This document shows positions 1 through 64,000 of a stretch of DNA of 64,000 nt, in pieces. The stretch's first letter is position 1; every line of letters begins with the position of its first letter. The notes below the pieces were generated by a model, which saw nothing but the letters and a program-made list of their open reading frames with translations, searched no databases and was not told where the DNA came from. Source of the DNA: Ensifer adhaerens. GTDB taxonomy: Bacteria; Pseudomonadota; Alphaproteobacteria; Rhizobiales; Rhizobiaceae. The translations under genes and the position numbers were made by a program. The stretch is from the NCBI RefSeq assembly GCF_002940685.1, contig NZ_PNFP01000023.1, forward strand, positions 1-64,000. Reading direction: 5' to 3'.

Positions 1-93
1 TGCACTAATGCTGGTTCTAATGCCAGAACATCGCCTAACTGGCTCGTTCAGCAAAATCCGCTCACCGGACGCTCACGCTACAAGCGCCGTGCA

Positions 94-756
94 CTAAAGG
101 AGCAGGGGCTCTGTGGCTCTCTCCGCCGGCAGCACCATCATCGCATCATTGGGATAGGGGCGCTGCAGCGCCTTCGCGTGTTCCCAGTCGGCGGTCATCC
201 AGAGCTCGATATCAGCCTCGCTCGTCAGCAGAACCGGCATTGCCTTGCTATGGATTGGCTTGACGACGTCGTTGGCATCGCAGGTGAGGAAGCCGAACAG
301 CTCGTGCTCGCCGGCACGCGGGTTCTTCGTCGATCCGCGCTCACCTTTCCATGTCGTCCAGATCCCGGCGAAAAAGGCGAGGGGCTGGCCGTCATCGATC
401 ACGAACTGGCGCTCGGTCTTCTTCGGTTTCGTGTTTTCCCACTCGATGAATGTCGTCCATGGCACCAGGCAGCGGCTCGGAACGCCGAGCCAGCGGCGCC
501 AATGCGGAGAATCCGTCTTGCGGATATTGGTCACGCCATAATCGGGCTTCCCTTTCGTCACGAACGAAGGTGAGGGCATGCCCCATGTGAGGTTTGCGAT
601 CTCGCGCTCCCCGTCCGCGGTGTTCCGAACGACCGGCGCGACCCGATCGGGATAGGCCTCCTGCGACGGGTTCGCCCGGTTGGTGATATCGCGCGTCGCC
701 TTCGACCGGCGCCACAGTTCGTCAAAGAGCACTTCGATCGTGTACTTGTTGCACAT
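94..756 (-). CDS. SRAP-domain (YedK/HMCES-type) DNA-protein crosslink protein
   Basis: SOS-response-associated peptidase family; family members cap abasic sites in single-stranded DNA through a thiazolidine link to the N-terminal cysteine. The start at 756 is chosen because it gives Met-Cys-Asn, exposing the catalytic Cys2 after Met removal, and AGAGG lies just upstream; an in-frame start four codons earlier would bury the cysteine. Visible family motifs are WGMPSP, the SRCLVPWTTFIEW block and the C-terminal HSKAMPV with the catalytic His. About 220 residues, normal for the family. A small zinc-ribbon gene ends 8 bases upstream on the same strand, so the two are probably co-transcribed. Plasmids entering cells as ssDNA often carry SRAP genes; a role in protecting transferred DNA is inference. 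Confidence 0.93.
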   Translation of the reverse strand: MCNKYTIEVLFDELWRRSKATRDITNRANPSQEAYPDRVAPVVRNTADGEREIANLTWGMPSPSFVTKGKPDYGVTNIRKTDSPHWRRWLGVPSRCLVPWTTFIEWENTKPKKTERQFVIDDGQPLAFFAGIWTTWKGERGSTKNPRAGEHELFGFLTCDANDVVKPIHSKAMPVLLTSEADIELWMTADWEHAKALQRPYPNDAMMVLPAERATEPLLL

Positions 757-764
757 GCGTCCTC

Positions 765-1022
765 TCAAGCGTTGCGATTGATCCTGCCAAGTCTCAGGCC
801 GTTGCCTTCACGGTTCCCACATTGGGAGCAGATGAGATGAGGTCGGAGAATGGCGATCGGCGTGTCGGCGCCATACTTCTTCGCGAGCTGCCATCGGTCA
901 AGCCAGTTGGTGTAGCCGCATTGCGCACACCGGGCGCCGATAATGTGCCATTCCGCCAGCTCATTGAAGGTGAGGTGGCCGATGCCTTGCGAAGTATCGA
1001 TTTCATCGTGCTCGAAACTCAC
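765..1022 (-). CDS. Small zinc-ribbon protein, unknown function
   Basis: 85 residues with two CxxC pairs (C32/C35 and C65/C68) spaced as in a zinc ribbon. GTG start; the ribosome-binding site is weak, so the exact start is uncertain. The stop lies 8 bases before the SRAP gene on the same strand, suggesting one transcript. No specific family recognised; similar short zinc-binding proteins are common on rhizobial plasmids. Confidence 0.65.
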   Translation of the reverse strand: MSFEHDEIDTSQGIGHLTFNELAEWHIIGARCAQCGYTNWLDRWQLAKKYGADTPIAILRPHLICSQCGNREGNGLRLGRINRNA

Positions 1023-1090
1023 CTCAACTCGCGTCGGCGGTCTGACGCGCTCCTACTCGATTTTGGTAGGTATCGCGCTGGCGGACATCG

Positions 1091-1498
1091 TCAACGAGCG
1101 CCGACAGTAGGCGCCCCCATGCCGTGATACTCCGGCCTGAAGAACGTGCATTGGTATTTGCTCGTCAGTACTGCCAACAGCGCGCGAGTGATGGTGGCCT
1201 TGGCATCGTCTCGCCTGTTGGCATCAATGCCGACGAGGTCCTTCGCGACGGCCTCCGGCACCTTCCAAAGTTCCTCGGCCAGTAGGTCAATGATTTCCGT
1301 GTCATCGACCGCGACCCCGTCACGCTCAATCCGATGATTGATGCGGATGCCGGTTACGATCGACCGTGCGATCCAGTCAGCGCTCGACTTCTCCCGTCGC
1401 CGTGATTGGCCCGTGCCGGCGAATGCTCGCTTTATCGGCGCGCGCGTGGTCGTGAGGCGAATGTAGATGCCTTGATCCAGGCTCTCGTGATCGGTCAC
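1091..1498 (-). CDS. Hypothetical protein
   Basis: 135 residues from a GTG start at 1498, chosen because GAGGAAG lies 7 bases upstream; a longer in-frame reading from 1615 adds a low-complexity Arg-rich extension with no ribosome site. The protein is mixed alpha/beta with an acidic helix-rich centre ending near FFRPEYHGMGA. I do not recognise the family. It follows the 1572-1748 gene on the same strand. Confidence 0.5.
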   Translation of the reverse strand: MTDHESLDQGIYIRLTTTRAPIKRAFAGTGQSRRREKSSADWIARSIVTGIRINHRIERDGVAVDDTEIIDLLAEELWKVPEAVAKDLVGIDANRRDDAKATITRALLAVLTSKYQCTFFRPEYHGMGAPTVGAR

Positions 1499-1571
1499 AG
1501 CCAATCTTCCTCGCTGCCGGCTGGTGTTCTGCCGCACTGTTGAACGAGCATCCCCGCCTGACACCTGGTGG

Positions 1572-1748
1572 TTAGCTCTGTTTCGCTGGAGGCCAGGTCT
1601 CCGGCCGATGCTCAAAACAGAACCATTTGGACGGGCCCTTGCCGATGGCGAAACCGAAGCCGCCCCAATTCTTGCATGCCGGGTGTTCGCACAGATGGAC
1701 CCATGGTCCGTCGATCGTTTCGTTCGTCACGCCCTGTTCGTCGCTCAC
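1572..1748 (-). CDS. Small Cys/His protein of rhizobial type, hypothetical
   Basis: 58 residues from a GTG start at 1748 with AGGAG eight bases upstream. The sequence has LCEHPACKNWGGFGF and WFCFEHRPE, a Cys/His arrangement likely to bind one zinc. From memory this resembles short conserved hypotheticals of rhizobial genomes; no function is known to me. Confidence 0.6.
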   Translation of the reverse strand: MSDEQGVTNETIDGPWVHLCEHPACKNWGGFGFAIGKGPSKWFCFEHRPETWPPAKQS

Positions 1749-1837
1749 AAGACGGTCTCCTCTCTGACTCCTCCCAAAATTGGGGAGTTCGGACGCTAGC
1801 AATTGTTCTCTGTTTGTTCTTACATTATCTCAATCTC

Positions 1838-2104
1838 ATGGTCGAGACAATTGGCGAAGCTTTCAGCCTGGGATGGCGACTTAAGGCGCGCTGCGCGTAC
1901 GGTAAGCGCGAGGGCCTGAAGTCGATTCGCGAATGCACGTGGACCTATGATCTTGACATGCTGACGCTCGTCACCACTCGCGGCCGGGACTTTCCGCTTG
2001 CGCTGCTCGCGTCTCGGCTGCGCTGTCCGCGCTGCGGATCGCGCCTGGTTTCGGTGGCGTTCATTCCCCCGGCCGGTGGAGATCTGAAACGGGGCGCGGC
2101 CTAA
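1838..2104 (+). CDS. Small conserved hypothetical with CPRCGSR motif
   Basis: 88 residues starting MVETIGEAFSLGWRLKARC; the C-terminal CPRCGSR and an earlier Cys pair suggest a zinc-binding fold. The pattern (aromatic N-terminal GWRLKARC, then TRGRDFPLALL, then CPRCGSR) matches a small protein family common in Rhizobiales. Start 1838 is the first Met that begins this conserved part; upstream in-frame sequence is antisense to the neighbouring gene. It converges with the next gene, three bases apart. Confidence 0.6.
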   Translation: MVETIGEAFSLGWRLKARCAYGKREGLKSIRECTWTYDLDMLTLVTTRGRDFPLALLASRLRCPRCGSRLVSVAFIPPAGGDLKRGAA

Positions 2105-2107
2105 ACG

Positions 2108-2371
2108 TCAATGAACTGGTGAGGATTTCGCCTTGCGGATGATCACGCCGCCAGACTCTTCGAACATCTTGTCTTTGGCGTCGAGCGCGAACCAGTGATT
2201 ATGCGCCAGTTCGATCAAGGCGTCGGCGACCTCTCGCTCAGCCCAGCCGGCCGCCTCGGCACAGTCGGCCACCGATCTGAAGGCGAATTCGATCGCCATC
2301 TGGCAATCCAGATCGCGATCGGGATACGCGCTCTCGCGCTTTGGTGGTGCAAAGGTCGGCTGTTTCGGCAT
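2108..2371 (-). CDS. Hypothetical protein, rhizobial plasmid type
   Basis: 87 residues, ATG start preceded by AGGAGGAGCGCC, a strong ribosome site. Helical, with a DLDCQMAIEFAFRSVADCAEAAGW block that could be a small helix-turn-helix-like region, followed by a basic tail. No family recognised. Confidence 0.6.
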   Translation of the reverse strand: MPKQPTFAPPKRESAYPDRDLDCQMAIEFAFRSVADCAEAAGWAEREVADALIELAHNHWFALDAKDKMFEESGGVIIRKAKSSPVH

Positions 2372-2429
2372 GGCGCTCCTCCTGTACGGCCAGCTTAGAC
2401 ATTTTTGATGTTTCGCGCGTTAATGCGTA

Positions 2430-3395
2430 ATGGCTAAAACAGCGAAGAAAAAGCCGCCTGCCGATCCGATGCCGCGCCGTATCGATCCCTGTGTTGCAAC
2501 CCTCGTCGACAAGCCGCCGAAAGGTCCGGAGTGGGCCTTTGAGGTGAAATGGGACGGCTACCGGCTCGCGCTCCATGTCGCGCCAGGCGAGGTGAGGGCG
2601 ATCACGCGTGGCGGCTACGACTGGACCAAGAAATTCGGATCGATCGTCGCAGAGGCCCGCGAGTTGGTGCACGCTTCCCTGATCATCGACGGCGAGGCGG
2701 TCGTTCTCGATGAGCAGGGCCGGTCAGATTTCGGGCTGCTGCAGCGCGCCGTCGGCAGAAAGCCGAGCCTGCACGATGCCAACGAGATCATCTTCTATGC
2801 CTTCGATCTCCTCTATCTCGACGGCCACGATTTGCGATCATTGCCGCTAGCGGAGCGCCGGCGCAGGCTCGAGCCGATCGTCGCCGACAGGAGGGGCGCC
2901 ATTCGCTTCTCGGAGGAGATTCACGCCGACGGCGCCGAGTTCTTTCGGGCCGCGTGCGAGCTCGGCCTCGAAGGCATCATCGCCAAGCGCAGGGACGCAC
3001 CCTATCGGTCCGGCCGCCGGCCGGAGTGGCTGAAGATCAAGTGCGCTCGGCGCGATACCTTTGTGATCGTCGGCTATGAGCCTTCGACCATGCCAGGAGC
3101 GGTCGGCCGTTTGCTACTCGCGGCGAAAAAGGGGAACGGGCTCGTCTACGTGGGCGGTTGCGGTACTGGTTGGAGCAACAAGGAAGCGGTAGAGCTTCGT
3201 GAACTGCTCGACGCGATCCCCGCGGCGCGGCCGCCTGTGGTGCTGAAACGAAAGGGCGCCGTCTTCTCCGAGCCGCTGCTTGTCGCCGACGTGGAGTATC
3301 GAGCCTGGACGCAGGACGGAAAGCTTCGGCATCCGTCGTTCAAGGGCGTCAAGAAACGGACTCGCAATATGAAGATCTATTCTCAGGACGAGTAG
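2430..3395 (+). CDS. ligD: ATP-dependent DNA ligase, LigD ligase-domain type
   Basis: 321 residues covering only the ligase module of bacterial LigD: adenylation domain with the nucleotidyl-lysine motif EVKWDGYR (Lys40), an EGIIAKR motif IV near residue 185, WLKIK motif V, then an OB-fold to the C terminus. The phosphoesterase and polymerase domains found in full-length LigD are absent, as in the stand-alone ligases often found beside chromosomal LigD on rhizobial plasmids. The family seals double-strand breaks with Ku; no ku gene lies in this window, so any partner must be elsewhere. Single gene, upstream of a pseudogene. Confidence 0.92.
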   Translation: MAKTAKKKPPADPMPRRIDPCVATLVDKPPKGPEWAFEVKWDGYRLALHVAPGEVRAITRGGYDWTKKFGSIVAEARELVHASLIIDGEAVVLDEQGRSDFGLLQRAVGRKPSLHDANEIIFYAFDLLYLDGHDLRSLPLAERRRRLEPIVADRRGAIRFSEEIHADGAEFFRAACELGLEGIIAKRRDAPYRSGRRPEWLKIKCARRDTFVIVGYEPSTMPGAVGRLLLAAKKGNGLVYVGGCGTGWSNKEAVELRELLDAIPAARPPVVLKRKGAVFSEPLLVADVEYRAWTQDGKLRHPSFKGVKKRTRNMKIYSQDE

Positions 3396-3668
3396 ACGAC
3401 GCACCCAGCTTTGGAATCGTGGTATCGCGGAGATAGGCATTTCGGGCCGTGGCAGCGGCGGTGCTTGACTGTCCGCTTCCGGCCAGGCCTGATAAGTTCA
3501 GCTGCCGATTGCAGGGCGCAATGCTGCCGTTCACAGAATTAATCGAGGACGTCGCCTTCGGCGCACGGAACCGTGCTCCCACGAGCCCTGCACGAGGGTT
3601 ATTGCTGGGAACCAAAAGTGCCTTCTGCAATTAGATGCTCGTCCCAAACGGGCGAAGTGGAGGAGAAC

Positions 3669-3856
3669 GTGGTCGACGATCCGACTAAGCGAGGCCGCGA
3701 CAGGCAGTTTGTTTCGACACAGGAACACGAGGTTGCCTATATCATGCGGGCGGCCAGGCGACACGACAAAGAGTATTGAAGGCCATTAGGGAGGCGGGAC
3801 CTTCGCGCGAAAAGGTCATGGACCATTTGCGCGGCCGTTCAAACGGAAAGCCCTGA
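3669..3856 (+). pseudogene. Frameshifted DUF3606-like small protein
   Basis: The first frame, from GTG 3669 with GGAGGAG just upstream, reads VDDPTKRGRDRQFVSTQEHE, the usual N-terminal signature of DUF3606 proteins (DD..KRG..DR..V...E..E), then runs into a stop at 3779. A second frame picks up with RVLKAIREAGPSREKVMDHL and ends at 3856, which is the expected C-terminal half. One indel around 3745-3765 would restore a ~60-residue protein. Genuine decay or a sequencing error cannot be told apart here. Confidence 0.6.
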
Positions 3857-4163
3857 GGCAACCCCTGCGAGACTGTTGCAAGTCTCGCCGCATCGATCAC
3901 AACCTGATGATGGCCACGTCTGAACTCCATCTGAATGCCCGCGACCTTAAAGCGGTCCGCGGTATCACCGGAAATGAAGATGGCGCCGGCATGGATGCGA
4001 CCACAGCCAAAAGGGATATTTCACGATCGCCCGATGTGGCGGCTAGGCTGTTCTGCCGAAAGCAGCGCCATCTTTTGACGGCTGGGTTGTTGTGGACCGG
4101 AGCCGCATTGACTCGGCCCTTTCCGCGTTGGAAATAAGCCTGATAGTTGCAGAGGGAACAGCC

Positions 4164-4577
4164 ATGGCAGACGACAACAATATCGAGACCGTCGAGACGA
4201 CGACCACCCCGGCGGAAATTGCGCCGCCGAAAAAGCGCCGGGGCCCGAAGCCGAAGAACGTCGCTGCGGAAGCGACCGCCGAAGCCGCAAAGGCAGATGG
4301 TGTCCAGACGGGAAGGGGACGCCGGAAGAAATCTGCGGCGTCCGCCGAAGGGGTGACCGCTGTCGCGGCCGGCGGCAAGACCTCGGCAAAGAACAGCGCC
4401 AAGGGCGCCGGAAGGACCCGAGCGCCGAAGCAAACCGCCGCAGCGGCAGCTCCGGTCCTTGACGACATCGCGGACCTGCTTCAGCTCGAAGAAGAGAATG
4501 CGCGACTCCGTAAGGCGCTGGCCGAAAAGCTGCGGGCCGAGAACGCGGACCTGCGCAAGCGGCTCGGACTTTCCTGA
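4164..4577 (+). CDS. SyrB-family protein
   Basis: 137 residues from ATG 4164, which has AGAGGGA upstream; a longer in-frame start at 4092 lacks this. The N-terminal half is Ala/Lys/Pro-rich and disordered (PPKKRRGPKPKN), the C terminus is a short coiled coil LEEENARLRKALAEKLRAEN followed by ADLRKRLGL. This end is the hallmark of SyrB from Sinorhizobium, described as a repressor of syrM (established knowledge). Two further paralogues in this window (4690 and 7875) share the C-terminal coil. A perfect hairpin terminator follows. Confidence 0.85.
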   Translation: MADDNNIETVETTTTPAEIAPPKKRRGPKPKNVAAEATAEAAKADGVQTGRGRRKKSAASAEGVTAVAAGGKTSAKNSAKGAGRTRAPKQTAAAAAPVLDDIADLLQLEEENARLRKALAEKLRAENADLRKRLGLS

Positions 4578-4591
4578 TCGTTTTCGGTGAT

Positions 4592-4616
4592 GGCCGATCG
4601 GTCTGCGCGATCGGCC
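4592..4616 (+). terminator. Hairpin terminator after syrB-like gene
   Basis: Nine-base perfect stem GGCCGATCG / CGATCGGCC with loop GTCTGCG, 15 bases after the stop codon of the SyrB-like gene. The downstream tract is only weakly T-rich. Confidence 0.6.
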
Positions 4617-4689
4617 TCCTCCTGCATTTTGGTGGCTTACCGGTCCTAGCAATGGGTGCCGACGCCACCGCGTGAGATGAGGGCGCACG

Positions 4690-5232
4690 ATGAAGTCACC
4701 CTGGAAATACCTGGCCGGTTTGGCGACTTTTGGCCGGACAACCAAGGAGCCCGTGAGCCCCTCAGAAGCCGAAACTTCGAAGTCGGACCAGCCATCGTTC
4801 GCGCCGGAAAAAGGCATTCCGGTGCCATTGGATCGAAGCGATGACGCTACAAGCGCGACGCTTGACGGGCCCGGCACGTCGGCAGACCCGACCGGTAACC
4901 TCGTTGTCCCGGCCGAAATAGTCGAGCCCGTGTCCGCGGCCATTACGGTCGATTCGCCGCGCGCCGACGATCACGGGTTAGAACGCGCACAATCGGCGCG
5001 CCTGAGAAAAGTGCAGCGGCGCGTCAGGAAGCCAAGCGCCAGGCCCGTTGCTGTGGTTAAAGCGAACCAGCCGAAGGAAGCGACTATCGTCGTGCGGCCG
5101 CCACCGACGTTGTCCGACGAAGTTGCTGCTCTGGATGAAGAGGTCCGGCAGCTGAGGCGGCAGCTCTCAGAAAAGCTGCGGCTGCAGAACAAGCAGCTTG
5201 CAGGATTGCTGAAGCGGTTTGACAGATCGTGA
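4690..5232 (+). CDS. SyrB-like coiled-coil protein, paralogue 2
   Basis: 180 residues. A basic N terminus (MKSPWKYLAGLATFGRTTK), a long disordered Ser/Pro/Glu-rich middle, and a C-terminal coiled coil DEEVRQLRRQLSEKLRLQNK then a KRFDRS end. The LSEKLRLQN core lines up with LAEKLRAEN of the SyrB-like protein at 4164, so this is a divergent paralogue. Ends before a bidirectional hairpin. Function unknown; DNA binding is inferred only from the family. Confidence 0.7.
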   Translation: MKSPWKYLAGLATFGRTTKEPVSPSEAETSKSDQPSFAPEKGIPVPLDRSDDATSATLDGPGTSADPTGNLVVPAEIVEPVSAAITVDSPRADDHGLERAQSARLRKVQRRVRKPSARPVAVVKANQPKEATIVVRPPPTLSDEVAALDEEVRQLRRQLSEKLRLQNKQLAGLLKRFDRS

Positions 5233-5307
5233 TCTGAGCGCGCTTTTCGACAGTCGTTTGACCCGAGCACGACGAACGCAACATTAAGTGGCATAGCATC
5301 CACACGT

Positions 5308-5327
5308 TCGCCCCGCACGCGGGGCGA
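5308..5327. terminator. Bidirectional hairpin between convergent genes
   Basis: Perfect eight-base stem TCGCCCCG / CGGGGCGA with a CACG loop, lying 75 bases after the SyrB-like paralogue and 5 bases beyond the stop of the convergent WGR gene; likely ends transcription from both sides. Confidence 0.6.
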
Positions 5328-5332
5328 CAAGA

Positions 5333-5605
5333 TCAAGTGGTCTGTTTTTCTGGCCGCGCCCGTGTCCGCGGGCGATATCCGCGCCGCAACTTGCGGCGCG
5401 CCAAATCAAGGAAGAGGCCGACCGCGTCTTCTTCGCGCGAAAACTGATGCGCCGCCGTTTGTCCGCGCGCGCCAATCCGTCCCCAGCGACGTGTGAGGTA
5501 GACTTCTCCGAAGAGGTTGCTGCCGATCTCGAGCGAATAGAAGCGCGCCATGTTCTTCGTCGCGTCCTTGCGTTCGATATAGAGGCGATAGGGCTGCGTG
5601 ATCAT
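5333..5605 (-). CDS. WGR-domain protein
   Basis: 90 residues from ATG 5605. The body is a single WGR domain: YRLYIERKDATKNMARFYSL, then FGEVYLTRRWGRIGARGQ with the name-giving Trp-Gly-Arg. WGR domains occur in PARPs and in small stand-alone bacterial proteins, with a nucleic-acid-binding role known for PARP1. A TTG start at 5641 would add 12 residues but has no better ribosome site. Stand-alone WGR proteins are common on rhizobial plasmids. Confidence 0.85.
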   Translation of the reverse strand: MITQPYRLYIERKDATKNMARFYSLEIGSNLFGEVYLTRRWGRIGARGQTAAHQFSREEDAVGLFLDLARRKLRRGYRPRTRARPEKQTT

Positions 5606-5753
5606 GCGCGCAGAGTCGCGCGTTGCGCCGCGCCCGTCCAACGAGAGTTATGAATCGATTGAGCCTGACTGATTCATTTTCGTGATGGACCGGTCTGTCG
5701 ATGCGCAGCGATCGCCGCCCGCGAGCTGCCAAGTAGGGAGCCAGAGCATCTAT

Positions 5754-6233
5754 CTAGCGCGGTTTTTCCTTCCTTCTCAGAAGGGCGCTCCGGATCGCGT
5801 CCGTCTTTGTCGGTTGAGCCGGAGATGCCGACTTGGGCTTGCTGGATCCGTCGCGGGCTTGGAAGCCTTCATACTTCCTGAGCGCATCCATCCGGTCGGC
5901 ATCCGAGACAGGTTCGACCGGCTCGCCATTGATGTCATGGCGGACTGACCCGGCCTTTGCCACCGCCATCTGATAGCGTCGCGAGTGCACATAGGTTGCC
6001 ACCGCCTTGCGCAGAGCCGAGACGCTGACTTCCGGTTTCAGCAGGGGACGGACGTCATTCCAGAGCCCGAGCGCAAAGGGTCTGACCGGGTCACCAACTT
6101 TCGCCGGAAGAATCCCGATTGGCCGGGTGAGGAGAGCGTTAATCGCCGCGGTTTTCGCGACCTCTCGTTCTCGCGCCAGAACCGGCGCAGAACCCGTTCG
6201 GGGAGATTTCGTCGCGTCCGCTTTCTGACCCAT
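5754..6233 (-). CDS. ProQ/FinO-family RNA chaperone
   Basis: 159 residues from ATG 6233 with a GGGGG tract upstream. After a short disordered N terminus, residues ~30-125 form a ProQ/FinO domain: NALLTRPIGILPAKVGDPVR, PFALGLWNDV, SVSALRKAVATYVHSRRYQ and the AGSVRHDINGEPVEPVS block. A basic tail ends LLRRKEKPR. FinO controls F-plasmid transfer via antisense RNA; ProQ binds many small RNAs (established). On this plasmid it could tune transfer or copy-control RNAs, which is inference; no antisense RNA partner was identified. Confidence 0.88.
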   Translation of the reverse strand: MGQKADATKSPRTGSAPVLAREREVAKTAAINALLTRPIGILPAKVGDPVRPFALGLWNDVRPLLKPEVSVSALRKAVATYVHSRRYQMAVAKAGSVRHDINGEPVEPVSDADRMDALRKYEGFQARDGSSKPKSASPAQPTKTDAIRSALLRRKEKPR

Positions 6234-6448
6234 CGCAGCCCCCGCCAATCCAGGATGTCACGCTTTAAGAATACGTCATTCGACGGCACGAACCAGCGAC
6301 ATCAGCTTGCGTTCCAAGGCATCTATAGCGTGTGTGCCGGAACGTGAAGTGCGGCGAGCCACGGCCCACGTGTGCCGTCAAGGAGAGGCGCACCTGCCTG
6401 ATAATTCCTGTAGTAGACGGCGAGTCGCCTTTATCCTATCGGTTGCAC

Positions 6449-7360
6449 ATGAAAACGAGCCTGGAACATCTTCCCGAGAAGAAGCAGCGCGAGCTTGCCC
6501 GCGTCGTGGAGATCATCCACCAGGAGTTTGCCGATGCGCTCGAGGGCGGCTCGGCCGACTTCAAGAAGCGCGGTCGGATTCTGAAAATCATCCTGTTCGG
6601 TTCCTACGCCCGCGGCACCTATGTCGACGAACCGCACACGATGAAGGGCTACCGTTCTGATTACGACATCCTCGTTATCGTCAATTCGAAGAAGCTTGCG
6701 GAACCGGAGTATTGGGACAAGGCGAACGACCGGTTGATGTGGGACAAAACTGTTTCGACGCCGGTTGGGCTGATTGTCCATGGCGCCCGAGAGGTGAACA
6801 ACTTCCTCGCGGATGGCCAATATTTCTTCGTCGACATTCTGCGCGAAGGCATTGTGCTTTACGAGCTCGATGACCGGCCGCTGGCCGAGCCGAAACGGCT
6901 CTCCCCAGCTGATGCGTTTCGATTTGCCAAGGAGTATTTCGATGACCGGATACCTCACGCCAGGGTCTTCTTAAAGACTGCAACGTTCTGCGTCAGGGAA
7001 GAGGACCTCAAAGAAGCGGCCTTTCTACTGCACCAAGCGATCGAACAATCGTACGCGGCGGTTCTCTTGGTCCTTACCAACTATAGCCCGCCGTCGCACA
7101 ACCTCAAATTTCTCCGTGGTCTTGCCGAGGATCGTGATCAGCGACTGGTCGAAGCCTGGCCACGCGACCAGCATCGCTTTACCGCCTGGTATAACGTTCT
7201 CAACGAAGCCTATGTGAAAGCACGCTACTCCAAGCACTTCGAGATTACCGACGAGGGGCTCGGCTGGCTGCTCGAGCGGACGAAGCATCTCCTCAGTCTC
7301 GTCGAGACGGTCTGTCAGGAGCGGTTAAGCGAACTCGCACGGGCAGCGGACGCGACCTAA
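6449..7360 (+). CDS. Fused MNT nucleotidyltransferase-HEPN protein
   Basis: 303 residues from ATG 6449. The N-terminal half is a minimal nucleotidyltransferase with GSYARGTYVDEP (residues 51-62) and SDYDILVIV (catalytic Asp71 and Asp73). The C-terminal half is an alpha-helical HEPN domain (about residues 175-295) with an HQAIEQSYAAVLL helix and PPSHNLKFL. As two-gene pairs MNT and HEPN act as antitoxin and toxin, the MNT AMPylating the HEPN RNase (established for HepT/MntA). In this fused arrangement the canonical HEPN RxxxxH motif is not obvious, so a nucleotide-modifying role rather than a toxin is also possible. Single gene. Confidence 0.85.
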   Translation: MKTSLEHLPEKKQRELARVVEIIHQEFADALEGGSADFKKRGRILKIILFGSYARGTYVDEPHTMKGYRSDYDILVIVNSKKLAEPEYWDKANDRLMWDKTVSTPVGLIVHGAREVNNFLADGQYFFVDILREGIVLYELDDRPLAEPKRLSPADAFRFAKEYFDDRIPHARVFLKTATFCVREEDLKEAAFLLHQAIEQSYAAVLLVLTNYSPPSHNLKFLRGLAEDRDQRLVEAWPRDQHRFTAWYNVLNEAYVKARYSKHFEITDEGLGWLLERTKHLLSLVETVCQERLSELARAADAT

Positions 7361-7390
7361 CTCTGCGCTCGCGCGCAGGTCAGCCCGTCA

Positions 7391-7762
7391 TCAAGCCTCG
7401 GCCTTCGTCTTCGATCGGCCGAGCGGCGCGCCCATCAAAGGTGCGACAGCCTCGAGCACCGCAGGCGCGATCTGGAATTGCCGCGCCATGCCGCGCCCCA
7501 TGGAGTTGTTGCCCATTTCCTCGACGAGAAGGCCGCGCGCAACCAGTGGGTCGACCGTCTGGGCAGCTACGTTTCTCGCGAGACCGGTCGTGTCCACGAG
7601 TTGTGTCAGCGTGATCGGCGAGCCGGTGGCATGAAGTTTCTCGACCACGATCACCGTCATGAGCGCGATCTGTTTGAGGCGGGCAGCCGCCGTTTCGTCC
7701 TCCAGCGGATTGGCCATGATCTGCCTGGTGACCATAGTCAAAAGCGCAAGTTCAAACTGCAT
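7391..7762 (-). CDS. Small winged-helix regulator (MarR-like)
   Basis: 123 residues from ATG 7762, which has GAGGGAG seven bases upstream. Helical N terminus, then a winged helix: PITLTQLVDTTGLARNVAAQ followed by TVDPLVARGLLVEEMGNNS. Overall layout resembles MarR/HTH_12-type regulators of rhizobial plasmids. Convergent with the MNT-HEPN gene. Target unknown. Confidence 0.7.
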   Translation of the reverse strand: MQFELALLTMVTRQIMANPLEDETAAARLKQIALMTVIVVEKLHATGSPITLTQLVDTTGLARNVAAQTVDPLVARGLLVEEMGNNSMGRGMARQFQIAPAVLEAVAPLMGAPLGRSKTKAEA

Positions 7763-7874
7763 CGAATGCTCCCTCGAATTCTGGCTCAGCATAACAGGCG
7801 TGCTTCGCCGCAGTGGTCGGGCTTTGGGCCTGCAACGACTTCAGCTCTCGGGCCGAAGCTTCCCTCGGAGACGG

Positions 7875-8450
7875 TCAAAACCGCTCAAGCATTCTCTTGA
7901 GCTCCGCATTTTGCGCACGAAGCTTGTTCGCCAGCAGGTGCCGAAGACGCTTGTTTTCGGCGTCAAGCGTGGCCAGATCGTCCGAAGTAGTCGCTGCTGT
8001 CACAGCCCTCGCCGGTGGCACAGCTTTTGCGCTCGGAACAGGTGCCGGCAAGACCCGAGCAACTCGTTTCTGAGGGGCCTTTTTGAGGGCCTTAACAGTC
8101 TTGAACACTGCTGCCGGCTCGATTGCGGTTGGCGCGGGGCCGGGAACCTCATCGGTGACAGCTGAAACGGATCCGAGGCTGCCTGCGCTTATCGGATTTG
8201 TCGGCGGCTCAGGAGCGACATCTTCTACCGCAAGCTCGCTTGCAGGAATTGAAGCATTTGTGCCAGGCGCTGGTTCCCTGACGTCTTGAACAGAAGCCTT
8301 CCCGGCCCCGAACAGATGAGAGGATTGATCTTCAACCTCGCGGGCGAGCGCCTTGAGATCTGTGTCCCCCCAAATCGAGTTTCCTCCACTCTTTGGCAGG
8401 CGGCGACCGGATTTAAACTCAACAACGAATCTGCGTTGTGGTGTTTTCAT
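7875..8450 (-). CDS. SyrB-like coiled-coil protein, paralogue 3
   Basis: 191 residues. The N-terminal ~45 residues are conserved in type (MKTPQRRFVVEFKSGRRLPK, then NSIWGDTDLKALAREVE), as in a rhizobial family of unknown function. The middle is disordered and Pro/Ala/Val-rich. The C terminus LDAENKRLRHLLANKLRAQN then AELKRML repeats the SyrB-type coil. Thus it joins a distinct basic N-terminal module to the shared coil. Role unknown. Confidence 0.72.
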   Translation of the reverse strand: MKTPQRRFVVEFKSGRRLPKSGGNSIWGDTDLKALAREVEDQSSHLFGAGKASVQDVREPAPGTNASIPASELAVEDVAPEPPTNPISAGSLGSVSAVTDEVPGPAPTAIEPAAVFKTVKALKKAPQKRVARVLPAPVPSAKAVPPARAVTAATTSDDLATLDAENKRLRHLLANKLRAQNAELKRMLERF

Positions 8451-8786
8451 GAGTACTGCACCTGAAGTTTGCTGATGTGCCGCATTCTACTGAGCCCCCA
8501 ATACAGCGCAGAACTGCTCGTTTCAACGGTCCTGCGCGCGAACAGCTTCCTCCTCAAGCCGGACCACATCTACTCATATGCGTCGATGAGAAACCCCTAA
8601 AATTAGGGGGAACAAAAATGGTCAGAGACCAGAACGAAGGCGCAACCGACAGTTACGGTAACGGCGGGCCGCAGTATCAAGTAGAGCGAAGCCGGACGAA
8701 ATAGACGTAAGGCACGTGACCAGGAGCCGCTCGGCCAAATTGCTGCGCGCTCAAAGACAGGTGCTTCAAGCAGGAAGAGAGCTTTC
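8451..8786. other. Intergenic stretch with a possible micro-ORF at 8618-8704
   Basis: No established gene. A near-palindrome CCCCTAA-AA-TTAGGGG (8594-8609) supplies a G-rich ribosome-binding-like tract seven bases before ATG 8618, which opens a 28-codon reading frame (MVRDQNEGATDSYGNGGPQY onward). This could be a small protein or chance. Confidence 0.3.
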
Positions 8787-9263
8787 TCACCTCTTAGCCA
8801 CCGCAGCCGCTGGCTCCGCCGGCGTCATGCGCTTCAGGAGTCCGATCAGATCGCGCATGGTGTCATGCGGCAACTGCTCGATGAGTTTCGTCAAAGTCCG
8901 ACGGTCCTCTGCTTCTTCAAGTGTCTTGCCCCAAAGGTGGGGAGCGGTTTCGAAAATCATGTCCATCGGCATGAAGCCCATCAGTTCACAGAGATGAATA
9001 AGGCGAGGAACAGTCATGCGCGACTCGGAGCGTTCGTATCTCCCGTAAACGGACACGGAAAGTCCAAGCAGTTGCGCCACGTCGGCGCGGGAAAGCCCCT
9101 TGTCCTCTCGCGTTTTCTTGAGGAAGGCGGAGATGCGCTCATCCATTTGATGTGATGTTTGGATGCCGTCGAAGCCAGTCTTTCGATAGACGGGCCGCTC
9201 AAGCTCGGGATCAGTTGTTTCCACCAAATCTCGAGCGCGCATATAGCTGCTTAAATCACTCAC
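8787..9263 (-). CDS. XRE-family helix-turn-helix regulator
   Basis: 158 residues from GTG 9263 with GAGGG upstream. Residues ~40-100 are a Cro/CI-type HTH: MDERISAFLKKTREDKGLSR, ADVAQLLGLSVSVYGRYERS then MTVPRLIHLCELM. The C-terminal part is helical (LEEAEDRRTLTKLIEQLPHD). The stretch upstream is gene-free, so it may autoregulate. Targets unknown. Confidence 0.85.
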   Translation of the reverse strand: MSDLSSYMRARDLVETTDPELERPVYRKTGFDGIQTSHQMDERISAFLKKTREDKGLSRADVAQLLGLSVSVYGRYERSESRMTVPRLIHLCELMGFMPMDMIFETAPHLWGKTLEEAEDRRTLTKLIEQLPHDTMRDLIGLLKRMTPAEPAAAVAKR

Positions 9264-9838
9264 CGATCATACCCTCTTCTGCGAGCCGCCCTCGGCAGCC
9301 ACTATGCACCCAGTTGCAGCAATTTGGCACGTCCATCCCAGATGAACGCTGCGGAGTCCACTATCTTTTTGGGGGAATTTTCGATGGAGAACTTCCCTCA
9401 GGCCGTGAACCGAAATGCTTCAACATTGCCCGGAGATTCGAGCCTATTTGCGCCTAGAAGAGAGCAATCGGGAAAATAGCGCAACTAGCGATTCTTAGCG
9501 GCTATCCTCTTCCAACCGCCAGACTTCGCTCGGAAAACAGCGTCAATGTGTTTTGTTACTGATCCCGGCCGAGCCGCGTCGCCTGTGCGCTGGCGGAGTC
9601 TGTCTGAGAAACTCGAAGGCTGCGACCGACGTTAATCCAGAGCCAATACGATGCTCACGTACGTCTCATCTCGCCCGTGCGAGCAACTGCGGTCTCGCTT
9701 CAACATCCGTCGGCAAATGACGTTTTCGGGTATCGCAGCCGGATCCTGTTGGGCCAATTTGCTTTCGGTCAGAGCTCTTTTCCCCTGGGGCAATTCACCG
9801 AAGACGCAGCCGAAAGGGAAACCGTGGGCGATCTTCGG
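9264..9838. other. Gene-free stretch
   Basis: 575 bases between the XRE regulator and the end of the VirC operon. Short reading frames here lack ribosome sites and family resemblance. I see no repeat or RNA gene in it; it should contain the promoter of the XRE gene near 9264-9330. Confidence 0.4.
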
Positions 9839-10276
9839 TTAATAGCCGTTTTCTTTGAGATACTGGTCGATTGCGGCCTGCATGATCTTAGTCATCTTCA
9901 CGTCGTTTTCGAAGGAGGCTCTCTCCAGCCGTTTCTTCGTCTCATAGTTCAATGGGCAGTTGACGTAATGTTTGGATTCGCGATCGCGCGCCCTCTTCAG
10001 GTCACGGAGGCGAACTCTCGAATCTTCTCGCTGTAGCGCCTTGCTCACCGACCGCTCGCGCCGAGCCTCTTCTGTCGGTGCTATCAAGCGGCTTGGCGGT
10101 TGATCAGCCTCGACAGCGTGCGGCGCGGGGGCCTTAGGCTGTGTTTCGGCGCCAACTTCCTCTGACATCCGCTCCGAGTTCAGGAGAGCATCACCCTGTT
10201 TCGCGGCCGGGTCCACTGTGCGGCTGCGGCGGGGTGCGACCGCAAAGTCTGAAACCGTTGTTTGACCCTTAGCCAT
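9839..10276 (-). CDS. VirC1-partner protein (VirC2 position), putative ribbon-helix-helix
   Basis: 145 residues. The N-terminal two thirds are disordered and basic; the C terminus (HYVNCPLNYETKKRLERASF, then MTKIMQAAIDQYLKENGY) has the strand-helix-helix pattern of a ribbon-helix-helix domain. The start overlaps the end of the upstream VirC1-like gene by eight bases, implying translational coupling. In Agrobacterium VirC1 is paired with VirC2, an RHH protein binding overdrive (established); sequence similarity to VirC2 itself is not evident, so the analogy is by position and fold. Likely binds repeats near the transfer origin (inference). Confidence 0.6.
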   Translation of the reverse strand: MAKGQTTVSDFAVAPRRSRTVDPAAKQGDALLNSERMSEEVGAETQPKAPAPHAVEADQPPSRLIAPTEEARRERSVSKALQREDSRVRLRDLKRARDRESKHYVNCPLNYETKKRLERASFENDVKMTKIMQAAIDQYLKENGY

Positions 10277-10982
10277 TCGCCGCTACCTCTTTCTGTCCCG
10301 ACAGCAGATCCTCGATGTTCTGAACCAGGCTCATCACTTCGGCTCTCGCTTTCTTTACCGGATCCGTGAGGTCCAACATCTGCAAAGTGCCGTAGCCGTT
10401 TCGGATCTCACGATAGCAATTGCGCTCCATGAGTTCGGTCTCGAGCAGATAGGAGTCGTAGCCGCCTTCGCGCAGGTTCTCCACAAAAGGTCTGATCAGC
10501 CGATATGCTTCAAGCGCTCTGGCCGGCAACGTTATCCTGGTGACTAGATTGGCGTGGGGGATCAGGCGGCCTACTTTGTCCGAGATATCGGCAGTGTCGG
10601 CCGCGGCCTGTCCTGCAGCTTTGATCTCATCCTGGTTCGGTTGGATTGGCGTGAGCACGATATCTGATCCGGAGATGATCGCATCTCTCAGAACGGTGTC
10701 CTGACCGGGGGAGTCTATCAGAACGACGTCGAACCTGTTCGCGTCATTCTCCAGAAGCAGTTCTATAGCGGTTTGGCGCGCGGCGGTGACCAGCTCCATG
10801 TTTTCGGGAAGGTTGTCTTTCGCCTCGCTGCGTTTCCACCATTCCTGCAGGTTTTGGCGGCCGTCGGCATCGACGAGAAGGACGCGTTTTCCTTGAAGGG
10901 CATATTCCCCCGCGATCAGAATTGCCGCTGTCGTCTTTCCGGCTCCGCCTTTGCCGCTGACGGCTGAAATGCATAGAGGCAT
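10269..10982 (-). CDS. VirC1/ParA-family ATPase
   Basis: 237 residues from ATG 10982 with GAGGAG upstream; an upstream in-frame start lacks one. Deviant Walker A SGKGGAGKTTAAI at the N terminus, VLLVDADGRQNLQEWW switch region and VVLIDSPGQDT Walker B. The C-terminal ERNCYREIRNGYGTLQMLDL block resembles VirC1, which assembles the relaxosome and targets it to the cell pole (established). It diverges from the oriT/virD1-virD2 operon, as expected for a transfer rather than a replicon-partition gene; no repB/repC genes lie nearby. A partition role cannot be excluded. Confidence 0.82.
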   Translation of the reverse strand: MPLCISAVSGKGGAGKTTAAILIAGEYALQGKRVLLVDADGRQNLQEWWKRSEAKDNLPENMELVTAARQTAIELLLENDANRFDVVLIDSPGQDTVLRDAIISGSDIVLTPIQPNQDEIKAAGQAAADTADISDKVGRLIPHANLVTRITLPARALEAYRLIRPFVENLREGGYDSYLLETELMERNCYREIRNGYGTLQMLDLTDPVKKARAEVMSLVQNIEDLLSGQKEVAANG

Positions 10983-11080
10983 ATGTGGCAACTCCTCTTG
11001 CCAGCCGATTAGGTGTCTCGGCCGCTCGTTGGGTGTGCGGCTATTTCCAGGCCGACGCACACATGATGTGAGCAATCGCC

Positions 11081-11244
11081 CACACGATATCGCAACATGC
11101 TACTACCATACGGTGTAGACGATCTCCGTCATTAAACCAAGCCCGCACCGTGTGAATAATCATTCCCATGGTGTGTCAGTGTGTTCATGTGAGCACATCG
11201 TGTGGAGATTCCGTGTTGCTAACTCGTGTGGAATTTTCACACGA
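11081..11244. repeat. TCGTGTG repeat cluster, candidate operator/relaxosome sites
   Basis: Four exact copies of TCGTGTG or its complement: 11081-11087 (minus), 11198-11204 (plus), 11224-11230 (plus) and 11238-11244 (minus). The last two form an inverted repeat around GAATTTT; the two plus copies extend to TCGTGTGGA. A related CCGTGTG lies near 11148. They sit right upstream of the VirC1-like gene and could bind its RHH partner or the VirC-like pair. Confidence 0.55.
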
Positions 11245-11260
11245 CGGTGAATGCGGACAT

Positions 11261-11473
11261 CTGACGGCTGCTCCTGCAGGCGCCGTCAGTTCAGTGAACC
11301 CCGGAGCCGCGTGAGGCCGGCTTTGACGCTCGCACGGAAGCCGCAAGGGCGAAGAGCGGAGCGTCCCTTGCGGCTGAGTACGAGGGGCAGACAAAGGCCT
11401 TCAGGAGCGGATCTCGGAGGTGAACCCTGGTGAGCGTTTCCACGTTGTGAGGACCGGGCGAAGTCCCGGTCCT
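11261..11473. repeat. Three strong hairpins upstream of oriT
   Basis: Inverted repeats in series: 11261-11268/11282-11289 (CTGACGGC arms), 11340-11349/11365-11374 (GCCGCAAGGG arms, 15-base loop) and 11450-11458/11465-11473 (AGGACCGGG arms, CGAAGT loop). All are perfect in the arms. They lie between the VirC promoter region and the nic site. Possible roles are terminators, single-strand priming structures in the transferred strand, or a structured RNA. Confidence 0.5.
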
Positions 11474-11542
11474 AGGAACTAAACGGGCGAGCGAAGCGAG
11501 TGCGGCTCGAAGTTGTTAGGGTGAATTGATCTATATTGAGAG

Positions 11543-11602
11543 TGGCAGGATACGGAAAAATGTGCTACGCCATTTTCCACAATCGAGGGACGAGCCCTCG
11601 AT
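11543..11602 (-). other. oriT: Origin of transfer: T-DNA-border-like nic site and adjacent hairpin
   Basis: TGGCAGGATA at 11543-11552 matches the core of Agrobacterium T-DNA borders (TGGCAGGATATATTG) and, on the minus strand, the TATCCTG/C nic core of VirD2-class (MOBP) relaxases. By analogy cleavage falls on the minus strand between 11546 and 11545, so leading DNA would run toward the VirC operon. A perfect hairpin (ATCGAGGG / CCCTCGAT, 11582-11602) lies 30 bases away. A VirD1-like and a VirD2-class gene follow directly. No second border-like copy was noticed elsewhere in the window. Confidence 0.72.
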
Positions 11603-11639
11603 CAACTGTCGCAAGCGGCAGTAGGGGGCCAGAGGCGAT

Positions 11640-12041
11640 ATGGAAGACGGCAAATTCACCGCACCATTGGAGGCCGTGAAGAAAGACCGAACCCTGCATG
11701 TGCGGGTGACTGATGACGAGCATGCGTCGATCGAGAAGGCCGCAGTAGACGCGGGCATGACCGTCTCCAGCTTTTTCCGTTCCTTGAATTTGGAAGGGGC
11801 GGGCGTTCGGCCGATCCTGACGGGGGAGGATCGCCTGGTGATGGCAGCGCTGCTTGAAGATATGCGGATGATCGGCATCAATCTCAATCAGGTCGCACGG
11901 GCTCTGAACAGCGGCCGCGGCGTTCATCCAAGTGAGCTGGATATCAACCTTGAGAACGTGCAACGCATCCAGGCGGCAGTGATGAGCGAGCTTCGCTCTC
12001 TGGCGCGGCGGGCCGGCTACCAGCGCCGAGGGGAGACGTAA
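11640..12041 (+). CDS. VirD1/MobC-like relaxase accessory protein
   Basis: 133 residues. N-terminal ribbon-helix-helix: RTLHVRVTDDEHASIEKAAV then DAGMTVSSFFRSLNL, followed by the MobC-type LLEDMRMIGINLNQVARALN helix pair. In Agrobacterium VirD1 helps VirD2 nick double-stranded borders; MobC proteins do the same in other MOBP systems (established). Three bases separate its stop from the relaxase start, and the border-like nic site is ~90 bases upstream. Confidence 0.85.
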   Translation: MEDGKFTAPLEAVKKDRTLHVRVTDDEHASIEKAAVDAGMTVSSFFRSLNLEGAGVRPILTGEDRLVMAALLEDMRMIGINLNQVARALNSGRGVHPSELDINLENVQRIQAAVMSELRSLARRAGYQRRGET

Positions 12042-12044
12042 CCC

Positions 12045-14462
12045 TTGGAAATCTTCTTCGGCGCATTCACCAGCGAATGGGAACAGCGGCGTGCAGCGCT
12101 GTTGCATGAGATGGCGTCGGGTGGCGGGGGTGCCGCGGCCGAGGAAGAGATGCGCAAGCGGCTGAAACAATTGGCGGAGCTCGGCGCTGGTGGTGGCGGT
12201 TCTCGTGGAGGAGGGAGCACTGGATCGAAGAGCCGCAGAGCTGCTCGCATCCAGGCGATGCCGGCGGCGGCAAGTCGGCCGATGGAGGCGAGGCTTGCCG
12301 CGATCGCCAAGGGAAGCCAGCCGGCGGTTGTCAAAATGGCATCCTATGGGGGCGGGGCGCGCGTCGGGGCGATGCTAAACTACGTGTCCCGATCCGGGGA
12401 GCTGAAGGTTGAGGACGAAAACGGCAGAGTCCTTGAGGGGCGCGAGGAACTGGCCCGGGTGCGCGGTGATTGGGATCATCTTTTCCAGAACCGCGCCGAA
12501 AGCCGTGACATCGCGAGCTTCAGCGTCGAGATAGCGAATTCCGGCCTAACGTCCGAGGACGCTTTGCATGAGCAGGTGCGAAGCACGTTATCGAGCGGCT
12601 TCGGTGATCGCCGTTATGCCTATGCCATCGAGAAAACAGCGGACCGATCAATATCGGTTACAGGGCTCGTGGTCCTCAGAAGCTTGCAGGGTGAGCGGCT
12701 GACAGGTGAAGCGAAAGCGGCCGGCATCATTCAAAGCCGATATGATGTCAGTGCGGCCGCCAACGAGGCCGGCGCGACGTTCTCGTTTCTTGGCTACGGG
12801 AATGGCGTCGAGTTCGGCGCCAGCCGTTTGCGTGGTCTGGTCGAGCAGCATCAGGACGTTCGCGATGACCGCGGCCAGCCGGTATCTGACGAAAAGACGG
12901 CTGGCGATCTGGTGCAGAAGGAATGGCGCGGCGAGCTGCATAGCCGAAAGAGCCGCGACGTGATGCACGTCATCATGTCGGCGCGCGCTGGAACGGATGT
13001 GGCGGCCTTCGAACGGGCAGCACGCGATTTCCTGGCGCACCAGTTCGCGGGGCATCGCTACGTCTTTGCCATGCACGATCCTGTCAGCGACCCGAAAGAG
13101 GCAGGTGAGGGCGGTAAGCGACCACACGTTCATGCGCATGCGATCGTCGCCATGAGGTCGGATGCCGGCGATCGCATCGAGACCACGCCTGCGGTGTTTC
13201 GTGAATGGCGATCGGTCATGGCTGAGAAGGCGCGGGAACATGGGATTAAGATGGAGATGACGGATCGGCGCGAGTTCGCCACTCCGCCGGCGTTCACGCG
13301 CACTCAGGTTCGGCCGGTGAGCCGCGACGGCCGCACGGAACATGTCGGAACCAGCGAGCCGGCGCAGGTTCGATACGACGCCAAGCGCAGCGGCCGGCGC
13401 ACCATTGCAAAGAGCGACAGGAGTCGCCAGTACATCATATTGGCGCAGGAATCGTGGCAGAAGGTCGCCGTAGCGAGTGGAGACCGTCGAACTGTTGCCT
13501 ATGCCACACAGCACAGAGAATATCTAGAATCTGGGCTTTCAGCGATGAAAATGCCGGAAAGCGCCCGCGTCATTCCTGTAGATTTCGGGTCGAATTTCCG
13601 CACCAATTTGGTTACATTCCAGGAGATGGTCTTGGAGGGTCAAGAATTGCGCGAATCGACACGAGCAGAGTTTGAGGCTTACGAGAAGAGGGTCGAAACG
13701 GCCTTGTTCAAATTGGAGCGCACCGTGGCTCCAGATGATCGCGCCGACTTCGATGAGGTCGCCGGGCTTGCCCGAGATTTCGTCAATCAGAAGCGCGAGC
13801 TGGTCGAACTCTACGAACAACGTAAGGAGGGTCTGGCGGAGCAGGTCAGCGAAGAGGCGCGTGATCCGGTCAACGAGGAATGGGATGGTTCGGTCTCCAA
13901 GCACGGCGAGGCTGTCGTCGAGGCTGGCAATGAAGCGCTGATCGACATCGACCACTACCGCCAGGGGCTTGATCGCATCGAGGCCGGAGAGTTTTCGGCC
14001 GACGGCAAGGCGGCAATGCAGGCCGGGCTTGACCAGGCGGTGCAGCGTGCCGCGCAAATGGCGATCGAGGGCAACAGGTATCTTCGAGACGTAGCAGAGC
14101 AAGATCCGGATCTACAACGTTCGATCGACCAGGCGGAAAACAAATCCGATCGTCCGTCGGACGTAAAGGACAAGGCGGGGAATTCGACTGCCGAGACCGT
14201 CGATGAACAGCAGCGCGATTTGCGTGCCGAGCCGGATCCAACGCCGATCGATAACGATGCGCTGGACTCTCACGAGCTCGCTTCCACCGTCGATGCTACA
14301 AATAGACTGCAAGATCGGTTAAATAAGGATCGGGAAGCCGCACAACGTACCGGAGAGACCACCCGCACGGATCCCGTTCAACAGCATATCCCTCGCCTCG
14401 AAGAGCTTGAGCAGGAACAGATCGAACGGAAGGAACGCGACCGCGACGATCGGGACCGTTAA
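12045..14462 (+). CDS. VirD2-class (MOBP) relaxase
   Basis: 805 residues, TTG start with GGGAG upstream. After a Gly-rich N-terminal extension the relaxase motifs appear: GAMLNYVSRSGEL with the candidate nucleophile Tyr113, and the metal-binding PHVHAHAIVAM (His361, His363, His365). The C-terminal half is charged, helical and coiled-coil-like, and likely carries the secretion signal (EEL...ERKERDRDDRDR tail). The nucleophile lies further from the N terminus than in VirD2, owing to the ~100-residue Gly/Ala/Arg-rich extension. It should nick the oriT site just upstream and be exported covalently bound to DNA via the VirD4-type coupling protein at 16086. Confidence 0.88.
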   Translation: MEIFFGAFTSEWEQRRAALLHEMASGGGGAAAEEEMRKRLKQLAELGAGGGGSRGGGSTGSKSRRAARIQAMPAAASRPMEARLAAIAKGSQPAVVKMASYGGGARVGAMLNYVSRSGELKVEDENGRVLEGREELARVRGDWDHLFQNRAESRDIASFSVEIANSGLTSEDALHEQVRSTLSSGFGDRRYAYAIEKTADRSISVTGLVVLRSLQGERLTGEAKAAGIIQSRYDVSAAANEAGATFSFLGYGNGVEFGASRLRGLVEQHQDVRDDRGQPVSDEKTAGDLVQKEWRGELHSRKSRDVMHVIMSARAGTDVAAFERAARDFLAHQFAGHRYVFAMHDPVSDPKEAGEGGKRPHVHAHAIVAMRSDAGDRIETTPAVFREWRSVMAEKAREHGIKMEMTDRREFATPPAFTRTQVRPVSRDGRTEHVGTSEPAQVRYDAKRSGRRTIAKSDRSRQYIILAQESWQKVAVASGDRRTVAYATQHREYLESGLSAMKMPESARVIPVDFGSNFRTNLVTFQEMVLEGQELRESTRAEFEAYEKRVETALFKLERTVAPDDRADFDEVAGLARDFVNQKRELVELYEQRKEGLAEQVSEEARDPVNEEWDGSVSKHGEAVVEAGNEALIDIDHYRQGLDRIEAGEFSADGKAAMQAGLDQAVQRAAQMAIEGNRYLRDVAEQDPDLQRSIDQAENKSDRPSDVKDKAGNSTAETVDEQQRDLRAEPDPTPIDNDALDSHELASTVDATNRLQDRLNKDREAAQRTGETTRTDPVQQHIPRLEELEQEQIERKERDRDDRDR

Positions 14463-14468
14463 GGCAAA

Positions 14469-14681
14469 ATGTTGAACGATAACCGGCAGCAATACGTCAT
14501 TCAGACCAATGACACCAAAGGCGACGAAGGGTTTGGTAAGTTCTTCGGCGCGGTAATCGTGTTAGTGATGTTTCTTGGCTTGGTCCAAATGGCCTTTGAT
14601 ACGATCACGGTTTGGTATCGAGACACTATGGCCTGGGTTGACGACACCGCGACCTACCTGGGCAGCTTCTGGCCATTCTAA
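14469..14681 (+). CDS. Small single-span membrane protein
   Basis: 70 residues, six bases after the relaxase stop. One hydrophobic segment (FFGAVIVLVMFLGLVQMAF) follows a polar N terminus, then an acidic/aromatic end. Position suggests a transfer-related function, but no family is recognised. A hairpin terminator follows. Confidence 0.6.
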   Translation: MLNDNRQQYVIQTNDTKGDEGFGKFFGAVIVLVMFLGLVQMAFDTITVWYRDTMAWVDDTATYLGSFWPF

Positions 14682-14695
14682 AGCTCGCTATTTCG

Positions 14696-14720
14696 AGATC
14701 GGCGTCGATCGCGCCGATCT
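14696..14720 (+). terminator. Terminator of the oriT/relaxase operon
   Basis: Perfect nine-base stem AGATCGGCG / CGCCGATCT with a seven-base loop, 15 bases after the small membrane protein stop; not followed by a clear T tract. Confidence 0.5.
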
Positions 14721-14783
14721 ATAGTCCTGGCCCGACTTCTGACAAGAGCGGGACGCCCGTGGGAACTCGAAGCGGCGAGCGTT

Positions 14784-15770
14784 TCAGCGGCGCTCCGGTC
14801 GGTATGCCGAGCAATTTGCAGCTTCGTTGACCCCGACTTCAGTCTTCCGAATTTTGCAGAACACGGGCTTTTCCCATGTGTCCAGCCCGGCATATCGGCA
14901 CAAAAAGCAACACTTCACGGGAACGCCTTCCCTAAACGCCCGCTGCGCCTCGCTTCGATAGCCGCCGAAGGCGACAAAATGTTCCACGATGTTTTGCGGT
15001 TGTAGTACGTGGCTATAGATAGTCGACTGGCGTCTCCGTTGGTCTGCGATTTTTGCTGGCGTTTCGGTCAAGATGTGCGATCTGCCGCTCTTGTATACGA
15101 AGAAAGCCGATAACTCGGTGCTGCAATTCGGCTGGCAGGCTACCTCCACTGGCGCCTGGCGCTTGAAATTGTAGGTCTCGACATTGTCAGCTCGCGCATC
15201 GATGCCCATTGCGAAGCGCGCGCACTGATCCTCATTTGAGACAAAAACTTCGACGATCGGTAGTCCGCTGCTTAGTTTTGCCGGCTCGCACCGGTGCGTA
15301 ACTGCAACTTCTATAAGCAACTTTTTGTTGCTCGATGATGTGAGGAGGACGTCTGCTACGAACCCATCCACGGTCGCTTCTTCTTGTGCGCCGTCAAAGT
15401 AACGAGTGAGATCGATGTTGCGGCACCCCATCGGTTGCTCGCAGACGATCCCCAACTCATTTCGCCAACGAGTGCAGTGGCGTTTTACTGAGAGAGTTAG
15501 GGGGTATGGCCTCTGAGACTGGGCCGCAGCCCGGAATCCGTCGATTATTTGTTTCTTGGCGAGAGCGTGGAGGTACGTCTCACGAGTACACGGCGCTTCC
15601 CCCTCATAGCGGTGGCGAAAGTGCTTCTCGCGACGCAGGCCAAGTACGGGGACCACACCACGCTTACAGCTGAAGCAGATGAACTGCTGTTTTCTTCGAG
15701 GGTGGTCTCTGGATAGGTCCAGAATGTCAGAGGTCTCGTCGCTTGCGGATTGTGCGTACCGATATCTCAT
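14784..15770 (-). CDS. CoiA-like protein with PD-(D/E)XK nuclease-type core
   Basis: 328 residues. N-terminal zinc-binding module FICFSCKRGVVPVLGLR then HFRHRYEG and CTRETYLHALAKKQIIDGF; middle VADVLLTSS followed by LLIEVAVTHRCEP, the D...ExA pattern of a PD-(D/E)XK nuclease; C-terminal Cys-rich VPVKCCFLCRYAGLD. This layout resembles competence protein CoiA-like families, whose Gram-positive founder acts on incoming single-stranded DNA (established only there). The location between relaxase and secretion operons suggests a link to transferred ssDNA (inference). Alternatively a defence nuclease. Confidence 0.65.
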   Translation of the reverse strand: MRYRYAQSASDETSDILDLSRDHPRRKQQFICFSCKRGVVPVLGLRREKHFRHRYEGEAPCTRETYLHALAKKQIIDGFRAAAQSQRPYPLTLSVKRHCTRWRNELGIVCEQPMGCRNIDLTRYFDGAQEEATVDGFVADVLLTSSSNKKLLIEVAVTHRCEPAKLSSGLPIVEVFVSNEDQCARFAMGIDARADNVETYNFKRQAPVEVACQPNCSTELSAFFVYKSGRSHILTETPAKIADQRRRQSTIYSHVLQPQNIVEHFVAFGGYRSEAQRAFREGVPVKCCFLCRYAGLDTWEKPVFCKIRKTEVGVNEAANCSAYRPERR

Positions 15771-16085
15771 GAGCGTATGCTCCCGAAAATCGCGTCGATG
15801 TCATGAATGACGACGATCTCGAACGAGGTCAAAAACTCAGATAACGACGGCTGTCTGTCGGTCAAACCCGCGTCAGACATCCGCCCAAACGAATCCAGGT
15901 CGTGCATGGCACGCCTCCATCACGATTGTTTCGGGGATTTCATCAGCCTAATCGGCATCGCCGACGCTGGGTTCTTTTGGGCGGCTTGATCATGGTGCCA
16001 GGCGCCGCTGTTAGCTCACATGCACGAGTCGTACTTTAGGTAGCGATACTTGATTTGGTCAAGTGCACCGCGAGAAATCCGCGAG
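15771..16085. other. Intergenic, nothing recognised
   Basis: About 315 bases between the CoiA-like gene and the end of virD4. A 60-codon frame on the plus strand (15807-15989) has no ribosome site or family resemblance. The promoter of the CoiA-like gene should lie near 15775-15850. Confidence 0.35.
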
Positions 16086-18182
16086 CTATTCGGCAGACAC
16101 ACCAACTTCGACGGGGTCGGGCACGGTCGCGCTGAAAATGTCCATGACGTTGCGGCGCTTGGTCGGGGACTGGTCACCGAGCTTCTCAGCCATCGTCCCG
16201 ACCACTTCCTTGAGCCGCGCGGCCTTTGGTGACAGGCCGTCTTCAATCGCCTTTATCCGGGCTTCCATGGCCGCAAGGCTTGCAGACGCTTCAGCCTCCA
16301 TCTTGGCAGGCGCCGGCTTTGGCTTTGGTCGCAGCGCGTTTTTGTTGACGGTTCGCTTGGCCGTGGAAGCAGTCTTCTCCAGTTGCGCATCGTCCAGTGT
16401 TGCGGCAACCGCCTCTATTGTAGCGGCCGCCTCTAGTTTCTCAGGTTCCGCGGGCTTCGGTGCGAGCACCTCCACGGAAGGATCTCCACCCCTCGCATAC
16501 TCCGGTGTCGTGGCCGGAACGGCTTTCGGGGGCAGATATTCGACCTCCGGCACCTGCGGGATGTTGCCTTGAGAAAAAGCTTCCGCCGATTTGAATGGCT
16601 GCGTTGCGAAGAACCGTAGCTTTTCACCGAAGATCGGCCTTTGGCCCTCGATGAGCAGGATCATCCTGTTCTCCGGCATTTGCCGGACCTCCTGCGGCAT
16701 CATCAGATCCCGTTCGCGAATCTGTTCCACCTTCGTGCGGCGCGGCAGGCCCATCAATTCGATCGTGCGCGATTCCGACTGATAACGGATCGTGCGCTTT
16801 CCGAGCGCGCGGGATGCATATTCGGCTGTGGCCTGGTCGTTGGCGCCGAGGACGAGCTGGTAGCCGCAATTGCCGAGCAGGGAATGCCGGGACGTTTCGC
16901 CGTAGATCTCGTCGAGGTTTTTCAGGTCCTGAATTATGAAGGCGAGCTTGATGTTGTAGCCGGCGACGTAGGGCAGCTTCGTCATGATTTCGTCCATCCG
17001 CTTCAACTGCCGGAACTCGTCGAGGAGGAAATAGACCGAAAGGGAGCCGGGATCGTGCTCGAGCGTCAGGATGTCCATCACTTGCTGAACGAACAGTGTA
17101 AGGAGAGGGCGCAGCAAGGTTATGTCGGTGATGTTCGGCGCCAGGTAGATCGAGATCGGCCGGCGTTTCATCGCGCGCAAATCCATGTCGGTGACATTTG
17201 TCGCCGCAATGATCCGCTCATTCTTGAAAGGCCGCATCGCCTTCTGGATATCCAGAAGCGCCGAGGCGGCCGCGCGTTCCGAGAGAGCGATATAGGAATT
17301 GAAGCTCTCGACGGTGAACTTCGAGAGGTACGGCTCTTTTTCCTTGATGTACTTCATCAGCGTCTGCAGATCGACGCCACTGTTGAAGAAGGAATTGACC
17401 TCGCCGAGTGTGCGCCGATCCTTGTAGAAGGCGCTTTCCGTGATGTAGCTGATGACGCCGGCAAGGACCTGCTGCGCCGTCGCTTGCCAGACGGAGTTTT
17501 CCGAGCCCACGTTTTCGGGCACCAGGATGCTGGCGATGTTTTGGATATCAGTGGTGCGATTGCCGCGCTCGGTCCGGACGAAATCGAGCGGATTGTAGCG
17601 GTTGGTCGTTTCCGAACCCGGCGCGAATAGGAAGACCTGACTGCCATTCTGACGGCGATAGCCCGCGGTCGCCTTGAAAACTTCGCCCTTGAGATCGGTG
17701 ACTATCATCGAACCTTCGTGCATGAGGGCGTTCGGGATGACATAGCCCGCGCCTTTGCCGGACCGCGTTGGGCCGATGATCAGGTGATGCCGATCGTCCT
17801 TGGTGCGGAGGATGCTGCGCCCTATCCGGCCAAAGATGTGGCCTTTTTTGCGAAACCATTTGCCGCGCCGAAGCGAGGCGATGTCCTGAAACGCTGCATC
17901 GCCCAAGGGGCTGCTTGTCGGCTTCAGGCCGATGTATGCGATTAGGGCGGCGACGATCAACGCCGGCACCATGGAACCAAGCGCGACCTTCTGCAGGGCG
18001 GGGCTCGAGCGATAAATCCAGAACTGCTGAATGGGAACAAAAGGGTTGTTTGTGATCGTCTCTTCGAGGACCCGCCCGTCCTTGTAGAACAGCTGCAGAC
18101 CCAGGCCGTATCCAAGCATCCAGACGGCGAAGGCTATCCCGACGCAGAAGAGCAGAAAAAAGGCCTGCAGCCCCTTCGTCAT
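16086..18182 (-). CDS. virD4: VirD4/TraG-type coupling protein
   Basis: 698 residues. Two N-terminal membrane spans (residues ~8-32 and ~70-87), then the cytosolic ATPase with Walker A LIIGPTRSGKGAG (137-144 core) and SVYFLLDEFRQLKRM Walker B. The last ~150 residues are Ala/Pro/Lys-rich and coiled, a plasmid-specific tail. It links the relaxase-DNA complex to the VirB channel at the inner membrane. The start overlaps the virB11 stop as ATGA; it is the last gene of the virB operon. Confidence 0.95.
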   Translation of the reverse strand: MTKGLQAFFLLFCVGIAFAVWMLGYGLGLQLFYKDGRVLEETITNNPFVPIQQFWIYRSSPALQKVALGSMVPALIVAALIAYIGLKPTSSPLGDAAFQDIASLRRGKWFRKKGHIFGRIGRSILRTKDDRHHLIIGPTRSGKGAGYVIPNALMHEGSMIVTDLKGEVFKATAGYRRQNGSQVFLFAPGSETTNRYNPLDFVRTERGNRTTDIQNIASILVPENVGSENSVWQATAQQVLAGVISYITESAFYKDRRTLGEVNSFFNSGVDLQTLMKYIKEKEPYLSKFTVESFNSYIALSERAAASALLDIQKAMRPFKNERIIAATNVTDMDLRAMKRRPISIYLAPNITDITLLRPLLTLFVQQVMDILTLEHDPGSLSVYFLLDEFRQLKRMDEIMTKLPYVAGYNIKLAFIIQDLKNLDEIYGETSRHSLLGNCGYQLVLGANDQATAEYASRALGKRTIRYQSESRTIELMGLPRRTKVEQIRERDLMMPQEVRQMPENRMILLIEGQRPIFGEKLRFFATQPFKSAEAFSQGNIPQVPEVEYLPPKAVPATTPEYARGGDPSVEVLAPKPAEPEKLEAAATIEAVAATLDDAQLEKTASTAKRTVNKNALRPKPKPAPAKMEAEASASLAAMEARIKAIEDGLSPKAARLKEVVGTMAEKLGDQSPTKRRNVMDIFSATVPDPVEVGVSAE

Positions 18183-19201
18183 GTCTCATCTCGGGCAAAG
18201 AAGATTTCGGAGACGCCGCGCTTGCCGCCTTCACGGCGGAGCTGGATGACGATCGGGATGACCATCTGGATATAGGACATCAGGTCCTGCTTGGAAAAAC
18301 CAGCCGACATGCCAGCTTGTTGCATCATCATGGCGAGCTGTTCGTAGGCACCCAAGGGCGTATCCGCGTGAACGGTTGACATGCTGCCGGGATGGCCGGT
18401 GTTGATTGCGCGCAGGAACGAGAACGCTTCCGCGCCCCGAATTTCGCCGACAAATAGACGATCCGGCCGCATGCGCAGCGATGACTCAAGGAGGTTTTGA
18501 ATGGTCACGTCCGCGGTGCCCTGATCACCCTTCGACGCGATCAGGTGGACCGTATTCGGCTGGGGCGGGAACAACTCGCGTGTGTCTTCGAGGGTGATAA
18601 TCCGCTCATGGGGATCCACACTCTTCAGGCAAGCATTGAGGAAGGTCGTCTTGCCCGATGAGGTGCCGCCGCTGATCAGAATTGAGACCCGCTTTGTGAT
18701 CGCGGTATGAATGAAATCGTAGATCCGGCTCGCGCGCAGATGCCCGATCAGTTCCCGGTCAATGTCATTGAGGCCGCCGACGGCAACTGAGACTTTGTCG
18801 AGCGAGCCGTTGTCGCGGTACTGATCGAGCGTGAAGTTGTTCACCACCTGCTTGCGGATCGAAATCGAGCCACCGTCTGGGGCGGCCGGCGGCAGGACGA
18901 TTTGAATACGTTCGCCGGTTGGAAGTGCGGCGCTGAGGATCGGTTTGGAGCGACTGATGAACTGATTGGTCGCCGCCGCAACGCGCTCGCCGATGTTCTG
19001 GATCTCATCGATCGTCAGAGTGTCGATCAAATGGTGCTCCATGTGATCAGTCCCGAACCGCTCCACATAGACGTACCCCGGCTTGTTGATGGCGATTTCG
19101 ACCACCTTGGGGTCATCCAGGAACTGCTTGATCGGTTCGAGGGCGCGATTGAGGAAGTAGTGGGGATCGCGTTTGATCGTGTTACCTGCCGCGACGTTCA
19201 C
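18179..19201 (-). CDS. virB11: VirB11 secretion ATPase
   Basis: 340 residues, GTG start inside the end of virB10 (20-base overlap). Walker A ISGGTSSGKTTFLNA, then HERIITLEDTRELF Asp box and RPDRLFVGEIRGAEAFSFLR Walker B region, all typical of VirB11/PulE-type hexameric ATPases that switch the channel between pilus assembly and DNA transfer at the inner membrane. Confidence 0.95.
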   Translation of the reverse strand: MNVAAGNTIKRDPHYFLNRALEPIKQFLDDPKVVEIAINKPGYVYVERFGTDHMEHHLIDTLTIDEIQNIGERVAAATNQFISRSKPILSAALPTGERIQIVLPPAAPDGGSISIRKQVVNNFTLDQYRDNGSLDKVSVAVGGLNDIDRELIGHLRASRIYDFIHTAITKRVSILISGGTSSGKTTFLNACLKSVDPHERIITLEDTRELFPPQPNTVHLIASKGDQGTADVTIQNLLESSLRMRPDRLFVGEIRGAEAFSFLRAINTGHPGSMSTVHADTPLGAYEQLAMMMQQAGMSAGFSKQDLMSYIQMVIPIVIQLRREGGKRGVSEIFFARDET

Positions 19202-20387
19202 GTTGGATCTCCTTCATCGCTTCGGTGACCGGATCGTCGTACATGGCGCTGAAATCGAGGTCCTGGCGCACGTAGACAAAAATTCGCTCGCCTTGGCTGA
19301 CGCTTATGGTGGGAGGAATGCGCAGGTTTTCACTGAGAACCGTATTGGCCATGTCGCTGAAGGTCTGCGCGATGGTCTCCCGCGCGATCTCTTCGCCCCG
19401 TGCGGCGTCATCGCTGTTGTTTGAGGCTTCCTGGCTGCCATATCCGGTCAGATAGCTGGCAGCGCCGCCGACAATAGAGAGCATGATCGATGCTCCGAAC
19501 CGCTCGCGGAACTTGTTGTCGACATGACCGGTCAATCCCGACCGGCCCAGGCTGTCCGTGCCGATTGAGTTGAGGCGCACGGAAACGCCATCATCGCGAA
19601 TAAGTCTGGTCCAGATGACGAAGATGCGTTTTTGTCCGCGGGTCACCTCCGACTGATATTCGCCAATCAGGCGCGTGCCGGTCGGGATCAGAACACGCCG
19701 GCCGTCGAAGGAATAGACATCCTGGGAGGTGATGGCGCGGATCTGGCCGGGCAGGTCGCTGTTGATGGCCGTCTCGAGGATGCCGGGAATCAAGCTTCCC
19801 TCCGGTATCATCGCGTCGATGCGCTCGATCTGCCGGGCCTTGGCCGTCCGGTCGGCAAGGCTCGCGGCCGCAGCCAAGTACTTGCTGTTGCGGTCCTCAC
19901 CGGCAACCGTCAGCCCGGTTTCGTCTTCGCCTGACAGGCTACCGTTACCGCTTCCGCTTCCCTTCTGGTCGAGCGAGATCAGGCCCGACTTGTAACGCTC
20001 GGGAAACGCTTCGACCTGTACAGCCTCGGGCGCTTCTTCAATAATCTCTGGCGGCGCTGGGACCTTGAATTCGGTCGTATCGACGGTTTCTTCGACCACC
20101 TCGGGAGGCGCCGGCAGGTTGATGACTTCTTGCTCGGGCTCTGGTTTCGGCTGCTCTTCGTCACGCACAAAGGACGGCGGCCGAAAAGTCGTCGTTTGAA
20201 ACTCCTCGTCGCTGTCAGCGACATCGCGCGGCTTTTCACCGGCCGTCGCAAGGACAAAGTAAGCGGCCACAGCGCCACTCAAGAGAAGGGCGGCCATGCC
20301 GAAAGTCTGGTTCCGTCCGGCGTTTCGGTTGCTGACCGCCGTTTCGTCAGCAGTCGTCATGGCTTCGAGTTCGGGGCTGCGCTTCAT
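19182..20387 (-). CDS. virB10: VirB10 core-complex protein
   Basis: 401 residues. One transmembrane helix near residues 28-47, a Pro/Glu-rich periplasmic stretch (KPEPEQEVINLPAPPEVVEE) and a C-terminal beta-barrel domain with VLIPTGTRLIGEYQSEVTRG and RIFVIWTRLIRDDG. VirB10 spans both membranes, linking inner-membrane ATPases to the outer-membrane pore. Start overlaps the virB9 stop as ATGA. Confidence 0.95.
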   Translation of the reverse strand: MKRSPELEAMTTADETAVSNRNAGRNQTFGMAALLLSGAVAAYFVLATAGEKPRDVADSDEEFQTTTFRPPSFVRDEEQPKPEPEQEVINLPAPPEVVEETVDTTEFKVPAPPEIIEEAPEAVQVEAFPERYKSGLISLDQKGSGSGNGSLSGEDETGLTVAGEDRNSKYLAAAASLADRTAKARQIERIDAMIPEGSLIPGILETAINSDLPGQIRAITSQDVYSFDGRRVLIPTGTRLIGEYQSEVTRGQKRIFVIWTRLIRDDGVSVRLNSIGTDSLGRSGLTGHVDNKFRERFGASIMLSIVGGAASYLTGYGSQEASNNSDDAARGEEIARETIAQTFSDMANTVLSENLRIPPTISVSQGERIFVYVRQDLDFSAMYDDPVTEAMKEIQRERRGR

Positions 20388-21196
20388 TCGTTTCCGCTCC
20401 TCCTGCGTTTCGTCGCTTGGGTGTCATGAGCCGGACTGAGAATGTCCGGATCCGGAGCACCGAAGTCGGGCTTGCGAAGGTTGAAGATGCAGGTCCACTG
20501 GTTGCCGTCGCGGAGCGTAAATTGTGTCGCGACACCGTCGACGACGATGTATTCGCCTTCCTTGCGGAAATTGCGCAGCGTCTCGGAGAAGTCCGACTGC
20601 ACGGCAAAAATTGCCGGCACGCGGCTACCGAACTTAAAGAAGGTCTTCTTCCCGTCATCGAAGATCATGGTGGGCTTCAACGCCGGGTCGCCTGAAAACG
20701 AATAGTCGATGTTGACGTTGGCCTTGTCGATATTCGCCATGTCCGGGTTTGCAGCTCGGTACTCCGCTTCTCTGCGGAGTGAGGCGTTCAGGTCCTTCTC
20801 TGGGTAGACGAACCGGATGCCGAAGACCTGTTTGCCGTCGGTCGGCGCATGGTCGTTGAGTTCAAGGAAATAGATCCTCTTTGTCGTCACAACGTTCATG
20901 TTGGTGGCGACGTTCTTCGCGATCGGCTTCACGAAGAGGATGTTCCCCTTTTCGGACGGGGCAACCTGCCAGCTATCGGTGTCGCCGAGCGAAATCGTTT
21001 CGAATTTCTCGTCCTCATCAAAGATGATCATGGTGGAGATGCCATAGGTGGCAGAAACCTTGACCACATTGTTCGACTGGTAGACGACGCTGGTGACACG
21101 TGAATCCAGCGAGCCCGGTCGCGGTGCCTGCGCGGCATGGACGTGAGTCATCACAGCGGCCGTGAAGGCCGCAGAAAGCAGGAGACGTTTGATCAC
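20384..21196 (-). CDS. virB9: VirB9 outer-membrane core protein
   Basis: 270 residues, GTG start overlapping the virB8 stop (GTGA). Signal peptide ending near VHAAQAPRPG; N-terminal domain DSRVTSVVYQSNNVVKVSAT, C-terminal beta domain NIDYSFSGDPALKPTMIFDD and the final GVATQFTLRDGNQWTCIFN. Forms the outer-membrane ring with VirB7 and VirB10. Confidence 0.93.
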   Translation of the reverse strand: MIKRLLLSAAFTAAVMTHVHAAQAPRPGSLDSRVTSVVYQSNNVVKVSATYGISTMIIFDEDEKFETISLGDTDSWQVAPSEKGNILFVKPIAKNVATNMNVVTTKRIYFLELNDHAPTDGKQVFGIRFVYPEKDLNASLRREAEYRAANPDMANIDKANVNIDYSFSGDPALKPTMIFDDGKKTFFKFGSRVPAIFAVQSDFSETLRNFRKEGEYIVVDGVATQFTLRDGNQWTCIFNLRKPDFGAPDPDILSPAHDTQATKRRRSGNE

Positions 21197-21888
21197 TTAT
21201 CGCCTCCGGGTGTCACCGTCTCTTGATCACGACGGTAGTTGTAGACCTGGAAGCCCAGCGGATTTTCGAAGCGCCATTCATTGGTCGCAGGCGTGTCCGT
21301 GTAGCGATAGCGGACGACCGAAATAAAATGCCGGGTGATGGAGTCGGTGTCGGACTTCTCGGTCGTCGAAAAACGCACCAGAGCCGTGCTCGCATTGGAG
21401 AAGGTCACGGACTTGATATCGACGGTGACACTCTTGTTTTTGCCCAAGGCTCTCGCCGGGTTATTCGGGTTTGCCGCGCTATAGAGCTCCTGAAGCTCAC
21501 GAGCCGCGTCGCCCGTAGAGAGCAGAGCGGCGATGCTGAAGTTCTGCTCAATCGCAAAGGGATCATAGCCTTCACGCGAACGAATATAGCGTACGACATT
21601 GGCCTGAGTGACCGCCTGTTGATCCGTGAGGTTTGCCGCCCGCGTCAGGCCGGTCTTGACCTCCATAAAGCCGGTGTTCTTGTCAACCTCGACGATGTAC
21701 GGTTCGAAACTCTTCAGCGGCACGAGCATCACCAGCGCCGTCAAGGAGAGCAAGGTAATCGCACCGAAAATCGTCGTGACGAACCAAGCGAGCGTGCGTG
21801 ACCGCTTGGCCTTCTTTACGATCTCCTGTTCCCACCGATCGCCGTCCTGGAAGTAGCTTCGAAGAACTGCTTCATTCGCATCTGCCAT
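21193..21888 (-). CDS. virB8: VirB8 inner-membrane assembly factor
   Basis: 231 residues from ATG 21888 (MADANEAVLRSYFQDGDRWE); a longer in-frame reading only adds a basic stretch without a ribosome site. One membrane helix (WFVTTIFGAITLLSLTALVM), then the NTF2-like periplasmic domain with YNPNNPARALG-type motif here as NPNNPARALG. Nucleates T4SS assembly. Confidence 0.93.
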   Translation of the reverse strand: MADANEAVLRSYFQDGDRWEQEIVKKAKRSRTLAWFVTTIFGAITLLSLTALVMLVPLKSFEPYIVEVDKNTGFMEVKTGLTRAANLTDQQAVTQANVVRYIRSREGYDPFAIEQNFSIAALLSTGDAARELQELYSAANPNNPARALGKNKSVTVDIKSVTFSNASTALVRFSTTEKSDTDSITRHFISVVRYRYTDTPATNEWRFENPLGFQVYNYRRDQETVTPGGDK

Positions 21889-21925
21889 TCGTCTAGCCCT
21901 TAAACCTAAGCCTTGCGTTCGCGCC

Positions 21926-22954
21926 TCACCGAGGCGTGCTGTTGCTGCTGATGCGGTTCTGCATCGCCTCAGCAGCGGCATTTCGAATATTGGTCCTCAT
22001 CCCTTCATGAGTGCGCGTCCTTGCCTGCACGCCGGCATTGCCGACGGCTCCGGCAAGCTTTTGGCCTCCCGACAGCGCCGATATGGGTGCGGAGATTCCC
22101 GCAAATCGACCGACCGCACGGGCTACATTGCCGAGCCCTGCGGCAACACCACCGGTGATGCCTTGCGCGAGAACCTGAATGTTGAAGAGGACAAACGCGC
22201 CGGCGGCACACAGCAGCAGGAAAGCCGAAATGTCGCTGAGCTGGAGGCGTCGCTGGTTTGCGGCGTCGGTGACCGTCGTCAATTCTGGGTCCATAGCTGC
22301 GATCAGGAATGCCGCCACGACATAAACGAACAGCGGGATCAGCGCATACATCAGCACCTGCTGGAACCAGGCGACACCCAAGCCGCGCGTCTGTTCGAAC
22401 AGCATGCAGCCTATGAAGATCGGCGCGGTCCCGATCAGCACCCACATCATCACCTTGGCGAGCAGCAAGATCGCCAGCGCCACGGCAATGAAAACGCCAA
22501 CGGCAAACATGATCAGGAAGCCGACCATAGACGGCAGCACCGAGAAGTAGCCGGACTGCTCGGCAAACGCGGAGGCCGCTTCGTTGGCGGTTCTCCAGAT
22601 CATCGACAGGCCATTTGTCGGTTCGGTGATGCCGGTTCCGGTCGCGGTGAGGATCGCCCGACCGACATCTTCCGGCGTGTTGTTCATCCAAGAGTAGAAA
22701 AGCGTGTTGAAGTAGCCCCACTCCCTGATCAGCGCCAGGATGATCAGCATTCGGGACACGCGACCGATGATTTCAGCGACGCTGACGCGTGCGGTTCCCA
22801 TGAAGAGCTGCAGCCCGTAATAGGCCACATAGGCAATGAACATGATGGTGAGCAGCGGCAACACCTCGTCGGCCACGATCCCGTAGGCTCTGGAGGAGAA
22901 ATTCGCACCGGTTTGTTCAATTCTCTCGAGCAGCTCGCCTAAGAAATCCTGCAT
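21926..22954 (-). CDS. virB6: VirB6 polytopic channel protein
   Basis: 342 residues with five or six predicted membrane spans (VLPLLTIMFIAYVAYYGLQ, MVGFLIMFAVGVFIAVALAI, KVMMWVLIGTAPIFIGCMLF, LMYALIPLFVYVVAAFLIAA, SAFLLLCAAGAFVLFNI) and the conserved central WFQQVL after GTAPIF. C-terminal polar tail. Inner-membrane channel component. Confidence 0.92.
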   Translation of the reverse strand: MQDFLGELLERIEQTGANFSSRAYGIVADEVLPLLTIMFIAYVAYYGLQLFMGTARVSVAEIIGRVSRMLIILALIREWGYFNTLFYSWMNNTPEDVGRAILTATGTGITEPTNGLSMIWRTANEAASAFAEQSGYFSVLPSMVGFLIMFAVGVFIAVALAILLLAKVMMWVLIGTAPIFIGCMLFEQTRGLGVAWFQQVLMYALIPLFVYVVAAFLIAAMDPELTTVTDAANQRRLQLSDISAFLLLCAAGAFVLFNIQVLAQGITGGVAAGLGNVARAVGRFAGISAPISALSGGQKLAGAVGNAGVQARTRTHEGMRTNIRNAAAEAMQNRISSNSTPR

Positions 22955-22968
22955 CGTGGCAATCGTCC

Positions 22969-23196
22969 TTATTCAGCCGTCATTGCGTCGATCGCTGCAA
23001 TGGCAGCTGCGGCGTCGCCGTTGATGCTCATCATTGGGCCACATTCGGGCCGTGGATCCGGAGCGTAGGAGCTGAGGTTCGCAGGTCTCTTGCACGGCGC
23101 GGTCTTTTCCTTCGCCGCGGTACCGCAGCCGGCGAGGCCGGCCGCGATCAGCAGAGGAAAAAGCACCTTCGCTGGTATGGTGATTTTACTGGTCAC
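22969..23196 (-). CDS. Small lipoprotein, Eex- or VirB7-like
   Basis: 75 residues, GTG start overlapping the end of virB5 by 11 bases. Lipoprotein signal with lipobox LAGC, leaving a ~50-residue Cys-containing mature peptide. It lies between virB5 and virB6, the place of entry-exclusion (eex) lipoproteins in IncN/IncW systems, but no separate virB7 exists between virB6 and virB8, so it may instead serve as VirB7. The sequence alone does not decide. Confidence 0.7.
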   Translation of the reverse strand: MTSKITIPAKVLFPLLIAAGLAGCGTAAKEKTAPCKRPANLSSYAPDPRPECGPMMSINGDAAAAIAAIDAMTAE

Positions 23197-23890
23197 TGTA
23201 GCTGAGGGCCTTCTTGGAGTTGGAGATGTCGGTCAAGCGCCTTTGGTTGTCGGCCTGGAGAGACGACACGGCACCATTCATCACGCCGATCAGTTCATTG
23301 ATCGTCAGCCCGGCTTGCACCTGAAGCTGTGTGTTCTGGTCGATGGAACCCTTGATATCCTTGGCCTGGCCGACATTCGCGCCCGCCTGCTCAAAGGAAG
23401 TCCGGCGGGTTTGCACTGCCTGCTGAGAACCCGTCACGAGGGCGGCGACACCAAGGACGGTGTTCACCATCTCCTCATACGACTTGTCGCCCGAAAACGA
23501 GCTGTCCGTCTGGCCGGACAGATTTTTCACCAGTTGCAGGCCGTTGATGAAGGTCGTTGCAACCTTGGCGACATCGCCGCCCATACCGCCGAAGTTTGGA
23601 ACGCCACCCGACATCAGGCTGTCGAACGAAGGCACCTGCGAGACGCTAAAGCCGTTGCCGATGGCCAGATTTTGCATCTGGTTGGCGTCGCTTCCGCGGT
23701 CGCCGGTGACAGCCTGGAGGGTTTCCTGAACCGTTTGCAGCACTTGCCTGTTGGTGCCGAGGATATCGTCAGTTGTCTTCGACGTCCTCTCAGCGATCTC
23801 AAGGTTGGCAGCGTCGATCACCGGGACTTGCGCGACAGCCGAGGACGCAAGGGCCGCCGCCGAGTACGCCGCCAAAATCAAACGTTTCAT
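23186..23890 (-). CDS. virB5: VirB5-like minor pilin
   Basis: 234 residues from ATG 23890 with GAGGAG upstream. Signal peptide ending SSAVAQ, mature start VPVIDAANLEIAERTSK. Helical, Gln/Asn-rich protein with long C-terminal helix (LQADNQRRLTDISNSKKALS), the VirB5/TraC layout. VirB5 sits at the pilus tip and mediates recipient contact. The mature N terminus shares QVPVID with the preceding lytic transglycosylase. Confidence 0.85.
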   Translation of the reverse strand: MKRLILAAYSAAALASSAVAQVPVIDAANLEIAERTSKTTDDILGTNRQVLQTVQETLQAVTGDRGSDANQMQNLAIGNGFSVSQVPSFDSLMSGGVPNFGGMGGDVAKVATTFINGLQLVKNLSGQTDSSFSGDKSYEEMVNTVLGVAALVTGSQQAVQTRRTSFEQAGANVGQAKDIKGSIDQNTQLQVQAGLTINELIGVMNGAVSSLQADNQRRLTDISNSKKALSYSDQ

Positions 23891-23901
23891 GGCAATTCTC
23901 C

Positions 23902-24984
23902 TCATTGAGCGTTCAACATCAGTTCTACTTTCTCCTCGCGCTCCCGCTTTTGGACGCAAGCTTTCTCAGCCGGGCTCCACTCCAGCCCTGCGCGGCCATC
24001 GCAAACACCGGTCGTTTCGCGCTCGTCGTTGTTCTCCTTGAAATCACTCGTGCGTGACGATCCAGACAGGCCGCTGAGACCAACCGCGTTACGGGAGTTC
24101 ATAAGATCCGCCATCGACGTGCCGAGGCGAATGACCTGGTTCATCATTTCGAGATTGGCGTTGCGGGCGCCGGAGTTATGGTCCCAACTGTCCTGGATCG
24201 TGCCGCTGGACATCGCGCTCAACTGTTGTAACCAGGACGCGACGTTGCCACTGCTTTCCCCGATCGCCTGCGACGTCGCCATGGAATTGATCGTGGCATC
24301 GCGCATGCCAGTGAAGGACGTCGATCCGCCACCATAATTCACCGGAATATCGGCAACCTCGGACCCGCCGAAAGCTGGAAGCCACTTTTGGGTAATGTTC
24401 GCGACATAGCCCTGCGTTTCCTTGAACGGAGGGATGCCACCATACTTTTGGACATTGCCTGGTCCCGCGTTATAGGCGGCCAGCGCCAGATTGGTGTTGC
24501 CGTTGAACCGGCGAAGCTGCTGTTTCAGGTAACGCGCACCGCCGCGAAGGTTCTGTTCCATGTTGTGCGGATCAACGCCGAGGTCTTTCGCCGTGCCAGG
24601 CATGAGTTGAGAAAGACCGATCGCGCCGACCGGCGATTTGGCGCAAGGATTGAACCGGCTTTCCTGATAGACGAGCGCCATGAAGAGGCTTTCATCAACG
24701 CCTTCCTCTTGAGCGACTCGCTTCACGAGCCCGACGATTTCTGGATTGGCGGTCGCCGCCGAGGCCGCGTTGCCACTTCTGCCGGGCCGATACATCGAGC
24801 AGGTCACGCTTTTGCTAATCGTGTGGCGGTCGCTATCCGTCTTCTCGATTTCAGTCGTGGTCGCGTCGCGTTGGGTGTCGGTTCCGAGAACCTCGTCATC
24901 GATGACCGGCACTTGTGAGAGCGCCGGTCCGGAAACACCGAGCCACAGCGCGGAGATTACCCCTAGAGCAGGACCATTCCTCAT
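23902..24984 (-). CDS. Lytic transglycosylase with VirB5-like N terminus
   Basis: 360 residues from ATG 24984 (GGGAG eight bases upstream; start overlaps the virB4 stop as ATGA). Signal peptide ending ALSQ, mature [15 protein letters not shown] as in VirB5, then an SLT domain: [20 protein letters not shown] (catalytic Glu in QESRF), [20 protein letters not shown] and [20 protein letters not shown]. The C-terminal ~150 residues are helical, with a Cys-containing [14 protein letters not shown] end. This is the second transglycosylase of the operon, besides the VirB1-like one, and presumably opens peptidoglycan for the channel. Confidence 0.85.
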
Positions 24985-27440
24985 TCGGCTTGCTCCCATC
25001 CGCAAAATTCAGCCAGCCAATTTTCAGGCTCGTCGCCATATTTTTCCCGAAGTGCCGCGCACTCCTCGACCGTCTCCTTGCGGCCGGAAAGCACCTTCAC
25101 GAGTTCGGGCATGGCGGAGAGATCGAGCCGGGCAATGACCGAGTCATTGCCGTGCTTGATCAGGAAAGTTCGCTTTTCCGGCGGGGTGTTCTTGATGAAG
25201 TTGAATTCCTTCACCGTCAGGCCGAAGCGTTTGATGTAACTGTCTTCATCGGCCCGAGGGTTCGGGAAATGGATGTTGGTCGCCGATTGCTCGATGAGCG
25301 TATGCGAGGCTTTCGCTTTGGCGATATCTGCGGCGGACTGAGTGCCGAAACCGACAATGCCGTTCAGCTTACGGATGGTCTTCATCTTGTCGACGATGAA
25401 GGCGGAGAAGGTCTCGTCCATGAGGAGCTGCCAACCCTCGTCCATGAAGAACATGACCGGGTTGCCATCCAGCAATTCGTCCAGGCGGTGATAGAGATAC
25501 ATCAGCGCCGGCGTGCGAAGGTCCTCGTTACCGAGGATGTTTGTCATGTCGAATCCGAAGACGCTGCGACCAGAGAAGGAGAGGACGTCATGCTGCGCAT
25601 TGAAAAGCCATGCCTTTTCCCCGTCGATCCATGGGCGCAGGCGAGAATGAAGGTCATTGGCGTCCGCCCGCGAACGGCCCACCAGCAGGCCGGCCAGATT
25701 TGGCAGATTGCGTTCTGCCGCAGGTTCCTGCATCAGTCGGACGATTGCCCTCTCAAGGGTGTCCTCGTCTTCCTGGGTGAAGTCGCTGCGATCGCTGGAG
25801 CGCAGCATGGCCTTTAAAAGCCGCAGCAGGAACTCGCGATTGGGACCGGTATTTTCGAGCTGGAGCGGATTGAAGCCGGTCGGGGTCCCCGGCGATAGCA
25901 CCTCATAGGAGCCGCCGATCGCCCTTACGAAAATCTCGGCGCCGCAGTCCTTGTCGAAGAACACGGCCCTTGGTGTCGGCGACACGCGCATTGCCTGCGC
26001 CAGCAGGAACGTCAGGGCAACCGTCTTACCGGAGCCAGTTGGCCCGGTAACAAGGAAATGGCCGATGTCGCGACGATGAAAGTTGAACCAGTAGGGCGTT
26101 TGCGAGGTGGTTTCCAGCAGCGTGATCGGCAGACCCCAATGGATGCGGTCAGCCTGTCCGGTCGCGAAATTATGCATCGAGGAGAGGCCGGAGAAGTTCG
26201 CGCTCGAAAGCATGGCCTTGCGAGCAACGTAGCTGTGGTTGCCGGGGAGTTGTGCCCAAAACGCGGCTTCGAGGTTCAGATCCTCGCGAAGCCAATTGAT
26301 GTTCATGTCGGTAAGGCAGGCGCCGAGTTCGGAAACCGTGCGGCTTATGCCCTGCAGATCGCGAGAGAGGCACAGAAGCGACAGATGGTGGAAGCCGAAC
26401 ACGGCCTCCTGGTTCATCAGGCCGTTGAGTGCAAAGTCGATATCCTGCTCGACCGAACTGCCGGATTCGTCCGATGCCCGGATCTGCCGCTGGAGACGGC
26501 TGATGCGCTCTTGCGCAATCGGCTTGTCGGCGATCGTGAAGGATTGCGTCAGGATGAATTCGTGGTTCACCTGCAACAGGCCATCGAGCATGCCCGGACC
26601 GGTAAAGGGCGGATATTCCTTGATGGACAACAGCGCTGCAAAGCGGCTGTCTTCGTCCACCGCCGCTTGAGCCTGCATAGTCCGCTTGCTGAAATGCAGT
26701 CTTGATGTGCCGACGTAGTTTCGGATGCCCATGCGCGGCAGGCGCATTTTGCGCGGCACGCCGCAGGTCAGGATCGTATTGAAGAATTCGCAGGGCTCGG
26801 AGTAGGGCTCGGCCCTTGTCTGTTCCCCCTGGTTTTCAATCTTGGCCTCGTCGTCGCTTCTGCGACGATAAGTAATGCTGAGCGCCCGGGCTCCGTACTT
26901 GTGCAGATCACGCACGATGTTGCCGATCAGCTCTTCGAGCTCCGTGACATCCTCGCGTGTTTGTTGGACCCGGGCGTCTTTGCTCGCCTTGTCGAAGATC
27001 CTTTTCAGGGTATCGCCAACGCCAAGCGCGCCCCGCATGCCGGACCGCACGATCGTCAGATAAATTTCGTTCGTGAACATGCGCTTACGGCGAAGTTGCT
27101 CCATGTAACGCTTGTTCAAGAGGTCGCAAAATGACTGGTCAAAAGCCCCGCCGATCTCCGTTTCGACCTCTCGCCGGATCACAGTCGACCAAAGAGAATA
27201 GCGGCTGGAGCCCAAGGCTCGGATCATCGTGTTTTGCACGATCGAACGCATGTTGAGCTCAACCTGGTCTTCAGTCTGGAAGAACAGCCCATCGAGCTTG
27301 ATAACGCCCAAAAGCGAGCCGTTCTCCAACCCGATCACGGCATCTGAGACGTGGCGCAGATACGGGATATGAGTCGACAGGGGCCGCTCGTTACCAGCGG
27401 CCCGTCCAAATCCAAGCTCATCTTTGACGACTTTCAGCAT
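24981..27440 (-). CDS. virB4: VirB4 ATPase
   Basis: 819 residues from ATG 27440, two bases after the virB3 stop; an earlier in-frame start adds ten residues. N-terminal CagE/TrbE/VirB domain ([20 protein letters not shown] onward), C-terminal motor with Walker [15 protein letters not shown] and Walker [14 protein letters not shown]. Powers substrate transfer and pilus biogenesis at the inner membrane. Confidence 0.95.
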
Positions 27441-27442
27441 GC

Positions 27443-27742
27443 TTACGGTCCGTAGGAGTTGGTGCCCCAAAAGCGCTTATTGGGCGTGCGCGGTGTCTTG
27501 CGAGAGGTCACCTGCAACACGTCGAGGATCTTGTTGTCCCAGGTGCAGAGCGAGAACAGGACGAGGTAGGCGATGGGGGCGATGAGCAAAGCCAGCAGAT
27601 GGTTCGTTGCCAGCCAGCCAATGATGGTGATGCCGACGATCAGCACCACTGCCATGTAGGGCACGCCCCAAAGGGTCGGTGATCGGGTTAACCCGATCAC
27701 CAGCGGCGTCAGAGCCGGGCGTTCGTCCTGAAACTCGCTCAT
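27443..27742 (-). CDS. virB3: VirB3 inner-membrane protein
   Basis: 99 residues. Typical VirB3: TPLVIGLTRSPTLWGVPYMA then two adjacent membrane segments (VVLIVGITIIGWLATNHLLA and LIAPIAYLVLFSLCTWDNKI). Sits between virB2 and virB4; works with VirB4 in pilus assembly. Confidence 0.93.
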   Translation of the reverse strand: MSEFQDERPALTPLVIGLTRSPTLWGVPYMAVVLIVGITIIGWLATNHLLALLIAPIAYLVLFSLCTWDNKILDVLQVTSRKTPRTPNKRFWGTNSYGP

Positions 27743-27744
27743 GA

Positions 27745-28089
27745 TCAGCCACCGCCGACAGACGAAATCATCTGATCAACGATCGCCGGCGCGCCGAAAA
27801 CGAGGCCAATGCCGATCACGACCGCGCCCGCAGTGAACCACGAGAGGCGGCCAGCGAAGGCGAGGAAGCCAAGACCGATGACGGCAATGATCGCCATCAG
27901 GCGGCCGAACGGGCCGGTGATGAAATCGACGATCATCTGCACGGCCGTTTGAAGCGGCGCAAAGGCACCGCCTCCTGCACCCTGCGCGAAGGCACTGCCG
28001 GCCCCTACCAATTGAATTGCGGCCACGAGACCGATTAGGGCTGCAAGCTTTACAGCCTGAGACTTCCCCGTTTGCGTTGCAACCTGCAT
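27745..28089 (-). CDS. virB2: VirB2 major pilin
   Basis: 114 residues from ATG 28089 with GGAGAGAAG upstream. Long signal peptide ending GSAFAQ; mature pilin of two hydrophobic helices (MIVDFITGPFGRLMAIIAVI and FTAGAVVIGIGLVFGAPAIV) around a short basic FAGRLSW loop. Size and topology match VirB2/TrbC-type pilins. Confidence 0.93.
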   Translation of the reverse strand: MQVATQTGKSQAVKLAALIGLVAAIQLVGAGSAFAQGAGGGAFAPLQTAVQMIVDFITGPFGRLMAIIAVIGLGFLAFAGRLSWFTAGAVVIGIGLVFGAPAIVDQMISSVGGG

Positions 28090-28100
28090 ACTTCTCTCCT

Positions 28101-29051
28101 TCAAAAGTGCATCACACCGCCGACAAACGCGCCGGTCTTTTTCACAGCGATGACGCCAGCGTCCCCGCTGTCCCTCGCATCCGAGGCCACTTGATCAGCG
28201 GCCTTTCTCGATTTGCTTCTTTCCGTCGGCGTAGGAAGGCCGAGCTGGTAGTTCACGACCTTGGCGACGTACCCGACTGTTTCTTGGAAGGGCGGGATGC
28301 CGCCGTGTTCGTAGACCCGCTGTTCGCCGCTGTTGTAGGCGGCGGCGACAAGCAGGGGGTTCTGAAACTCGTCCAGCAGCACCCGCAGGTATTGCATGCC
28401 GCCCTCAATGTTCTGCGCCGGATCACAGACATCCTTGACGCCAAAGCGTGCGGCCGTAGCCGGCATGAGCTGCATCGGCCCGCGTGCACCCTTGGGAGAG
28501 TTGCGGCTTTGATCAAAGCCGCTTTCGGCCCAGGCAATGGCCGTCGCGAAGACTTCATCAACGCTGTACTTGTGCGCCGTCTGGACAACCAAAGATTTGA
28601 TTTCATCAGCGCTCAGCGGAGACGGACCACAGATTTCGACGTCTTGGCTGCCCTGCCGATGTGCGCCAATTTGCTCTAGATTCCCCGTCGCGCCTCGCGT
28701 CAATTCGGCGACCTGTGCCGTTTCCTTTTCAGGTCCTCTACGGCTTAGGGTCGCATCAATTTGCTTCAATACCCCAAAATTCTGGAGGTTTTGACGTGTG
28801 GTGGATGCGCGCTTTGCGACGCCGTCGGCGCCAAGGACGAATTCTCTTTCAGACCCAGACCATCGCTCTTCAAAATTTGCGGCGAGCGCGCGTTCATTGT
28901 GAGTCGACGAAACTATTGTATTATTTGCAGTATTATCATTTTCAACAACGTCTTTGGCTTGAGAAATCCCACTCCAAACAAGCGACGCAAGGGCCGCTCC
29001 GATAAACGTAGCCTGGCCTGAAATGCCTGCTTTTTTAGCCCTTTTTTCCAT
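28101..29051 (-). CDS. virB1: VirB1-like lytic transglycosylase
   Basis: 316 residues, ATG with GGGAGAC upstream. N-terminal signal, then an SLT domain: FATAIAWAESGFDQSRNSPK (catalytic Glu in WAESGF), GARGPMQLMPATAARFGVKD and AAAYNSGEQRVYEHGGIPPF. Its C terminus is a basic disordered tail. First gene of the virB operon; loosens peptidoglycan for channel insertion. Confidence 0.9.
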   Translation of the reverse strand: MEKRAKKAGISGQATFIGAALASLVWSGISQAKDVVENDNTANNTIVSSTHNERALAANFEERWSGSEREFVLGADGVAKRASTTRQNLQNFGVLKQIDATLSRRGPEKETAQVAELTRGATGNLEQIGAHRQGSQDVEICGPSPLSADEIKSLVVQTAHKYSVDEVFATAIAWAESGFDQSRNSPKGARGPMQLMPATAARFGVKDVCDPAQNIEGGMQYLRVLLDEFQNPLLVAAAYNSGEQRVYEHGGIPPFQETVGYVAKVVNYQLGLPTPTERSKSRKAADQVASDARDSGDAGVIAVKKTGAFVGGVMHF

Positions 29052-29209
29052 CGTCTCCCGCCCAACTCGCGGTGTTGTGATTGAAAGGAAAACTGTTTAT
29101 GTTAGTGCATGCATGACATCGATTTGCTTCAGCGTTACACTTTTTCTGGGCGCACTTAAACCCCCTTTCGCGCGGATAAGATTGAAGCAATATGGCTAAG
29201 GGCTAGAAA
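29052..29209. promoter_or_regulatory. Divergent promoter region of virB and nuclease-fold operons
   Basis: The 158-base gap between the divergent virB1 and the SNase-like operon must hold both promoters. It is relatively AT-rich near 29085-29110 (AACTGTTTATGTTAGTGCAT). I cannot assign boxes with confidence, and no VirG-box-like repeat is obvious. Confidence 0.45.
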
Positions 29210-29818
29210 ATGAAACGGATCATCATCGCCGGCCTCGTAAGTTGCGTAGTGGCAGCGCCCGCTTTGTCCGTCACGGACATCGACAAGAACTACATCAAGT
29301 CACTGGCAGCACCGGGAAAGACCGTGCTGGTGATCGAGTATTATGACGGGAGCGGCAACGTCGCTGACCGCAAGGGTTATTCAACGACAGGCGGTTTCAA
29401 GGCGGTCTCGCCGACCGATTTCCGCGTAGACGACAAGACGACGCTACACCTCTACGGGCTCGAGCCCTGCAAAGGGGACATGGTCAATCGCAGCGACGAC
29501 TTCTCCGGGACCTGTGCCGACTTTGCGCAGCGGCAGCTTCAAATCATGCTGCAAACCCCCAAGGTCGTCTTTTGCCGGGCCTTCGTGAGCGAGGAAGGTG
29601 CGCCTTTCCAGAACGCGACCTGCTACGGCTATTACAATTACCCCGGCAGTCTCGATTCCGTCGACATGTTTGAAGAGCAGCTTCTTTCACTAGGCGCCCT
29701 TCGCCTCGCGAAAAAGCCGGACGGAACGCTAGTTCGCCCAGATCTCGCCGAGGCCCAGGAGATTGGACAAAAGGGCTCGTTCGGAATGTGGGCCGATCCG
29801 AGGGTTAAGGGTCAATGA
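29210..29818 (+). CDS. Secreted staphylococcal-nuclease-fold protein 1
   Basis: 202 residues. Signal peptide ending VAAPALS. The body follows a thermonuclease (SNase) fold: TTLHLYGLEPCKGD, a conserved QRQLQIML helix, VFCRAFVSEEG strand and the C-terminal EAQEIGQKGSFGMWADPRVK typical of the family end (A...A+..+.G+W). Catalytic Arg/Asp/Glu residues are not clearly all present. The start of the next gene overlaps its stop (ATGA). Location suggests a periplasmic or secreted role in conjugation (inference). Confidence 0.65.
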   Translation: MKRIIIAGLVSCVVAAPALSVTDIDKNYIKSLAAPGKTVLVIEYYDGSGNVADRKGYSTTGGFKAVSPTDFRVDDKTTLHLYGLEPCKGDMVNRSDDFSGTCADFAQRQLQIMLQTPKVVFCRAFVSEEGAPFQNATCYGYYNYPGSLDSVDMFEEQLLSLGALRLAKKPDGTLVRPDLAEAQEIGQKGSFGMWADPRVKGQ

Positions 29819-30351
29819 GTAGGGCTCTTGTCCTTCTATGGACTCTGTTGCCATCAGCCGCTGTAGCGGCGCCGGTTGGATACTTTGATCTAGTGCCCGG
29901 CGTCACTTTGGAAACCGGCGATACCTGGATTTCGGAGGACAGGCGCTTCCGGCTCTATGGCGTGCAGTCGTGCTTGCGCGGCACTTCTTACACGGACAGC
30001 CACGGTCAGAAACGCGATTGCGGCGAGGCGTCCCTCGCCGTGCTCGCGGCTTATATCAAGGACACAAAGCCCGTTTGCGCACCCGTGGCGAAGAAGGACG
30101 ATACTGCTTACGTCGTCTGCTACTCCACCGTCGGAAATCAGAGGCTCGACCTTGCGACCGTCCTGATCACCAGCGGATACGCCTTCGCAGCGCTCAACGG
30201 TGAAGGCTTGCCCTATCACGTCCCCTACGCTGTAGCCGAGCAACGAGCGCGCGAACAGCGGGCAGGCCTCTGGCAGTTCGAAGACGTGCAGCACCCGTCC
30301 ATTCTCCTGAGCCGTGAGGTGAACGCGCGAAACAAGAAGGCAAGCCAATGA
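29815..30351 (+). CDS. Secreted staphylococcal-nuclease-fold protein 2
   Basis: 178 residues with signal peptide ending AAVAAP. SNase pattern: FRLYGVQSCLRGTSYTDSHG, DCGEASLAVLAAYIKDTKPV, YVVCYSTVGNQRLDLATVLI (the GR.DLA..LV..G strand) then AVAEQRAREQRAGLWQF. Four Cys residues may form disulfides. Overlaps both neighbours by ATGA, so it is tightly coupled. Confidence 0.7.
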   Translation: MSRALVLLWTLLPSAAVAAPVGYFDLVPGVTLETGDTWISEDRRFRLYGVQSCLRGTSYTDSHGQKRDCGEASLAVLAAYIKDTKPVCAPVAKKDDTAYVVCYSTVGNQRLDLATVLITSGYAFAALNGEGLPYHVPYAVAEQRAREQRAGLWQFEDVQHPSILLSREVNARNKKASQ

Positions 30352-31049
30352 AGCGATACCTGTCTGCAGTCGCGGTTCTTTCTGCGCTCGTCCAATCCGC
30401 TAAGGCTGCCGATCTCGTGAAGAATCCGGCCGCGACGATGCGACAGCAGCAGGATTGGGCCGATGCTCCAGTGTATCGGCACCCGGTCTACAAGGGACGG
30501 GTTGCGATCATGGATGGCCGAACCCTATGGTATCCCCAATATGCGCAGCGCGTTCGCCTCGTCGACATCGACGCGTGCGAGCTCCCGCAATGGGCTCTTG
30601 ATCCCAAATGGGTCGACCGCGAACGGCAGGAAGCACCGTCGCCGGTACCTTGCGGCCCACTTGCCAAAGCCTGGCTCAAGAGGACCGTAGGCGACAATCC
30701 TGTCGAATGCAGCGTCGAAGCCATCGGCAATGATGCAATTCCGCAGGCGCGTTGCACCTCAGGGGGGCGCGACATTGCAGTGGAGATGCTTCGCGTCGGC
30801 TGGGCGCGTGTGGCGTCACAGCATTCCTCCAGCAGCCAGTACCTAGCCTATCAGCGGTACGCGATGGCAGCCCGCTATGGCATGTGGGCCACTTATGTTC
30901 TCGACATGGACGAATGGCTACGCAAGGCGATAGACAAGACATTGGCGCGCCAGCCGATCGCTGATGCCAACCTCCTCGCCGAGCGTGAAAGCGAGATTTC
31001 ACCTCCCTTCATCGATGCCCGCAGGAAGCCAAAGAGGACAGACCGATAG
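30348..31049 (+). CDS. Secreted staphylococcal-nuclease-fold protein 3
   Basis: 233 residues with signal peptide ending SAKAAD. Contains VRLVDIDACELPQWALDPKW, CGPLAKAWLKRTVGD, then RDIAVEMLRVGWARV and the ending AYQRYAMAARYGMWATYV, the thermonuclease layout. The C-terminal 40 residues are a charged tail. Third tandem member of the fold. Confidence 0.68.
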   Translation: MKRYLSAVAVLSALVQSAKAADLVKNPAATMRQQQDWADAPVYRHPVYKGRVAIMDGRTLWYPQYAQRVRLVDIDACELPQWALDPKWVDRERQEAPSPVPCGPLAKAWLKRTVGDNPVECSVEAIGNDAIPQARCTSGGRDIAVEMLRVGWARVASQHSSSSQYLAYQRYAMAARYGMWATYVLDMDEWLRKAIDKTLARQPIADANLLAERESEISPPFIDARRKPKRTDR

Positions 31050-31460
31050 TTGCCCGACTTCGCTCGTATTGCGAATGCGTTCGCAACGGATCCGCTGGCG
31101 AGCCTGCTGCTCGCCATTCCGCTGTCGTTTGCGCTGATCGTCGTTTCGGAAAAAATCTGGTGGGTTCATGCACCGTTGGCTGCGGCGCTCCTGATCGTCT
31201 CTATCCTCTTTCTCGATCAACGTCATCTAGCGCTCGACTGCTTCCTGGTCGGTCTGTTCGCCTTTCCGCCGCTTTGCCGGGACATCCCCAATCAGCCGCT
31301 TCTCTTTCGGATCGGGATCTTCTGGTTCTCAGCCTTCGCGCTCATCGCAGCCGTCATCTACGCGGCCGGGGATCGGGTGCAACATGTCGCTCCGATCGAC
31401 AAGCTGTTCGTCGGTCGGGCCTCTCCAGCCGCAACCATCAATGAGGACCATCTGACATGA
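31050..31460 (+). CDS. Small membrane protein, hypothetical
   Basis: 136 residues from a TTG directly after the previous stop. Three or four hydrophobic segments (LASLLLAIPLSFALIVV, APLAAALLIVSILFL, ALDCFLVGLFAFPPL, FWFSAFALIAAVIYAAG). No family recognised; part of the same operon as the SNase-fold genes. Confidence 0.65.
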   Translation: MPDFARIANAFATDPLASLLLAIPLSFALIVVSEKIWWVHAPLAAALLIVSILFLDQRHLALDCFLVGLFAFPPLCRDIPNQPLLFRIGIFWFSAFALIAAVIYAAGDRVQHVAPIDKLFVGRASPAATINEDHLT

Positions 31461-32053
31461 AACGTCTGCTTTATGCCGCAGCCGGTCTTGCTGTGATCGC
31501 AATCGCCCCCACAGGGGCAAAGGCGCAAGACGCCGAGTGGGGCTGCCAGATTCTACTTTGTGCCGCATCCCAAAACCCGTCCTGGCATGGCGTCCCCTAT
31601 TGCGTTCCGCCGATGAAAAAACTGATCCGCGCGATGTCGAAGCCGGGGTTCGATTGGCCCATCTGCCACCAGGCTAAAGCCGGCGAACCGGGCCGCGAAG
31701 AGTTTGAGGAATGCCCTGCCGGCTCTCGACCCGCCTCGAGCAGCAGTGGAGATGACCGTGTCTTCAGGCGGGATGAAAATGACCAGTGCGTCCACATCGT
31801 GGACAGGTGCGAAGGCCGCGACGAGTACGACCGCCTCTATGGTGATGGAGAAGCCAACGACAAGAACCGTACCACCTTGGAGATCCTCCGCAGCGGCAGA
31901 AATGACGGCGATTTCGGCTATCGGGACGACAAATACAACGGCTGCAAGGTGAAGATCACATCTCCCCGGCCGCGGCGCTCGAATCCCTGGTATTTCGACA
32001 TTCCAAACGGCAATGGCGTCAAAGAGCGCTTCTGGTTCAACCTCAGAACCTAA
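31457..32053 (+). CDS. Secreted Cys-rich protein of conjugation-gene neighbourhoods
   Basis: 198 residues, start overlapping the previous stop (ATGA). Signal peptide ending TGAKAQ. The mature part begins DAEWGCQILLCAASQNPSWH then VPYCVPPMKKLIRAMSKPGF and DWPICHQA, a Cys-rich block that I recall from secreted proteins of rhizobial VirB-type conjugation clusters. The rest is a disordered charged tail. Function not known. Confidence 0.65.
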   Translation: MKRLLYAAAGLAVIAIAPTGAKAQDAEWGCQILLCAASQNPSWHGVPYCVPPMKKLIRAMSKPGFDWPICHQAKAGEPGREEFEECPAGSRPASSSSGDDRVFRRDENDQCVHIVDRCEGRDEYDRLYGDGEANDKNRTTLEILRSGRNDGDFGYRDDKYNGCKVKITSPRPRRSNPWYFDIPNGNGVKERFWFNLRT

Positions 32054-32065
32054 GTGAGAAAGCTG

Positions 32066-32482
32066 ATGAACCAGAACATCCTTGTAGCGATCGCCGCGAC
32101 CGTCGGCCTCGTGACCGGCGCTGGCGGCACGTATCTTGCAACTTTAGAGCCCAAGGTGGAGACTCAGGCCATTTCAAAGGCCGAATTGGTTGCGGCTATC
32201 TCCGCGGATCCGTCCCTCTGCCCAATCCCTAAAGTCGAGGCGCCGACGGAGGCCGAAGCAACAGCGGCCTACCGCAAAGCTCACGCGGCATCTCCCCTTG
32301 TTTGGGACAGAAACGATCGGCCGGACATATCTGTGGCGCTGGGGCAGTGCGACAAAACCGGCTCAGGCCCGGGCGTCGCCTGCATGACTTCAATCAAAAT
32401 GTCTCCTGAGGCGCGGCCCATTGATCGCATTGTCGGCTTCTCTAGATCGGCATCGGGCGAGTGGATCGCGACCATCAACTAG
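32066..32482 (+). CDS. Membrane-anchored protein, hypothetical
   Basis: 138 residues from ATG 32066; a GTG at 32054, directly after the previous stop, is an alternative start adding four residues. N-terminal hydrophobic anchor (ILVAIAATVGLVTGAGGTYL), then a small domain with two Cys (DPSLCPIP, GQCDKTG). Last gene of the envelope operon. No family recognised. Confidence 0.6.
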   Translation: MNQNILVAIAATVGLVTGAGGTYLATLEPKVETQAISKAELVAAISADPSLCPIPKVEAPTEAEATAAYRKAHAASPLVWDRNDRPDISVALGQCDKTGSGPGVACMTSIKMSPEARPIDRIVGFSRSASGEWIATIN

Positions 32483-32900
32483 GTTTCAAAGCGTCTGCCT
32501 CATGCCGACTACCGCTCTATGGTTTCCGGATCGGCCCAGCGGAGGGACGTCTTTCATCGGCGTTGGTGAGCCTCATCTTTATTTGAACAAGACTGACACG
32601 GTCGCACATTCGACTGGCAATACCGTCTTCGCGTTGGATACGGCCGCTGCAACACCTTGGCTCGTTCCCAATCGCACGGCGACCTCTTGCTCTGTCCAGC
32701 CTCCGCCGCCCGCGCGCTCGGCTAGCCGCAGCGCCTGATAGAACGGGGAGAGCGCCCAAGGAACGCTAGTGTTGATGCGCTATACAGCGGAGGGATTCGG
32801 ACCATTGGCCGTGACTCATCTCTACCGATCGCCCGAACGGGTGATTTTACGTGAAGCAAGATTCACGTTATAATTGTACAGTCTATAGAGGGGGCGAACC
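32483..32900. other. Intergenic, nothing recognised
   Basis: 418 bases. Short frames on both strands lack ribosome sites; a minus-strand frame without a start codon (about 32585-32770) has a QALRLAERAGGGGWTEQEVA run that may be a gene remnant but is not identifiable. The end (32860-32900) is AT-rich, likely the promoter of the next gene. Confidence 0.35.
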
Positions 32901-33281
32901 ATGCGCACCACCCTGGTGATAGCCGCGTTTCTCGTCATGGGCCTCAGTTCCGATGCTGTGGCTAAAACGTGGAGCTTCAACGTCACGAGAAAAACCGAGC
33001 ACAAGATAGGAGAAATCTACGGCTTAGGGGGTCAGAAATTCTGCGTCTGGGCCTACCAAAGAGGCACTAGAACGTACTCGCATGTCAGCGTCCGCAGATC
33101 ACTGAATGGTCACGAAAAGTTTCTCTACAGGATTAAAGGTAAGCACTGCTGGAAATCGAAAGCAGGCGCATACATCGTCTATGGAGCGGCGGGTGACGTG
33201 GATCTCAAGGTGATCTTTGAGATCCCAGGCGGGGAGGACTGGAGGCCAAGTGGCGGCGGAGTATTTGAGCCGCCGACGTAA
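32901..33281 (+). CDS. Secreted hypothetical protein
   Basis: 126 residues, ATG with GAGGGGG upstream. Signal peptide MRTTLVIAAFLVMGLSSDAV, cleaved near AKT. Mature part is beta-rich with two Cys (KFCVWAY, KHCWKSK) and a short C-terminal Gly/Pro tail. Separate from the upstream operon. No family recognised. Confidence 0.65.
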   Translation: MRTTLVIAAFLVMGLSSDAVAKTWSFNVTRKTEHKIGEIYGLGGQKFCVWAYQRGTRTYSHVSVRRSLNGHEKFLYRIKGKHCWKSKAGAYIVYGAAGDVDLKVIFEIPGGEDWRPSGGGVFEPPT

Positions 33282-33342
33282 TTATTCCTAAAGGGGGTAA
33301 ATCCTAACCGAAGTGCATCATGTCGGTTTTGAGGGTAGGGGT

Positions 33343-33565
33343 TTAGCCTCCCTCTTGCAAACGTGCCCGGAACACTTCGGCCGGCGTCCTGTAGTCGAGG
33401 CACTTTCGCGGCTGGTCGTTGAGATGGCGCGCAAGTTGGATGAGCTTGCGTTGCGACACGGCTGCAAGATCGGTATCGCCCGGTCTTCCGCGCGCTGTAT
33501 TCAGGCAGTTCGCGATCGTGGAATGTGTTGCGCCTGATCTCGCGGTAGATGTTTTTGACCTGAAC
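33343..33565 (-). pseudogene. IS30-family transposase remnant
   Basis: In the minus strand an upper frame reads KNIYREIRRNTFHDRELPEY, close to the N-terminal region of IS30 transposases, and a second frame ends LNDQPRKCLDYRTPAEVFRA, the usual IS30 C terminus, stopping at 33343. The catalytic centre between them is lost, so an internal deletion and frameshift have occurred. Confidence 0.65.
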
Positions 33566-33577
33566 CGCGTTTCGCAG

Positions 33578-33740
33578 TCAAGCCGGGGTTGCTTGACCGG
33601 TGGTCACGGCTTTCTGTTTTCGCATGCTCGCCGCTGAGCTCGATGCGATAGGCATTGGGTACGAGGCGGTCGAGGATGGCATCGGCAATGATCGAGGTGA
33701 GGTTGTTTCGCCCTGACGGCATCCGATAAACGCAAGGATT
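33578..33740 (-). pseudogene. IS21-family IstB ATPase C-terminal remnant
   Basis: Minus-strand reading NLTSIIADAILDRLVPNAYR then IELSGEH matches the conserved IstB end (ADAILDRLV.NA.RI.L.GES). The rest of the element is missing. Confidence 0.6.
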
Positions 33741-33801
33741 TCCGTGTGCGGAAAGACCGAGCTCACGCGTTTGAGCCAAGTGCCGCTGCGTGTTCGCTCT
33801 C

Positions 33802-33836
33802 TAGCCGCGGCTACCGTATTTTCCCTGTAGTGACAG
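33802..33836. promoter_or_regulatory. Palindromes upstream of luxI
   Basis: TAGCCGCGGCTA (33802-33813) is a perfect 12-base palindrome, and CTGTAGTGACAG (33825-33836) has CTGT/ACAG arms like the ends of lux boxes but with a shorter spacer. Both lie 55-90 bases before luxI, a place where a LuxR or GntR operator would be expected. Not a canonical 18-20-base lux box. Confidence 0.35.
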
Positions 33837-33890
33837 CCCATTCGGCAGAAATACAGTGACGAAGCCATCATAAACCGAGGGTTTCGAACA

Positions 33891-34505
33891 ATGATACACA
33901 TCGTGACGCCACTGAATGCCGCCGAGCATAAGTCTTTGATAGAACAGATGTTCAGACTTCGGGCCAGACAATTCGCTAATCGGCGTAACTGGCGAGTTTC
34001 GGTAGAAGACGGGCGAGAGATCGACTATTTTGATACACTCGATCCAACGTACGTTCTAGTCAGCAACGACGCTGGTATCCTCGTCGCATCGCTGCGTGTG
34101 CTGCCGACAACCGGACCTCACATGCTTGCTGACGTTTTTCGCGACATAATGGCAGAATCGTCAGTAATCCGGCATCCGCTTATCTGGGAAAGCTCTCGCT
34201 TCTGCATCGACCCAGCGGTGGCGCGTAATTACGGTCCAGATGGCATCAACATGGTGACACGTGAAGTTCTTCACGGCCTCTTCTCGCTAGCGCGCGATTG
34301 CGGTGTTCAAAACGTCGTTTCCGTTTACGACTTGATGGTGGAGCGCATCCTGCGTCGCGCGGGATGCTTATTTGACAGAATTGGATCGGTTGTCGAGTAC
34401 GATGACGGCTTATTGACGACCGCAGGTCTGTTTGAGGTAAGCGACGAGGTTATTGACCGGCTGACATCGATGCGGAAGCCCGAACGCCTGTTGGAAGGGG
34501 TTTGA
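33891..34505 (+). CDS. LuxI-family acyl-homoserine-lactone synthase
   Basis: 204 residues. All key LuxI positions are present at canonical numbering: Arg24, Phe28, Trp34, Asp45, Asp48, Arg69, Glu100 and Arg103 (WRVSVEDGREIDYFDT, ASLRVLPTTGPHML, WESSRFCID). Makes an N-acyl-homoserine lactone from SAM and acyl-ACP; the acyl chain cannot be read from sequence. The GntR gene starts one base after its stop, and the aminotransferase follows, so it heads a three-gene operon of the phosphonate cluster. The cognate LuxR is at 36706. Confidence 0.95.
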   Translation: MIHIVTPLNAAEHKSLIEQMFRLRARQFANRRNWRVSVEDGREIDYFDTLDPTYVLVSNDAGILVASLRVLPTTGPHMLADVFRDIMAESSVIRHPLIWESSRFCIDPAVARNYGPDGINMVTREVLHGLFSLARDCGVQNVVSVYDLMVERILRRAGCLFDRIGSVVEYDDGLLTTAGLFEVSDEVIDRLTSMRKPERLLEGV

Positions 34506-34506
34506 T

Positions 34507-35223
34507 ATGGCCGTCTCGGCGTTGACTCCCACAACCCCAGAGCCTTTCGGTCCACTGGATGGAGCATTGTTCGATGTACCGGTGCACTCCAGTAAAACTT
34601 CCACGGCCTATGACCGGCTCACGCGGATGCTGATGGCCGGTGAGCCTAGGGGAGAAGAAAGGTTGATCCCCAGCGACCTCAGCCGACACCTCAATGTTGG
34701 CCTTACTCCATTGCGCGAGGCACTCATTCGCCTGGCGATCGAAGGCGTCATCGAACAGGTTCCCGGATGCGGCTTCTTTGCGACCCTGCCAAACTACGGC
34801 GAGCTCAGCGACCTAAACACGATCCTAGATCTGCTATTCGGCAAAATAGTAGACGACCGGAACATTTCCCTGTGCAACATGGTGGTGCATGAGGCCCATG
34901 CGAGCCCGAACCGCCGCTTTCAATGGTTCTACAACGGCCTCGCGTCTATATCGGATAGCGCCCATGTTATGCGGCTGTCTCATTGCTACACCTTAAAAAT
35001 AGGTCGTCTGCTTGCGTTGCAGGACTCCCACGCCTTCGACGCCTCCGAATTGATGGTAGAAATTGATCGCTGCATTTCCGCCTTCAGCACTGAGGATCGG
35101 CTAGAGGCATCGGAGGCTTTCGTCAGCCATCGCAGGACAATGCGAGCGATCTTACCCCACCTTCTACTCACAGCGCAGACCAGAAGCCGCCGGCATCGAG
35201 AGTCGCTGCAAGTGAACGGCTAG
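34507..35223 (+). CDS. GntR-family transcription regulator
   Basis: 238 residues. Winged helix near residues 35-95: TAYDRLTRMLMAGEPRGEER then LIPSDLSRHLNVGLTPLREA and LIRLAIEGVIEQVPGCGFFA, the classic GntR signature. The C-terminal ~130 residues are helical and FCD-like in length (LNTILDLLFGKIVDD), but clear metal-binding His residues are not evident. Placed between luxI and the aminotransferase, probably a local regulator that could sense a cluster metabolite (inference). Confidence 0.85.
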   Translation: MAVSALTPTTPEPFGPLDGALFDVPVHSSKTSTAYDRLTRMLMAGEPRGEERLIPSDLSRHLNVGLTPLREALIRLAIEGVIEQVPGCGFFATLPNYGELSDLNTILDLLFGKIVDDRNISLCNMVVHEAHASPNRRFQWFYNGLASISDSAHVMRLSHCYTLKIGRLLALQDSHAFDASELMVEIDRCISAFSTEDRLEASEAFVSHRRTMRAILPHLLLTAQTRSRRHRESLQVNG

Positions 35224-35247
35224 GCTCAAATAAGAGTAATCACAGCT

Positions 35248-36498
35248 ATGAACCTGTTTGCCCATCCGCACCATCCTATTCAGAACCGCGAAAGCCAAGT
35301 TAGATCGCTTTGCCGGCAGTTTGCCGAGACAGTTGTTCGGGCCACAGGAGACAGTTTCTCTACCCAAGAGGGGAACGAGTATGTCGACCTCACCTCTGGA
35401 GCTGGCGCGTTGAACTACGGCTACAACCATCCCGCGCTGAAAGCAGCGCTTGTTCGCTTCCTTGATCGGGACGGGATGCCCAACGCGCTCGATATGTACA
35501 CCGATGCAAAGGCCAGCTTCTTTTCGGCATTTGAACACCACATCCTCATACCCCGCAGAATGGATTACCGGCTCCAGTGCGCCGGTCCGACCGGTGCCAA
35601 CTCCGTGGAGGCGGCTATCAAGCTTGCCCGTCTCGCGACTGGGCGAAAGACCATTGTGGCGTTTACCGGGGGGTATCATGGGCTATCACTGGGCGCTCTG
35701 GCGGCCACTGCTTATCGAGGCACTCGAGAAGCGGCGACCGTATCATTGAGTGACGTCGTGCACATGCCCTATGAAGGCTATTTCGGACCGGACACACCCG
35801 GGATCCCGTTTCTGCGAGCCATGTTTGACGATCGCGCCAGTGGACAGCAGAAGCCCGCAGCCTTCCTCGTAGAGGTCGTCCAGGGAAAAGGCGGCATGCG
35901 AAACGGCTCGGCTGACTGGTTAAAGAGCCTGGCACAGCTTGCCGCAGATCTCGGGGCGCTCATGATCTGTGACGAGATATTTGCCGGGTGCGGTCGTACA
36001 GGTCGCTATTTTGCCTTCGAGCCGTTTGATTTTGTGCCCGACATCATTTGCCTGTCAAAGTCCTTGAGTGGCTTCGGTTTGCCAATGTCCATGCTAATGA
36101 TCCGTCCTGAGGTTGATGTCTGGCAACCGGGTCAACATGCCGGAACTTTTCGTGGCAACGGTCATGCCTTTGTTACAGGCGCTGTCGCCGCAGAACTTTG
36201 GTCAGATCCGGCTTTTGTCGAGAACGTTGCCAACTTGGAAAAGTTGCTCGAGGAGCGGCTTGACAATCGTGAACCGGGGTTCGGACGGCCAACAGGTCGC
36301 GGCCTAATGCGAGGCCTAGCTTTTGAATCCACAGATCGCGCAGCCTCCATTGTGGCTGGCCTTCGTGCGAATGCGATTTTTACGACAACGTGCGGGCCGG
36401 AGGAGCAGGTGGTGAAGCTTTTACCGCCGCTTACGATGGCGCCAGATCGCCTCACAGACGTGATCAACCGGTTGGATAGGGTCTGCGCGAGGCGCTGA
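35248..36498 (+). CDS. Class III aminotransferase, diaminobutyrate/EctB type
   Basis: 416 residues. PLP-enzyme motifs match 2,4-diaminobutyrate aminotransferases: CAGPTGANSVEAAIKLARLA (112-131), GGYHGLSLGALAATA, ICDEIFAGCGRTGRYFAFE with Asp242, and ICLSKSLSGFGLPMS with the Schiff-base Lys271. The EctB family aminates aspartate semialdehyde. Beside PEP mutase and phosphonopyruvate decarboxylase, two substrates are plausible: aspartate semialdehyde (giving diaminobutyrate) or phosphonoacetaldehyde (giving 2-aminoethylphosphonate). No ectA or ectC is present, so ectoine synthesis is unlikely. Third gene of the luxI operon. Confidence 0.9.
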   Translation: MNLFAHPHHPIQNRESQVRSLCRQFAETVVRATGDSFSTQEGNEYVDLTSGAGALNYGYNHPALKAALVRFLDRDGMPNALDMYTDAKASFFSAFEHHILIPRRMDYRLQCAGPTGANSVEAAIKLARLATGRKTIVAFTGGYHGLSLGALAATAYRGTREAATVSLSDVVHMPYEGYFGPDTPGIPFLRAMFDDRASGQQKPAAFLVEVVQGKGGMRNGSADWLKSLAQLAADLGALMICDEIFAGCGRTGRYFAFEPFDFVPDIICLSKSLSGFGLPMSMLMIRPEVDVWQPGQHAGTFRGNGHAFVTGAVAAELWSDPAFVENVANLEKLLEERLDNREPGFGRPTGRGLMRGLAFESTDRAASIVAGLRANAIFTTTCGPEEQVVKLLPPLTMAPDRLTDVINRLDRVCARR

Positions 36499-36705
36499 CG
36501 CCGCCGCGGATATCCAGACGACGTGCGGCGTTCGAGGTTCTTCAGCACCAGATAGTCGAGCAGGAGAGGCGTGCGGATTCGACTGCACGTTGAGTTGTCA
36601 CAAAACTGAGAACATTCTTTTGCAGTATCGGCAAATTGATTGCTTGCCACATCCCTCCTGCTCAAGGGTTAAGGGATTAAGGTACTTCCGAAGAGAGGAA
36701 AGCCG

Positions 36706-37443
36706 ATGAAAACGCTGTTGCTCTCCGAGCGTTTCGAAGAATTGATGGTGGAGCTACCAGATAAAGGTCTGCCGGATATTCTTGCACTGGCAATCGGAGA
36801 GTTTGGCATCAACCGCTTTGCCTATTTTCCGACTGCCAATGCTGCACAGGATCCGAAGCCTGAAATCCTCACTAACTATTGCGATCCCTGGGTGACACGT
36901 TATCGGACGCAGAACTACCAACTGATCGACCCAGCGGTGTTGGCAGGCTCTTCCAGTTTCATGAACGTCGATTGGAGCGAATTCCAGAATACGCCGGAGG
37001 TTTCTAAGTTCTTTGGCGAAGCTATGGAGTTTGGGGTTTCTCCGATCGGTTTGACTATTCCCATTCGCGATCCCGAAAATCGACGAGCTCTATTTTCAGT
37101 CAATGCAGATATCAATGCGCGTGAATGGCCGGCATTTAAGAAGAGTTTTCAGGCAGACCTAACGTACTTAAGTTTCTTGTTCCACAAGCATTTGGTTGCG
37201 CGGCGCGCCGACCTTGCCCCAGTCAAAGCACAGTTGTCACGCCGTGAACGCCAGGTTCTGTCGTGGGCGGCGCTAGGAAAGACAACGTGGGAAACGGCTT
37301 GCATCCTCAAGCTATCGCAGCGAACAGTCGAGTTCTATCTGCGTAACTGCTGTGCACAGCTCGGAGTTGCGAACAAAACCCAAGCGGTCGCCGTGGCGCT
37401 TTGTCATGGCTTGGTAACGCTACTTCCCGTGCACTCGATTTGA
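36706..37443 (+). CDS. LuxR-family quorum-sensing regulator
   Basis: 245 residues, ATG with GAGAGGAAA upstream. N-terminal autoinducer-binding domain with NYCDPWVTRYRTQNYQLIDP (the W...Y...Y...DP pocket signature) and NVDWSEF; C-terminal LuxR HTH LSRRERQVLSWAALGKTTWE, then ILKLSQRTVEFYLRNC and NKTQAVAVA. Expected to bind the signal of the LuxI at 33891 and control the cluster's promoters. Single transcript between the luxI operon and the convergent methyltransferase. Confidence 0.95.
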   Translation: MKTLLLSERFEELMVELPDKGLPDILALAIGEFGINRFAYFPTANAAQDPKPEILTNYCDPWVTRYRTQNYQLIDPAVLAGSSSFMNVDWSEFQNTPEVSKFFGEAMEFGVSPIGLTIPIRDPENRRALFSVNADINAREWPAFKKSFQADLTYLSFLFHKHLVARRADLAPVKAQLSRRERQVLSWAALGKTTWETACILKLSQRTVEFYLRNCCAQLGVANKTQAVAVALCHGLVTLLPVHSI

Positions 37444-37483
37444 GATTTTCAATACTGATAACGAAAAACTTGTAACAATCTGC

Positions 37484-38221
37484 TCAGAAGCGCGCCACCA
37501 CATAGATTTCCTCGCCGTTGAAATCCGACGGAGCAAATTCCTGGTTGTCGGCCACGTCAAGAATATCTGCGCCATGTTGCCTTAGACGATGGCAAAGTTC
37601 TTCCGGAAATAGCATACGGTGAACCGACCTATCCGTTGCAACTATGTCGTCTCCACGACGCCAGTTGCGCCGCCGGATGGATTGTTGGGACTTTATATCC
37701 ACGCAAAAACTGGTCTCGCCTACAAGGCGATCGCCGGCGGCGTCAACTACTTCAATGTTGGAAGGAGTGGACATCCTCGATGACATTAGGAGAGCTCCGT
37801 AGTTCAGTGCGCCTACGAGGACGATCGCCCCGTGTGCGGCGTGTTTGCGGATGACTTCAAACCCGTATTCGAGATCTCGCGGATGAACGAGATGGGAGAG
37901 AACGTTGCCGAGGACCAGTAGCCCTTCGAAACGGATGTCCAAGTTGAGGTCTTGCATTGGACATATATGAAACGATGCCTGGGCACGCGCGCGCGCCAAG
38001 TTGATCATAGCGGAGCTTGGGTCAACGCCTGTGCAAGCAATACCAAGCGAGGATAAGTATTGAATTTCCCGACCGGTTCCGCATCCCAGGTCAAGAACAT
38101 TCCGAGGCAACCGGCCAAGGTAACGTCGGAATGTCGCTTCGCACATCCGCCCACGCCGGTGCGGCGGGTCGGGATAGACAGCTTCGTAGAGATCAGGATT
38201 GACGTAGAGGAAATTGGTCAT
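37484..38221 (-). CDS. SAM-dependent methyltransferase
   Basis: 245 residues. Class I fold with motif I VLDLGCGTGREIQYLSSLG, GVDPSSAMINLARAR motif II and LVLGNVLSHL. Its start overlaps the opine-dehydrogenase stop (ATGA), so the two enzymes are coupled. Probably N-, O- or C-methylates the product of the pathway; the substrate is not readable from sequence. Confidence 0.88.
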   Translation of the reverse strand: MTNFLYVNPDLYEAVYPDPPHRRGRMCEATFRRYLGRLPRNVLDLGCGTGREIQYLSSLGIACTGVDPSSAMINLARARAQASFHICPMQDLNLDIRFEGLLVLGNVLSHLVHPRDLEYGFEVIRKHAAHGAIVLVGALNYGALLMSSRMSTPSNIEVVDAAGDRLVGETSFCVDIKSQQSIRRRNWRRGDDIVATDRSVHRMLFPEELCHRLRQHGADILDVADNQEFAPSDFNGEEIYVVARF

Positions 38222-39390
38222 ACGAAACGGGTTGTCTCCTCATTCCGCAGCTGTGCGATTGGCCTCGAAGGCGGCCAATGCTCCGGCAGATATTCGAGTG
38301 CCGAAGCCTCCGGTCCTCCCAGGAACTCCACCGTCCATGCGTAGATCTCAGTCATATAAGGCATCTCGACGCCCAACCGTCGACCTAGTTCGAGCAAGAA
38401 GGCCATACCGTAGTAAAGATCCTCGCGAACTCCAGGATGATCCATCTTAAAGAGGTAGCCACCACCTTGTGCTTCGATCATTGGAATACGGGACTGGAAG
38501 GCCGAGCAGGTTCGAAAGGTCGATAGCATTGTCCGCGGATCAGCGATCAGGCTCCGGTATTGGTCGACGACTTTACCGTGCAGTGTTCCAGCACCTTTCA
38601 GCTCCAGTCCAAGAGCGCCTTCGATGGCGTGAATGAGGCGCTGCTGTTCCGCATCGCAACGCTCAAGGAAATATGCGGCCAGTTCTGTTAGGTCGGCCCA
38701 CCAGCGAACCTGTTCGGTAAACGGCTTGCCGTCCCATTGCGAATACGGCCCCATGCGAGCGTACAACACCGAAGGATGGATGAAACCCAGTGGACTCAGT
38801 GTCATTTCCAGGAAATGGCTGAGCATCTCAGTGGGCTGCGGGAACAGATGTGCGACTAAAGCAGCGCCTTCTTCCCGCAATCCTAGCGGAACATCCTGGC
38901 CAAAACCAAGATAAAGCTTGTCCTTGAACCCGCCGAGTATAACGCTTCGGCCTGTATCCATTTTTGGACTCGTCGCGGGGACGCCTCTGAGCGCCCACAC
39001 GACAATGTTGGGATCACGGCCGATTTCCTTTCCAACGAGCCAATCGAATCCCCCGCACCCGGGAATGGCGCCGATGAAGACGGGGCGGTCGCGACGGATC
39101 ACTGAAGCTGCACGTCGGACCGCCTCTGGTCTGCCGTTAGCAGTTTGGGTGAAGATGATGACGTCGGCCTTACCGGCCACTTCAGTTATATCGTCCGTTA
39201 CGATCGCGGGACGGCCGCTGCATAGTGCTTGCCCGTCGGAAACCATTGTGATGCCCTCTTGCGGCATGTTCCTGCGGATTTCTGCTGCCCGGCGTGTGTG
39301 CCAAAGAATCTGGACATCTTCCCTTTGCGAAAGCAAAGCCACCAACAGATGACCCATTCGGCCACCACCAGAAATCAAGATCGTGGTCAT
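38218..39390 (-). CDS. Opine (octopine/nopaline-type) dehydrogenase-like enzyme
   Basis: 390 residues, ATG with AAGGAGA upstream. N-terminal Rossmann domain ILISGGGRMGHLLVALLSQR and a C-terminal all-helical domain with SPLGFIHPSVLYARMGPYSQ, where the His-Pro corresponds to the catalytic His of octopine/nopaline dehydrogenases (NPxxHP). Such enzymes reductively join the amino group of an amino acid to an alpha-keto acid with NAD(P)H. In this setting the partner could be phosphonopyruvate or an aminoethylphosphonate/diaminobutyrate amine, giving an opine-type phosphonate (inference). First gene of a two-gene operon with the methyltransferase. Confidence 0.82.
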   Translation of the reverse strand: MTTILISGGGRMGHLLVALLSQREDVQILWHTRRAAEIRRNMPQEGITMVSDGQALCSGRPAIVTDDITEVAGKADVIIFTQTANGRPEAVRRAASVIRRDRPVFIGAIPGCGGFDWLVGKEIGRDPNIVVWALRGVPATSPKMDTGRSVILGGFKDKLYLGFGQDVPLGLREEGAALVAHLFPQPTEMLSHFLEMTLSPLGFIHPSVLYARMGPYSQWDGKPFTEQVRWWADLTELAAYFLERCDAEQQRLIHAIEGALGLELKGAGTLHGKVVDQYRSLIADPRTMLSTFRTCSAFQSRIPMIEAQGGGYLFKMDHPGVREDLYYGMAFLLELGRRLGVEMPYMTEIYAWTVEFLGGPEASALEYLPEHWPPSRPIAQLRNEETTRFV

Positions 39391-39572
39391 GACATCTCCT
39401 TTTTGTTTGCTTCACAATAATTGTATCGAGATGCCGGTCAATTATATAAAATAAATATGTGAAATATGTACTTTATATAGTCATATATTCAATTTTATAA
39501 TAATAATATTACTTGAGTATCTAAATATTGATGATAACGGTATTTTAAGAGTACGAGGGAAGGATCTGCAAG
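39391..39572. promoter_or_regulatory. AT-rich divergent promoter region of the phosphonate operons
   Basis: 182 bases between opine dehydrogenase (minus) and the discoidin-led operon (plus), markedly AT-rich compared with the rest of the window (for example TTATATAGTCATATATTCAA near 39475). It must carry both promoters. No clear lux box was found by eye. Confidence 0.5.
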
Positions 39573-40112
39573 ATGTACATACCTCCGCTAGAGCTTGTTG
39601 GATCGGAGCCGGTATTAACGCCGCGCGAGTCAGAGCATTTTGCGACCGTGAGCACGAGACTAAGGCCTGTCTCAGGATGCAGAGTAATCGCATCGTCGGG
39701 ATGTCATCGCTACGGATATTGGAACGAGCAATACCTGTTCGATGGTCGGGCTGATACCGGCTGGTGCACACCGAGCCGCACGCGGTCGCAAAGCGAATTC
39801 CTGGAGATAAGCACTGGATGCCAGACTCCGATCCAACGGATCAGGATGCTGTCGCGCGCCATCAATCCGGAAGCCGGTTTCCCCAAGCGGATGCAAGTAC
39901 GGTCGGCAAAAGCCGAGGGTGAATGGCAGGCGCCAGTCACGCTGCAATCGTCGCAGCTAACCTCTACGTGCTGGCACGAATGGAGCCTGCCTGGGCTCCA
40001 TGCGCCCTACCTCCGCCTCGATTTCTTTGATGTCGCGCGCAGGCAGGAAGGAAAATACTTCCTGCAGTTCATGGCGCTCGAGCTTTTGACGGAGGTTATC
40101 GATGTCGATTGA
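39573..40112 (+). CDS. Discoidin (F5/8 type C)-like domain protein
   Basis: 179 residues, ATG with GGGAAGGA upstream, no signal peptide seen. The body is a galactose-binding-type beta-sandwich: YLFDGRADTGWCTPSRTRSQ, then EFLEISTGCQTPIQRIRMLS and WSLPGLHAPYLRLDFFDV. Such domains bind glycans or lipids. Start of the phosphonate core operon; the cupin gene overlaps its end by 11 bases. Why a biosynthesis operon carries it is unclear. Confidence 0.7.
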   Translation: MYIPPLELVGSEPVLTPRESEHFATVSTRLRPVSGCRVIASSGCHRYGYWNEQYLFDGRADTGWCTPSRTRSQSEFLEISTGCQTPIQRIRMLSRAINPEAGFPKRMQVRSAKAEGEWQAPVTLQSSQLTSTCWHEWSLPGLHAPYLRLDFFDVARRQEGKYFLQFMALELLTEVIDVD

Positions 40113-40545
40113 TATAGCGCGGCTCAATCCGACCGCTGGAGCGATCTTTTTTGCCGAACAGGCTTCGAAATTCGGCGCCTGGGGAAGCGATAGCCTAGCA
40201 TGCAATTTTTGGTATCTGAATCCCGGGCAGCAGTTGGTTCCAAGCAAAGCTGAGACAACGGATACCATTTTGGTCGTGCTTGATGGCGATGTCGCGCTCG
40301 AGACGTTCGAGGGTTCTGAAATTCCCCTCGACAAAGTCTACCGACCGGAGGCTGCGCGTGTGGTGAGTCCAGCGCCCAAGAGCGAGGGATACACCATTTT
40401 GCGATCGGAGCTGGGCCGGGCGGGCGATGTCTTTGCTGTCCCTATGGGGTTGTTCTTTGCCATAGTGAACGGTTCCGACACGCCTGCCACCGTCTTGTCG
40501 GTCAGCGCTCCTGTCCGTGATCGGGCGCAATATACAAGCCGCTAG
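40102..40545 (+). CDS. Cupin-fold protein lacking the metal site
   Basis: 147 residues with GGAGG before the ATG. Cupin pattern: LNPGQQLVPSKAETTDTILV then VLDGDV, and GDVFAVPMGLFFAIVNGSDT for motif 2. The usual metal ligands are missing: motif 1 has no His-x-His and motif 2 has Phe where the His is expected (PxGxxF). It may therefore bind a ligand non-catalytically, or act as an accessory or isomerase-like protein. Confidence 0.75.
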   Translation: MSIDIARLNPTAGAIFFAEQASKFGAWGSDSLACNFWYLNPGQQLVPSKAETTDTILVVLDGDVALETFEGSEIPLDKVYRPEAARVVSPAPKSEGYTILRSELGRAGDVFAVPMGLFFAIVNGSDTPATVLSVSAPVRDRAQYTSR

Positions 40546-40560
40546 AGTGCACGGTTTCCC

Positions 40561-41259
40561 ATGGAAAAAGCCGCCATCTTCTTTGACCTCTACCATACTC
40601 TGGTGGAAGAACAGCCGGATAATCCGTTCTATTCACGGATCATTGCCTCACTCGGACTCGAAGCCTCGAGCTTCCTGCCGGCGTACAAATCCTGTGGTGA
40701 CGCTACTATGCGTGGCGTGCTTGACGGAATGGGAGGGCGTATCGCAGAAGCGTGCCGCCTCTCGAATCAAATGCGTAGTCGTGAGCAGATCGCGGCAAGT
40801 GTCGCGAGCTGTTTGCCGATCTTTCACGCGGCTGTAATCCCATATCCGGACCTCGCTAAATCGCTCGACCGCATCGAGGCCGCCGGCGTGCCGATGGCGA
40901 TCATCAGTAACGCGTCCCAGTATTCTGTTGCCGTTATTGAAGAACTCGGATTGTTCGAACGGATGGATGCGGTGGTGCTGTCATTCGAGGAGCGTATCCT
41001 CAAACCTGAACCTTCCATCTATCGTACCGCGTTGAAACGAGTCGGCGCATGCCCAAGTTCGTCGGTCTTCGTAGGCGATGGTGGAAATGACGAGTTAGCG
41101 GGCGCGCGGCATTGCGGCCTGCATACGATACTCATCGATCGACGGCTAACTCACACAGAGCGTGCAAGGGAGTACGCTGATCTCGTCGTTCCTTCTCTTT
41201 CTGCGGCTTCGGAAGCTGCCCTTTCACTTATAGAAACGAGTTGCAGTTCCGCAACCTGA
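40561..41259 (+). CDS. HAD-superfamily hydrolase
   Basis: 232 residues. HAD motifs: IFFDLYHTLVE (motif I, nucleophile Asp; the second acid position is Tyr), IISNASQY (II), RILKPEPSIYRTAL (III Lys) and VFVGDGGNDELAGAR (IV). The cap is helical, as in haloacid-dehalogenase-like phosphatases. It lacks the DxAGT signature of phosphonoacetaldehyde hydrolase, so a phosphatase acting on a pathway intermediate is more likely than phosphonate breakdown. Sits directly before pepM. Confidence 0.85.
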   Translation: MEKAAIFFDLYHTLVEEQPDNPFYSRIIASLGLEASSFLPAYKSCGDATMRGVLDGMGGRIAEACRLSNQMRSREQIAASVASCLPIFHAAVIPYPDLAKSLDRIEAAGVPMAIISNASQYSVAVIEELGLFERMDAVVLSFEERILKPEPSIYRTALKRVGACPSSSVFVGDGGNDELAGARHCGLHTILIDRRLTHTERAREYADLVVPSLSAASEAALSLIETSCSSAT

Positions 41260-41290
41260 ACCACCACTTCCCACCCAGGAGATTTCCAGC

Positions 41291-42190
41291 ATGTTGGATC
41301 AGCGTATCCTCACAAAGGCTGCCGCATTGCGACAGCTTCTCACCAGTCCCAAACTCGAATTTTTCATGGAAGCCCATAATGGGATGAGCGCTCGTATCGT
41401 TGAGCAAGTTGGGTTTCGGGCGATCTGGGCCTCCGGTCTGACGATTTCTTCGGCGTTTGGGGTGCGCGACCGCAATGAGGCGTCATGGACCCAAGTGCTC
41501 GAAGTGGTGAATTTTATGAGTGACCGAACAGAGATTCCAATTCTTCTGGACGGGGACACCGGATACGGCGATTTCAATAACTTCGCGCGAATTGTGCGGA
41601 AACTGGATCAGATTGAAGTTGCGGGTGTCTGCATTGAAGATAAGATTTTCCCGAAACAGAATTCGTTTCTCGGTCAAAGCCAAGAGCTAACTTCCATTGA
41701 AGATTTCGTTTCCAAGATTAGGGCAGGAAAAGAGAGTCAACGCGATCCGAATTTTTCGATCGTCGCTCGGACAGAGACGCTGATCGCGGGCCGCTCCATG
41801 CAAGAAGCTCTCGACCGTGCGGCTGCGTATCATGAGGCAGGTGCTGATGCCATCCTTATCCATTCCAAAAAGGCCGATAGCACCGAGATCGAGGAGTTTT
41901 GCCGGCAATGGAACAACCTTTGCCCCGTCGTTCTAGTGCCGACAAAGTATTATACGACGCCGGCTGACAGGTTCCGGGCGCTAAATGTATCTGCGGTGAT
42001 CTGGGCTAATCATACCATGCGGGCAGCCATTACCGCCATGGAAGCGGTATGCCGAAGGGTCCACGCTGAAGAATCCCTGTCGGGCGTGGAAAGTGAAATC
42101 GCGAGCCTGGCTTGCCTTTTCGAACTTACTGGAGAAGCTGACTACGCCGCGTTCGCAGAACGCTTTTCTGCGTCGGGGTCTTTGGCATGA
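41291..42190 (+). CDS. pepM: Phosphoenolpyruvate phosphomutase
   Basis: 299 residues, ATG with AGGAG upstream. The diagnostic PepM motif EDKIFPKQNSF is intact at residues 116-126, with LDGDTGYGDFNNFARIV at 87-103 and FSIVARTETLIAG. Converts PEP to phosphonopyruvate, the entry reaction of nearly all known phosphonate biosynthesis; the EDK...NS motif separates it from isocitrate-lyase relatives. Overlaps the decarboxylase start (ATGA), which pulls the unfavourable equilibrium forward. Confidence 0.96.
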   Translation: MLDQRILTKAAALRQLLTSPKLEFFMEAHNGMSARIVEQVGFRAIWASGLTISSAFGVRDRNEASWTQVLEVVNFMSDRTEIPILLDGDTGYGDFNNFARIVRKLDQIEVAGVCIEDKIFPKQNSFLGQSQELTSIEDFVSKIRAGKESQRDPNFSIVARTETLIAGRSMQEALDRAAAYHEAGADAILIHSKKADSTEIEEFCRQWNNLCPVVLVPTKYYTTPADRFRALNVSAVIWANHTMRAAITAMEAVCRRVHAEESLSGVESEIASLACLFELTGEADYAAFAERFSASGSLA

Positions 42191-43329
42191 TTAGCGCTGA
42201 AACTTGGGGCGAACATCTGACGGCGGCCGGCTATGACTTCGCATCGGGTGTGCCTTGCTCGAGCCTCTCGCCGCTACAAAATGTGTTCGTCATGGGTGAG
42301 CGCGTGGAATATATCGCCGCGACCAATGAGGGGCAGGCCATAGCAATCGCCGCAGGCGCCCGCATAGGAGGGCGAAAGTCGGTCGTCCTTATGCAGAATT
42401 CCGGGCTCGGGAATGCGATAAACCCGATCACTTCGCTGCTGGCGATTTTCGAGATCCCGATCCTGCTTATTGTTTCTTGGCGCGGTCGACCTGGATGGCT
42501 GGACGAGCCCCAGCACGAGGTGATGGGACGGATAACGCCCAACTTGCTCGAAGTTCTGGATGTGCCATACCGGATTCTGTCGGAGGATCCGTCTACTGCC
42601 TCGGCGGATCTCATAGATGTGCTCGACATGATAGAAACGACGGGCCGCACTCATGCGATTATCGTTCCCGACAAGACCTTCGCCCCCTTTCCCTGCGCCA
42701 CAACGCTAGTGCCTCGGCGCGAACCTGGCGTCCATTCCCATGAAGGTAAATCAACTGGCCTGCTGCCGTCTCGCACTGATGCACTCGAACGACTCAATGC
42801 GGCCTGCGGCGACGATTTGATGGTCGCCACGACGGGTAAGACGGCGCGTGAACTCTTCGCCCTTGGCGACAAGGCTCGCAATCTTTACGTTGTCGGATCA
42901 ATGGGGCTCGCGTCCTCCCTCGCACTTGGTTTGAGCTTGGTCACTGACGAAAGAGTCATCGCAATAGACGGGGACGGAGCGGCATTGATGCATCTTGGCG
43001 CAATGTCGACGGTTGCAACCTATGGAAGGTCAAACTTTGTGCATGTGATCCTCGACAACGGTTGCTACGATTCAACGGGTGCCCAGCCTTCGACCGCAGC
43101 CAACACGCCCTTTGCGGAAATTGCAGCTCTGAGCGGGTATCGAAAGAGTTGGACAACCGACAACATCGATAATTTCTCGGAGATCCTGGCGAGAACTCGC
43201 CGAGAGGCGGGGCCGTTGATGATAAGGCTCAAAATCGCGGCGGGTTCGCCAAGGGACCTGCCCAGGCCCGACAGAGCGCCAAGGGATGTTCTCAAGCGGC
43301 TGCAGGAGACCTTGGCTCATGCCAGCTAG
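42187..43329 (+). CDS. ppd: Phosphonopyruvate decarboxylase
   Basis: 380 residues. ThDP-dependent fold split as in Ppd enzymes: N-terminal pyrimidine-binding part with FASGVPCSSLSPLQNVF and ATNEGQAIAIAAGA (cofactor Glu), C-terminal part with AIDGDGAALMHLGAMSTVAT and VILDNGCYDSTGAQPS (metal/pyrophosphate site). Yields phosphonoacetaldehyde. Coupled to pepM by a 4-base overlap and overlaps the MFS gene by 11 bases. Confidence 0.95.
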   Translation: MISAETWGEHLTAAGYDFASGVPCSSLSPLQNVFVMGERVEYIAATNEGQAIAIAAGARIGGRKSVVLMQNSGLGNAINPITSLLAIFEIPILLIVSWRGRPGWLDEPQHEVMGRITPNLLEVLDVPYRILSEDPSTASADLIDVLDMIETTGRTHAIIVPDKTFAPFPCATTLVPRREPGVHSHEGKSTGLLPSRTDALERLNAACGDDLMVATTGKTARELFALGDKARNLYVVGSMGLASSLALGLSLVTDERVIAIDGDGAALMHLGAMSTVATYGRSNFVHVILDNGCYDSTGAQPSTAANTPFAEIAALSGYRKSWTTDNIDNFSEILARTRREAGPLMIRLKIAAGSPRDLPRPDRAPRDVLKRLQETLAHAS

Positions 43330-44527
43330 TTCGGGCAGCGATTCTACTCAACGCCCATCCGACGCACTTCCAATGGCCATGCCCGCGGTAATACTTGCGC
43401 TGACCCAAATCACTGGCTGGGGCGCGGTTGGCGTCCTGCCCGTGCTCGCTAAGACGATCTCTACGGAATTCGGGAGCTCTTTATCAGCCGTCTTTCTGGG
43501 AACCTCGGCGATGTTCGTCGCAATGGGGATTGCCGCACCTTGGACCGGTCGTGCATTTATTCGGTTTGGAACACGTCAAGTTATGGCGGCAGGAGCAGCA
43601 CTGATCGGGCTGGGTCTCTGCTTGCTCGCCCTTTCACCGAACCTTTCACTCTTTTGGGGTTCATGGGCACTGACTGGTGTGGCTGGCGCAATGTTTCTGA
43701 CTACCTCTGCATACGCATATATCGCAGAGTATGCCGAGGATCGCGCGCGGAGTCTGATTGGTACCTTGATGTTGGTGACAGGCCTCGCAAGCAGTGTCTT
43801 CTGGCCAATAACCACGTTTCTAGACAATGTCATCGGCTGGCGTGGCGTTGTCCTTGTCTACGCTGGCATCATGTCCTTGATTGTCTGCCCAGTCGTCTGG
43901 GTAGGCCTTCCCGCAACAAGCAGCCCGGCTGACAAGGCGGCGCGTCAAAATGGTCAGCGAAAGGGGCCAGCCTTCGTCCTGTTAGTGGCAGCTATCGCCC
44001 TAAACACCTTCGTGACCTTCGGTGTTGAGGCGATGGGCATTCAACTCTTGCAGGCAATGGGTATGGACTTGACGGGGGCTGTCGCAGTCGCTTCGCTCCT
44101 TGGAGTGTTCAAGGTCGGTGGACGTGTGGTCGACCTTCTGGGCGGGCAGAGATGGGACGGGCTCTCGACTGCGATTGTGTCGGGGTCTATGATCCCGATC
44201 GGGCTTGGTGCGATCTGGATCGGCGGTGCAGGCTACCTTTCGGTCGGCGGTTACCTCCTGCTGTTTGGGGTCGGAAGTGGCGCCTTCGCCGTGGCGCGGG
44301 CCACCATGCCGCTCGTTTTCTTTCAAAAGGCAGACTATACGGCAGCGATGGCTACTATCGCCTTGCCGATGAACTTGATCACCGCGATGGCACCGCCAAT
44401 TCTCGCGGCGTTGATGGCAGGTATCGGCGCTCAGGGCGTTTTCGCGGCTCTTGGCGTACTTAGCATCTCGGCTTTTCTCATTCTACTGCAGCTGAATCGC
44501 ATGCGACGAAGCATGGCCAACGACTGA
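43319..44527 (+). CDS. MFS transporter, probable exporter of the pathway product
   Basis: 402 residues from ATG 43319, inside the end of the decarboxylase gene. Twelve hydrophobic segments are expected (for example MPAVILALTQITGWGAVGVL, SALFLGTSA-like AVFLGTSAMFVAMGIAAPW, MVATYGV-free regions and MFLTTSAYAYIAEYAEDRAR). MFS proteins end many phosphonate clusters as exporters or self-resistance pumps; direction here is inferred from context. Last gene of the core operon. Confidence 0.88.
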   Translation: MPASSGSDSTQRPSDALPMAMPAVILALTQITGWGAVGVLPVLAKTISTEFGSSLSAVFLGTSAMFVAMGIAAPWTGRAFIRFGTRQVMAAGAALIGLGLCLLALSPNLSLFWGSWALTGVAGAMFLTTSAYAYIAEYAEDRARSLIGTLMLVTGLASSVFWPITTFLDNVIGWRGVVLVYAGIMSLIVCPVVWVGLPATSSPADKAARQNGQRKGPAFVLLVAAIALNTFVTFGVEAMGIQLLQAMGMDLTGAVAVASLLGVFKVGGRVVDLLGGQRWDGLSTAIVSGSMIPIGLGAIWIGGAGYLSVGGYLLLFGVGSGAFAVARATMPLVFFQKADYTAAMATIALPMNLITAMAPPILAALMAGIGAQGVFAALGVLSISAFLILLQLNRMRRSMAND

Positions 44528-44894
44528 TGCGCTTCGAGACGGACATCTCGATGCCTGTAACGACGGTTCGATCTCGAGATGAACTGAACGACTATAGGTT
44601 ACCGTGCGGCAGACCGTAGTCTCCAAATACCAGCGCTGAAGCGGAGCGCCTACCACGCCTGTTGTAGAAACTGATGTAGTCTGGTCGCCCCGCTGCGTTT
44701 TGTGATCCGCGAGGAGATGCGTTTCAACGCATCTCTTGACGCGCTCTTCGTCTACAACAAGCTTTGTTTGCGTACGGAAGCAACTGAACCCAGCTGGATC
44801 TGATTTGGTTGCGGAAACTAGCCTCCAGCACCTACAGGCGATTGACCCGCTTGCACATTGGCCACGCCACCCGCTGGGGTGTTTTCACCGGGAA

Positions 44895-45092
44895 TCATTG
44901 GCTGAGGAGCTTCGGCATGGTGTCGGGAAAAAGATTGTTGAATATTATGGCCATATAGGCGGCAAAGAGCGTTTCAATCAGGCCGGTAAAGACGCCAATA
45001 TTGCCGAAATTGATGAAAGCGGTGAGAAACAGATATGTTGTTCCAAACAGCAACGATAAAGTTAGCGATGCCGAGATGGACGCCATCAACAT
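44895..45092 (-). CDS. Possible small two-span membrane protein
   Basis: 65 residues from ATG 45092: two hydrophobic runs (SLTLSLLFGTTYLFLTAFI and FTGLIETLFAAYMAIIF) and a short polar end. No strong ribosome site. It may be a remnant of a larger membrane protein: in-frame sequence upstream (FQSPWNWWRW) is also coding-like but begins after a stop. Confidence 0.3.
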   Translation of the reverse strand: MLMASISASLTLSLLFGTTYLFLTAFINFGNIGVFTGLIETLFAAYMAIIFNNLFPDTMPKLLSQ

Positions 45093-45199
45093 CCATCGCC
45101 ACCAATTCCACGGCGACTGGAATTACACCATCAGCTCAAATAAGCCGATATCGATGCGATAATTTATCAACGGATCCTTAGTCACGGGGAGGATTACTC

Positions 45200-45297
45200 G
45201 ATTTGTGGGGCGGTCAGGCGGCGCGGGCCATTTCGGGCTGCTCAAGGTCGAGATACAATGGCGACGACATACTCCGTTCCGGCCCGCCCCACAAATC
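45200..45297. repeat. 14-base perfect inverted repeat, 70 bases apart
   Basis: GATTTGTGGGGCGG at 45200-45213 and its complement at 45284-45297. The enclosed 70 bases carry no gene. Could be a miniature inverted-repeat element or ends of an eroded insertion sequence. Confidence 0.5.
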
Positions 45298-45406
45298 CTC
45301 ATGCTCCCCCAGAACTCCAGCCGCCATATTCTTCAAAGCTCTACGTCGGTGGTGTGCAACCGCAAGATCCTTGTCGCGGCGGCCAGACCTATGCGTCGCC
45401 TTGGCG

Positions 45407-47404
45407 TCAGGTCTTCAACACATTGGCCCGACAGGCGATCGAGCGGACCGTATCAGCGTCGTAGTAGAGCCGTGGAGGTTCGATGTCCTCCTGCGTCGTC
45501 CAGCTATTGCCTTCCACCCACAGGCCAGTCCCCAGCTCGGCACGTACGCCGCCGCGCATCGGCTTCGGTGTGAGTGGTTTCTCTCGGTTGATTACCGTGT
45601 TTTCCTGGAAAACCAGATTCCGGAAAGACGTCGCTGTGATTGCGGGCCCCGGTGTTTCCTCGAACTGATTATGCTCGAACAGCAGGTCATCGAGGAGTGG
45701 AAAGGGCGAAGCCGCGCCGCGAACATCGGCGCCGATGTGGACGATCGCGCCGTCGCTGACGCCCATAGGATTACAGGCTTGGAAGTGGTTGCCTCGCACC
45801 ACGAGATTTCGCGCTCCGAACCCCTCTTCCCAAAGGCCTGGTGACGCATCTGCCGTGACGAGCATTGCCGCATACTGATTGTGGAAGAAGCGGTTGTTCT
45901 CCACCAGCCAGTCGGCCCCATTGCACAAAACACCACGGGCACGGTTCTCGTGAAAGTAACAATCGCGGATGATCACGTTGCGCGTGCCATAACGACGGTT
46001 GAACAACATCGCGTCACTGGGGACGTGGGCAGGCAGCTTTTCACTGAAGACAAGCGTGACCTCGCTCGTCTCGTAGTTTGGCGTCGCGGATTTCAGCTTG
46101 GCCGTGAAGCCCGTGGGCGAGTAGTCACCATAACGGATCTCCACCGGGTCGCCGGCTGCGAACGGGCATCGCCAAGGCGTGATCTGCAAAGCCACCAGCG
46201 TGTCATCGCCGACCTTCTCCACGCCCATGTGGAAGTTGTCATGGATGTTGACGCAGTCATCGCCCATGAAGCTAAACTCGCACCGCTCCAGCCGGATGAA
46301 GCCTTGCGACTGCCCGACATGAAATCCGTCGGCCGTGGTGGTGATGGGGCGGCGCTCGTTGGCTGGAGGGGCGATGCGGCAGTTGACCAGCTCGAAGTGA
46401 TGCTGATCGCCGCCAGTGACGAATCCCTCGCCCGGAAACGTGTAGATGTTCACGTTGCGCAACGAGAGATGGGAATTGCCGACCATGACGACGGCGTGCT
46501 TTTCGTAGGTGTAATGGCGCAGTAGGTAAAGGTGGCCTACGATGGGGTTGATGGGTTCGGTTGGCCACACGCGCACCGTTTGCTCATCGAGCTTCTCAAT
46601 CTTGGTGGGTGCGAAGCCGTCGAACTCCGTGCCGGCGCCCGGCGCACGCAGCTCTTCATCGAGCGGGTTCATCGTGACCCAAACCTTGGGATCGAGCGGG
46701 GCAGCCGTCTCGAAGCTCATCACGAAATTCGATTGATCGTCGGCCAGTTCGGTAACTCTGCCTACCCAAGCCGGCGGATCGATCGCGCAATCCCAGTCCA
46801 GATTGAAGTTGGAGAACACCGATCGTCGGCAGTTCTTGATCGAGATGCCTTCGCCACCTTCGATCAGGTGGAAGAGAAACGTCGCCCCGCCGCCATCGAA
46901 GGTGAAGTCACTGAACCCATCGAAGACAATCGATTTGCCGGAAGTGAAGCGGTAGATGCCCCTGCCGACGACGAGCTTGGCCGCCTTTGTCTTGCGGCAC
47001 TGGTCGAGCGCGGCCTGCAACGCAGCCAGGTTGCGGTCCGGTCCATCGACCGGAGGCTCGACACCATCGGCAATGGCACCAAAATCAGCCAGATGGAAAA
47101 CCGGCCCATTGGGGTTCGCCGGCGCATCAATTGTAAAGGGCTGCGCCCCGGTGGCTCTGGGCGTCGCCGCGCTTCCGATCGATTCGGTAAGGGGATGCTC
47201 GGTCCATCCCGAGCCGCGCGCGATCGGCGCCGCACTCCCTGGCGTGGAGGCTGCCAGCGACCAGGGCACGGCGAAGAAAGCCGCGGACATGGCGCCGCCC
47301 TTTAGGAACCGTCGACGCGATGTGGCAGCTGCCGGGAGCGGCTCACACCTATCTCGCGCCAGGATTGACGCTTCTTCGATTTCGGACCGGTTCTCGTCGC
47401 ACAT
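45407..47404 (-). CDS. Tat-exported right-handed beta-helix protein, GH110-like
   Basis: 665 residues. Twin-arginine signal TSRRRFLKGG at residues 28-37 followed by a hydrophobic run, so export is folded. The rest is a parallel beta-helix with repeats such as GISIKNCRRSVFSNFNLDWD, GFHVGQSQGFIRLERCEFSF, MGDDCVNIHDNFHMG, RNVIIRDCYFHENRARGVL and DWLVENNRFFHNQYAAMLV. The ADGFH...GDD.(I/V)NIH pattern resembles GH110 alpha-1,3-galactosidases, which fits the alpha-galactosidase and galactose genes nearby. The family call is by recollection; a pectate-lyase-like or epimerase function is possible. Confidence 0.7.
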   Translation of the reverse strand: MCDENRSEIEEASILARDRCEPLPAAATSRRRFLKGGAMSAAFFAVPWSLAASTPGSAAPIARGSGWTEHPLTESIGSAATPRATGAQPFTIDAPANPNGPVFHLADFGAIADGVEPPVDGPDRNLAALQAALDQCRKTKAAKLVVGRGIYRFTSGKSIVFDGFSDFTFDGGGATFLFHLIEGGEGISIKNCRRSVFSNFNLDWDCAIDPPAWVGRVTELADDQSNFVMSFETAAPLDPKVWVTMNPLDEELRAPGAGTEFDGFAPTKIEKLDEQTVRVWPTEPINPIVGHLYLLRHYTYEKHAVVMVGNSHLSLRNVNIYTFPGEGFVTGGDQHHFELVNCRIAPPANERRPITTTADGFHVGQSQGFIRLERCEFSFMGDDCVNIHDNFHMGVEKVGDDTLVALQITPWRCPFAAGDPVEIRYGDYSPTGFTAKLKSATPNYETSEVTLVFSEKLPAHVPSDAMLFNRRYGTRNVIIRDCYFHENRARGVLCNGADWLVENNRFFHNQYAAMLVTADASPGLWEEGFGARNLVVRGNHFQACNPMGVSDGAIVHIGADVRGAASPFPLLDDLLFEHNQFEETPGPAITATSFRNLVFQENTVINREKPLTPKPMRGGVRAELGTGLWVEGNSWTTQEDIEPPRLYYDADTVRSIACRANVLKT

Positions 47405-47514
47405 CTAACTCTCCGGCTCCGCCCCAACGCGCAACTATCAACACAAATGTGGGCCAAGATGTCAATCGGCATAGAATGGCGGTCTGACGCACTCTCGCCG
47501 CATCTTGCGATCAT

Positions 47515-48000
47515 ACGGAGCCGATCCAAGCGAGCTTGGAGCAGGTCAATCTTCGCTCGGCCGTACCTCTGGCGCTTGACGAGCTTGGGCTTGGTTACCT
47601 ACCCTCGGTCTGGCCGATCGACCGGGTAACGCGATTGCGGCACACACGGCTGCCTCGTCTTAACGACGCCGCGTGCCAAGGAGGCGACGAGGCCTTGCAG
47701 CGTAGGCTCAATCCACCTGGGGAGTCCTTCGGGATCCTTGCTGCGGACCAAGGCATGGAAGTCTGCGATGGTCTTGCGCGCCTCGACGAGGGCCGTGACG
47801 CGGCCTTCGGCGGCGGCGACGATCACAATTTCGGCCTTCGAGAGGTTGTCGCGGCCTATCGTCATCAGCCGCGCGATGGTGCGGGCCGAGGGTACGCACG
47901 TCAGCGTGTCGGCATCCGCCTTCTCGGCTCGGCGCCGGCGGGTCGCCATTCGCCGACGACGCGCAGGGACCCACGGAAGGCCTGACCTTTGAGCTTGCGC
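47515..48000 (-). pseudogene. ISL3-family transposase C-terminal remnant
   Basis: Minus-strand frames join to IARLMTIGRDNLSKAEIVIV, VEARKTIADFHALVRSKDPE and GLVASLARGVV, then after a frameshift KRQRYGRAKIDLLQARL-like sequence, the C-terminal layout of ISL3 transposases (LPWS.GQTEG...LK..KR.MYGRA..DLL..R). The N-terminal part is absent here. Confidence 0.65.
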
Positions 48001-48075
48001 CAGAGATCGGTTGCATTCCTGGCTCCACTGTCCCACTGCCCGTTCAGCTAGGGCAAGTGGAGTTCCAGCTGGCAG

Positions 48076-48361
48076 TCATCGCGACCCCGTATGGGTGTCT
48101 TGAACCACCATGGTGATGCGCGGCGTGATGACCGAGCTCCATTGCAGGTCGTCGATCATCGCCATGGAGATGTCTTCCGGGCAGCGAAATTGCTGCATCG
48201 CCCGCAATGCTGAGAGCGCCACAGTATTGTTGGCTTAGGATCGCTGTCGGGCGCTCCGGTTGGATCAGCAGGCGCACGGCCGCCTCATAACCGGTCACCC
48301 GAGTGAACTGCCCGTCGACGACGAAATTCGGGTTCGCCTCCACTAAACTGCAAGGTCCCAT
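48076..48361 (-). pseudogene. LacI-family regulator remnant, frameshifted
   Basis: One minus-strand frame reads NFVVDGQFTRVTGYEAAVRL then LIQPERPTAILS, and a second continues ALSALRAMQQFRCPEDISMA, MIDDLQWSSVITPRITMVVQ and DTHTGSR before a stop at 48076. Together these are the C-terminal effector domain of a LacI/PurR regulator; the DNA-binding N terminus is missing. Confidence 0.6.
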
Positions 48362-48565
48362 TGTTTGGGAATCGAGATCGGTTACGAGCTCGTTTGACGA
48401 AGGAAGGCAGCCAGCGTCGCATGCCGACGGCCGACCCGCAACCGCTCAAAGTTCTGTGCCGGATGACGGGGATTGCGCGGCGAAATGCAATGAAGTACCG
48501 CCACAGCCCAACCGCGCGGGCGGCGGCGGACTTGCCAGTGGCTGGCACGCGGAGCGTGCCGTCCT

Positions 48566-49303
48566 TCATACGTCTAGCTGCCGCGTCGACGTCGCGTCGG
48601 TGATCATCTTCTGGATACGTCGCTGCACGCGCCATTCCCGCCCGATATCCCTGATCACCGGACGTGCTTCGGGCGAGAAGATGTAGTTGCGGAAGAAGGC
48701 GACATAGTTTTCCATCGCCGGGTTCACACCTGAATAGAACTGCTTTTCGGGATCGCGCAATAAATCCATCAGGTCCGCGCAATGCCGGGCGAAGCCGCCG
48801 CGAAGGATGGATGGAGACGTCGTGAATTTCGGGAAGGTGCGGAACAGTGGAATCTTGATCCCGAGCAGGTGGGTATACTCGTTTCGCCGATGGAAGTGGC
48901 CCTTGCGGCGGACGTCCCAATTCTGGTCGGCTGCGTGAAATGACACCTGGGCTATCGTCGGATCGGCAAAGGGCACCAGCAGTTCCTCGTGCATTTCCCT
49001 CAAAGCGATCCAGTCATCTTCGAGGTGGAACACGTAGTCGGCACTCGTCGCAGCCCACAGCCTCGCGACGGCTGCGCAGAAGCCGGCGATTTCCGGCTGG
49101 AAGACGGTGGCGTCGGGGAAGTAACTGCGGAAGATTTCTACGCACGCGGCATGGTCCTCGTCCGATCCAAAGAGCGGGTCGAGATTGAGATAGACCTCAC
49201 GCAGATCAAGCTTTCCCAGGACTTTCTGACTGAAACTCGCAAGCGTCTGGGCAAGTAGCTCCGGTCGCCTGGTGCCGACAACACACAAGTCGATCGTGGA
49301 CAT
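48566..49303 (-). CDS. Glycosyltransferase family 2-like protein
   Basis: 245 residues from ATG 49303 (MSTIDLCVVGTRRPELLAQT). GT-A pattern: nucleotide-binding strand start, DYVFHLEDDWIALREM with the DxD-like EDD, and a C-terminal helical part. Lies alone between a LacI remnant and an IS5 remnant, so it is probably a leftover of a surface-sugar gene set. Acceptor unknown. Confidence 0.7.
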   Translation of the reverse strand: MSTIDLCVVGTRRPELLAQTLASFSQKVLGKLDLREVYLNLDPLFGSDEDHAACVEIFRSYFPDATVFQPEIAGFCAAVARLWAATSADYVFHLEDDWIALREMHEELLVPFADPTIAQVSFHAADQNWDVRRKGHFHRRNEYTHLLGIKIPLFRTFPKFTTSPSILRGGFARHCADLMDLLRDPEKQFYSGVNPAMENYVAFFRNYIFSPEARPVIRDIGREWRVQRRIQKMITDATSTRQLDV

Positions 49304-49442
49304 AACACAAATACTCCAACTGCTAGAATCGCGGTGGCGAGCTGTACCTGAATTGAGATGCCGGATACTTGCGAACAAGTATTTCCGGATCGTCTGATTG
49401 CCTTCAAAATCAGATCAAAATCCTGACCCTTTTTTTGAACTC

Positions 49443-49623
49443 CGCCCTGGTCGTCGGAGAGACTATAGAGCGCCTGAAGCACCAGGATCTTGAACATCAA
49501 AACCGACGCGAAAGGAGGTCGACCGCCCTCCGATCCGTCGGAGCGCTTCAGCGCCTTGGCTAACGGTTTCTCAAACACAGGGAATGATGCTGTTGAGCTT
49601 TTCCCAGAGGTCGCCGACGGCAC
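49443..49623 (-). pseudogene. IS5-family transposase N-terminal remnant
   Basis: Minus-strand frame PVFEKPLAKALKRSDGSEGG, RPPFASVLMFKILVLQALYS and LSDDQ matches the N-terminal part of IS5-family (IS1182/IS1031-type) transposases (GGRPP....LMFK.L.LQ.LY.LSD.Q). It then breaks down. The surrounding 49304-49876 contains no other recognisable gene. Confidence 0.65.
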
Positions 49624-49876
49624 TCAGGCGCTCGTAACGCTCGTCGCCTCAGAGGCGCGAGGGCGGCGCACAGCAACGCCGTGCCAAGCGACGTATTCTG
49701 CAAGTTTCGGATTCGGTTGAAGGGAACACAAATTTACCAAGTAGTCCATGGAAGCTCCCGATCTTTAGATGCGTCGGACACTGAAGTGATCCCCTGAGCA
49801 TACGAGAGGCTCTCTTGAAGTTTGGTGCCCCAACTTCGTGTTCCAGCAGGGAGCGCATGCGGCGGCGCGAGATTAT

Positions 49877-50962
49877 CTATCCTTTTGAGCGCTGGTTCGT
49901 CGGAATACGCAACTCCGTGTGCGCGTTAAATAGGTGCACGGCGGAAAGATCAACACCTACAGAGATGACGTTGCCGGGTTGCACGTCAAAACGATCTCGA
50001 ACGGAGGCGACGATGGGAGTGGTCCCTAGCTGGGCCGTGATCTGGGTTTCGGCGCCGGTCGGCTCTATAAGCGAGACCGTCGCGTCTACTCCACCCTGGT
50101 TTATGAGGAGATGTTCGGGACGTATACCGTAGATGACGTCCTGGCCTCTTCTTGCCGCGACGCTTTCGGCGAGCGGAAGCTGAACGCCTCCTTCGGAGAT
50201 AAACGCAAATGGTCCCGATGCACTGACTTTTCCTCGGATGAAGTTCATACCCGGAGAGCCGATGAAACCGGCGACAAAGAGGTTGGCCGGCCGGTCGTAA
50301 AGATCGAGCGGCGACCCGATCTGCTCAACGTAGCCGTCTCGCATGACTACGATCCGGTCGGCCATTGTCATCGCCTCGATCTGATCGTGCGTCACATAAA
50401 TAGTCGTTGTCCTAAGCCGCTGGTGTAGCTGCTTGATCTCGGATCGCATCTGTACACGCAGCTTGGCGTCCAGATTCGAAAGCGGTTCGTCAAAAAGGAA
50501 AACCTGAGGCTGCCGTACGATAGCGCGTCCCATGGCAACGCGCTGACGCTGGCCACCCGACAGGTTTCTCGGATAGCGTTCAAGCAGGTGTTCGAGGTTC
50601 AGGATTTGCGCCGCTTCCCGGACACGTTGCCTGATTTCATCCTTCGGGGCCTTCGCCAGCCGAAGCGAAAAACCCATATTCGCTTCCACCGTCATATGAG
50701 GGTAAAGTGCGTAGGACTGAAACACCATCGCGATGTCGCGCTCTTTAGGCGCCACGTCGTTGACCACCTTGCTGCCGATGACGATGTCGCCGCTGGAAAT
50801 TTCCTCAAGCCCTGCGATCATCCGCAGGAGTGTCGACTTCCCACAGCCGGACGGGCCGACGAGAATGACGAACTCCCCATCCTGGATGTCGACATCCACC
50901 CCGTGCAAAACTTCGAAATGACCGTAGCTCTTGCGGGCGCTTGTTACGGTTACTGATGCCAT
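49877..50962 (-). CDS. Sugar ABC transporter ATPase, UgpC/MalK type
   Basis: 361 residues from ATG 50962. Walker [21 protein letters not shown], signature [20 protein letters not shown], Walker [21 protein letters not shown]-loop [20 protein letters not shown], then the regulatory OB domain of MalK-type ATPases. Last gene of the operon that starts with deoR at 58081. Confidence 0.94.
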
Positions 50963-51007
50963 CGTCGTCTCCAGCAAATATTGTAAGAGTGTGAGAGCCG
51001 TTGGTGC

Positions 51008-52309
51008 CTACCGAAGCGCTGTCGCTTCGGAATAGGGCGCCAAGGCAGTATCAATTGCGGCGAGGCAAAGGCTCCGCGCGCTCGGCTTGACGCGCCCCGA
51101 AACGACATCCGGATACAATCGGCCAAGATACTGGCTGATCAGCGTTTCCGGGATCGGGTTCGGAAGCTCTGCAAAAAGTTGATTAACGGCTTCAGCGGCT
51201 CGGCTGTCCGGCCAGTAGTAGCGGATCCGGTCGCTGTAGCTGAAGTGGCGCTGCAGGTGCTGCTCTTCTGGTGTGCCGCCATAATGGCTCGACCAATGAC
51301 CTGGATTGGCTTGCATGATGTCTTCCATGACCGCGGGAAGCCCAGTTGATGTAGCCGTACCGCCGATGGTTTGACGTATTGCAGCCAGCCCGTAGAGCGC
51401 TTCCCGAAGAGCGAAGGTCAGGCCGGGGCCCACCTTCAAAATCCCAAATCCGTCGTCAACCAAGCCGGATAGTTCCAACGCCGGCTGGTAGTCCGTCGAG
51501 TGTGCTTCGAACAGCAGACCCGGCATTTTATCGAGGGCCGAGATTAGGTTCGTTGCCCTATCAGGCTTGTAGAGTGCAACATCGGTGTTGCCGAACTCGA
51601 CGCCGGGCTGAACCACAATACCGATGACGCGCTCGAGGGCAGGTTCGGCGCCGGCCGACGTAAAGGCCGCTCGATGAACCGTGAGGGTTCTCAAAGCAGC
51701 TTCCGGGTGTGTGACCTCCAGTTCTTCCAAGGCGTGAGTGGCGCCTCCGGGTGGGGGTACCTCCGTTCCAATGATGTAGACCGGCGGTTTGCGGCCGGCA
51801 CGTTTTGCAGCGTCTTCGGCGGCTCTAGCCAACCGCGCTGCTCTTTCGGCTGTCAACGCATCCGTGAGCGCCCGCGGTTCTCCTGCGCAGCCCATCGATG
51901 TATCGAGATGCAGTTTCTCGAAGCCTGCCTCGACGTAGGACACTATCATTGCTTCGGCGCGTGTCATGGCCTCTTCCGCTGGAAGTCTTCTCCACGGGTT
52001 CGGGCCGAGATGATCGCCGCCAAGTATGATGTGGTTGGCGGGAAACGCGATGGCATCGGCGATCCGTTCGATGAAACGCCGAAAATCGGCCGGTGTCATG
52101 CCGGTGTATCCGCCCTCCTGATTGACCTGATTGCAGGTCGCCTCCAGCAGGAGTGCTCGACCCTCTCGAGCCGCGCGGCGCAACGCTGCCTCGACAACAA
52201 GAGGATGGGCGGAGCATACAGAGGTGATGCCCCTCGGTAGAGGCAGTGCTCTCGGCTCGATCAGCTTCGCCAAGGCGATCCGCCGGTTCTGATCAACGGC
52301 GTTCCTCAT
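51008..52309 (-). CDS. agaZ: GatZ/KbaZ/AgaZ family protein (tagatose-6-phosphate metabolism)
   Basis: 433 residues from ATG 52309, overlapping the agaS stop (ATGA). Signatures GITSVCSAHPLVVEAALRRA, LLLEATCNQVNQEGGYTGMT, ILGGDHLGPNPWRRLPAEEA and HLDTSMGCAGEP. The family is the non-catalytic aldolase subunit in E. coli; some alphaproteobacterial homologues are reported to epimerise tagatose-6-phosphate to fructose-6-phosphate. No GatY/AgaY aldolase is present, so the second role fits better here (inference). Confidence 0.88.
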   Translation of the reverse strand: MRNAVDQNRRIALAKLIEPRALPLPRGITSVCSAHPLVVEAALRRAAREGRALLLEATCNQVNQEGGYTGMTPADFRRFIERIADAIAFPANHIILGGDHLGPNPWRRLPAEEAMTRAEAMIVSYVEAGFEKLHLDTSMGCAGEPRALTDALTAERAARLARAAEDAAKRAGRKPPVYIIGTEVPPPGGATHALEELEVTHPEAALRTLTVHRAAFTSAGAEPALERVIGIVVQPGVEFGNTDVALYKPDRATNLISALDKMPGLLFEAHSTDYQPALELSGLVDDGFGILKVGPGLTFALREALYGLAAIRQTIGGTATSTGLPAVMEDIMQANPGHWSSHYGGTPEEQHLQRHFSYSDRIRYYWPDSRAAEAVNQLFAELPNPIPETLISQYLGRLYPDVVSGRVKPSARSLCLAAIDTALAPYSEATALR

Positions 52310-53259
52310 GCCAAGGTCACCACTTTGGTCAGATGACGCGGGGAAACGGTGTCGATCCGCCTCCACTGCGCGGCGCGTTCGCCAAGGACTTGCAAGACAG
52401 GCAGGAAGACGAGGCAGACCAATGAAGGATCGACGTCGACGGGAAGCTCAAAGTCGCCCGGGCCGCCCAGGCCGACGACAAATGCCCCCTTTTCGCGCAA
52501 TTCCATGACGAGTTTGGTTTCTGCTTCCTTCTGGTCAGCGCTATAGAGCATGATAACCGCGGTCTCGCTGTCAACGAGGCTGATCGGCCCGTGGCGGTAT
52601 TCAAGGGGATGAAATGCCTGTGTCAGCACCTGGCTCATTTCCATCAGTTTGAGAGCGCCTTCCGATGCGATCCCGTAGAGAGCACCGCCGCCCAAGAAAA
52701 CAACGTGAGACCGCTCATGAACGCGCGTGGGTAATGACGCATTAAGAGTTTTTGCCAGCGCTTTCGCCGAAGTGGGGATCGAGCTGGGGACATCCTGGCC
52801 AATCATCTGCATACCGAGAAGCAGCATGAGGCTTGCGGATGCTGTCATAACGATCCCTTCATCTGGATGGGTAGCAGCCGCGACGACCTCATCGCAGCTC
52901 TTGGCAAGCGAGCTCTCCGATTCCACTGTCAGTCCCGTGACGAAGGCGCCGTTAGCACGGCTTTTTTGCGCTGCGGCTACGGTTTCAGTCGTTTCGCCAC
53001 TGCGAGAGATGGCGACGACATGTGTCTTCGTCCAGTCGGGCCAGAAAAGCGACGGGCGATTGAACCACTCGGCGCCCGGCACAGCGATCGCCCGGCGCCC
53101 GGCGCCGTTTGCAAAGGCTGCCAGTGACTGTGCGAGGTAGTAGGAGGTGCCGCAGCCGACATAGACCAGGAGATCGGTCCTTTGCGTGACGTTGTTCGAA
53201 CCGATTGCCTTTTCCCAGTATGCGAACTGCTCGAAAATCACCTGTTCTGTCGTGTTCAT
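52306..53259 (-). CDS. agaS: AgaS-type SIS-domain sugar isomerase/deaminase
   Basis: 317 residues. Two SIS domains: YVGCGTSYYLAQSLAAFANG, VVAISRSGETTETVAAAQKS, VVFLGGGALYGIASEGALKL and AFHPLEYRHGPISLVDSETA. Family members interconvert galactosamine-6-phosphate and tagatose-6-phosphate or act as related deaminases. Coupled to agaZ by ATGA; 12 bases follow the permease gene. Confidence 0.9.
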   Translation of the reverse strand: MNTTEQVIFEQFAYWEKAIGSNNVTQRTDLLVYVGCGTSYYLAQSLAAFANGAGRRAIAVPGAEWFNRPSLFWPDWTKTHVVAISRSGETTETVAAAQKSRANGAFVTGLTVESESSLAKSCDEVVAAATHPDEGIVMTASASLMLLLGMQMIGQDVPSSIPTSAKALAKTLNASLPTRVHERSHVVFLGGGALYGIASEGALKLMEMSQVLTQAFHPLEYRHGPISLVDSETAVIMLYSADQKEAETKLVMELREKGAFVVGLGGPGDFELPVDVDPSLVCLVFLPVLQVLGERAAQWRRIDTVSPRHLTKVVTLA

Positions 53260-53271
53260 GTTGTCTCCGGA

Positions 53272-54129
53272 TTATTTGACCGAACCGGCCAGCAGACCGC
53301 TGACGAGGTATCGATTGAGGAAAATGACGACGAGGGCAGGAATGACGATCGCGATTGATCCGCTTGCCGTGATCAGCCCGTAGTCGATGAAATTCTTGGT
53401 GACGAATTCGGGGATCAACACCGTCAGGGGCTTGGTGGCCTGCGGTGAGACGATAAGGGGAACCAAGTACTGGCCCCAGGCTCCCAGAAAGGTAAGGATG
53501 GCTGCCGCCGTTAAGCCCGGGCCTGCCAGCGGAAGCACAATATTGAAGAATATGTAGAGGCGCCCAGCACCGTCGAGCTGGGCTGCTTCCTCAAGCGCCA
53601 GCGGGAGCGCATCAAAGACGCTACGCAAAAGCCAGAGCGAGAGCGGCAGATATGCCGAGACATAGATCAAGGCGACACCGACATAGGTGTCGACCAGATG
53701 CATCTTGATCATGATCTGATAGAGAGGGATCAGGATCGCGTAAGCGGGGATTGCGAGCGTGGCAACCACGGCGGCAAACAGAACCCGACGGCCCGGGAAC
53801 TGAATCCGGGTGAAGGCGTAGGCTCCAAGCGAGGAGATCGCAACGCACAAGAGCGTGGCTGCTGCAGAGGTGACGACGCTGTTGAAGAGGGCCGCACGAA
53901 ACTGTCTCCAGACTTCGACACCGCCGATCCGGGCAATGTTAATACCCAGAAGGCGCGAATAGTGGTCCAGCGTGAGATTTTGCGGGAAGAAGTTGATCGG
54001 CCGCACCGAGAAATCTTCTGTCGGCGTTACGGAGCTGATGATCGTCCAATAGATCGGACCCAGGGACCAGATGAGCAGGAGGGCGACCCCGGTCCAAATC
54101 AGCAAGCGGTAAGAGAGGCTGTATTTCAT
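53272..54129 (-). CDS. Sugar ABC transporter permease (MalG type)
   Basis: 285 residues with six membrane spans and the EAA loop EEAAQLDGAGRLYIFFNIVL PLAGPG area (EAAQLDGAGR, LPLAGPGL). N-terminal span SYRLLIWTGVALLLIWSLGP. Start overlaps the first permease stop. Works with the MalF-type partner. Confidence 0.93.
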   Translation of the reverse strand: MKYSLSYRLLIWTGVALLLIWSLGPIYWTIISSVTPTEDFSVRPINFFPQNLTLDHYSRLLGINIARIGGVEVWRQFRAALFNSVVTSAAATLLCVAISSLGAYAFTRIQFPGRRVLFAAVVATLAIPAYAILIPLYQIMIKMHLVDTYVGVALIYVSAYLPLSLWLLRSVFDALPLALEEAAQLDGAGRLYIFFNIVLPLAGPGLTAAAILTFLGAWGQYLVPLIVSPQATKPLTVLIPEFVTKNFIDYGLITASGSIAIVIPALVVIFLNRYLVSGLLAGSVK

Positions 54130-55046
54130 CAGTCGAACCGTGTGTTGTGATAGACGCGAAGGACGTAAATGAGCGAGACGAGAAGCGAGGCAAAGGTGAT
54201 GACCACTGAAAGCGCCATCCCGTAGGAAAAGTGGAGGTTCTGGAACGTCTCGAGATAGATCTGCACGAGGATAGGACGGGTTTCGAGGCTAGACCCGGCA
54301 AGCACCCAGGCTTCATCGAACAGGTTGAAGGCATTCACGGTCGCATTGGTCATGGCGACCGCTATTGCGCTGCGAACGAGCGGAATCGTGATGAGGCAAA
54401 ACATCTGGGTGCGTGTCGCTCCGTCGATCCGTGCGGCTTCATAGAGGTGGCTGGGAATACTCTGCATTGCCGCCAGAACGATGACGATCGTCAGGGGCAT
54501 CATGCGCCAGACATGGACGACAGTGACGGCAATAATGGCACTCGTTCGGTCGTTGAACCAAACGTGGTTGTCGAAAGGCAGCCCTAAAGCCGAGAGGATA
54601 CCGTTGAGAAGACCTGCGCCCGGCTGGTAGATCCACAGCCAGATCACGGAGTTGACCACACCCGGCAGGGCCCAAGGCAGAATGACCGCTGCCAGTATCC
54701 ATTGCCGCCCAACTTTGACCTGATTGATCAGTGCCGCCGCGAGAACGCCGAATACCGTCTCGGTAATGACGGCGAGGGCTACATAGATCAGGGTATTCGC
54801 CCAAGTGGTTGCCAACATGCCGTCGGAGAGCATGCGGGTGTAATTATCCAGCCCGACGAAGGGTGCCCCCGCCTGCATCGGATTGACCCTATGCAGGCTG
54901 TCCCAAAGCGTGCGGCCCATCGGGTAGAAGACGAGGGTCGCCATGGTGATGCCAATGGGCGCGACGAGTAGCACGCCGAGGCTAGTGTCGGCATTGAAGC
55001 CGACACCCCGCTTTCTTGCTGGCCGTCCAATGGTGACAGCGGTCAT
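54129..55046 (-). CDS. Sugar ABC transporter permease (MalF type)
   Basis: 305 residues, first membrane span LLVAPIGITMATLVFYPMGR, EAA loop YEAARIDGATRTQMFCLITI. ATG overlaps the binding-protein stop. Together with the MalG-type permease and UgpC-type ATPase forms an importer of the CUT1 class, which takes oligosaccharides or amino sugars. Confidence 0.93.
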   Translation of the reverse strand: MTAVTIGRPARKRGVGFNADTSLGVLLVAPIGITMATLVFYPMGRTLWDSLHRVNPMQAGAPFVGLDNYTRMLSDGMLATTWANTLIYVALAVITETVFGVLAAALINQVKVGRQWILAAVILPWALPGVVNSVIWLWIYQPGAGLLNGILSALGLPFDNHVWFNDRTSAIIAVTVVHVWRMMPLTIVIVLAAMQSIPSHLYEAARIDGATRTQMFCLITIPLVRSAIAVAMTNATVNAFNLFDEAWVLAGSSLETRPILVQIYLETFQNLHFSYGMALSVVITFASLLVSLIYVLRVYHNTRFD

Positions 55047-56299
55047 TGCGCCATCGCCCGTTTTGCCGCCTCGGCAATGCTTTCGACAGCCTGCTCGACC
55101 GTCATTTCGCCCTTGGCTGCACTGTTGATCGCCGTGTTCACGCCGCTTGAAAATTGAGGATACCAGGGCGGCGTGCCTTGTGGAAAAAGCGCTCCAGCGG
55201 ATTTCGATTGCGCAACGAGCACATCTCCGCTTTGGAGCTTGCCTTCGGCGTTGAGTTCGGACAGAGCAGACGTTCGGGTTGGCAGGAAGCCGTTCGCTAA
55301 GTTCTTCTTTTGGTACTCTTTGCTCGTGAACCAGTTCACGAAGGCGATGGCCGCCTCCTTGTTGGCGGAGACCTTCGGTATTGCGAGCGCCTCCGGAAGG
55401 CCAAAGCTGCGGGTCTCGCCGCTTTCGGTCGGCACCAGGATCGCTTGGATCTGACCTGCCACCAACGACCGGTTGGGATCATTCATCTGGCTCAGACGGC
55501 CGGGTTCACCTGAAATCATGATGCTCGTAAGACCCTGAGCGAACAGGCTCTCGTTGATCTGGATATCCTTGAGACCGGTGGAGGCTGGATCGACAAGCCC
55601 TTGGTTCAGCAACATCAATTCGAATGCAAGCGCCTTGTAGCCGGCGGAGTCCGGCTTGGTGAAAAGAGGGTTGAAGTCCTTGTCGAACAGTTCTCCACCG
55701 AAGGCCTTTGTCAAAAGATACCAACTGGTCGATGCACCTTCAGTCGCCGAGAGTGGTAAACCGACGGGATATGTCGAAATGCCTTTTGCCTTGATTTGCT
55801 TTGCCGCTGCTACGAGTTCGTCCAGGGTCTTGGGCATCTGCGCAATGCCCGCATCGGCAAAGTGCTTCTTGTTGACGAGCATGACGCGGAAGTCGTTAGT
55901 GTAGGGTATTCCGAGCAGTTTGCCGTCGACCGTGAAGATCTTCGCAACTCCGATATCGCGGATCGTTTCTGCATCGATCACGTCGTTGAGCGGCATGTAC
56001 CATTCGGCGGCGCTGAACTGTCCCGTCCATGACCAGTCGAATTCGGTGACGTCGGCAGGCGGCGTTTCAGCGACGAGCGCCGTAACTAACCTCGAGCGGA
56101 TGTCGTCCCACGACAGGGTTTGCAGATCGACATGGATACCGGTTTCGTCTTCAAACTCCGCGGCGATGTCTGCTCTCTGAGGCGAGGGCATCAGCACGGT
56201 AATCGAGGCGCCAGCGAGCGGTTTGGATTCCTGCGCGAGCGCTGGCAAAGCGATAGCCAGCGCGCCGGAGGCAAGCAGTGACAAGATAATTCTACGCAT
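55043..56299 (-). CDS. Sugar ABC transporter substrate-binding protein
   Basis: 418 residues from ATG 56299, with AAGGAAGG before it; earlier in-frame sequence lies in the kinase end. Signal peptide ending ALPALAQ; CUT1-type fold: SITVLMPSPQRADIAAEFED, DVTEFDWSWTGQFSAAEWYM, SADKEAA-like SANKEAAIAFVNWFTSKEYQ. Captures the sugar in the periplasm. The specific ligand is not readable; nearby agaS, agaZ and kinase suggest a galactosamine-type sugar. Confidence 0.92.
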   Translation of the reverse strand: MRRIILSLLASGALAIALPALAQESKPLAGASITVLMPSPQRADIAAEFEDETGIHVDLQTLSWDDIRSRLVTALVAETPPADVTEFDWSWTGQFSAAEWYMPLNDVIDAETIRDIGVAKIFTVDGKLLGIPYTNDFRVMLVNKKHFADAGIAQMPKTLDELVAAAKQIKAKGISTYPVGLPLSATEGASTSWYLLTKAFGGELFDKDFNPLFTKPDSAGYKALAFELMLLNQGLVDPASTGLKDIQINESLFAQGLTSIMISGEPGRLSQMNDPNRSLVAGQIQAILVPTESGETRSFGLPEALAIPKVSANKEAAIAFVNWFTSKEYQKKNLANGFLPTRTSALSELNAEGKLQSGDVLVAQSKSAGALFPQGTPPWYPQFSSGVNTAINSAAKGEMTVEQAVESIAEAAKRAMAQ

Positions 56300-56327
56300 G
56301 TTCCCTTCCTTCGTTGTTATTGAGGCT

Positions 56328-57290
56328 TCACATTCTAGACTGCGCAGTCGCCGCCATTGCGGATGCGGCGGTATGCCCGAGCCAGCCATCATCCAACGGC
56401 CAACCGAGGTTTTGGGCGGCCGCCAGAAGAGCACCGCCGATAGGGGGAAGTTTCGGCGTTTCCGCTACCTTGCCGAGCCGGCGCTCCAGTGCGTCGAGGA
56501 GGCGCGTGCTAGAGAACGTGCCACCCGCATAGGTCCATCCAGTGCCTGCCTCGCAGTGTTCGGCAATCGCTTTATGGTGCTTTGCAAGTTCCTCCGCGGC
56601 GCGCTCGATCAACCCGATCGCTCCCTGGTCGCCGGCCTGTGCCGCGCAATCAACGAGCGTCGCCAACGCAGCGATACTCGAACGGGGTTTTTCAAGGCCG
56701 CTGACCCAGCCGCCCAAAGCATCCATCGGATCTGCAGGATCGAGTTCGAGATGTCGGAAGATGATGTCCGCCAGCGCGGTCACCTGTGAGCGCCCATCCA
56801 GGCTCTGGCTGACGAGATTGAGGGCCAGACGGCCGATCCAGTAGCTGCTCCCTTCGTCACCGATAACATCGCCCCATCCGCCCGCGCGGGCAAGGTGCCC
56901 GCCGGCATTCCTTGCCCAGGCCATGGATCCGGTTCCAGAAAGGAGGAGAATGCCTGGCCGACCAGCGAAGGCGCCGAGATGAGCGGCGTCCACATCATTC
57001 AGGATGGTTGTCCGCGTAGCGGGAAACGCCTTCACGATCGCCGCTTCCTGAAGACGGGACAGATGCGAGACCTCGCCGTAAGCAGGCAGCGCTGCCGCGA
57101 CTGATGCGAGGTTGCGCTCATGGCGAAACGGTGCGATGTTCCGCTCAAGTTCGGTCAGCCACTCCGCATTGTCCATCGGATTGACGCCTCCGCCCAAAGC
57201 AGTGCGCAAGATCCCGCCGCTCTTGTTAGCAAGAGCGACAAGCACCTTGCTCCCGCCGCCATCGATTCCGAGGATCAACTCGTCGCTCAT
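56328..57290 (-). CDS. BadF/BcrA-type sugar (amino-sugar) kinase
   Basis: 320 residues from ATG 57290, overlapping the deoR stop (ATGA). ASKHA-fold motifs: LILGIDGGGSKVLVALANKS (phosphate 1), GILLLSGTGSMAWARNAGGH and GGWGDVIGDEGSSYWIGRLA, WTYAGGTFSSTRLLDALERR. Related to N-acetylglucosamine kinases. Expected to phosphorylate the imported amino sugar before AgaS. Confidence 0.88.
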   Translation of the reverse strand: MSDELILGIDGGGSKVLVALANKSGGILRTALGGGVNPMDNAEWLTELERNIAPFRHERNLASVAAALPAYGEVSHLSRLQEAAIVKAFPATRTTILNDVDAAHLGAFAGRPGILLLSGTGSMAWARNAGGHLARAGGWGDVIGDEGSSYWIGRLALNLVSQSLDGRSQVTALADIIFRHLELDPADPMDALGGWVSGLEKPRSSIAALATLVDCAAQAGDQGAIGLIERAAEELAKHHKAIAEHCEAGTGWTYAGGTFSSTRLLDALERRLGKVAETPKLPPIGGALLAAAQNLGWPLDDGWLGHTAASAMAATAQSRM

Positions 57291-58081
57291 GCTCTCGCTC
57301 CGATCGGCGCGAACGTCGTGTCCACACCGAGCTCCGAAAACTGAGTACGCCACTGCGCCGTAATGCCCGTATCGGTGACAAGCTTTGCAACGTTGAGCGG
57401 GGCGACCTTGTAAGTTGCCATCATCCCGAACTTTGACGAGTCCGCCAGGAGGTAGCGGTTGGCCGAGCGGTTAAGCATGCAACGGTTAAGGCTCGCCTCC
57501 GCACTGTCCACACTATAGATCGCGCCGTCGGGGCTCACCGCACTCGCCCCCAAGAAGAGTTGGTCAAGCCAAATAGCTTCCAACATCGCCTCCGCCTGTG
57601 GGCCTAGGAGGGAGGCGTTTTCGCTGCGCAACTGTCCGCCCAAAAGGACGACTTCAAGATCGGGAACGTTCAGGAATTCCTGAGCGACGATCAAGCCATT
57701 GGTAAAGATGCGCAATGGCATGGGGTTGAGGCGAATAAGCCGTGCGAGTTGGAGAACAGTCGTGCCGGCATCCAGGAAAACCGTCGTGCGTGGCGAAAGT
57801 AGTTGGTAGGCAGCGTTGGCGATGGCGCGTTTTGCGGAAAGCTGACGTTTCTCGCGCTCCTGGAAGGCCATTTCCACCGACGAGCCATCCGCGATCCGGG
57901 CGCCGCCGTGCACGCGATCGATGACACCATCATGCTCAAGAACCTGCAGGTCGCGCCGGACCGTGGCGAGGGACGCTCCGACCGCATCCGCGAGGTCCTG
58001 GATTGTCGAGAAGCCATTCGCGTAAAGGTGGCTACGGATGGCATCCAGACGATCAGACTTTATCCCGCCGTTTTGACTCAT
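57287..58081 (-). CDS. DeoR-family repressor of the galactosamine-type operon
   Basis: 264 residues. N-terminal HTH RLDAIRSHLYANGFSTIQDL, ADAVGASLATVRRDLQVLEH, VHGGARIADG, then the sugar-phosphate sensor domain (FLDAGTTVLQLARL, VVLLGGQLRSENASLLGPQA, FLGASAVSPDGAIYSVDSAE). Typical of AgaR-like regulators sensing a sugar phosphate. First gene of an operon running to the ABC ATPase at 49877. Confidence 0.92.
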   Translation of the reverse strand: MSQNGGIKSDRLDAIRSHLYANGFSTIQDLADAVGASLATVRRDLQVLEHDGVIDRVHGGARIADGSSVEMAFQEREKRQLSAKRAIANAAYQLLSPRTTVFLDAGTTVLQLARLIRLNPMPLRIFTNGLIVAQEFLNVPDLEVVLLGGQLRSENASLLGPQAEAMLEAIWLDQLFLGASAVSPDGAIYSVDSAEASLNRCMLNRSANRYLLADSSKFGMMATYKVAPLNVAKLVTDTGITAQWRTQFSELGVDTTFAPIGARA

Positions 58082-58198
58082 CGCGCCGCACTCCCTAAAA
58101 ATTCGTATTGCGTCACATTTGCATCACACAAGATCATAGTCAATCAAGTTTTTGATCGTTTATGATTTTTGATGAGAAAAGTTCCCAAAAATGAGAAA
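58082..58198 (-). promoter_or_regulatory. Promoter region of the deoR operon
   Basis: AT-rich gap before the DeoR gene. On the minus strand it holds repeated TGATC/GATCA-type words (GATCAAAAACTTGATTGACT), which could be DeoR half-sites and include a TTGACT -35-like hexamer. Not resolved further. Confidence 0.4.
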
Positions 58199-58221
58199 GC
58201 GCCTCCCGGTGAGGAAGGCGC
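58199..58221 (-). terminator. Terminator after the GH4 gene
   Basis: On the minus strand GCGCCTTCC / GGGAGGCGC pair into a nine-base stem (one G-U) with loop TCACC, followed by TTTCTCATTTTTGG. Lies 29 bases after the GH4 stop; separates it from the deoR operon. Confidence 0.75.
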
Positions 58222-58249
58222 CTGTGCCGAAAGTGTCCGAAGGGTTTGC

Positions 58250-59566
58250 TCAGCGATACTGCGGCAGGAGATTTCCATGCCGTTCGATCAGCTCGTCGAC
58301 TAGGCTCCAGATCTGATCGGGAGAGAGTTCGGCCGACGTGTGCGGATCGAGGAGAGCAGCCTGATAGATACGGTCGCGGTTTTTGGTGAGCGCGGCTTCC
58401 ACCGTGAGTTCCTGCACCGATACGCTCAGCTTCATCACCGCGGCCAGTTGCGTGGGTACCCGTCCGATCCGGATCGGCTGGATTCCATTCCGGTCGACAT
58501 GGCACGGCACTTCAACAATGCATTCAGGAGGGAGGTTTTCGATCAGCCCATTGTTCGGAACGTTGCCGTATATGAGCGCAGGCTTGCCGGTCGTCGCTGC
58601 ATGGATGATGCCGGCGGCATATTCATTGCTCCGGCAGACCTCGATGGGGCTGTCTCCCTCGAGATCCTTGCGAAGGGCGTGCCAATCGGCGATCTGCACC
58701 TCGCATCTGCGGATGTATTCATCAAGGGGAATGTTCAGTTTGCCAATGAGCTCGGGCTGGCGTTCCTTGATGTACCATGACGTGTATTCCGAGAAATGCT
58801 CACTGGATTCGGTCACAAAATGGCCAAGTCTCATCAGGGCGTCGAAACGGACTCGATCGTCTGAAGGTACGCGCCCTTCTTCGGCGAGCGCCTTCAGGCA
58901 AGGATAGAGGTCCTCGCGTTTGCCATCGGAATGCAGCTTCTCGTATTTTAGGAAGAAGGCGACGTGGTTGATGCCCGCTGATAGGTAGTTGATATTGGCG
59001 ATGTTCTCACCTAGGCATGTCGCCAGATGGGAGGCCGTATGCTGTACACTGTGGCACAGGCCCACCGTTCGGATGCCGGGCGTCAGTTCCTTGATGGCCC
59101 AGCAATTAATGGCCATCGGGTTGACGTATTGCATTAGCAGAGCATCGGGACAAACCTGCTCCATATCCCGGCAAATCGCCTCAAGCACCGGGATGGTCCG
59201 AAGTCCTCGGAAAATGCCGCCAATCCCGAGAGTGTCGGCGATGGTTTGCCTGAGGCCGTATTTTTTGGGTATTTCGAAATCGGTCACCGTGGCCGGCTTG
59301 TAACCGCCGACCTGCATCATCAAAATCACGAAATCCGCGCCCCGCAAGGCATCGCGCCGATCTAGCGTCGCTTCAATTCTCACCGTTTCGAGATTGAGGG
59401 CCTCGCAAATGCGCCGCGCCACGATTTCGGACGTCCTGAGGCGTTCTGCATCAATATCGAAGAGGCTGATGACGTAGTCGTGGTCGGATGAGGTGGATAG
59501 AACATCCCCTAGGATGTTCTGCGCAAAGACGGTGCTCCCCGCACCGACGAGGCAAATCTTAGGCAT
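58250..59566 (-). CDS. melA: GH4-family alpha-galactosidase (MelA type)
   Basis: 438 residues. NAD-binding ICLVGAGSTVFAQNILGDVL, family signature LRGADFVILMMQVGGYKPAT, MQYVNPMAINCWAIKELTPG, and the metal-site residues in TVGLCHSVQHT and INHVAFFLKYE. GH4 enzymes use NAD+ and Mn2+ and act on intracellular (often phosphorylated or free) alpha-galactosides or alpha-glucosides; MelA is the closest type by motif. Divergent from an AraC regulator, which likely controls it. Confidence 0.88.
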   Translation of the reverse strand: MPKICLVGAGSTVFAQNILGDVLSTSSDHDYVISLFDIDAERLRTSEIVARRICEALNLETVRIEATLDRRDALRGADFVILMMQVGGYKPATVTDFEIPKKYGLRQTIADTLGIGGIFRGLRTIPVLEAICRDMEQVCPDALLMQYVNPMAINCWAIKELTPGIRTVGLCHSVQHTASHLATCLGENIANINYLSAGINHVAFFLKYEKLHSDGKREDLYPCLKALAEEGRVPSDDRVRFDALMRLGHFVTESSEHFSEYTSWYIKERQPELIGKLNIPLDEYIRRCEVQIADWHALRKDLEGDSPIEVCRSNEYAAGIIHAATTGKPALIYGNVPNNGLIENLPPECIVEVPCHVDRNGIQPIRIGRVPTQLAAVMKLSVSVQELTVEAALTKNRDRIYQAALLDPHTSAELSPDQIWSLVDELIERHGNLLPQYR

Positions 59567-59667
59567 TTCGATCTCCTGATGATCAACGTCGCCATTCGTA
59601 TGCCTATTTTATAACGGAATTTCTTCCTGCTATTGATATACTTATTCCCGAATCAAAGCGAGCAGGC
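59567..59667. promoter_or_regulatory. Divergent promoter region of GH4 gene and AraC regulator
   Basis: 101 bases between divergent starts, AT-rich near 59605-59650 (TATTTTATAACGGAATTTCT). Arrangement as in melR-melA; operators not resolved. Confidence 0.45.
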
Positions 59668-60519
59668 ATGCGAGAAGCTTCCCCCAAGGCGGGCGAGTGG
59701 GGCGAGTCGCCCCGCTCCTTCCTGATCGAGCGCCACGTCGCTGATGCGATGCGGGCCACCCATTGGCACGATCACATTGAAATCAATCTGCTGCTCAACG
59801 GCAGCATGACCTATCTTTTCAATGGGCGACATGCGCACGTAGAGGCGGGTCGCACTGCTCTCTTCTGGGCTGCGATCCCTCATCAGTCGATCTTCGTAAC
59901 ACCAGAAGCACACCTGATCTGCATTTATCTTCCCCTTGCCGATTTTCTGGCTCTCCCGATTGATAAGACGTCGCGTCAGGCGATCATGCAGGGCGCATTC
60001 GTAGTGCAACAAACGCGAAAGGACATGATGTCACTTCTTGCCGCGCAGTGGAGCGAGGAATGGGTATCCGGGAGTAATTTGCGGCGCCAATTGGTTTTTG
60101 ATGAAGTGAAATTGGCCGTCCGTCGACTCATCCTCGATCAGTCAGACAATCAGGGCTCAGCCAAGCAATCCGGACCGCCGGCGAACCCCGCTATCCGGCA
60201 TGCGCAAGTACTGACGGAGCTGATCAATGCACATTTCGCTGAAGTTTTGACGCTGACGTCGCTCTCAAAGCTCGCGAACGTCCACCCGACCACGGCAAAC
60301 CGAGCTTTTCGAGATGTATTGGGAATTACCGCAATGGAGTATCTGACCCGATATCGGCTCGCGCGTGCCATGCAAAGACTTGCAGAAACAGATGATCCAA
60401 TCGTGGAAATTGCCCACGAGAGCGGTTTTGGATCGAACACACGTTTTTACGATGTATTTAAGCAGCGTACTGGTACGACGCCACGGCAGTTCCGGCTTGG
60501 TACCCGGTCCTCGGATTAG
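59668..60519 (+). CDS. AraC-family regulator, MelR-like
   Basis: 283 residues. N-terminal cupin sensor (THWHDHIEINLLLNGSMTYL, AGRTALFWAAIPHQSIFV) and C-terminal pair of AraC HTHs: EVLTLTSLSKLANVHPTTAN, IVEIAHESGFGSNTRFYDVF then TGTTPRQFR. Divergent from the GH4 gene and probably activates it on alpha-galactosides. Confidence 0.9.
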   Translation: MREASPKAGEWGESPRSFLIERHVADAMRATHWHDHIEINLLLNGSMTYLFNGRHAHVEAGRTALFWAAIPHQSIFVTPEAHLICIYLPLADFLALPIDKTSRQAIMQGAFVVQQTRKDMMSLLAAQWSEEWVSGSNLRRQLVFDEVKLAVRRLILDQSDNQGSAKQSGPPANPAIRHAQVLTELINAHFAEVLTLTSLSKLANVHPTTANRAFRDVLGITAMEYLTRYRLARAMQRLAETDDPIVEIAHESGFGSNTRFYDVFKQRTGTTPRQFRLGTRSSD

Positions 60520-60599
60520 TCTCGTCTTGGAAACCACTTCGCAGCTTTACTCTTCACCTGTGAGCGGATCGCATAGGCGAGAGTGCTGACGCATATCCC

Positions 60600-60831
60600 G
60601 CCGTATATGACGCCTCGTCGGAGACACGGAATACACGGCCTTGGCCACATCCTACGTCGTGCCCAGCCGGCGAAGCGACACCGTGGTGCACCAAACATCT
60701 GAAGTCTCGTGCCGGACACGTCGCAGTAGCGCCGGCTCGAGAAAGATGCAGCTCTCATCGTCAATGTGGGTGATGCGTTCGGCGATGAAGCCAACCGGTA
60801 CCAAATCAGAGGGGCGAAACTTGGTGCTCAT
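60600..60831 (-). pseudogene. ISL3-family transposase N-terminal remnant
   Basis: Minus-strand reading MSTKFRPSDLVPVGFIAERI then THIDDESCIFLEPA, similar to the start of ISL3 transposases (F.PSDLVP.GF.A......D). Downstream sequence is degenerate. The C-terminal half of such a transposase lies at 47515-48000 on the same strand. The gap 60520-60963 holds nothing else recognisable. Confidence 0.45.
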
Positions 60832-60963
60832 CAAGCTGATTCCTTTGTGGAAACCCACAAAGCAGCATCGTTACAACTGCATCAAAACTGAGTCAGAGCC
60901 AAATTTGCATGCCGAAACACAAGCAGACGAATGCCAACCGACCGCCCCGCTTTGGCCCTGCGC

Positions 60964-61899
60964 CTAAACCCGCTGGCATCGAACGTATTCCGATATTTGG
61001 GGTATCGCGGCGTGATCGACGAAGCTTAATCGCATGCGGCCCGAAATGCTGCCTCCAGGTGCAACGCATTGCACCCCGTGTCCGGACACGCCGAGAGCCA
61101 TCTTGTTGAATCCGTCGTCCACATTGCTCACGGGCTCGACGCAAAAATAGCCCTCGTTCTCGGGCGCAAAGACCACAATCTTGTCGAGAGTTTCGTCTGC
61201 TTCAAGGACAAGGCTGTAGCCGCGACTTGGCCAAGTCAAGATTGCGTGGCGGCTCCACCCCGAAAAGCAATGGTCGAGAACGATACCTTCAAGCTTGCGA
61301 CCAGCCGTGAAGTCCAATTCTGCCGGCGTGGGTTGGGGATCGATCGATCCTCCCGAATCCGGTTGCGACCACACTAACGGGTTTAGGGTCTTGACAGTTG
61401 TATCATTGTCTTTTGGGAAAAACGGATGAAAACCGATGCCGACCGGCATCGGCTCTTGCCCGGCATTTGTCACCGCCAACTCTACCTCGAGCTCATTTGG
61501 CGACAACCGAAGTCTTTGGTGGACACTGTATCTGAAGGGATACCCGGTGACGCCGGTATGTTCTAGCGCAAGCTCTAGAGTGGCCTGCCCCTGGCAGCTT
61601 GTCTGCCAAGGTGAAACCCACCCGTCACCGTGGATAGGTACCGTTTGGCGATGATGGGTTCGCGGGAGCCGATAGTTCTTGCCAAGGAAGCTGAAACGCC
61701 CACCGACCACGGGACCCGAATAGGGTACGAGCGGAAAGCACCCCATGACAAGCGCCTCTCTCGCATCCACGACCTTGGGCTCTACTGGACGCAGCAAGTC
61801 GCAGAATCGGCCGCCGTGCCGGACTTGCCATGAGCGGATCGACCCACATTCGGGCTCGATGAGCAGCGAGCTTGTTTCCGTCCGTAAGTATTGCGTCAT
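60964..61899 (-). CDS. Aldose 1-epimerase (mutarotase)
   Basis: 311 residues from ATG 61899 (MTQYLRTETSSLLIEPECGS). Galactose-mutarotase-like fold: MGCFPLVPYSGPVVGGRFSF, HGDGWVSPWQ with catalytic His, GIGFHPFFPK with second His, and VFAPENEGYFCVEPVSNVDD with the catalytic Glu region. Converts beta- to alpha-galactose type sugars. 144 bases downstream of the SMP-30 gene, probably one operon. Confidence 0.88.
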   Translation of the reverse strand: MTQYLRTETSSLLIEPECGSIRSWQVRHGGRFCDLLRPVEPKVVDAREALVMGCFPLVPYSGPVVGGRFSFLGKNYRLPRTHHRQTVPIHGDGWVSPWQTSCQGQATLELALEHTGVTGYPFRYSVHQRLRLSPNELEVELAVTNAGQEPMPVGIGFHPFFPKDNDTTVKTLNPLVWSQPDSGGSIDPQPTPAELDFTAGRKLEGIVLDHCFSGWSRHAILTWPSRGYSLVLEADETLDKIVVFAPENEGYFCVEPVSNVDDGFNKMALGVSGHGVQCVAPGGSISGRMRLSFVDHAAIPQISEYVRCQRV

Positions 61900-62043
61900 C
61901 GCTGGTGTCCATGTTGCCGGTGGGTATTGCTTTTCAGCCGAGCAGATCGGGTAGCATCCCCGTTGATTTGATTTGGAGAACAAGGATCAAAGATTTTCGT
62001 TGCGCCACGTTCAGTTTGACGGCCTCGGCCTACCCCCGACAGG

Positions 62044-62958
62044 CTACGGTGTAGCGCCAACAGCGTTCACCGGGCAGACATAGACCGAGGTGGTCGCCGT
62101 GATCATGAGAATGTTCCGACCGGCACCGCCAAAGGTCAGATTGGCGGCGCGCTCAGGCAAACCTATACGGCCAATCAATGTCCCATCGGGAAGATAGCAG
62201 CGGACCCCTTCGTCCGCGCCCATCCAAAGTCGACCTTCGGAGTCGACGCGAAGGCCATCGAAATGTCCGCCAGATTCGGCAAGCACCGCACCACCCGAGA
62301 GTGTCCAATCGAGCCCCATTGAGAAGCAGCGCACATGATCGGGTCCACCCGGTCGTTCCGTGCCCCCGGTGTCGACGATATAAAGCAGGGTTTCATCCGG
62401 CGAGAAGGCAAGCCCGTTCGGCATCACGAAGTCCGTCGTCATCTGGTGGACCGCACTATTCGCAGGATCGAACCGGTAGACGTGGCAGCCGTTTACATTC
62501 AGCTCCGCACCAGGGCCGCTGACACGACCGTAGGTCGGATCGGTGAACCAGATCGCGCCGTCCGAAGCCACCACGACATCGTTCGGAGAATTGAAGCGAC
62601 GGCCACCGATCCGGTCGACGAGCGGGGTGATCGTACCGTCCGGCTCGGTCCGCACGATGCGGTGCGGGATCTGCTCGCAGGTAATCAAATGCCCTTGTCG
62701 ATCGACCGTATTGCCGTTTGGACTGTTGCCTAACCGTCGGAAGATCGAGACCTGCCCCGTCGCCTCTTCCCAGGCCAGTATCCGATCCCCTGGAATATCC
62801 GACCAGACGAGAAGACCGCGCGAGGCAAGCCACGCTGGTCCTTCCGTCCACTGGCCGCCCGTCCATATCCGCTCGACACGAGCACCTGTGACGATGCAGG
62901 AAGCAAAGCGCGGATCGATGATGTCGAACACGGGCCCTTCGAGCGGGCCAAGGGCCAT
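62044..62958 (-). CDS. SMP-30/gluconolactonase family lactonase
   Basis: 304 residues from ATG 62958; a TTG nine bases earlier is possible. Beta-propeller motifs: VERIWTGGQWTEGPAWLASR, LVWSDIPGDRILAWEEATGQ, NGNTVDRQGHLITCEQIPHR, RFNSPNDVVVASDGAIWFTD PTYG region and PNGLAFSPDETLLYIVDTGG. Such lactonases open sugar lactones; next to a galactonate dehydratase, galactonolactone is the likely substrate. The dehydratase stop overlaps its start region. Confidence 0.88.
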   Translation of the reverse strand: MALGPLEGPVFDIIDPRFASCIVTGARVERIWTGGQWTEGPAWLASRGLLVWSDIPGDRILAWEEATGQVSIFRRLGNSPNGNTVDRQGHLITCEQIPHRIVRTEPDGTITPLVDRIGGRRFNSPNDVVVASDGAIWFTDPTYGRVSGPGAELNVNGCHVYRFDPANSAVHQMTTDFVMPNGLAFSPDETLLYIVDTGGTERPGGPDHVRCFSMGLDWTLSGGAVLAESGGHFDGLRVDSEGRLWMGADEGVRCYLPDGTLIGRIGLPERAANLTFGGAGRNILMITATTSVYVCPVNAVGATP

Positions 62959-62960
62959 CT

Positions 62961-64000
62961 CTACCAATTCGTCACCGATCCGTCGTTGCGCTTCAAATGT
63001 GGCGGCTCCCAGAACTTGAAACTCTCCCTTTCGATCAACTCCTCGTTCACCACAACACCGAGACCAGGCGCATCAGTGACCGGATAATGGGCCCTCTCAA
63101 TCCGGGGCTGGACCGGGAATATCTCGTCATTGTCGAAACCGAGTTGCTCGACAGTTGAGCTTCGGGTCTCCAGCCAAGCGAAGTTCGGAACGGCCGCGGC
63201 GAAATGCACTGTTGCCGCGGTGCAGATGGGACCGAGCGGGTTATGCGGCATCATATCGACATAATGTGCCTCACTCCAACCGGCGACCTTCATCGCTTCG
63301 GTTAACCCACCCACATTGCAGATATCGATGCGGTTAAATTGATGGATATCGCGCTCTATGTAGGGCAGGAACTGCCATTTGCTGGAGAATTCCTCGCCAA
63401 TTGCAAATGGAATATCGGTGAGCTTACGCAAGGTTTCATAGGCCGCTGGCGATTCGTCGCGGATGGGTTCTTCAAGGAAATCGAGCGTACCCGACGGCAT
63501 CTTTTGGCAGAAGCTTGCCGCCTCCGCTACCGAAAGACGATGGTGAAAATCGATGCCGAGCACGACATTGTCTCCAAGCACCTCGCGGGCCTTGACGCAC
63601 CATTTGGCGGTCGTCGCAATGTGCTCACGTGGCTCGTAGACCGTGCTTCCCTCGTGGTCCGACGGCGACAGACGCACCGCTGTCCAGCCAGCTTCGATCA
63701 AATCCTTCGCCTGTTCGATCATCTCTTCGCTCGGCGGGGCTGAAGTAGTGGCAAAAGTCGGAATCCTTTCGCGCTGCTTGCCGCCCAGCAGTTGGTAGAC
63801 CGGCACACCGAGTGCCTTGCCTTTGATATCGTGTAGAGCAATGTCGATCGCCGAGATTGCCGCCTGCAGGACGCGCCCACCCTCGAAGTACTGGCTGCGG
63901 TACATCTCCTGCCAAATTGCACCGACCAGGAAGGGATCGCGCCCGATCAGGAACTCGCGGTAATGCTCGATAGCGCCAACAACGGCCTTCTCGCGGCCCG
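62961..64000 (-). CDS. Galactonate dehydratase-like enolase-superfamily enzyme, partial at window end
   Basis: The coding frame is open to the right edge (31 extra codons before the first Met in the window, GREKAVVGAIEHYREFLIGR onward), so the gene continues past 64000. Mandelate-racemase-type motifs: ALHDIKGKALGVPVYQLLGG, VLGIDFHHRLSVAEAASFCQ with the Asp-x-His of galactonate dehydratases, LDFLEEP, PFAIGEEFSSKWQFLPYIER and MMPHNPLGPICTAA with the general-base His. Removes water from galactonate in the De Ley-Doudoroff pathway. Substrate specificity inferred from motifs and neighbours. Confidence 0.85.
   Translation of the reverse strand, partial: GREKAVVGAIEHYREFLIGRDPFLVGAIWQEMYRSQYFEGGRVLQAAISAIDIALHDIKGKALGVPVYQLLGGKQRERIPTFATTSAPPSEEMIEQAKDLIEAGWTAVRLSPSDHEGSTVYEPREHIATTAKWCVKAREVLGDNVVLGIDFHHRLSVAEAASFCQKMPSGTLDFLEEPIRDESPAAYETLRKLTDIPFAIGEEFSSKWQFLPYIERDIHQFNRIDICNVGGLTEAMKVAGWSEAHYVDMMPHNPLGPICTAATVHFAAAVPNFAWLETRSSTVEQLGFDNDEIFPVQPRIERAHYPVTDAPGLGVVVNEELIERESFKFWEPPHLKRNDGSVTNW

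What the first reader, a model, noticed from the sequence alone, without database searches (positions are those of the whole stretch)
33891..44527. Quorum-sensing-linked phosphonate biosynthesis cluster with opine-type chemistry
PEP mutase with the intact EDK..NS motif and phosphonopyruvate decarboxylase sit in one operon with an MFS exporter, and the 10.6-kb block also has luxI, luxR, a GntR regulator, a diaminobutyrate-type aminotransferase, an opine-dehydrogenase-like enzyme, a methyltransferase, a HAD hydrolase, a cupin and a discoidin-domain protein. I know of no characterised phosphonate pathway with this gene set. Expected steps (inference): PEP to phosphonopyruvate to phosphonoacetaldehyde, amination, opine-type condensation, methylation, export at high cell density.
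Basis: partly seen in the sequence, partly recalled or inferred. Interest (0 to 1): 0.92.

Follow-up and report, generated by a model that had tools for sequence, protein, structure and literature searches.

The report
Quorum-linked plasmid phosphonate gene cluster
A rhizobial plasmid carries an intact set of genes that should make and export a small carbon-phosphorus compound, placed beside its own cell-density sensing genes, in a combination not seen as a whole in the phosphonate clusters compared here; the compound itself is unknown.

Summary
All 12 genes are open and in the named families; PepM (EDKX5NS) and Ppd pass equivalog cut-offs. The cluster is cargo on a VirB-type conjugative plasmid contig of 92,153 bases. 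Its PepM lies outside a clade of 13 Ppd-less rhizobial PepMs. Most close relatives (49 of 56) have PepM frames of 450 codons or more, and the 4 scanned are nucleotidyltransferase fusions. The window PepM stands alone and no such domain lies in the cluster, so the product is probably a soluble exported phosphonate. An opine-dehydrogenase homologue was seen in one other phosphonate cluster, on Rhizobium sp. 007 plasmid unnamed3, with the same transfer backbone, but in 8 of 10 ODH regions opened it sits in IucA/IucC siderophore clusters. "Opine-type condensation" is plausible, not shown. HAD, discoidin and cupin recur without PepM in Afipia and Streptomyces; the HAD has Tyr/Phe at D+2 in 6 of 6 sequences. 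LuxI is not TraI-type, but regulation is inferred; QS control of a phosphonate is already reported (PMC11546328). Verdict: new variant of a known kind, product unknown.

The parts
33891..34505 (+). LuxI-type AHL synthase (not TraI-type)
   Evidence: PF00765 144.5 bits; NCBIfam TraI models about 140 bits against cut-offs 250 and 292; nearest plasmid relative 57.5%; one of 3 luxI genes of the genome
34507..35223 (+). GntR-family regulator, starts 1 base after luxI
   Evidence: PF00392, HTH only; weak, mostly HTH similarity to GntR genes just upstream of aepX in L149, L163, L166 and 2 kb off in L150
35248..36498 (+). class III aminotransferase, EctB-like but below the EctB equivalog cut-off; candidate phosphonoacetaldehyde aminase or diaminobutyrate synthase
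   Evidence: next match in the genome 30%
36706..37443 (+). LuxR-type AHL receptor/regulator
   Evidence: PF03472 + PF00196
37484..38221 (-). class I SAM methyltransferase
   Evidence: PF13649; 6 solved relatives at E 1e-6 or better, 4 of them a sugar N,N-dimethyltransferase
38218..39390 (-). octopine/nopaline dehydrogenase-family enzyme (ODH)
   Evidence: PF02317 58 bits; octopine dehydrogenase 3c7a E 1.3e-20; GGGRMG, His and Glu-Asp positions kept
39391..39572 (.). divergent intergenic region, 26.9% G+C
   Evidence: promoter-like sites both ways, consensus matches only
39573..40112 (+). discoidin (F5/8 type C) protein with an SSGCHRYxxWNEQxLFDGxxxTGW block
   Evidence: 41 invariant columns in 5 sequences
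40102..40545 (+). cupin without invariant His or Glu
   Evidence: alignment of 5
40561..41259 (+). HAD-fold protein with DLYHT in motif I (Tyr at D+2)
   Evidence: Tyr/Phe there in 6 of 6 sequences aligned
41291..42190 (+). PEP mutase (PepM), EDKIFPKQNS, standalone 299 aa
   Evidence: TIGR02320 380.2/319.55; Mytilus-type PEP mutase 1m1b E 3.9e-104 (species name recalled)
42187..43329 (+). phosphonopyruvate decarboxylase (Ppd)
   Evidence: TIGR03297 379.5/312.5
43286..44527 (+). MFS transporter, probable exporter; the listed ATG overlaps Ppd by 44 bases, so a later start is possible
   Evidence: PF07690 93.2 bits; ArsK model 152.4 against cut-off 400
11640..32482 (.). plasmid transfer block (relaxase, VirB/VirD4) bordering the cargo; context, not part of the pathway

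Best explanation
This is a plasmid-borne cluster for a soluble, exported phosphonate. Shown at the level of family: PepM turns PEP into phosphonopyruvate and Ppd drives it on to phosphonoacetaldehyde. Inferred: the EctB-like class III aminotransferase makes 2-aminoethylphosphonate (or supplies diaminobutyrate); ODH couples an amine with an alpha-keto acid (or cleaves such a conjugate); the methyltransferase N- or O-methylates; the HAD (not of phosphatase type), discoidin and cupin proteins act together in one further tailoring step; MFS exports. Because no nucleotidyltransferase or CDP-alcohol transferase is present, the product is probably not a lipid or glycan head group. Local LuxI/LuxR and GntR set the expression, luxI being packed with gntR and the aminotransferase gene.
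For: PepM and Ppd pass equivalog cut-offs and overlap by 4 bases. PepM lies outside the starred clade of 13 Ppd-less rhizobial PepMs, in the part of the tree that holds the Ppd-associated ones, without a supported sister. Of 56 genome-contig loci with a PepM of 50% identity or more and a closed frame, 49 have frames of 450 codons or more; the 4 such proteins scanned are PepM-nucleotidyltransferase fusions. None of the 12 window proteins has a nucleotidyltransferase domain. ODH, a methyltransferase and an MFS gene lie with PepM on Rhizobium sp. 007 plasmid unnamed3, which shares the transfer backbone (86% coverage, 85.1% identity). The aminotransferase is the only EctB-like gene found in the genome. 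LuxI fails the TraI cut-offs; its nearest relative and a 38.6% LuxR relative sit side by side on an Agrobacterium plasmid.
Against: No substrate or product evidence. ODH's commonest setting among those opened is siderophore clusters (8 of 10). In the Rhizobium 007 cluster an IS6 transposase gene lies between the PepM part and the ODH part, and its methyltransferase is not detectably related to the window's. A standalone PepM is not in itself unusual: 7 of the 56 loci and the rhizobial clade have one. HAD, discoidin and cupin occur without PepM, so their tie to phosphonates is by position only. luxI is common on plasmids of this order (218 records at E 1e-25, 160 of them conjugative), so its place here could be chance. 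No lux box stands out.
Confidence: 0.58

Rival explanations
1. Two neighbouring pieces of cargo, not one pathway: a luxI-gntR-AT3-luxR piece for something else, and a phosphonate piece from ODH-MT to MFS.
For: AT3 and luxI are in a different unit from PepM; luxI is common on such plasmids; no LuxI, LuxR or AT3 relative at 1e-8 in the 80 genome contigs PepM loci, flanks up to 10 kb but often cut by contig ends, nor at 1e-4 in 15 PepM-centred loci of 8-21 kb.
Against: Without AT3 the phosphonate piece holds no aminotransferase; the 12 genes are packed with gaps of at most 207 bases.
Confidence: 0.22
2. The ODH is not a condensing opine dehydrogenase but cleaves an amino-acid conjugate oxidatively, as SbnB does in staphyloferrin B supply (SbnA/SbnB roles recalled), so the product is not opine-like.
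For: In 8 of 10 ODH regions opened ODH directly follows a cysteine-synthase homologue, with IucA/IucC genes nearby.
Against: The window has no cysteine-synthase domain among its 12 proteins; the phosphonate cluster of Rhizobium 007 lists none beside its ODH. The window ODH is a long branch (its place in the tree is unsure).
Confidence: 0.25
3. An ordinary phosphonolipid or phosphonoglycan cluster with unrelated neighbours.
For: Close PepM relatives are of that kind, with CDP-alcohol transferases nearby in the two looked at (L031, L167).
Against: No nucleotidyltransferase, CDP-alcohol transferase or glycosyltransferase domain among the 12 proteins; a transporter gene overlaps Ppd.
Confidence: 0.07

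Closest known systems
Rhizobium sp. 007 plasmid unnamed3 aepX cluster (uncharacterised as far as seen)
   Same: PepM, ODH, SAM methyltransferase, MFS and aminotransferases within 13 kb (54589-67470); same conjugative backbone, cargo directly after the same transfer block
   Different: Cytidylyltransferase and CDP-alcohol transferase present; class I/II aminotransferases; an IS6 transposase gene inside; no Ppd, LuxI or HAD-discoidin-cupin match; PepM 51% identical
PepM-nucleotidyltransferase / Ppd / AEP aminotransferase clusters (Mycetohabitans, Rhodospirillales)
   Same: Nearest PepMs (57-63%) with a neighbouring Ppd
   Different: PepM fused to a nucleotidyltransferase in the 4 scanned; CDP-alcohol transferase; separate AEP aminotransferase in Mycetohabitans; no ODH, LuxI or AT3 match
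Afipia carboxidovorans pHCG3 discoidin-cupin-HAD locus and Streptomyces plasmid clusters
   Same: Same three-gene module with a methyltransferase gene nearby; in Afipia luxI and luxR pieces about 4-5 kb away
   Different: No PepM or Ppd match; the Afipia methyltransferase is annotated at about 115 codons; LuxI there is only 34% over 109 residues
Pectobacterium atrosepticum QS-regulated phosphonates (PMC11546328, passages read)
   Same: AHL quorum sensing needed for phosphonate production (fom1 40-fold lower and no 31P signal in the expI mutant)
   Different: Depends on the strain's general ExpI system; its gene set was not compared here
Octopine dehydrogenase (PDB 3c7a)
   Same: Same family, E 1.3e-20 over most of the protein
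   Different: Distant; substrate of the window enzyme unknown

Membership tests
Phosphonate biosynthesis via phosphonoacetaldehyde | PepM with EDKX5NS | tested here: met
   EDKIFPKQNS in frame; TIGR02320 380.2/319.55
Phosphonate biosynthesis via phosphonoacetaldehyde | Phosphonopyruvate decarboxylase next to PepM | tested here: met
   TIGR03297 379.5/312.5, 4-base overlap
Phosphonate biosynthesis via phosphonoacetaldehyde | C-P product made | not testable with these tools
   needs 31P NMR
Nucleotidyl-activated phosphonate (Pnt) pathway | PntC-type nucleotidyltransferase, fused or in the cluster | tested here: not met
   no such domain in the 12 proteins
Opine dehydrogenase (PF02317) | Octopine_DH domain above gathering score | tested here: met
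   58 against 30 bits
Opine dehydrogenase (PF02317) | dinucleotide motif and conserved His and Glu-Asp positions | tested here: met
   alignment of 20; their catalytic role is recalled
Opine dehydrogenase (PF02317) | reductive condensation of amine and keto acid | not testable with these tools
   needs an enzyme assay
EctB diaminobutyrate aminotransferase | TIGR02407 equivalog cut-off | tested here: not met
   456.9 against 552.2 bits; broad NF006733 met
TraI/TraR conjugation quorum sensing | TraI model cut-offs | tested here: not met
   about 140 against 250 and 292 bits
LuxI/LuxR quorum sensing | synthase and AHL-binding regulator domains | tested here: met
LuxI/LuxR quorum sensing | lux box at the target promoter | tested here: inconclusive
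   best palindrome 8 of 10 pairs at 39491 in A+T-rich DNA, 16-base arms at 39443-39479; no control matched for composition
HAD phosphatase | second Asp at D+2 of motif I | tested here: not met
   Tyr/Phe in 6 of 6 sequences; role of this residue recalled

The most novel reading that the evidence does not exclude
A phosphonate opine: ODH joins 2-aminoethylphosphonate or phosphonopyruvate to a keto or amino acid, giving a secondary-amine phosphonate that is methylated and exported at quorum, on conjugative rhizobial plasmids whose cargo slot is seen to have received ODH-bearing phosphonate clusters twice, with PepMs of different lineages. The HAD-discoidin-cupin trio would be a new tailoring unit built on a HAD that is not a phosphatase.
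Probability: 0.3. Interest if true: 0.8.

Novelty: new variant of a known kind. Interest (0 to 1): 0.6.

Why it matters
Phosphonates are a rich source of enzyme inhibitors. A compact cluster that lacks nucleotidyl activation, adds opine-dehydrogenase and HAD/discoidin/cupin proteins and carries its own quorum-sensing pair would give a new scaffold to isolate and a direct test of whether rhizobial plasmids trade in phosphonate 'opines'. PepM clusters turn out to be frequent on plasmids (107 plasmid records at E 1e-40, the largest named groups Rhizobium 22, Sinorhizobium 20, Bradyrhizobium 17, Agrobacterium 14). The one paper search on this point listed 4 papers; I saw listings only, except passages of PMC12871164 on other terms.

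Tried and rejected
TraI-type conjugation control: LuxI fails both TraI model cut-offs; the four nearest LuxI neighbourhoods opened are accessory ones or unannotated (H67 was opened for HAD). Plain EctB/ectoine gene: equivalog cut-off not met, no other EctB-like gene in the genome. Metallophore: ODH relatives sit in siderophore clusters, but the 12 window proteins include no TonB receptor or IucA/IucC domain. Rfam and tRNA scans of the window found nothing. Megablast of the block against plasmids: no match. Discoidin: 1 of 394 family genomes (own), 1 of 397 order genomes (own), 1 of 248 in the family of G1031 (probably Afipia carboxidovorans itself, judged by position), none among 56 pattern matches in viral contigs; the genome sets are samples. 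HAD: 0 of 7 genomes behind PepM loci and 1 of 246 in the genus of G779. ODH: own only of 16 in the genus; 9 of 282 in the family, own included. ODH in 15 PepM-centred loci: none; PepM in 9 ODH-centred loci: none. The 28 other PepM-search loci have flanks of about 1.5 kb, too short to show neighbours such as AT3. ODH tree: window and Rhizobium 007 ODH are both long branches, their joining is unresolved. PepM tree: 33 relatives that I chose, 18 of the 80 genome-contig loci and 15 of the 16 loci L143-L153 and L163-L167 (L153 left out). GntR: similarity is mostly the HTH, in 4 of 24 loci, not counted as orthology. Lux-box search inconclusive. Proteus ODH region had no annotation. Papers: passages only of PMC11546328, PMC12871164, PMC6697681, PMC12723261, PMC7858074; all others as search listings.
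Full report
Observation. Family assignments come from Pfam and NCBIfam. PepM has an exact EDKX5NS (EDKIFPKQNS), the motif that PMC12723261 uses as its definition (passage), and aligns over residues 8-284 with the solved PEP mutase 1m1b. PepM and Ppd share four bases; discoidin/cupin, Ppd/MFS and MT/ODH also overlap; the largest gap between the twelve genes is 207 bases. The ODH-MT pair and the discoidin-to-MFS unit diverge from a 182-base region of 26.9% G+C inside DNA of 52-58% per kilobase.

Where it lies. The window is part of a 92,153-base contig of a 7.5-Mb genome. Coordinates 11-32.5 kb are a relaxase/VirB transfer block matching plasmids mainly of Sinorhizobium and Rhizobium (131 records). 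The match ends near 32.4-32.5 kb both in S. fredii pSF83666d and in Rhizobium sp. 007 unnamed3, where other cargo follows. The cluster is therefore read as cargo of a conjugative plasmid. PepM (apart from two matches of 26% and 23%), ODH and the EctB-like aminotransferase are each single in the genome; luxI is one of three.

PepM lineage. A scan of genome contigs kept 80 loci with PepM relatives, best 63%. The twelve window proteins were compared with these 80 and with 29 loci (109 in all, own cluster included): outside the own cluster only PepM, Ppd and one GntR matched at 1e-8; the 29 have short flanks. In a tree of 34 PepMs (33 relatives that I chose), 13 PepMs of rhizobial plasmids or genomes without a Ppd match form a 100/100 clade that leaves the window out; the window lies in the rest, mostly Ppd-associated, with no supported sister. 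One other PepM of the same family (L144) is also outside that clade, with Ppd and a long frame. Of 56 genome-contig loci with 50% or more identity and a closed frame, 49 have a PepM frame of 450 codons or more and 7 do not; the four long ones scanned (L031, L083, L084 and the plasmid L167) are PepM-nucleotidyltransferase fusions. The window PepM has 299 codons and no nucleotidyltransferase domain occurs among the 12 proteins. PMC6697681 (title, start of abstract and passages) treats nucleotidyl activation as predominant and most phosphonate capacity as serving cell surfaces. Its absence here, with a transporter present, points to a soluble product. That last step is inference.

ODH. The enzyme is a PF02317 member, related to octopine dehydrogenase, with dinucleotide motif and conserved His and Glu-Asp kept in an alignment of 20. 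Ten ODH regions of 45 plasmid records were opened. Eight are siderophore-type: a cysteine-synthase homologue directly before ODH and an IucA/IucC gene in all eight, a Y4yA-type PLP enzyme annotated in seven, an MFS gene in seven. One is unannotated. One is a phosphonate cluster: Rhizobium sp. 007 unnamed3, with aepX about 8 kb from ODH, then SAM methyltransferase and MFS. An IS6 transposase gene lies between the aepX part and the ODH part there, though a CDP-alcohol transferase, usual in rhizobial aepX clusters, is on the ODH side. Between the 45 plasmid records with ODH and the 60 of 107 PepM records shown, two accessions are in both lists: Rhizobium 007 (same cluster) and S. fredii CCBAU 83666 (about 267 kb apart). 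ODH in a phosphonate cluster is thus rare but not unique, and the two cases have PepMs of different lineages.

HAD, discoidin, cupin. This trio recurs on Afipia carboxidovorans pHCG3 beside a short methyltransferase gene and about 4 kb from luxI, and in two Streptomyces plasmid clusters with a class III-type aminotransferase, ATP-grasp, Ldh-family oxidoreductase and methyltransferase, without PepM or Ppd matches. A further genome stretch (L122) has it too. HAD alone also matches an Agrobacterium salinitolerans plasmid cluster with acyl-carrier and condensation genes. Motif I is DL[YF]xT in 6 of 6 aligned (in A. salinitolerans it lies upstream of the annotated start), so the second Asp of phosphatases is missing; haloacid dehalogenases and phosphonatase are recalled to differ there as well, and the solved relatives include haloacid dehalogenases. 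The cupin keeps no invariant His or Glu in 5 sequences; the discoidin protein has 41 invariant columns in 5. I read the trio as one tailoring unit of unknown reaction.

Quorum sensing. LuxI and LuxR have their domains; LuxI is below the TraI cut-offs. LuxI (57.5%) and LuxR (38.6%) relatives stand side by side on an Agrobacterium sp. S7/73 plasmid, which suggests that the window pair is cognate although gntR and AT3 lie between. The lux-box search was inconclusive. luxI is common on plasmids of these bacteria, so the coupling is likely but unproven. QS control of phosphonate output has precedent in Pectobacterium atrosepticum (PMC11546328, passages).

Verdict. The gene set is real, coherent and, in what was searched, not found elsewhere as a whole; the chemistry after phosphonoacetaldehyde and the regulation are inferred. 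No paper with all of phosphonate, pepM and opine dehydrogenase was found, in a library of open-licence papers only.

Noticed in passing
L143 (NZ_CP064190.1 44000-90000): Rhizobium sp. 007 plasmid carries a phosphonate cluster with ODH, three class I/II aminotransferases, two methylaspartate ammonia-lyases, a cytidylyltransferase, an IS6 transposase gene and PhnF.
   Followed up: partly
L164, L165, L166: PepM clusters (aepX, class I/II aminotransferase, cytidylyltransferase, CDP-alcohol transferase) are frequent on rhizobial and agrobacterial plasmids, one on a Ti plasmid where ornithine-cyclodeaminase and cysteine-synthase genes follow.
   Followed up: partly
L114, L115, L122: Streptomyces-type clusters with HAD, discoidin, cupin and class III aminotransferase; L114 and L115 are also annotated with ATP-grasp, Ldh-family oxidoreductase, VOC, methyltransferase and LhgO. 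The protein upstream of HAD in L122 looked like a DUF849-type enzyme by eye only.
   Followed up: no
window 45407-47404: Right-handed beta-helix protein (PF13229) on the other strand next to the cluster; sugar ABC transporter and catabolism-like genes follow.
   Followed up: no
L113 3756-4450 and 8910-9254: The Afipia pHCG3 LuxR match lies in two pieces in different frames and the adjacent methyltransferase gene is short: the locus looks decayed.
   Followed up: no
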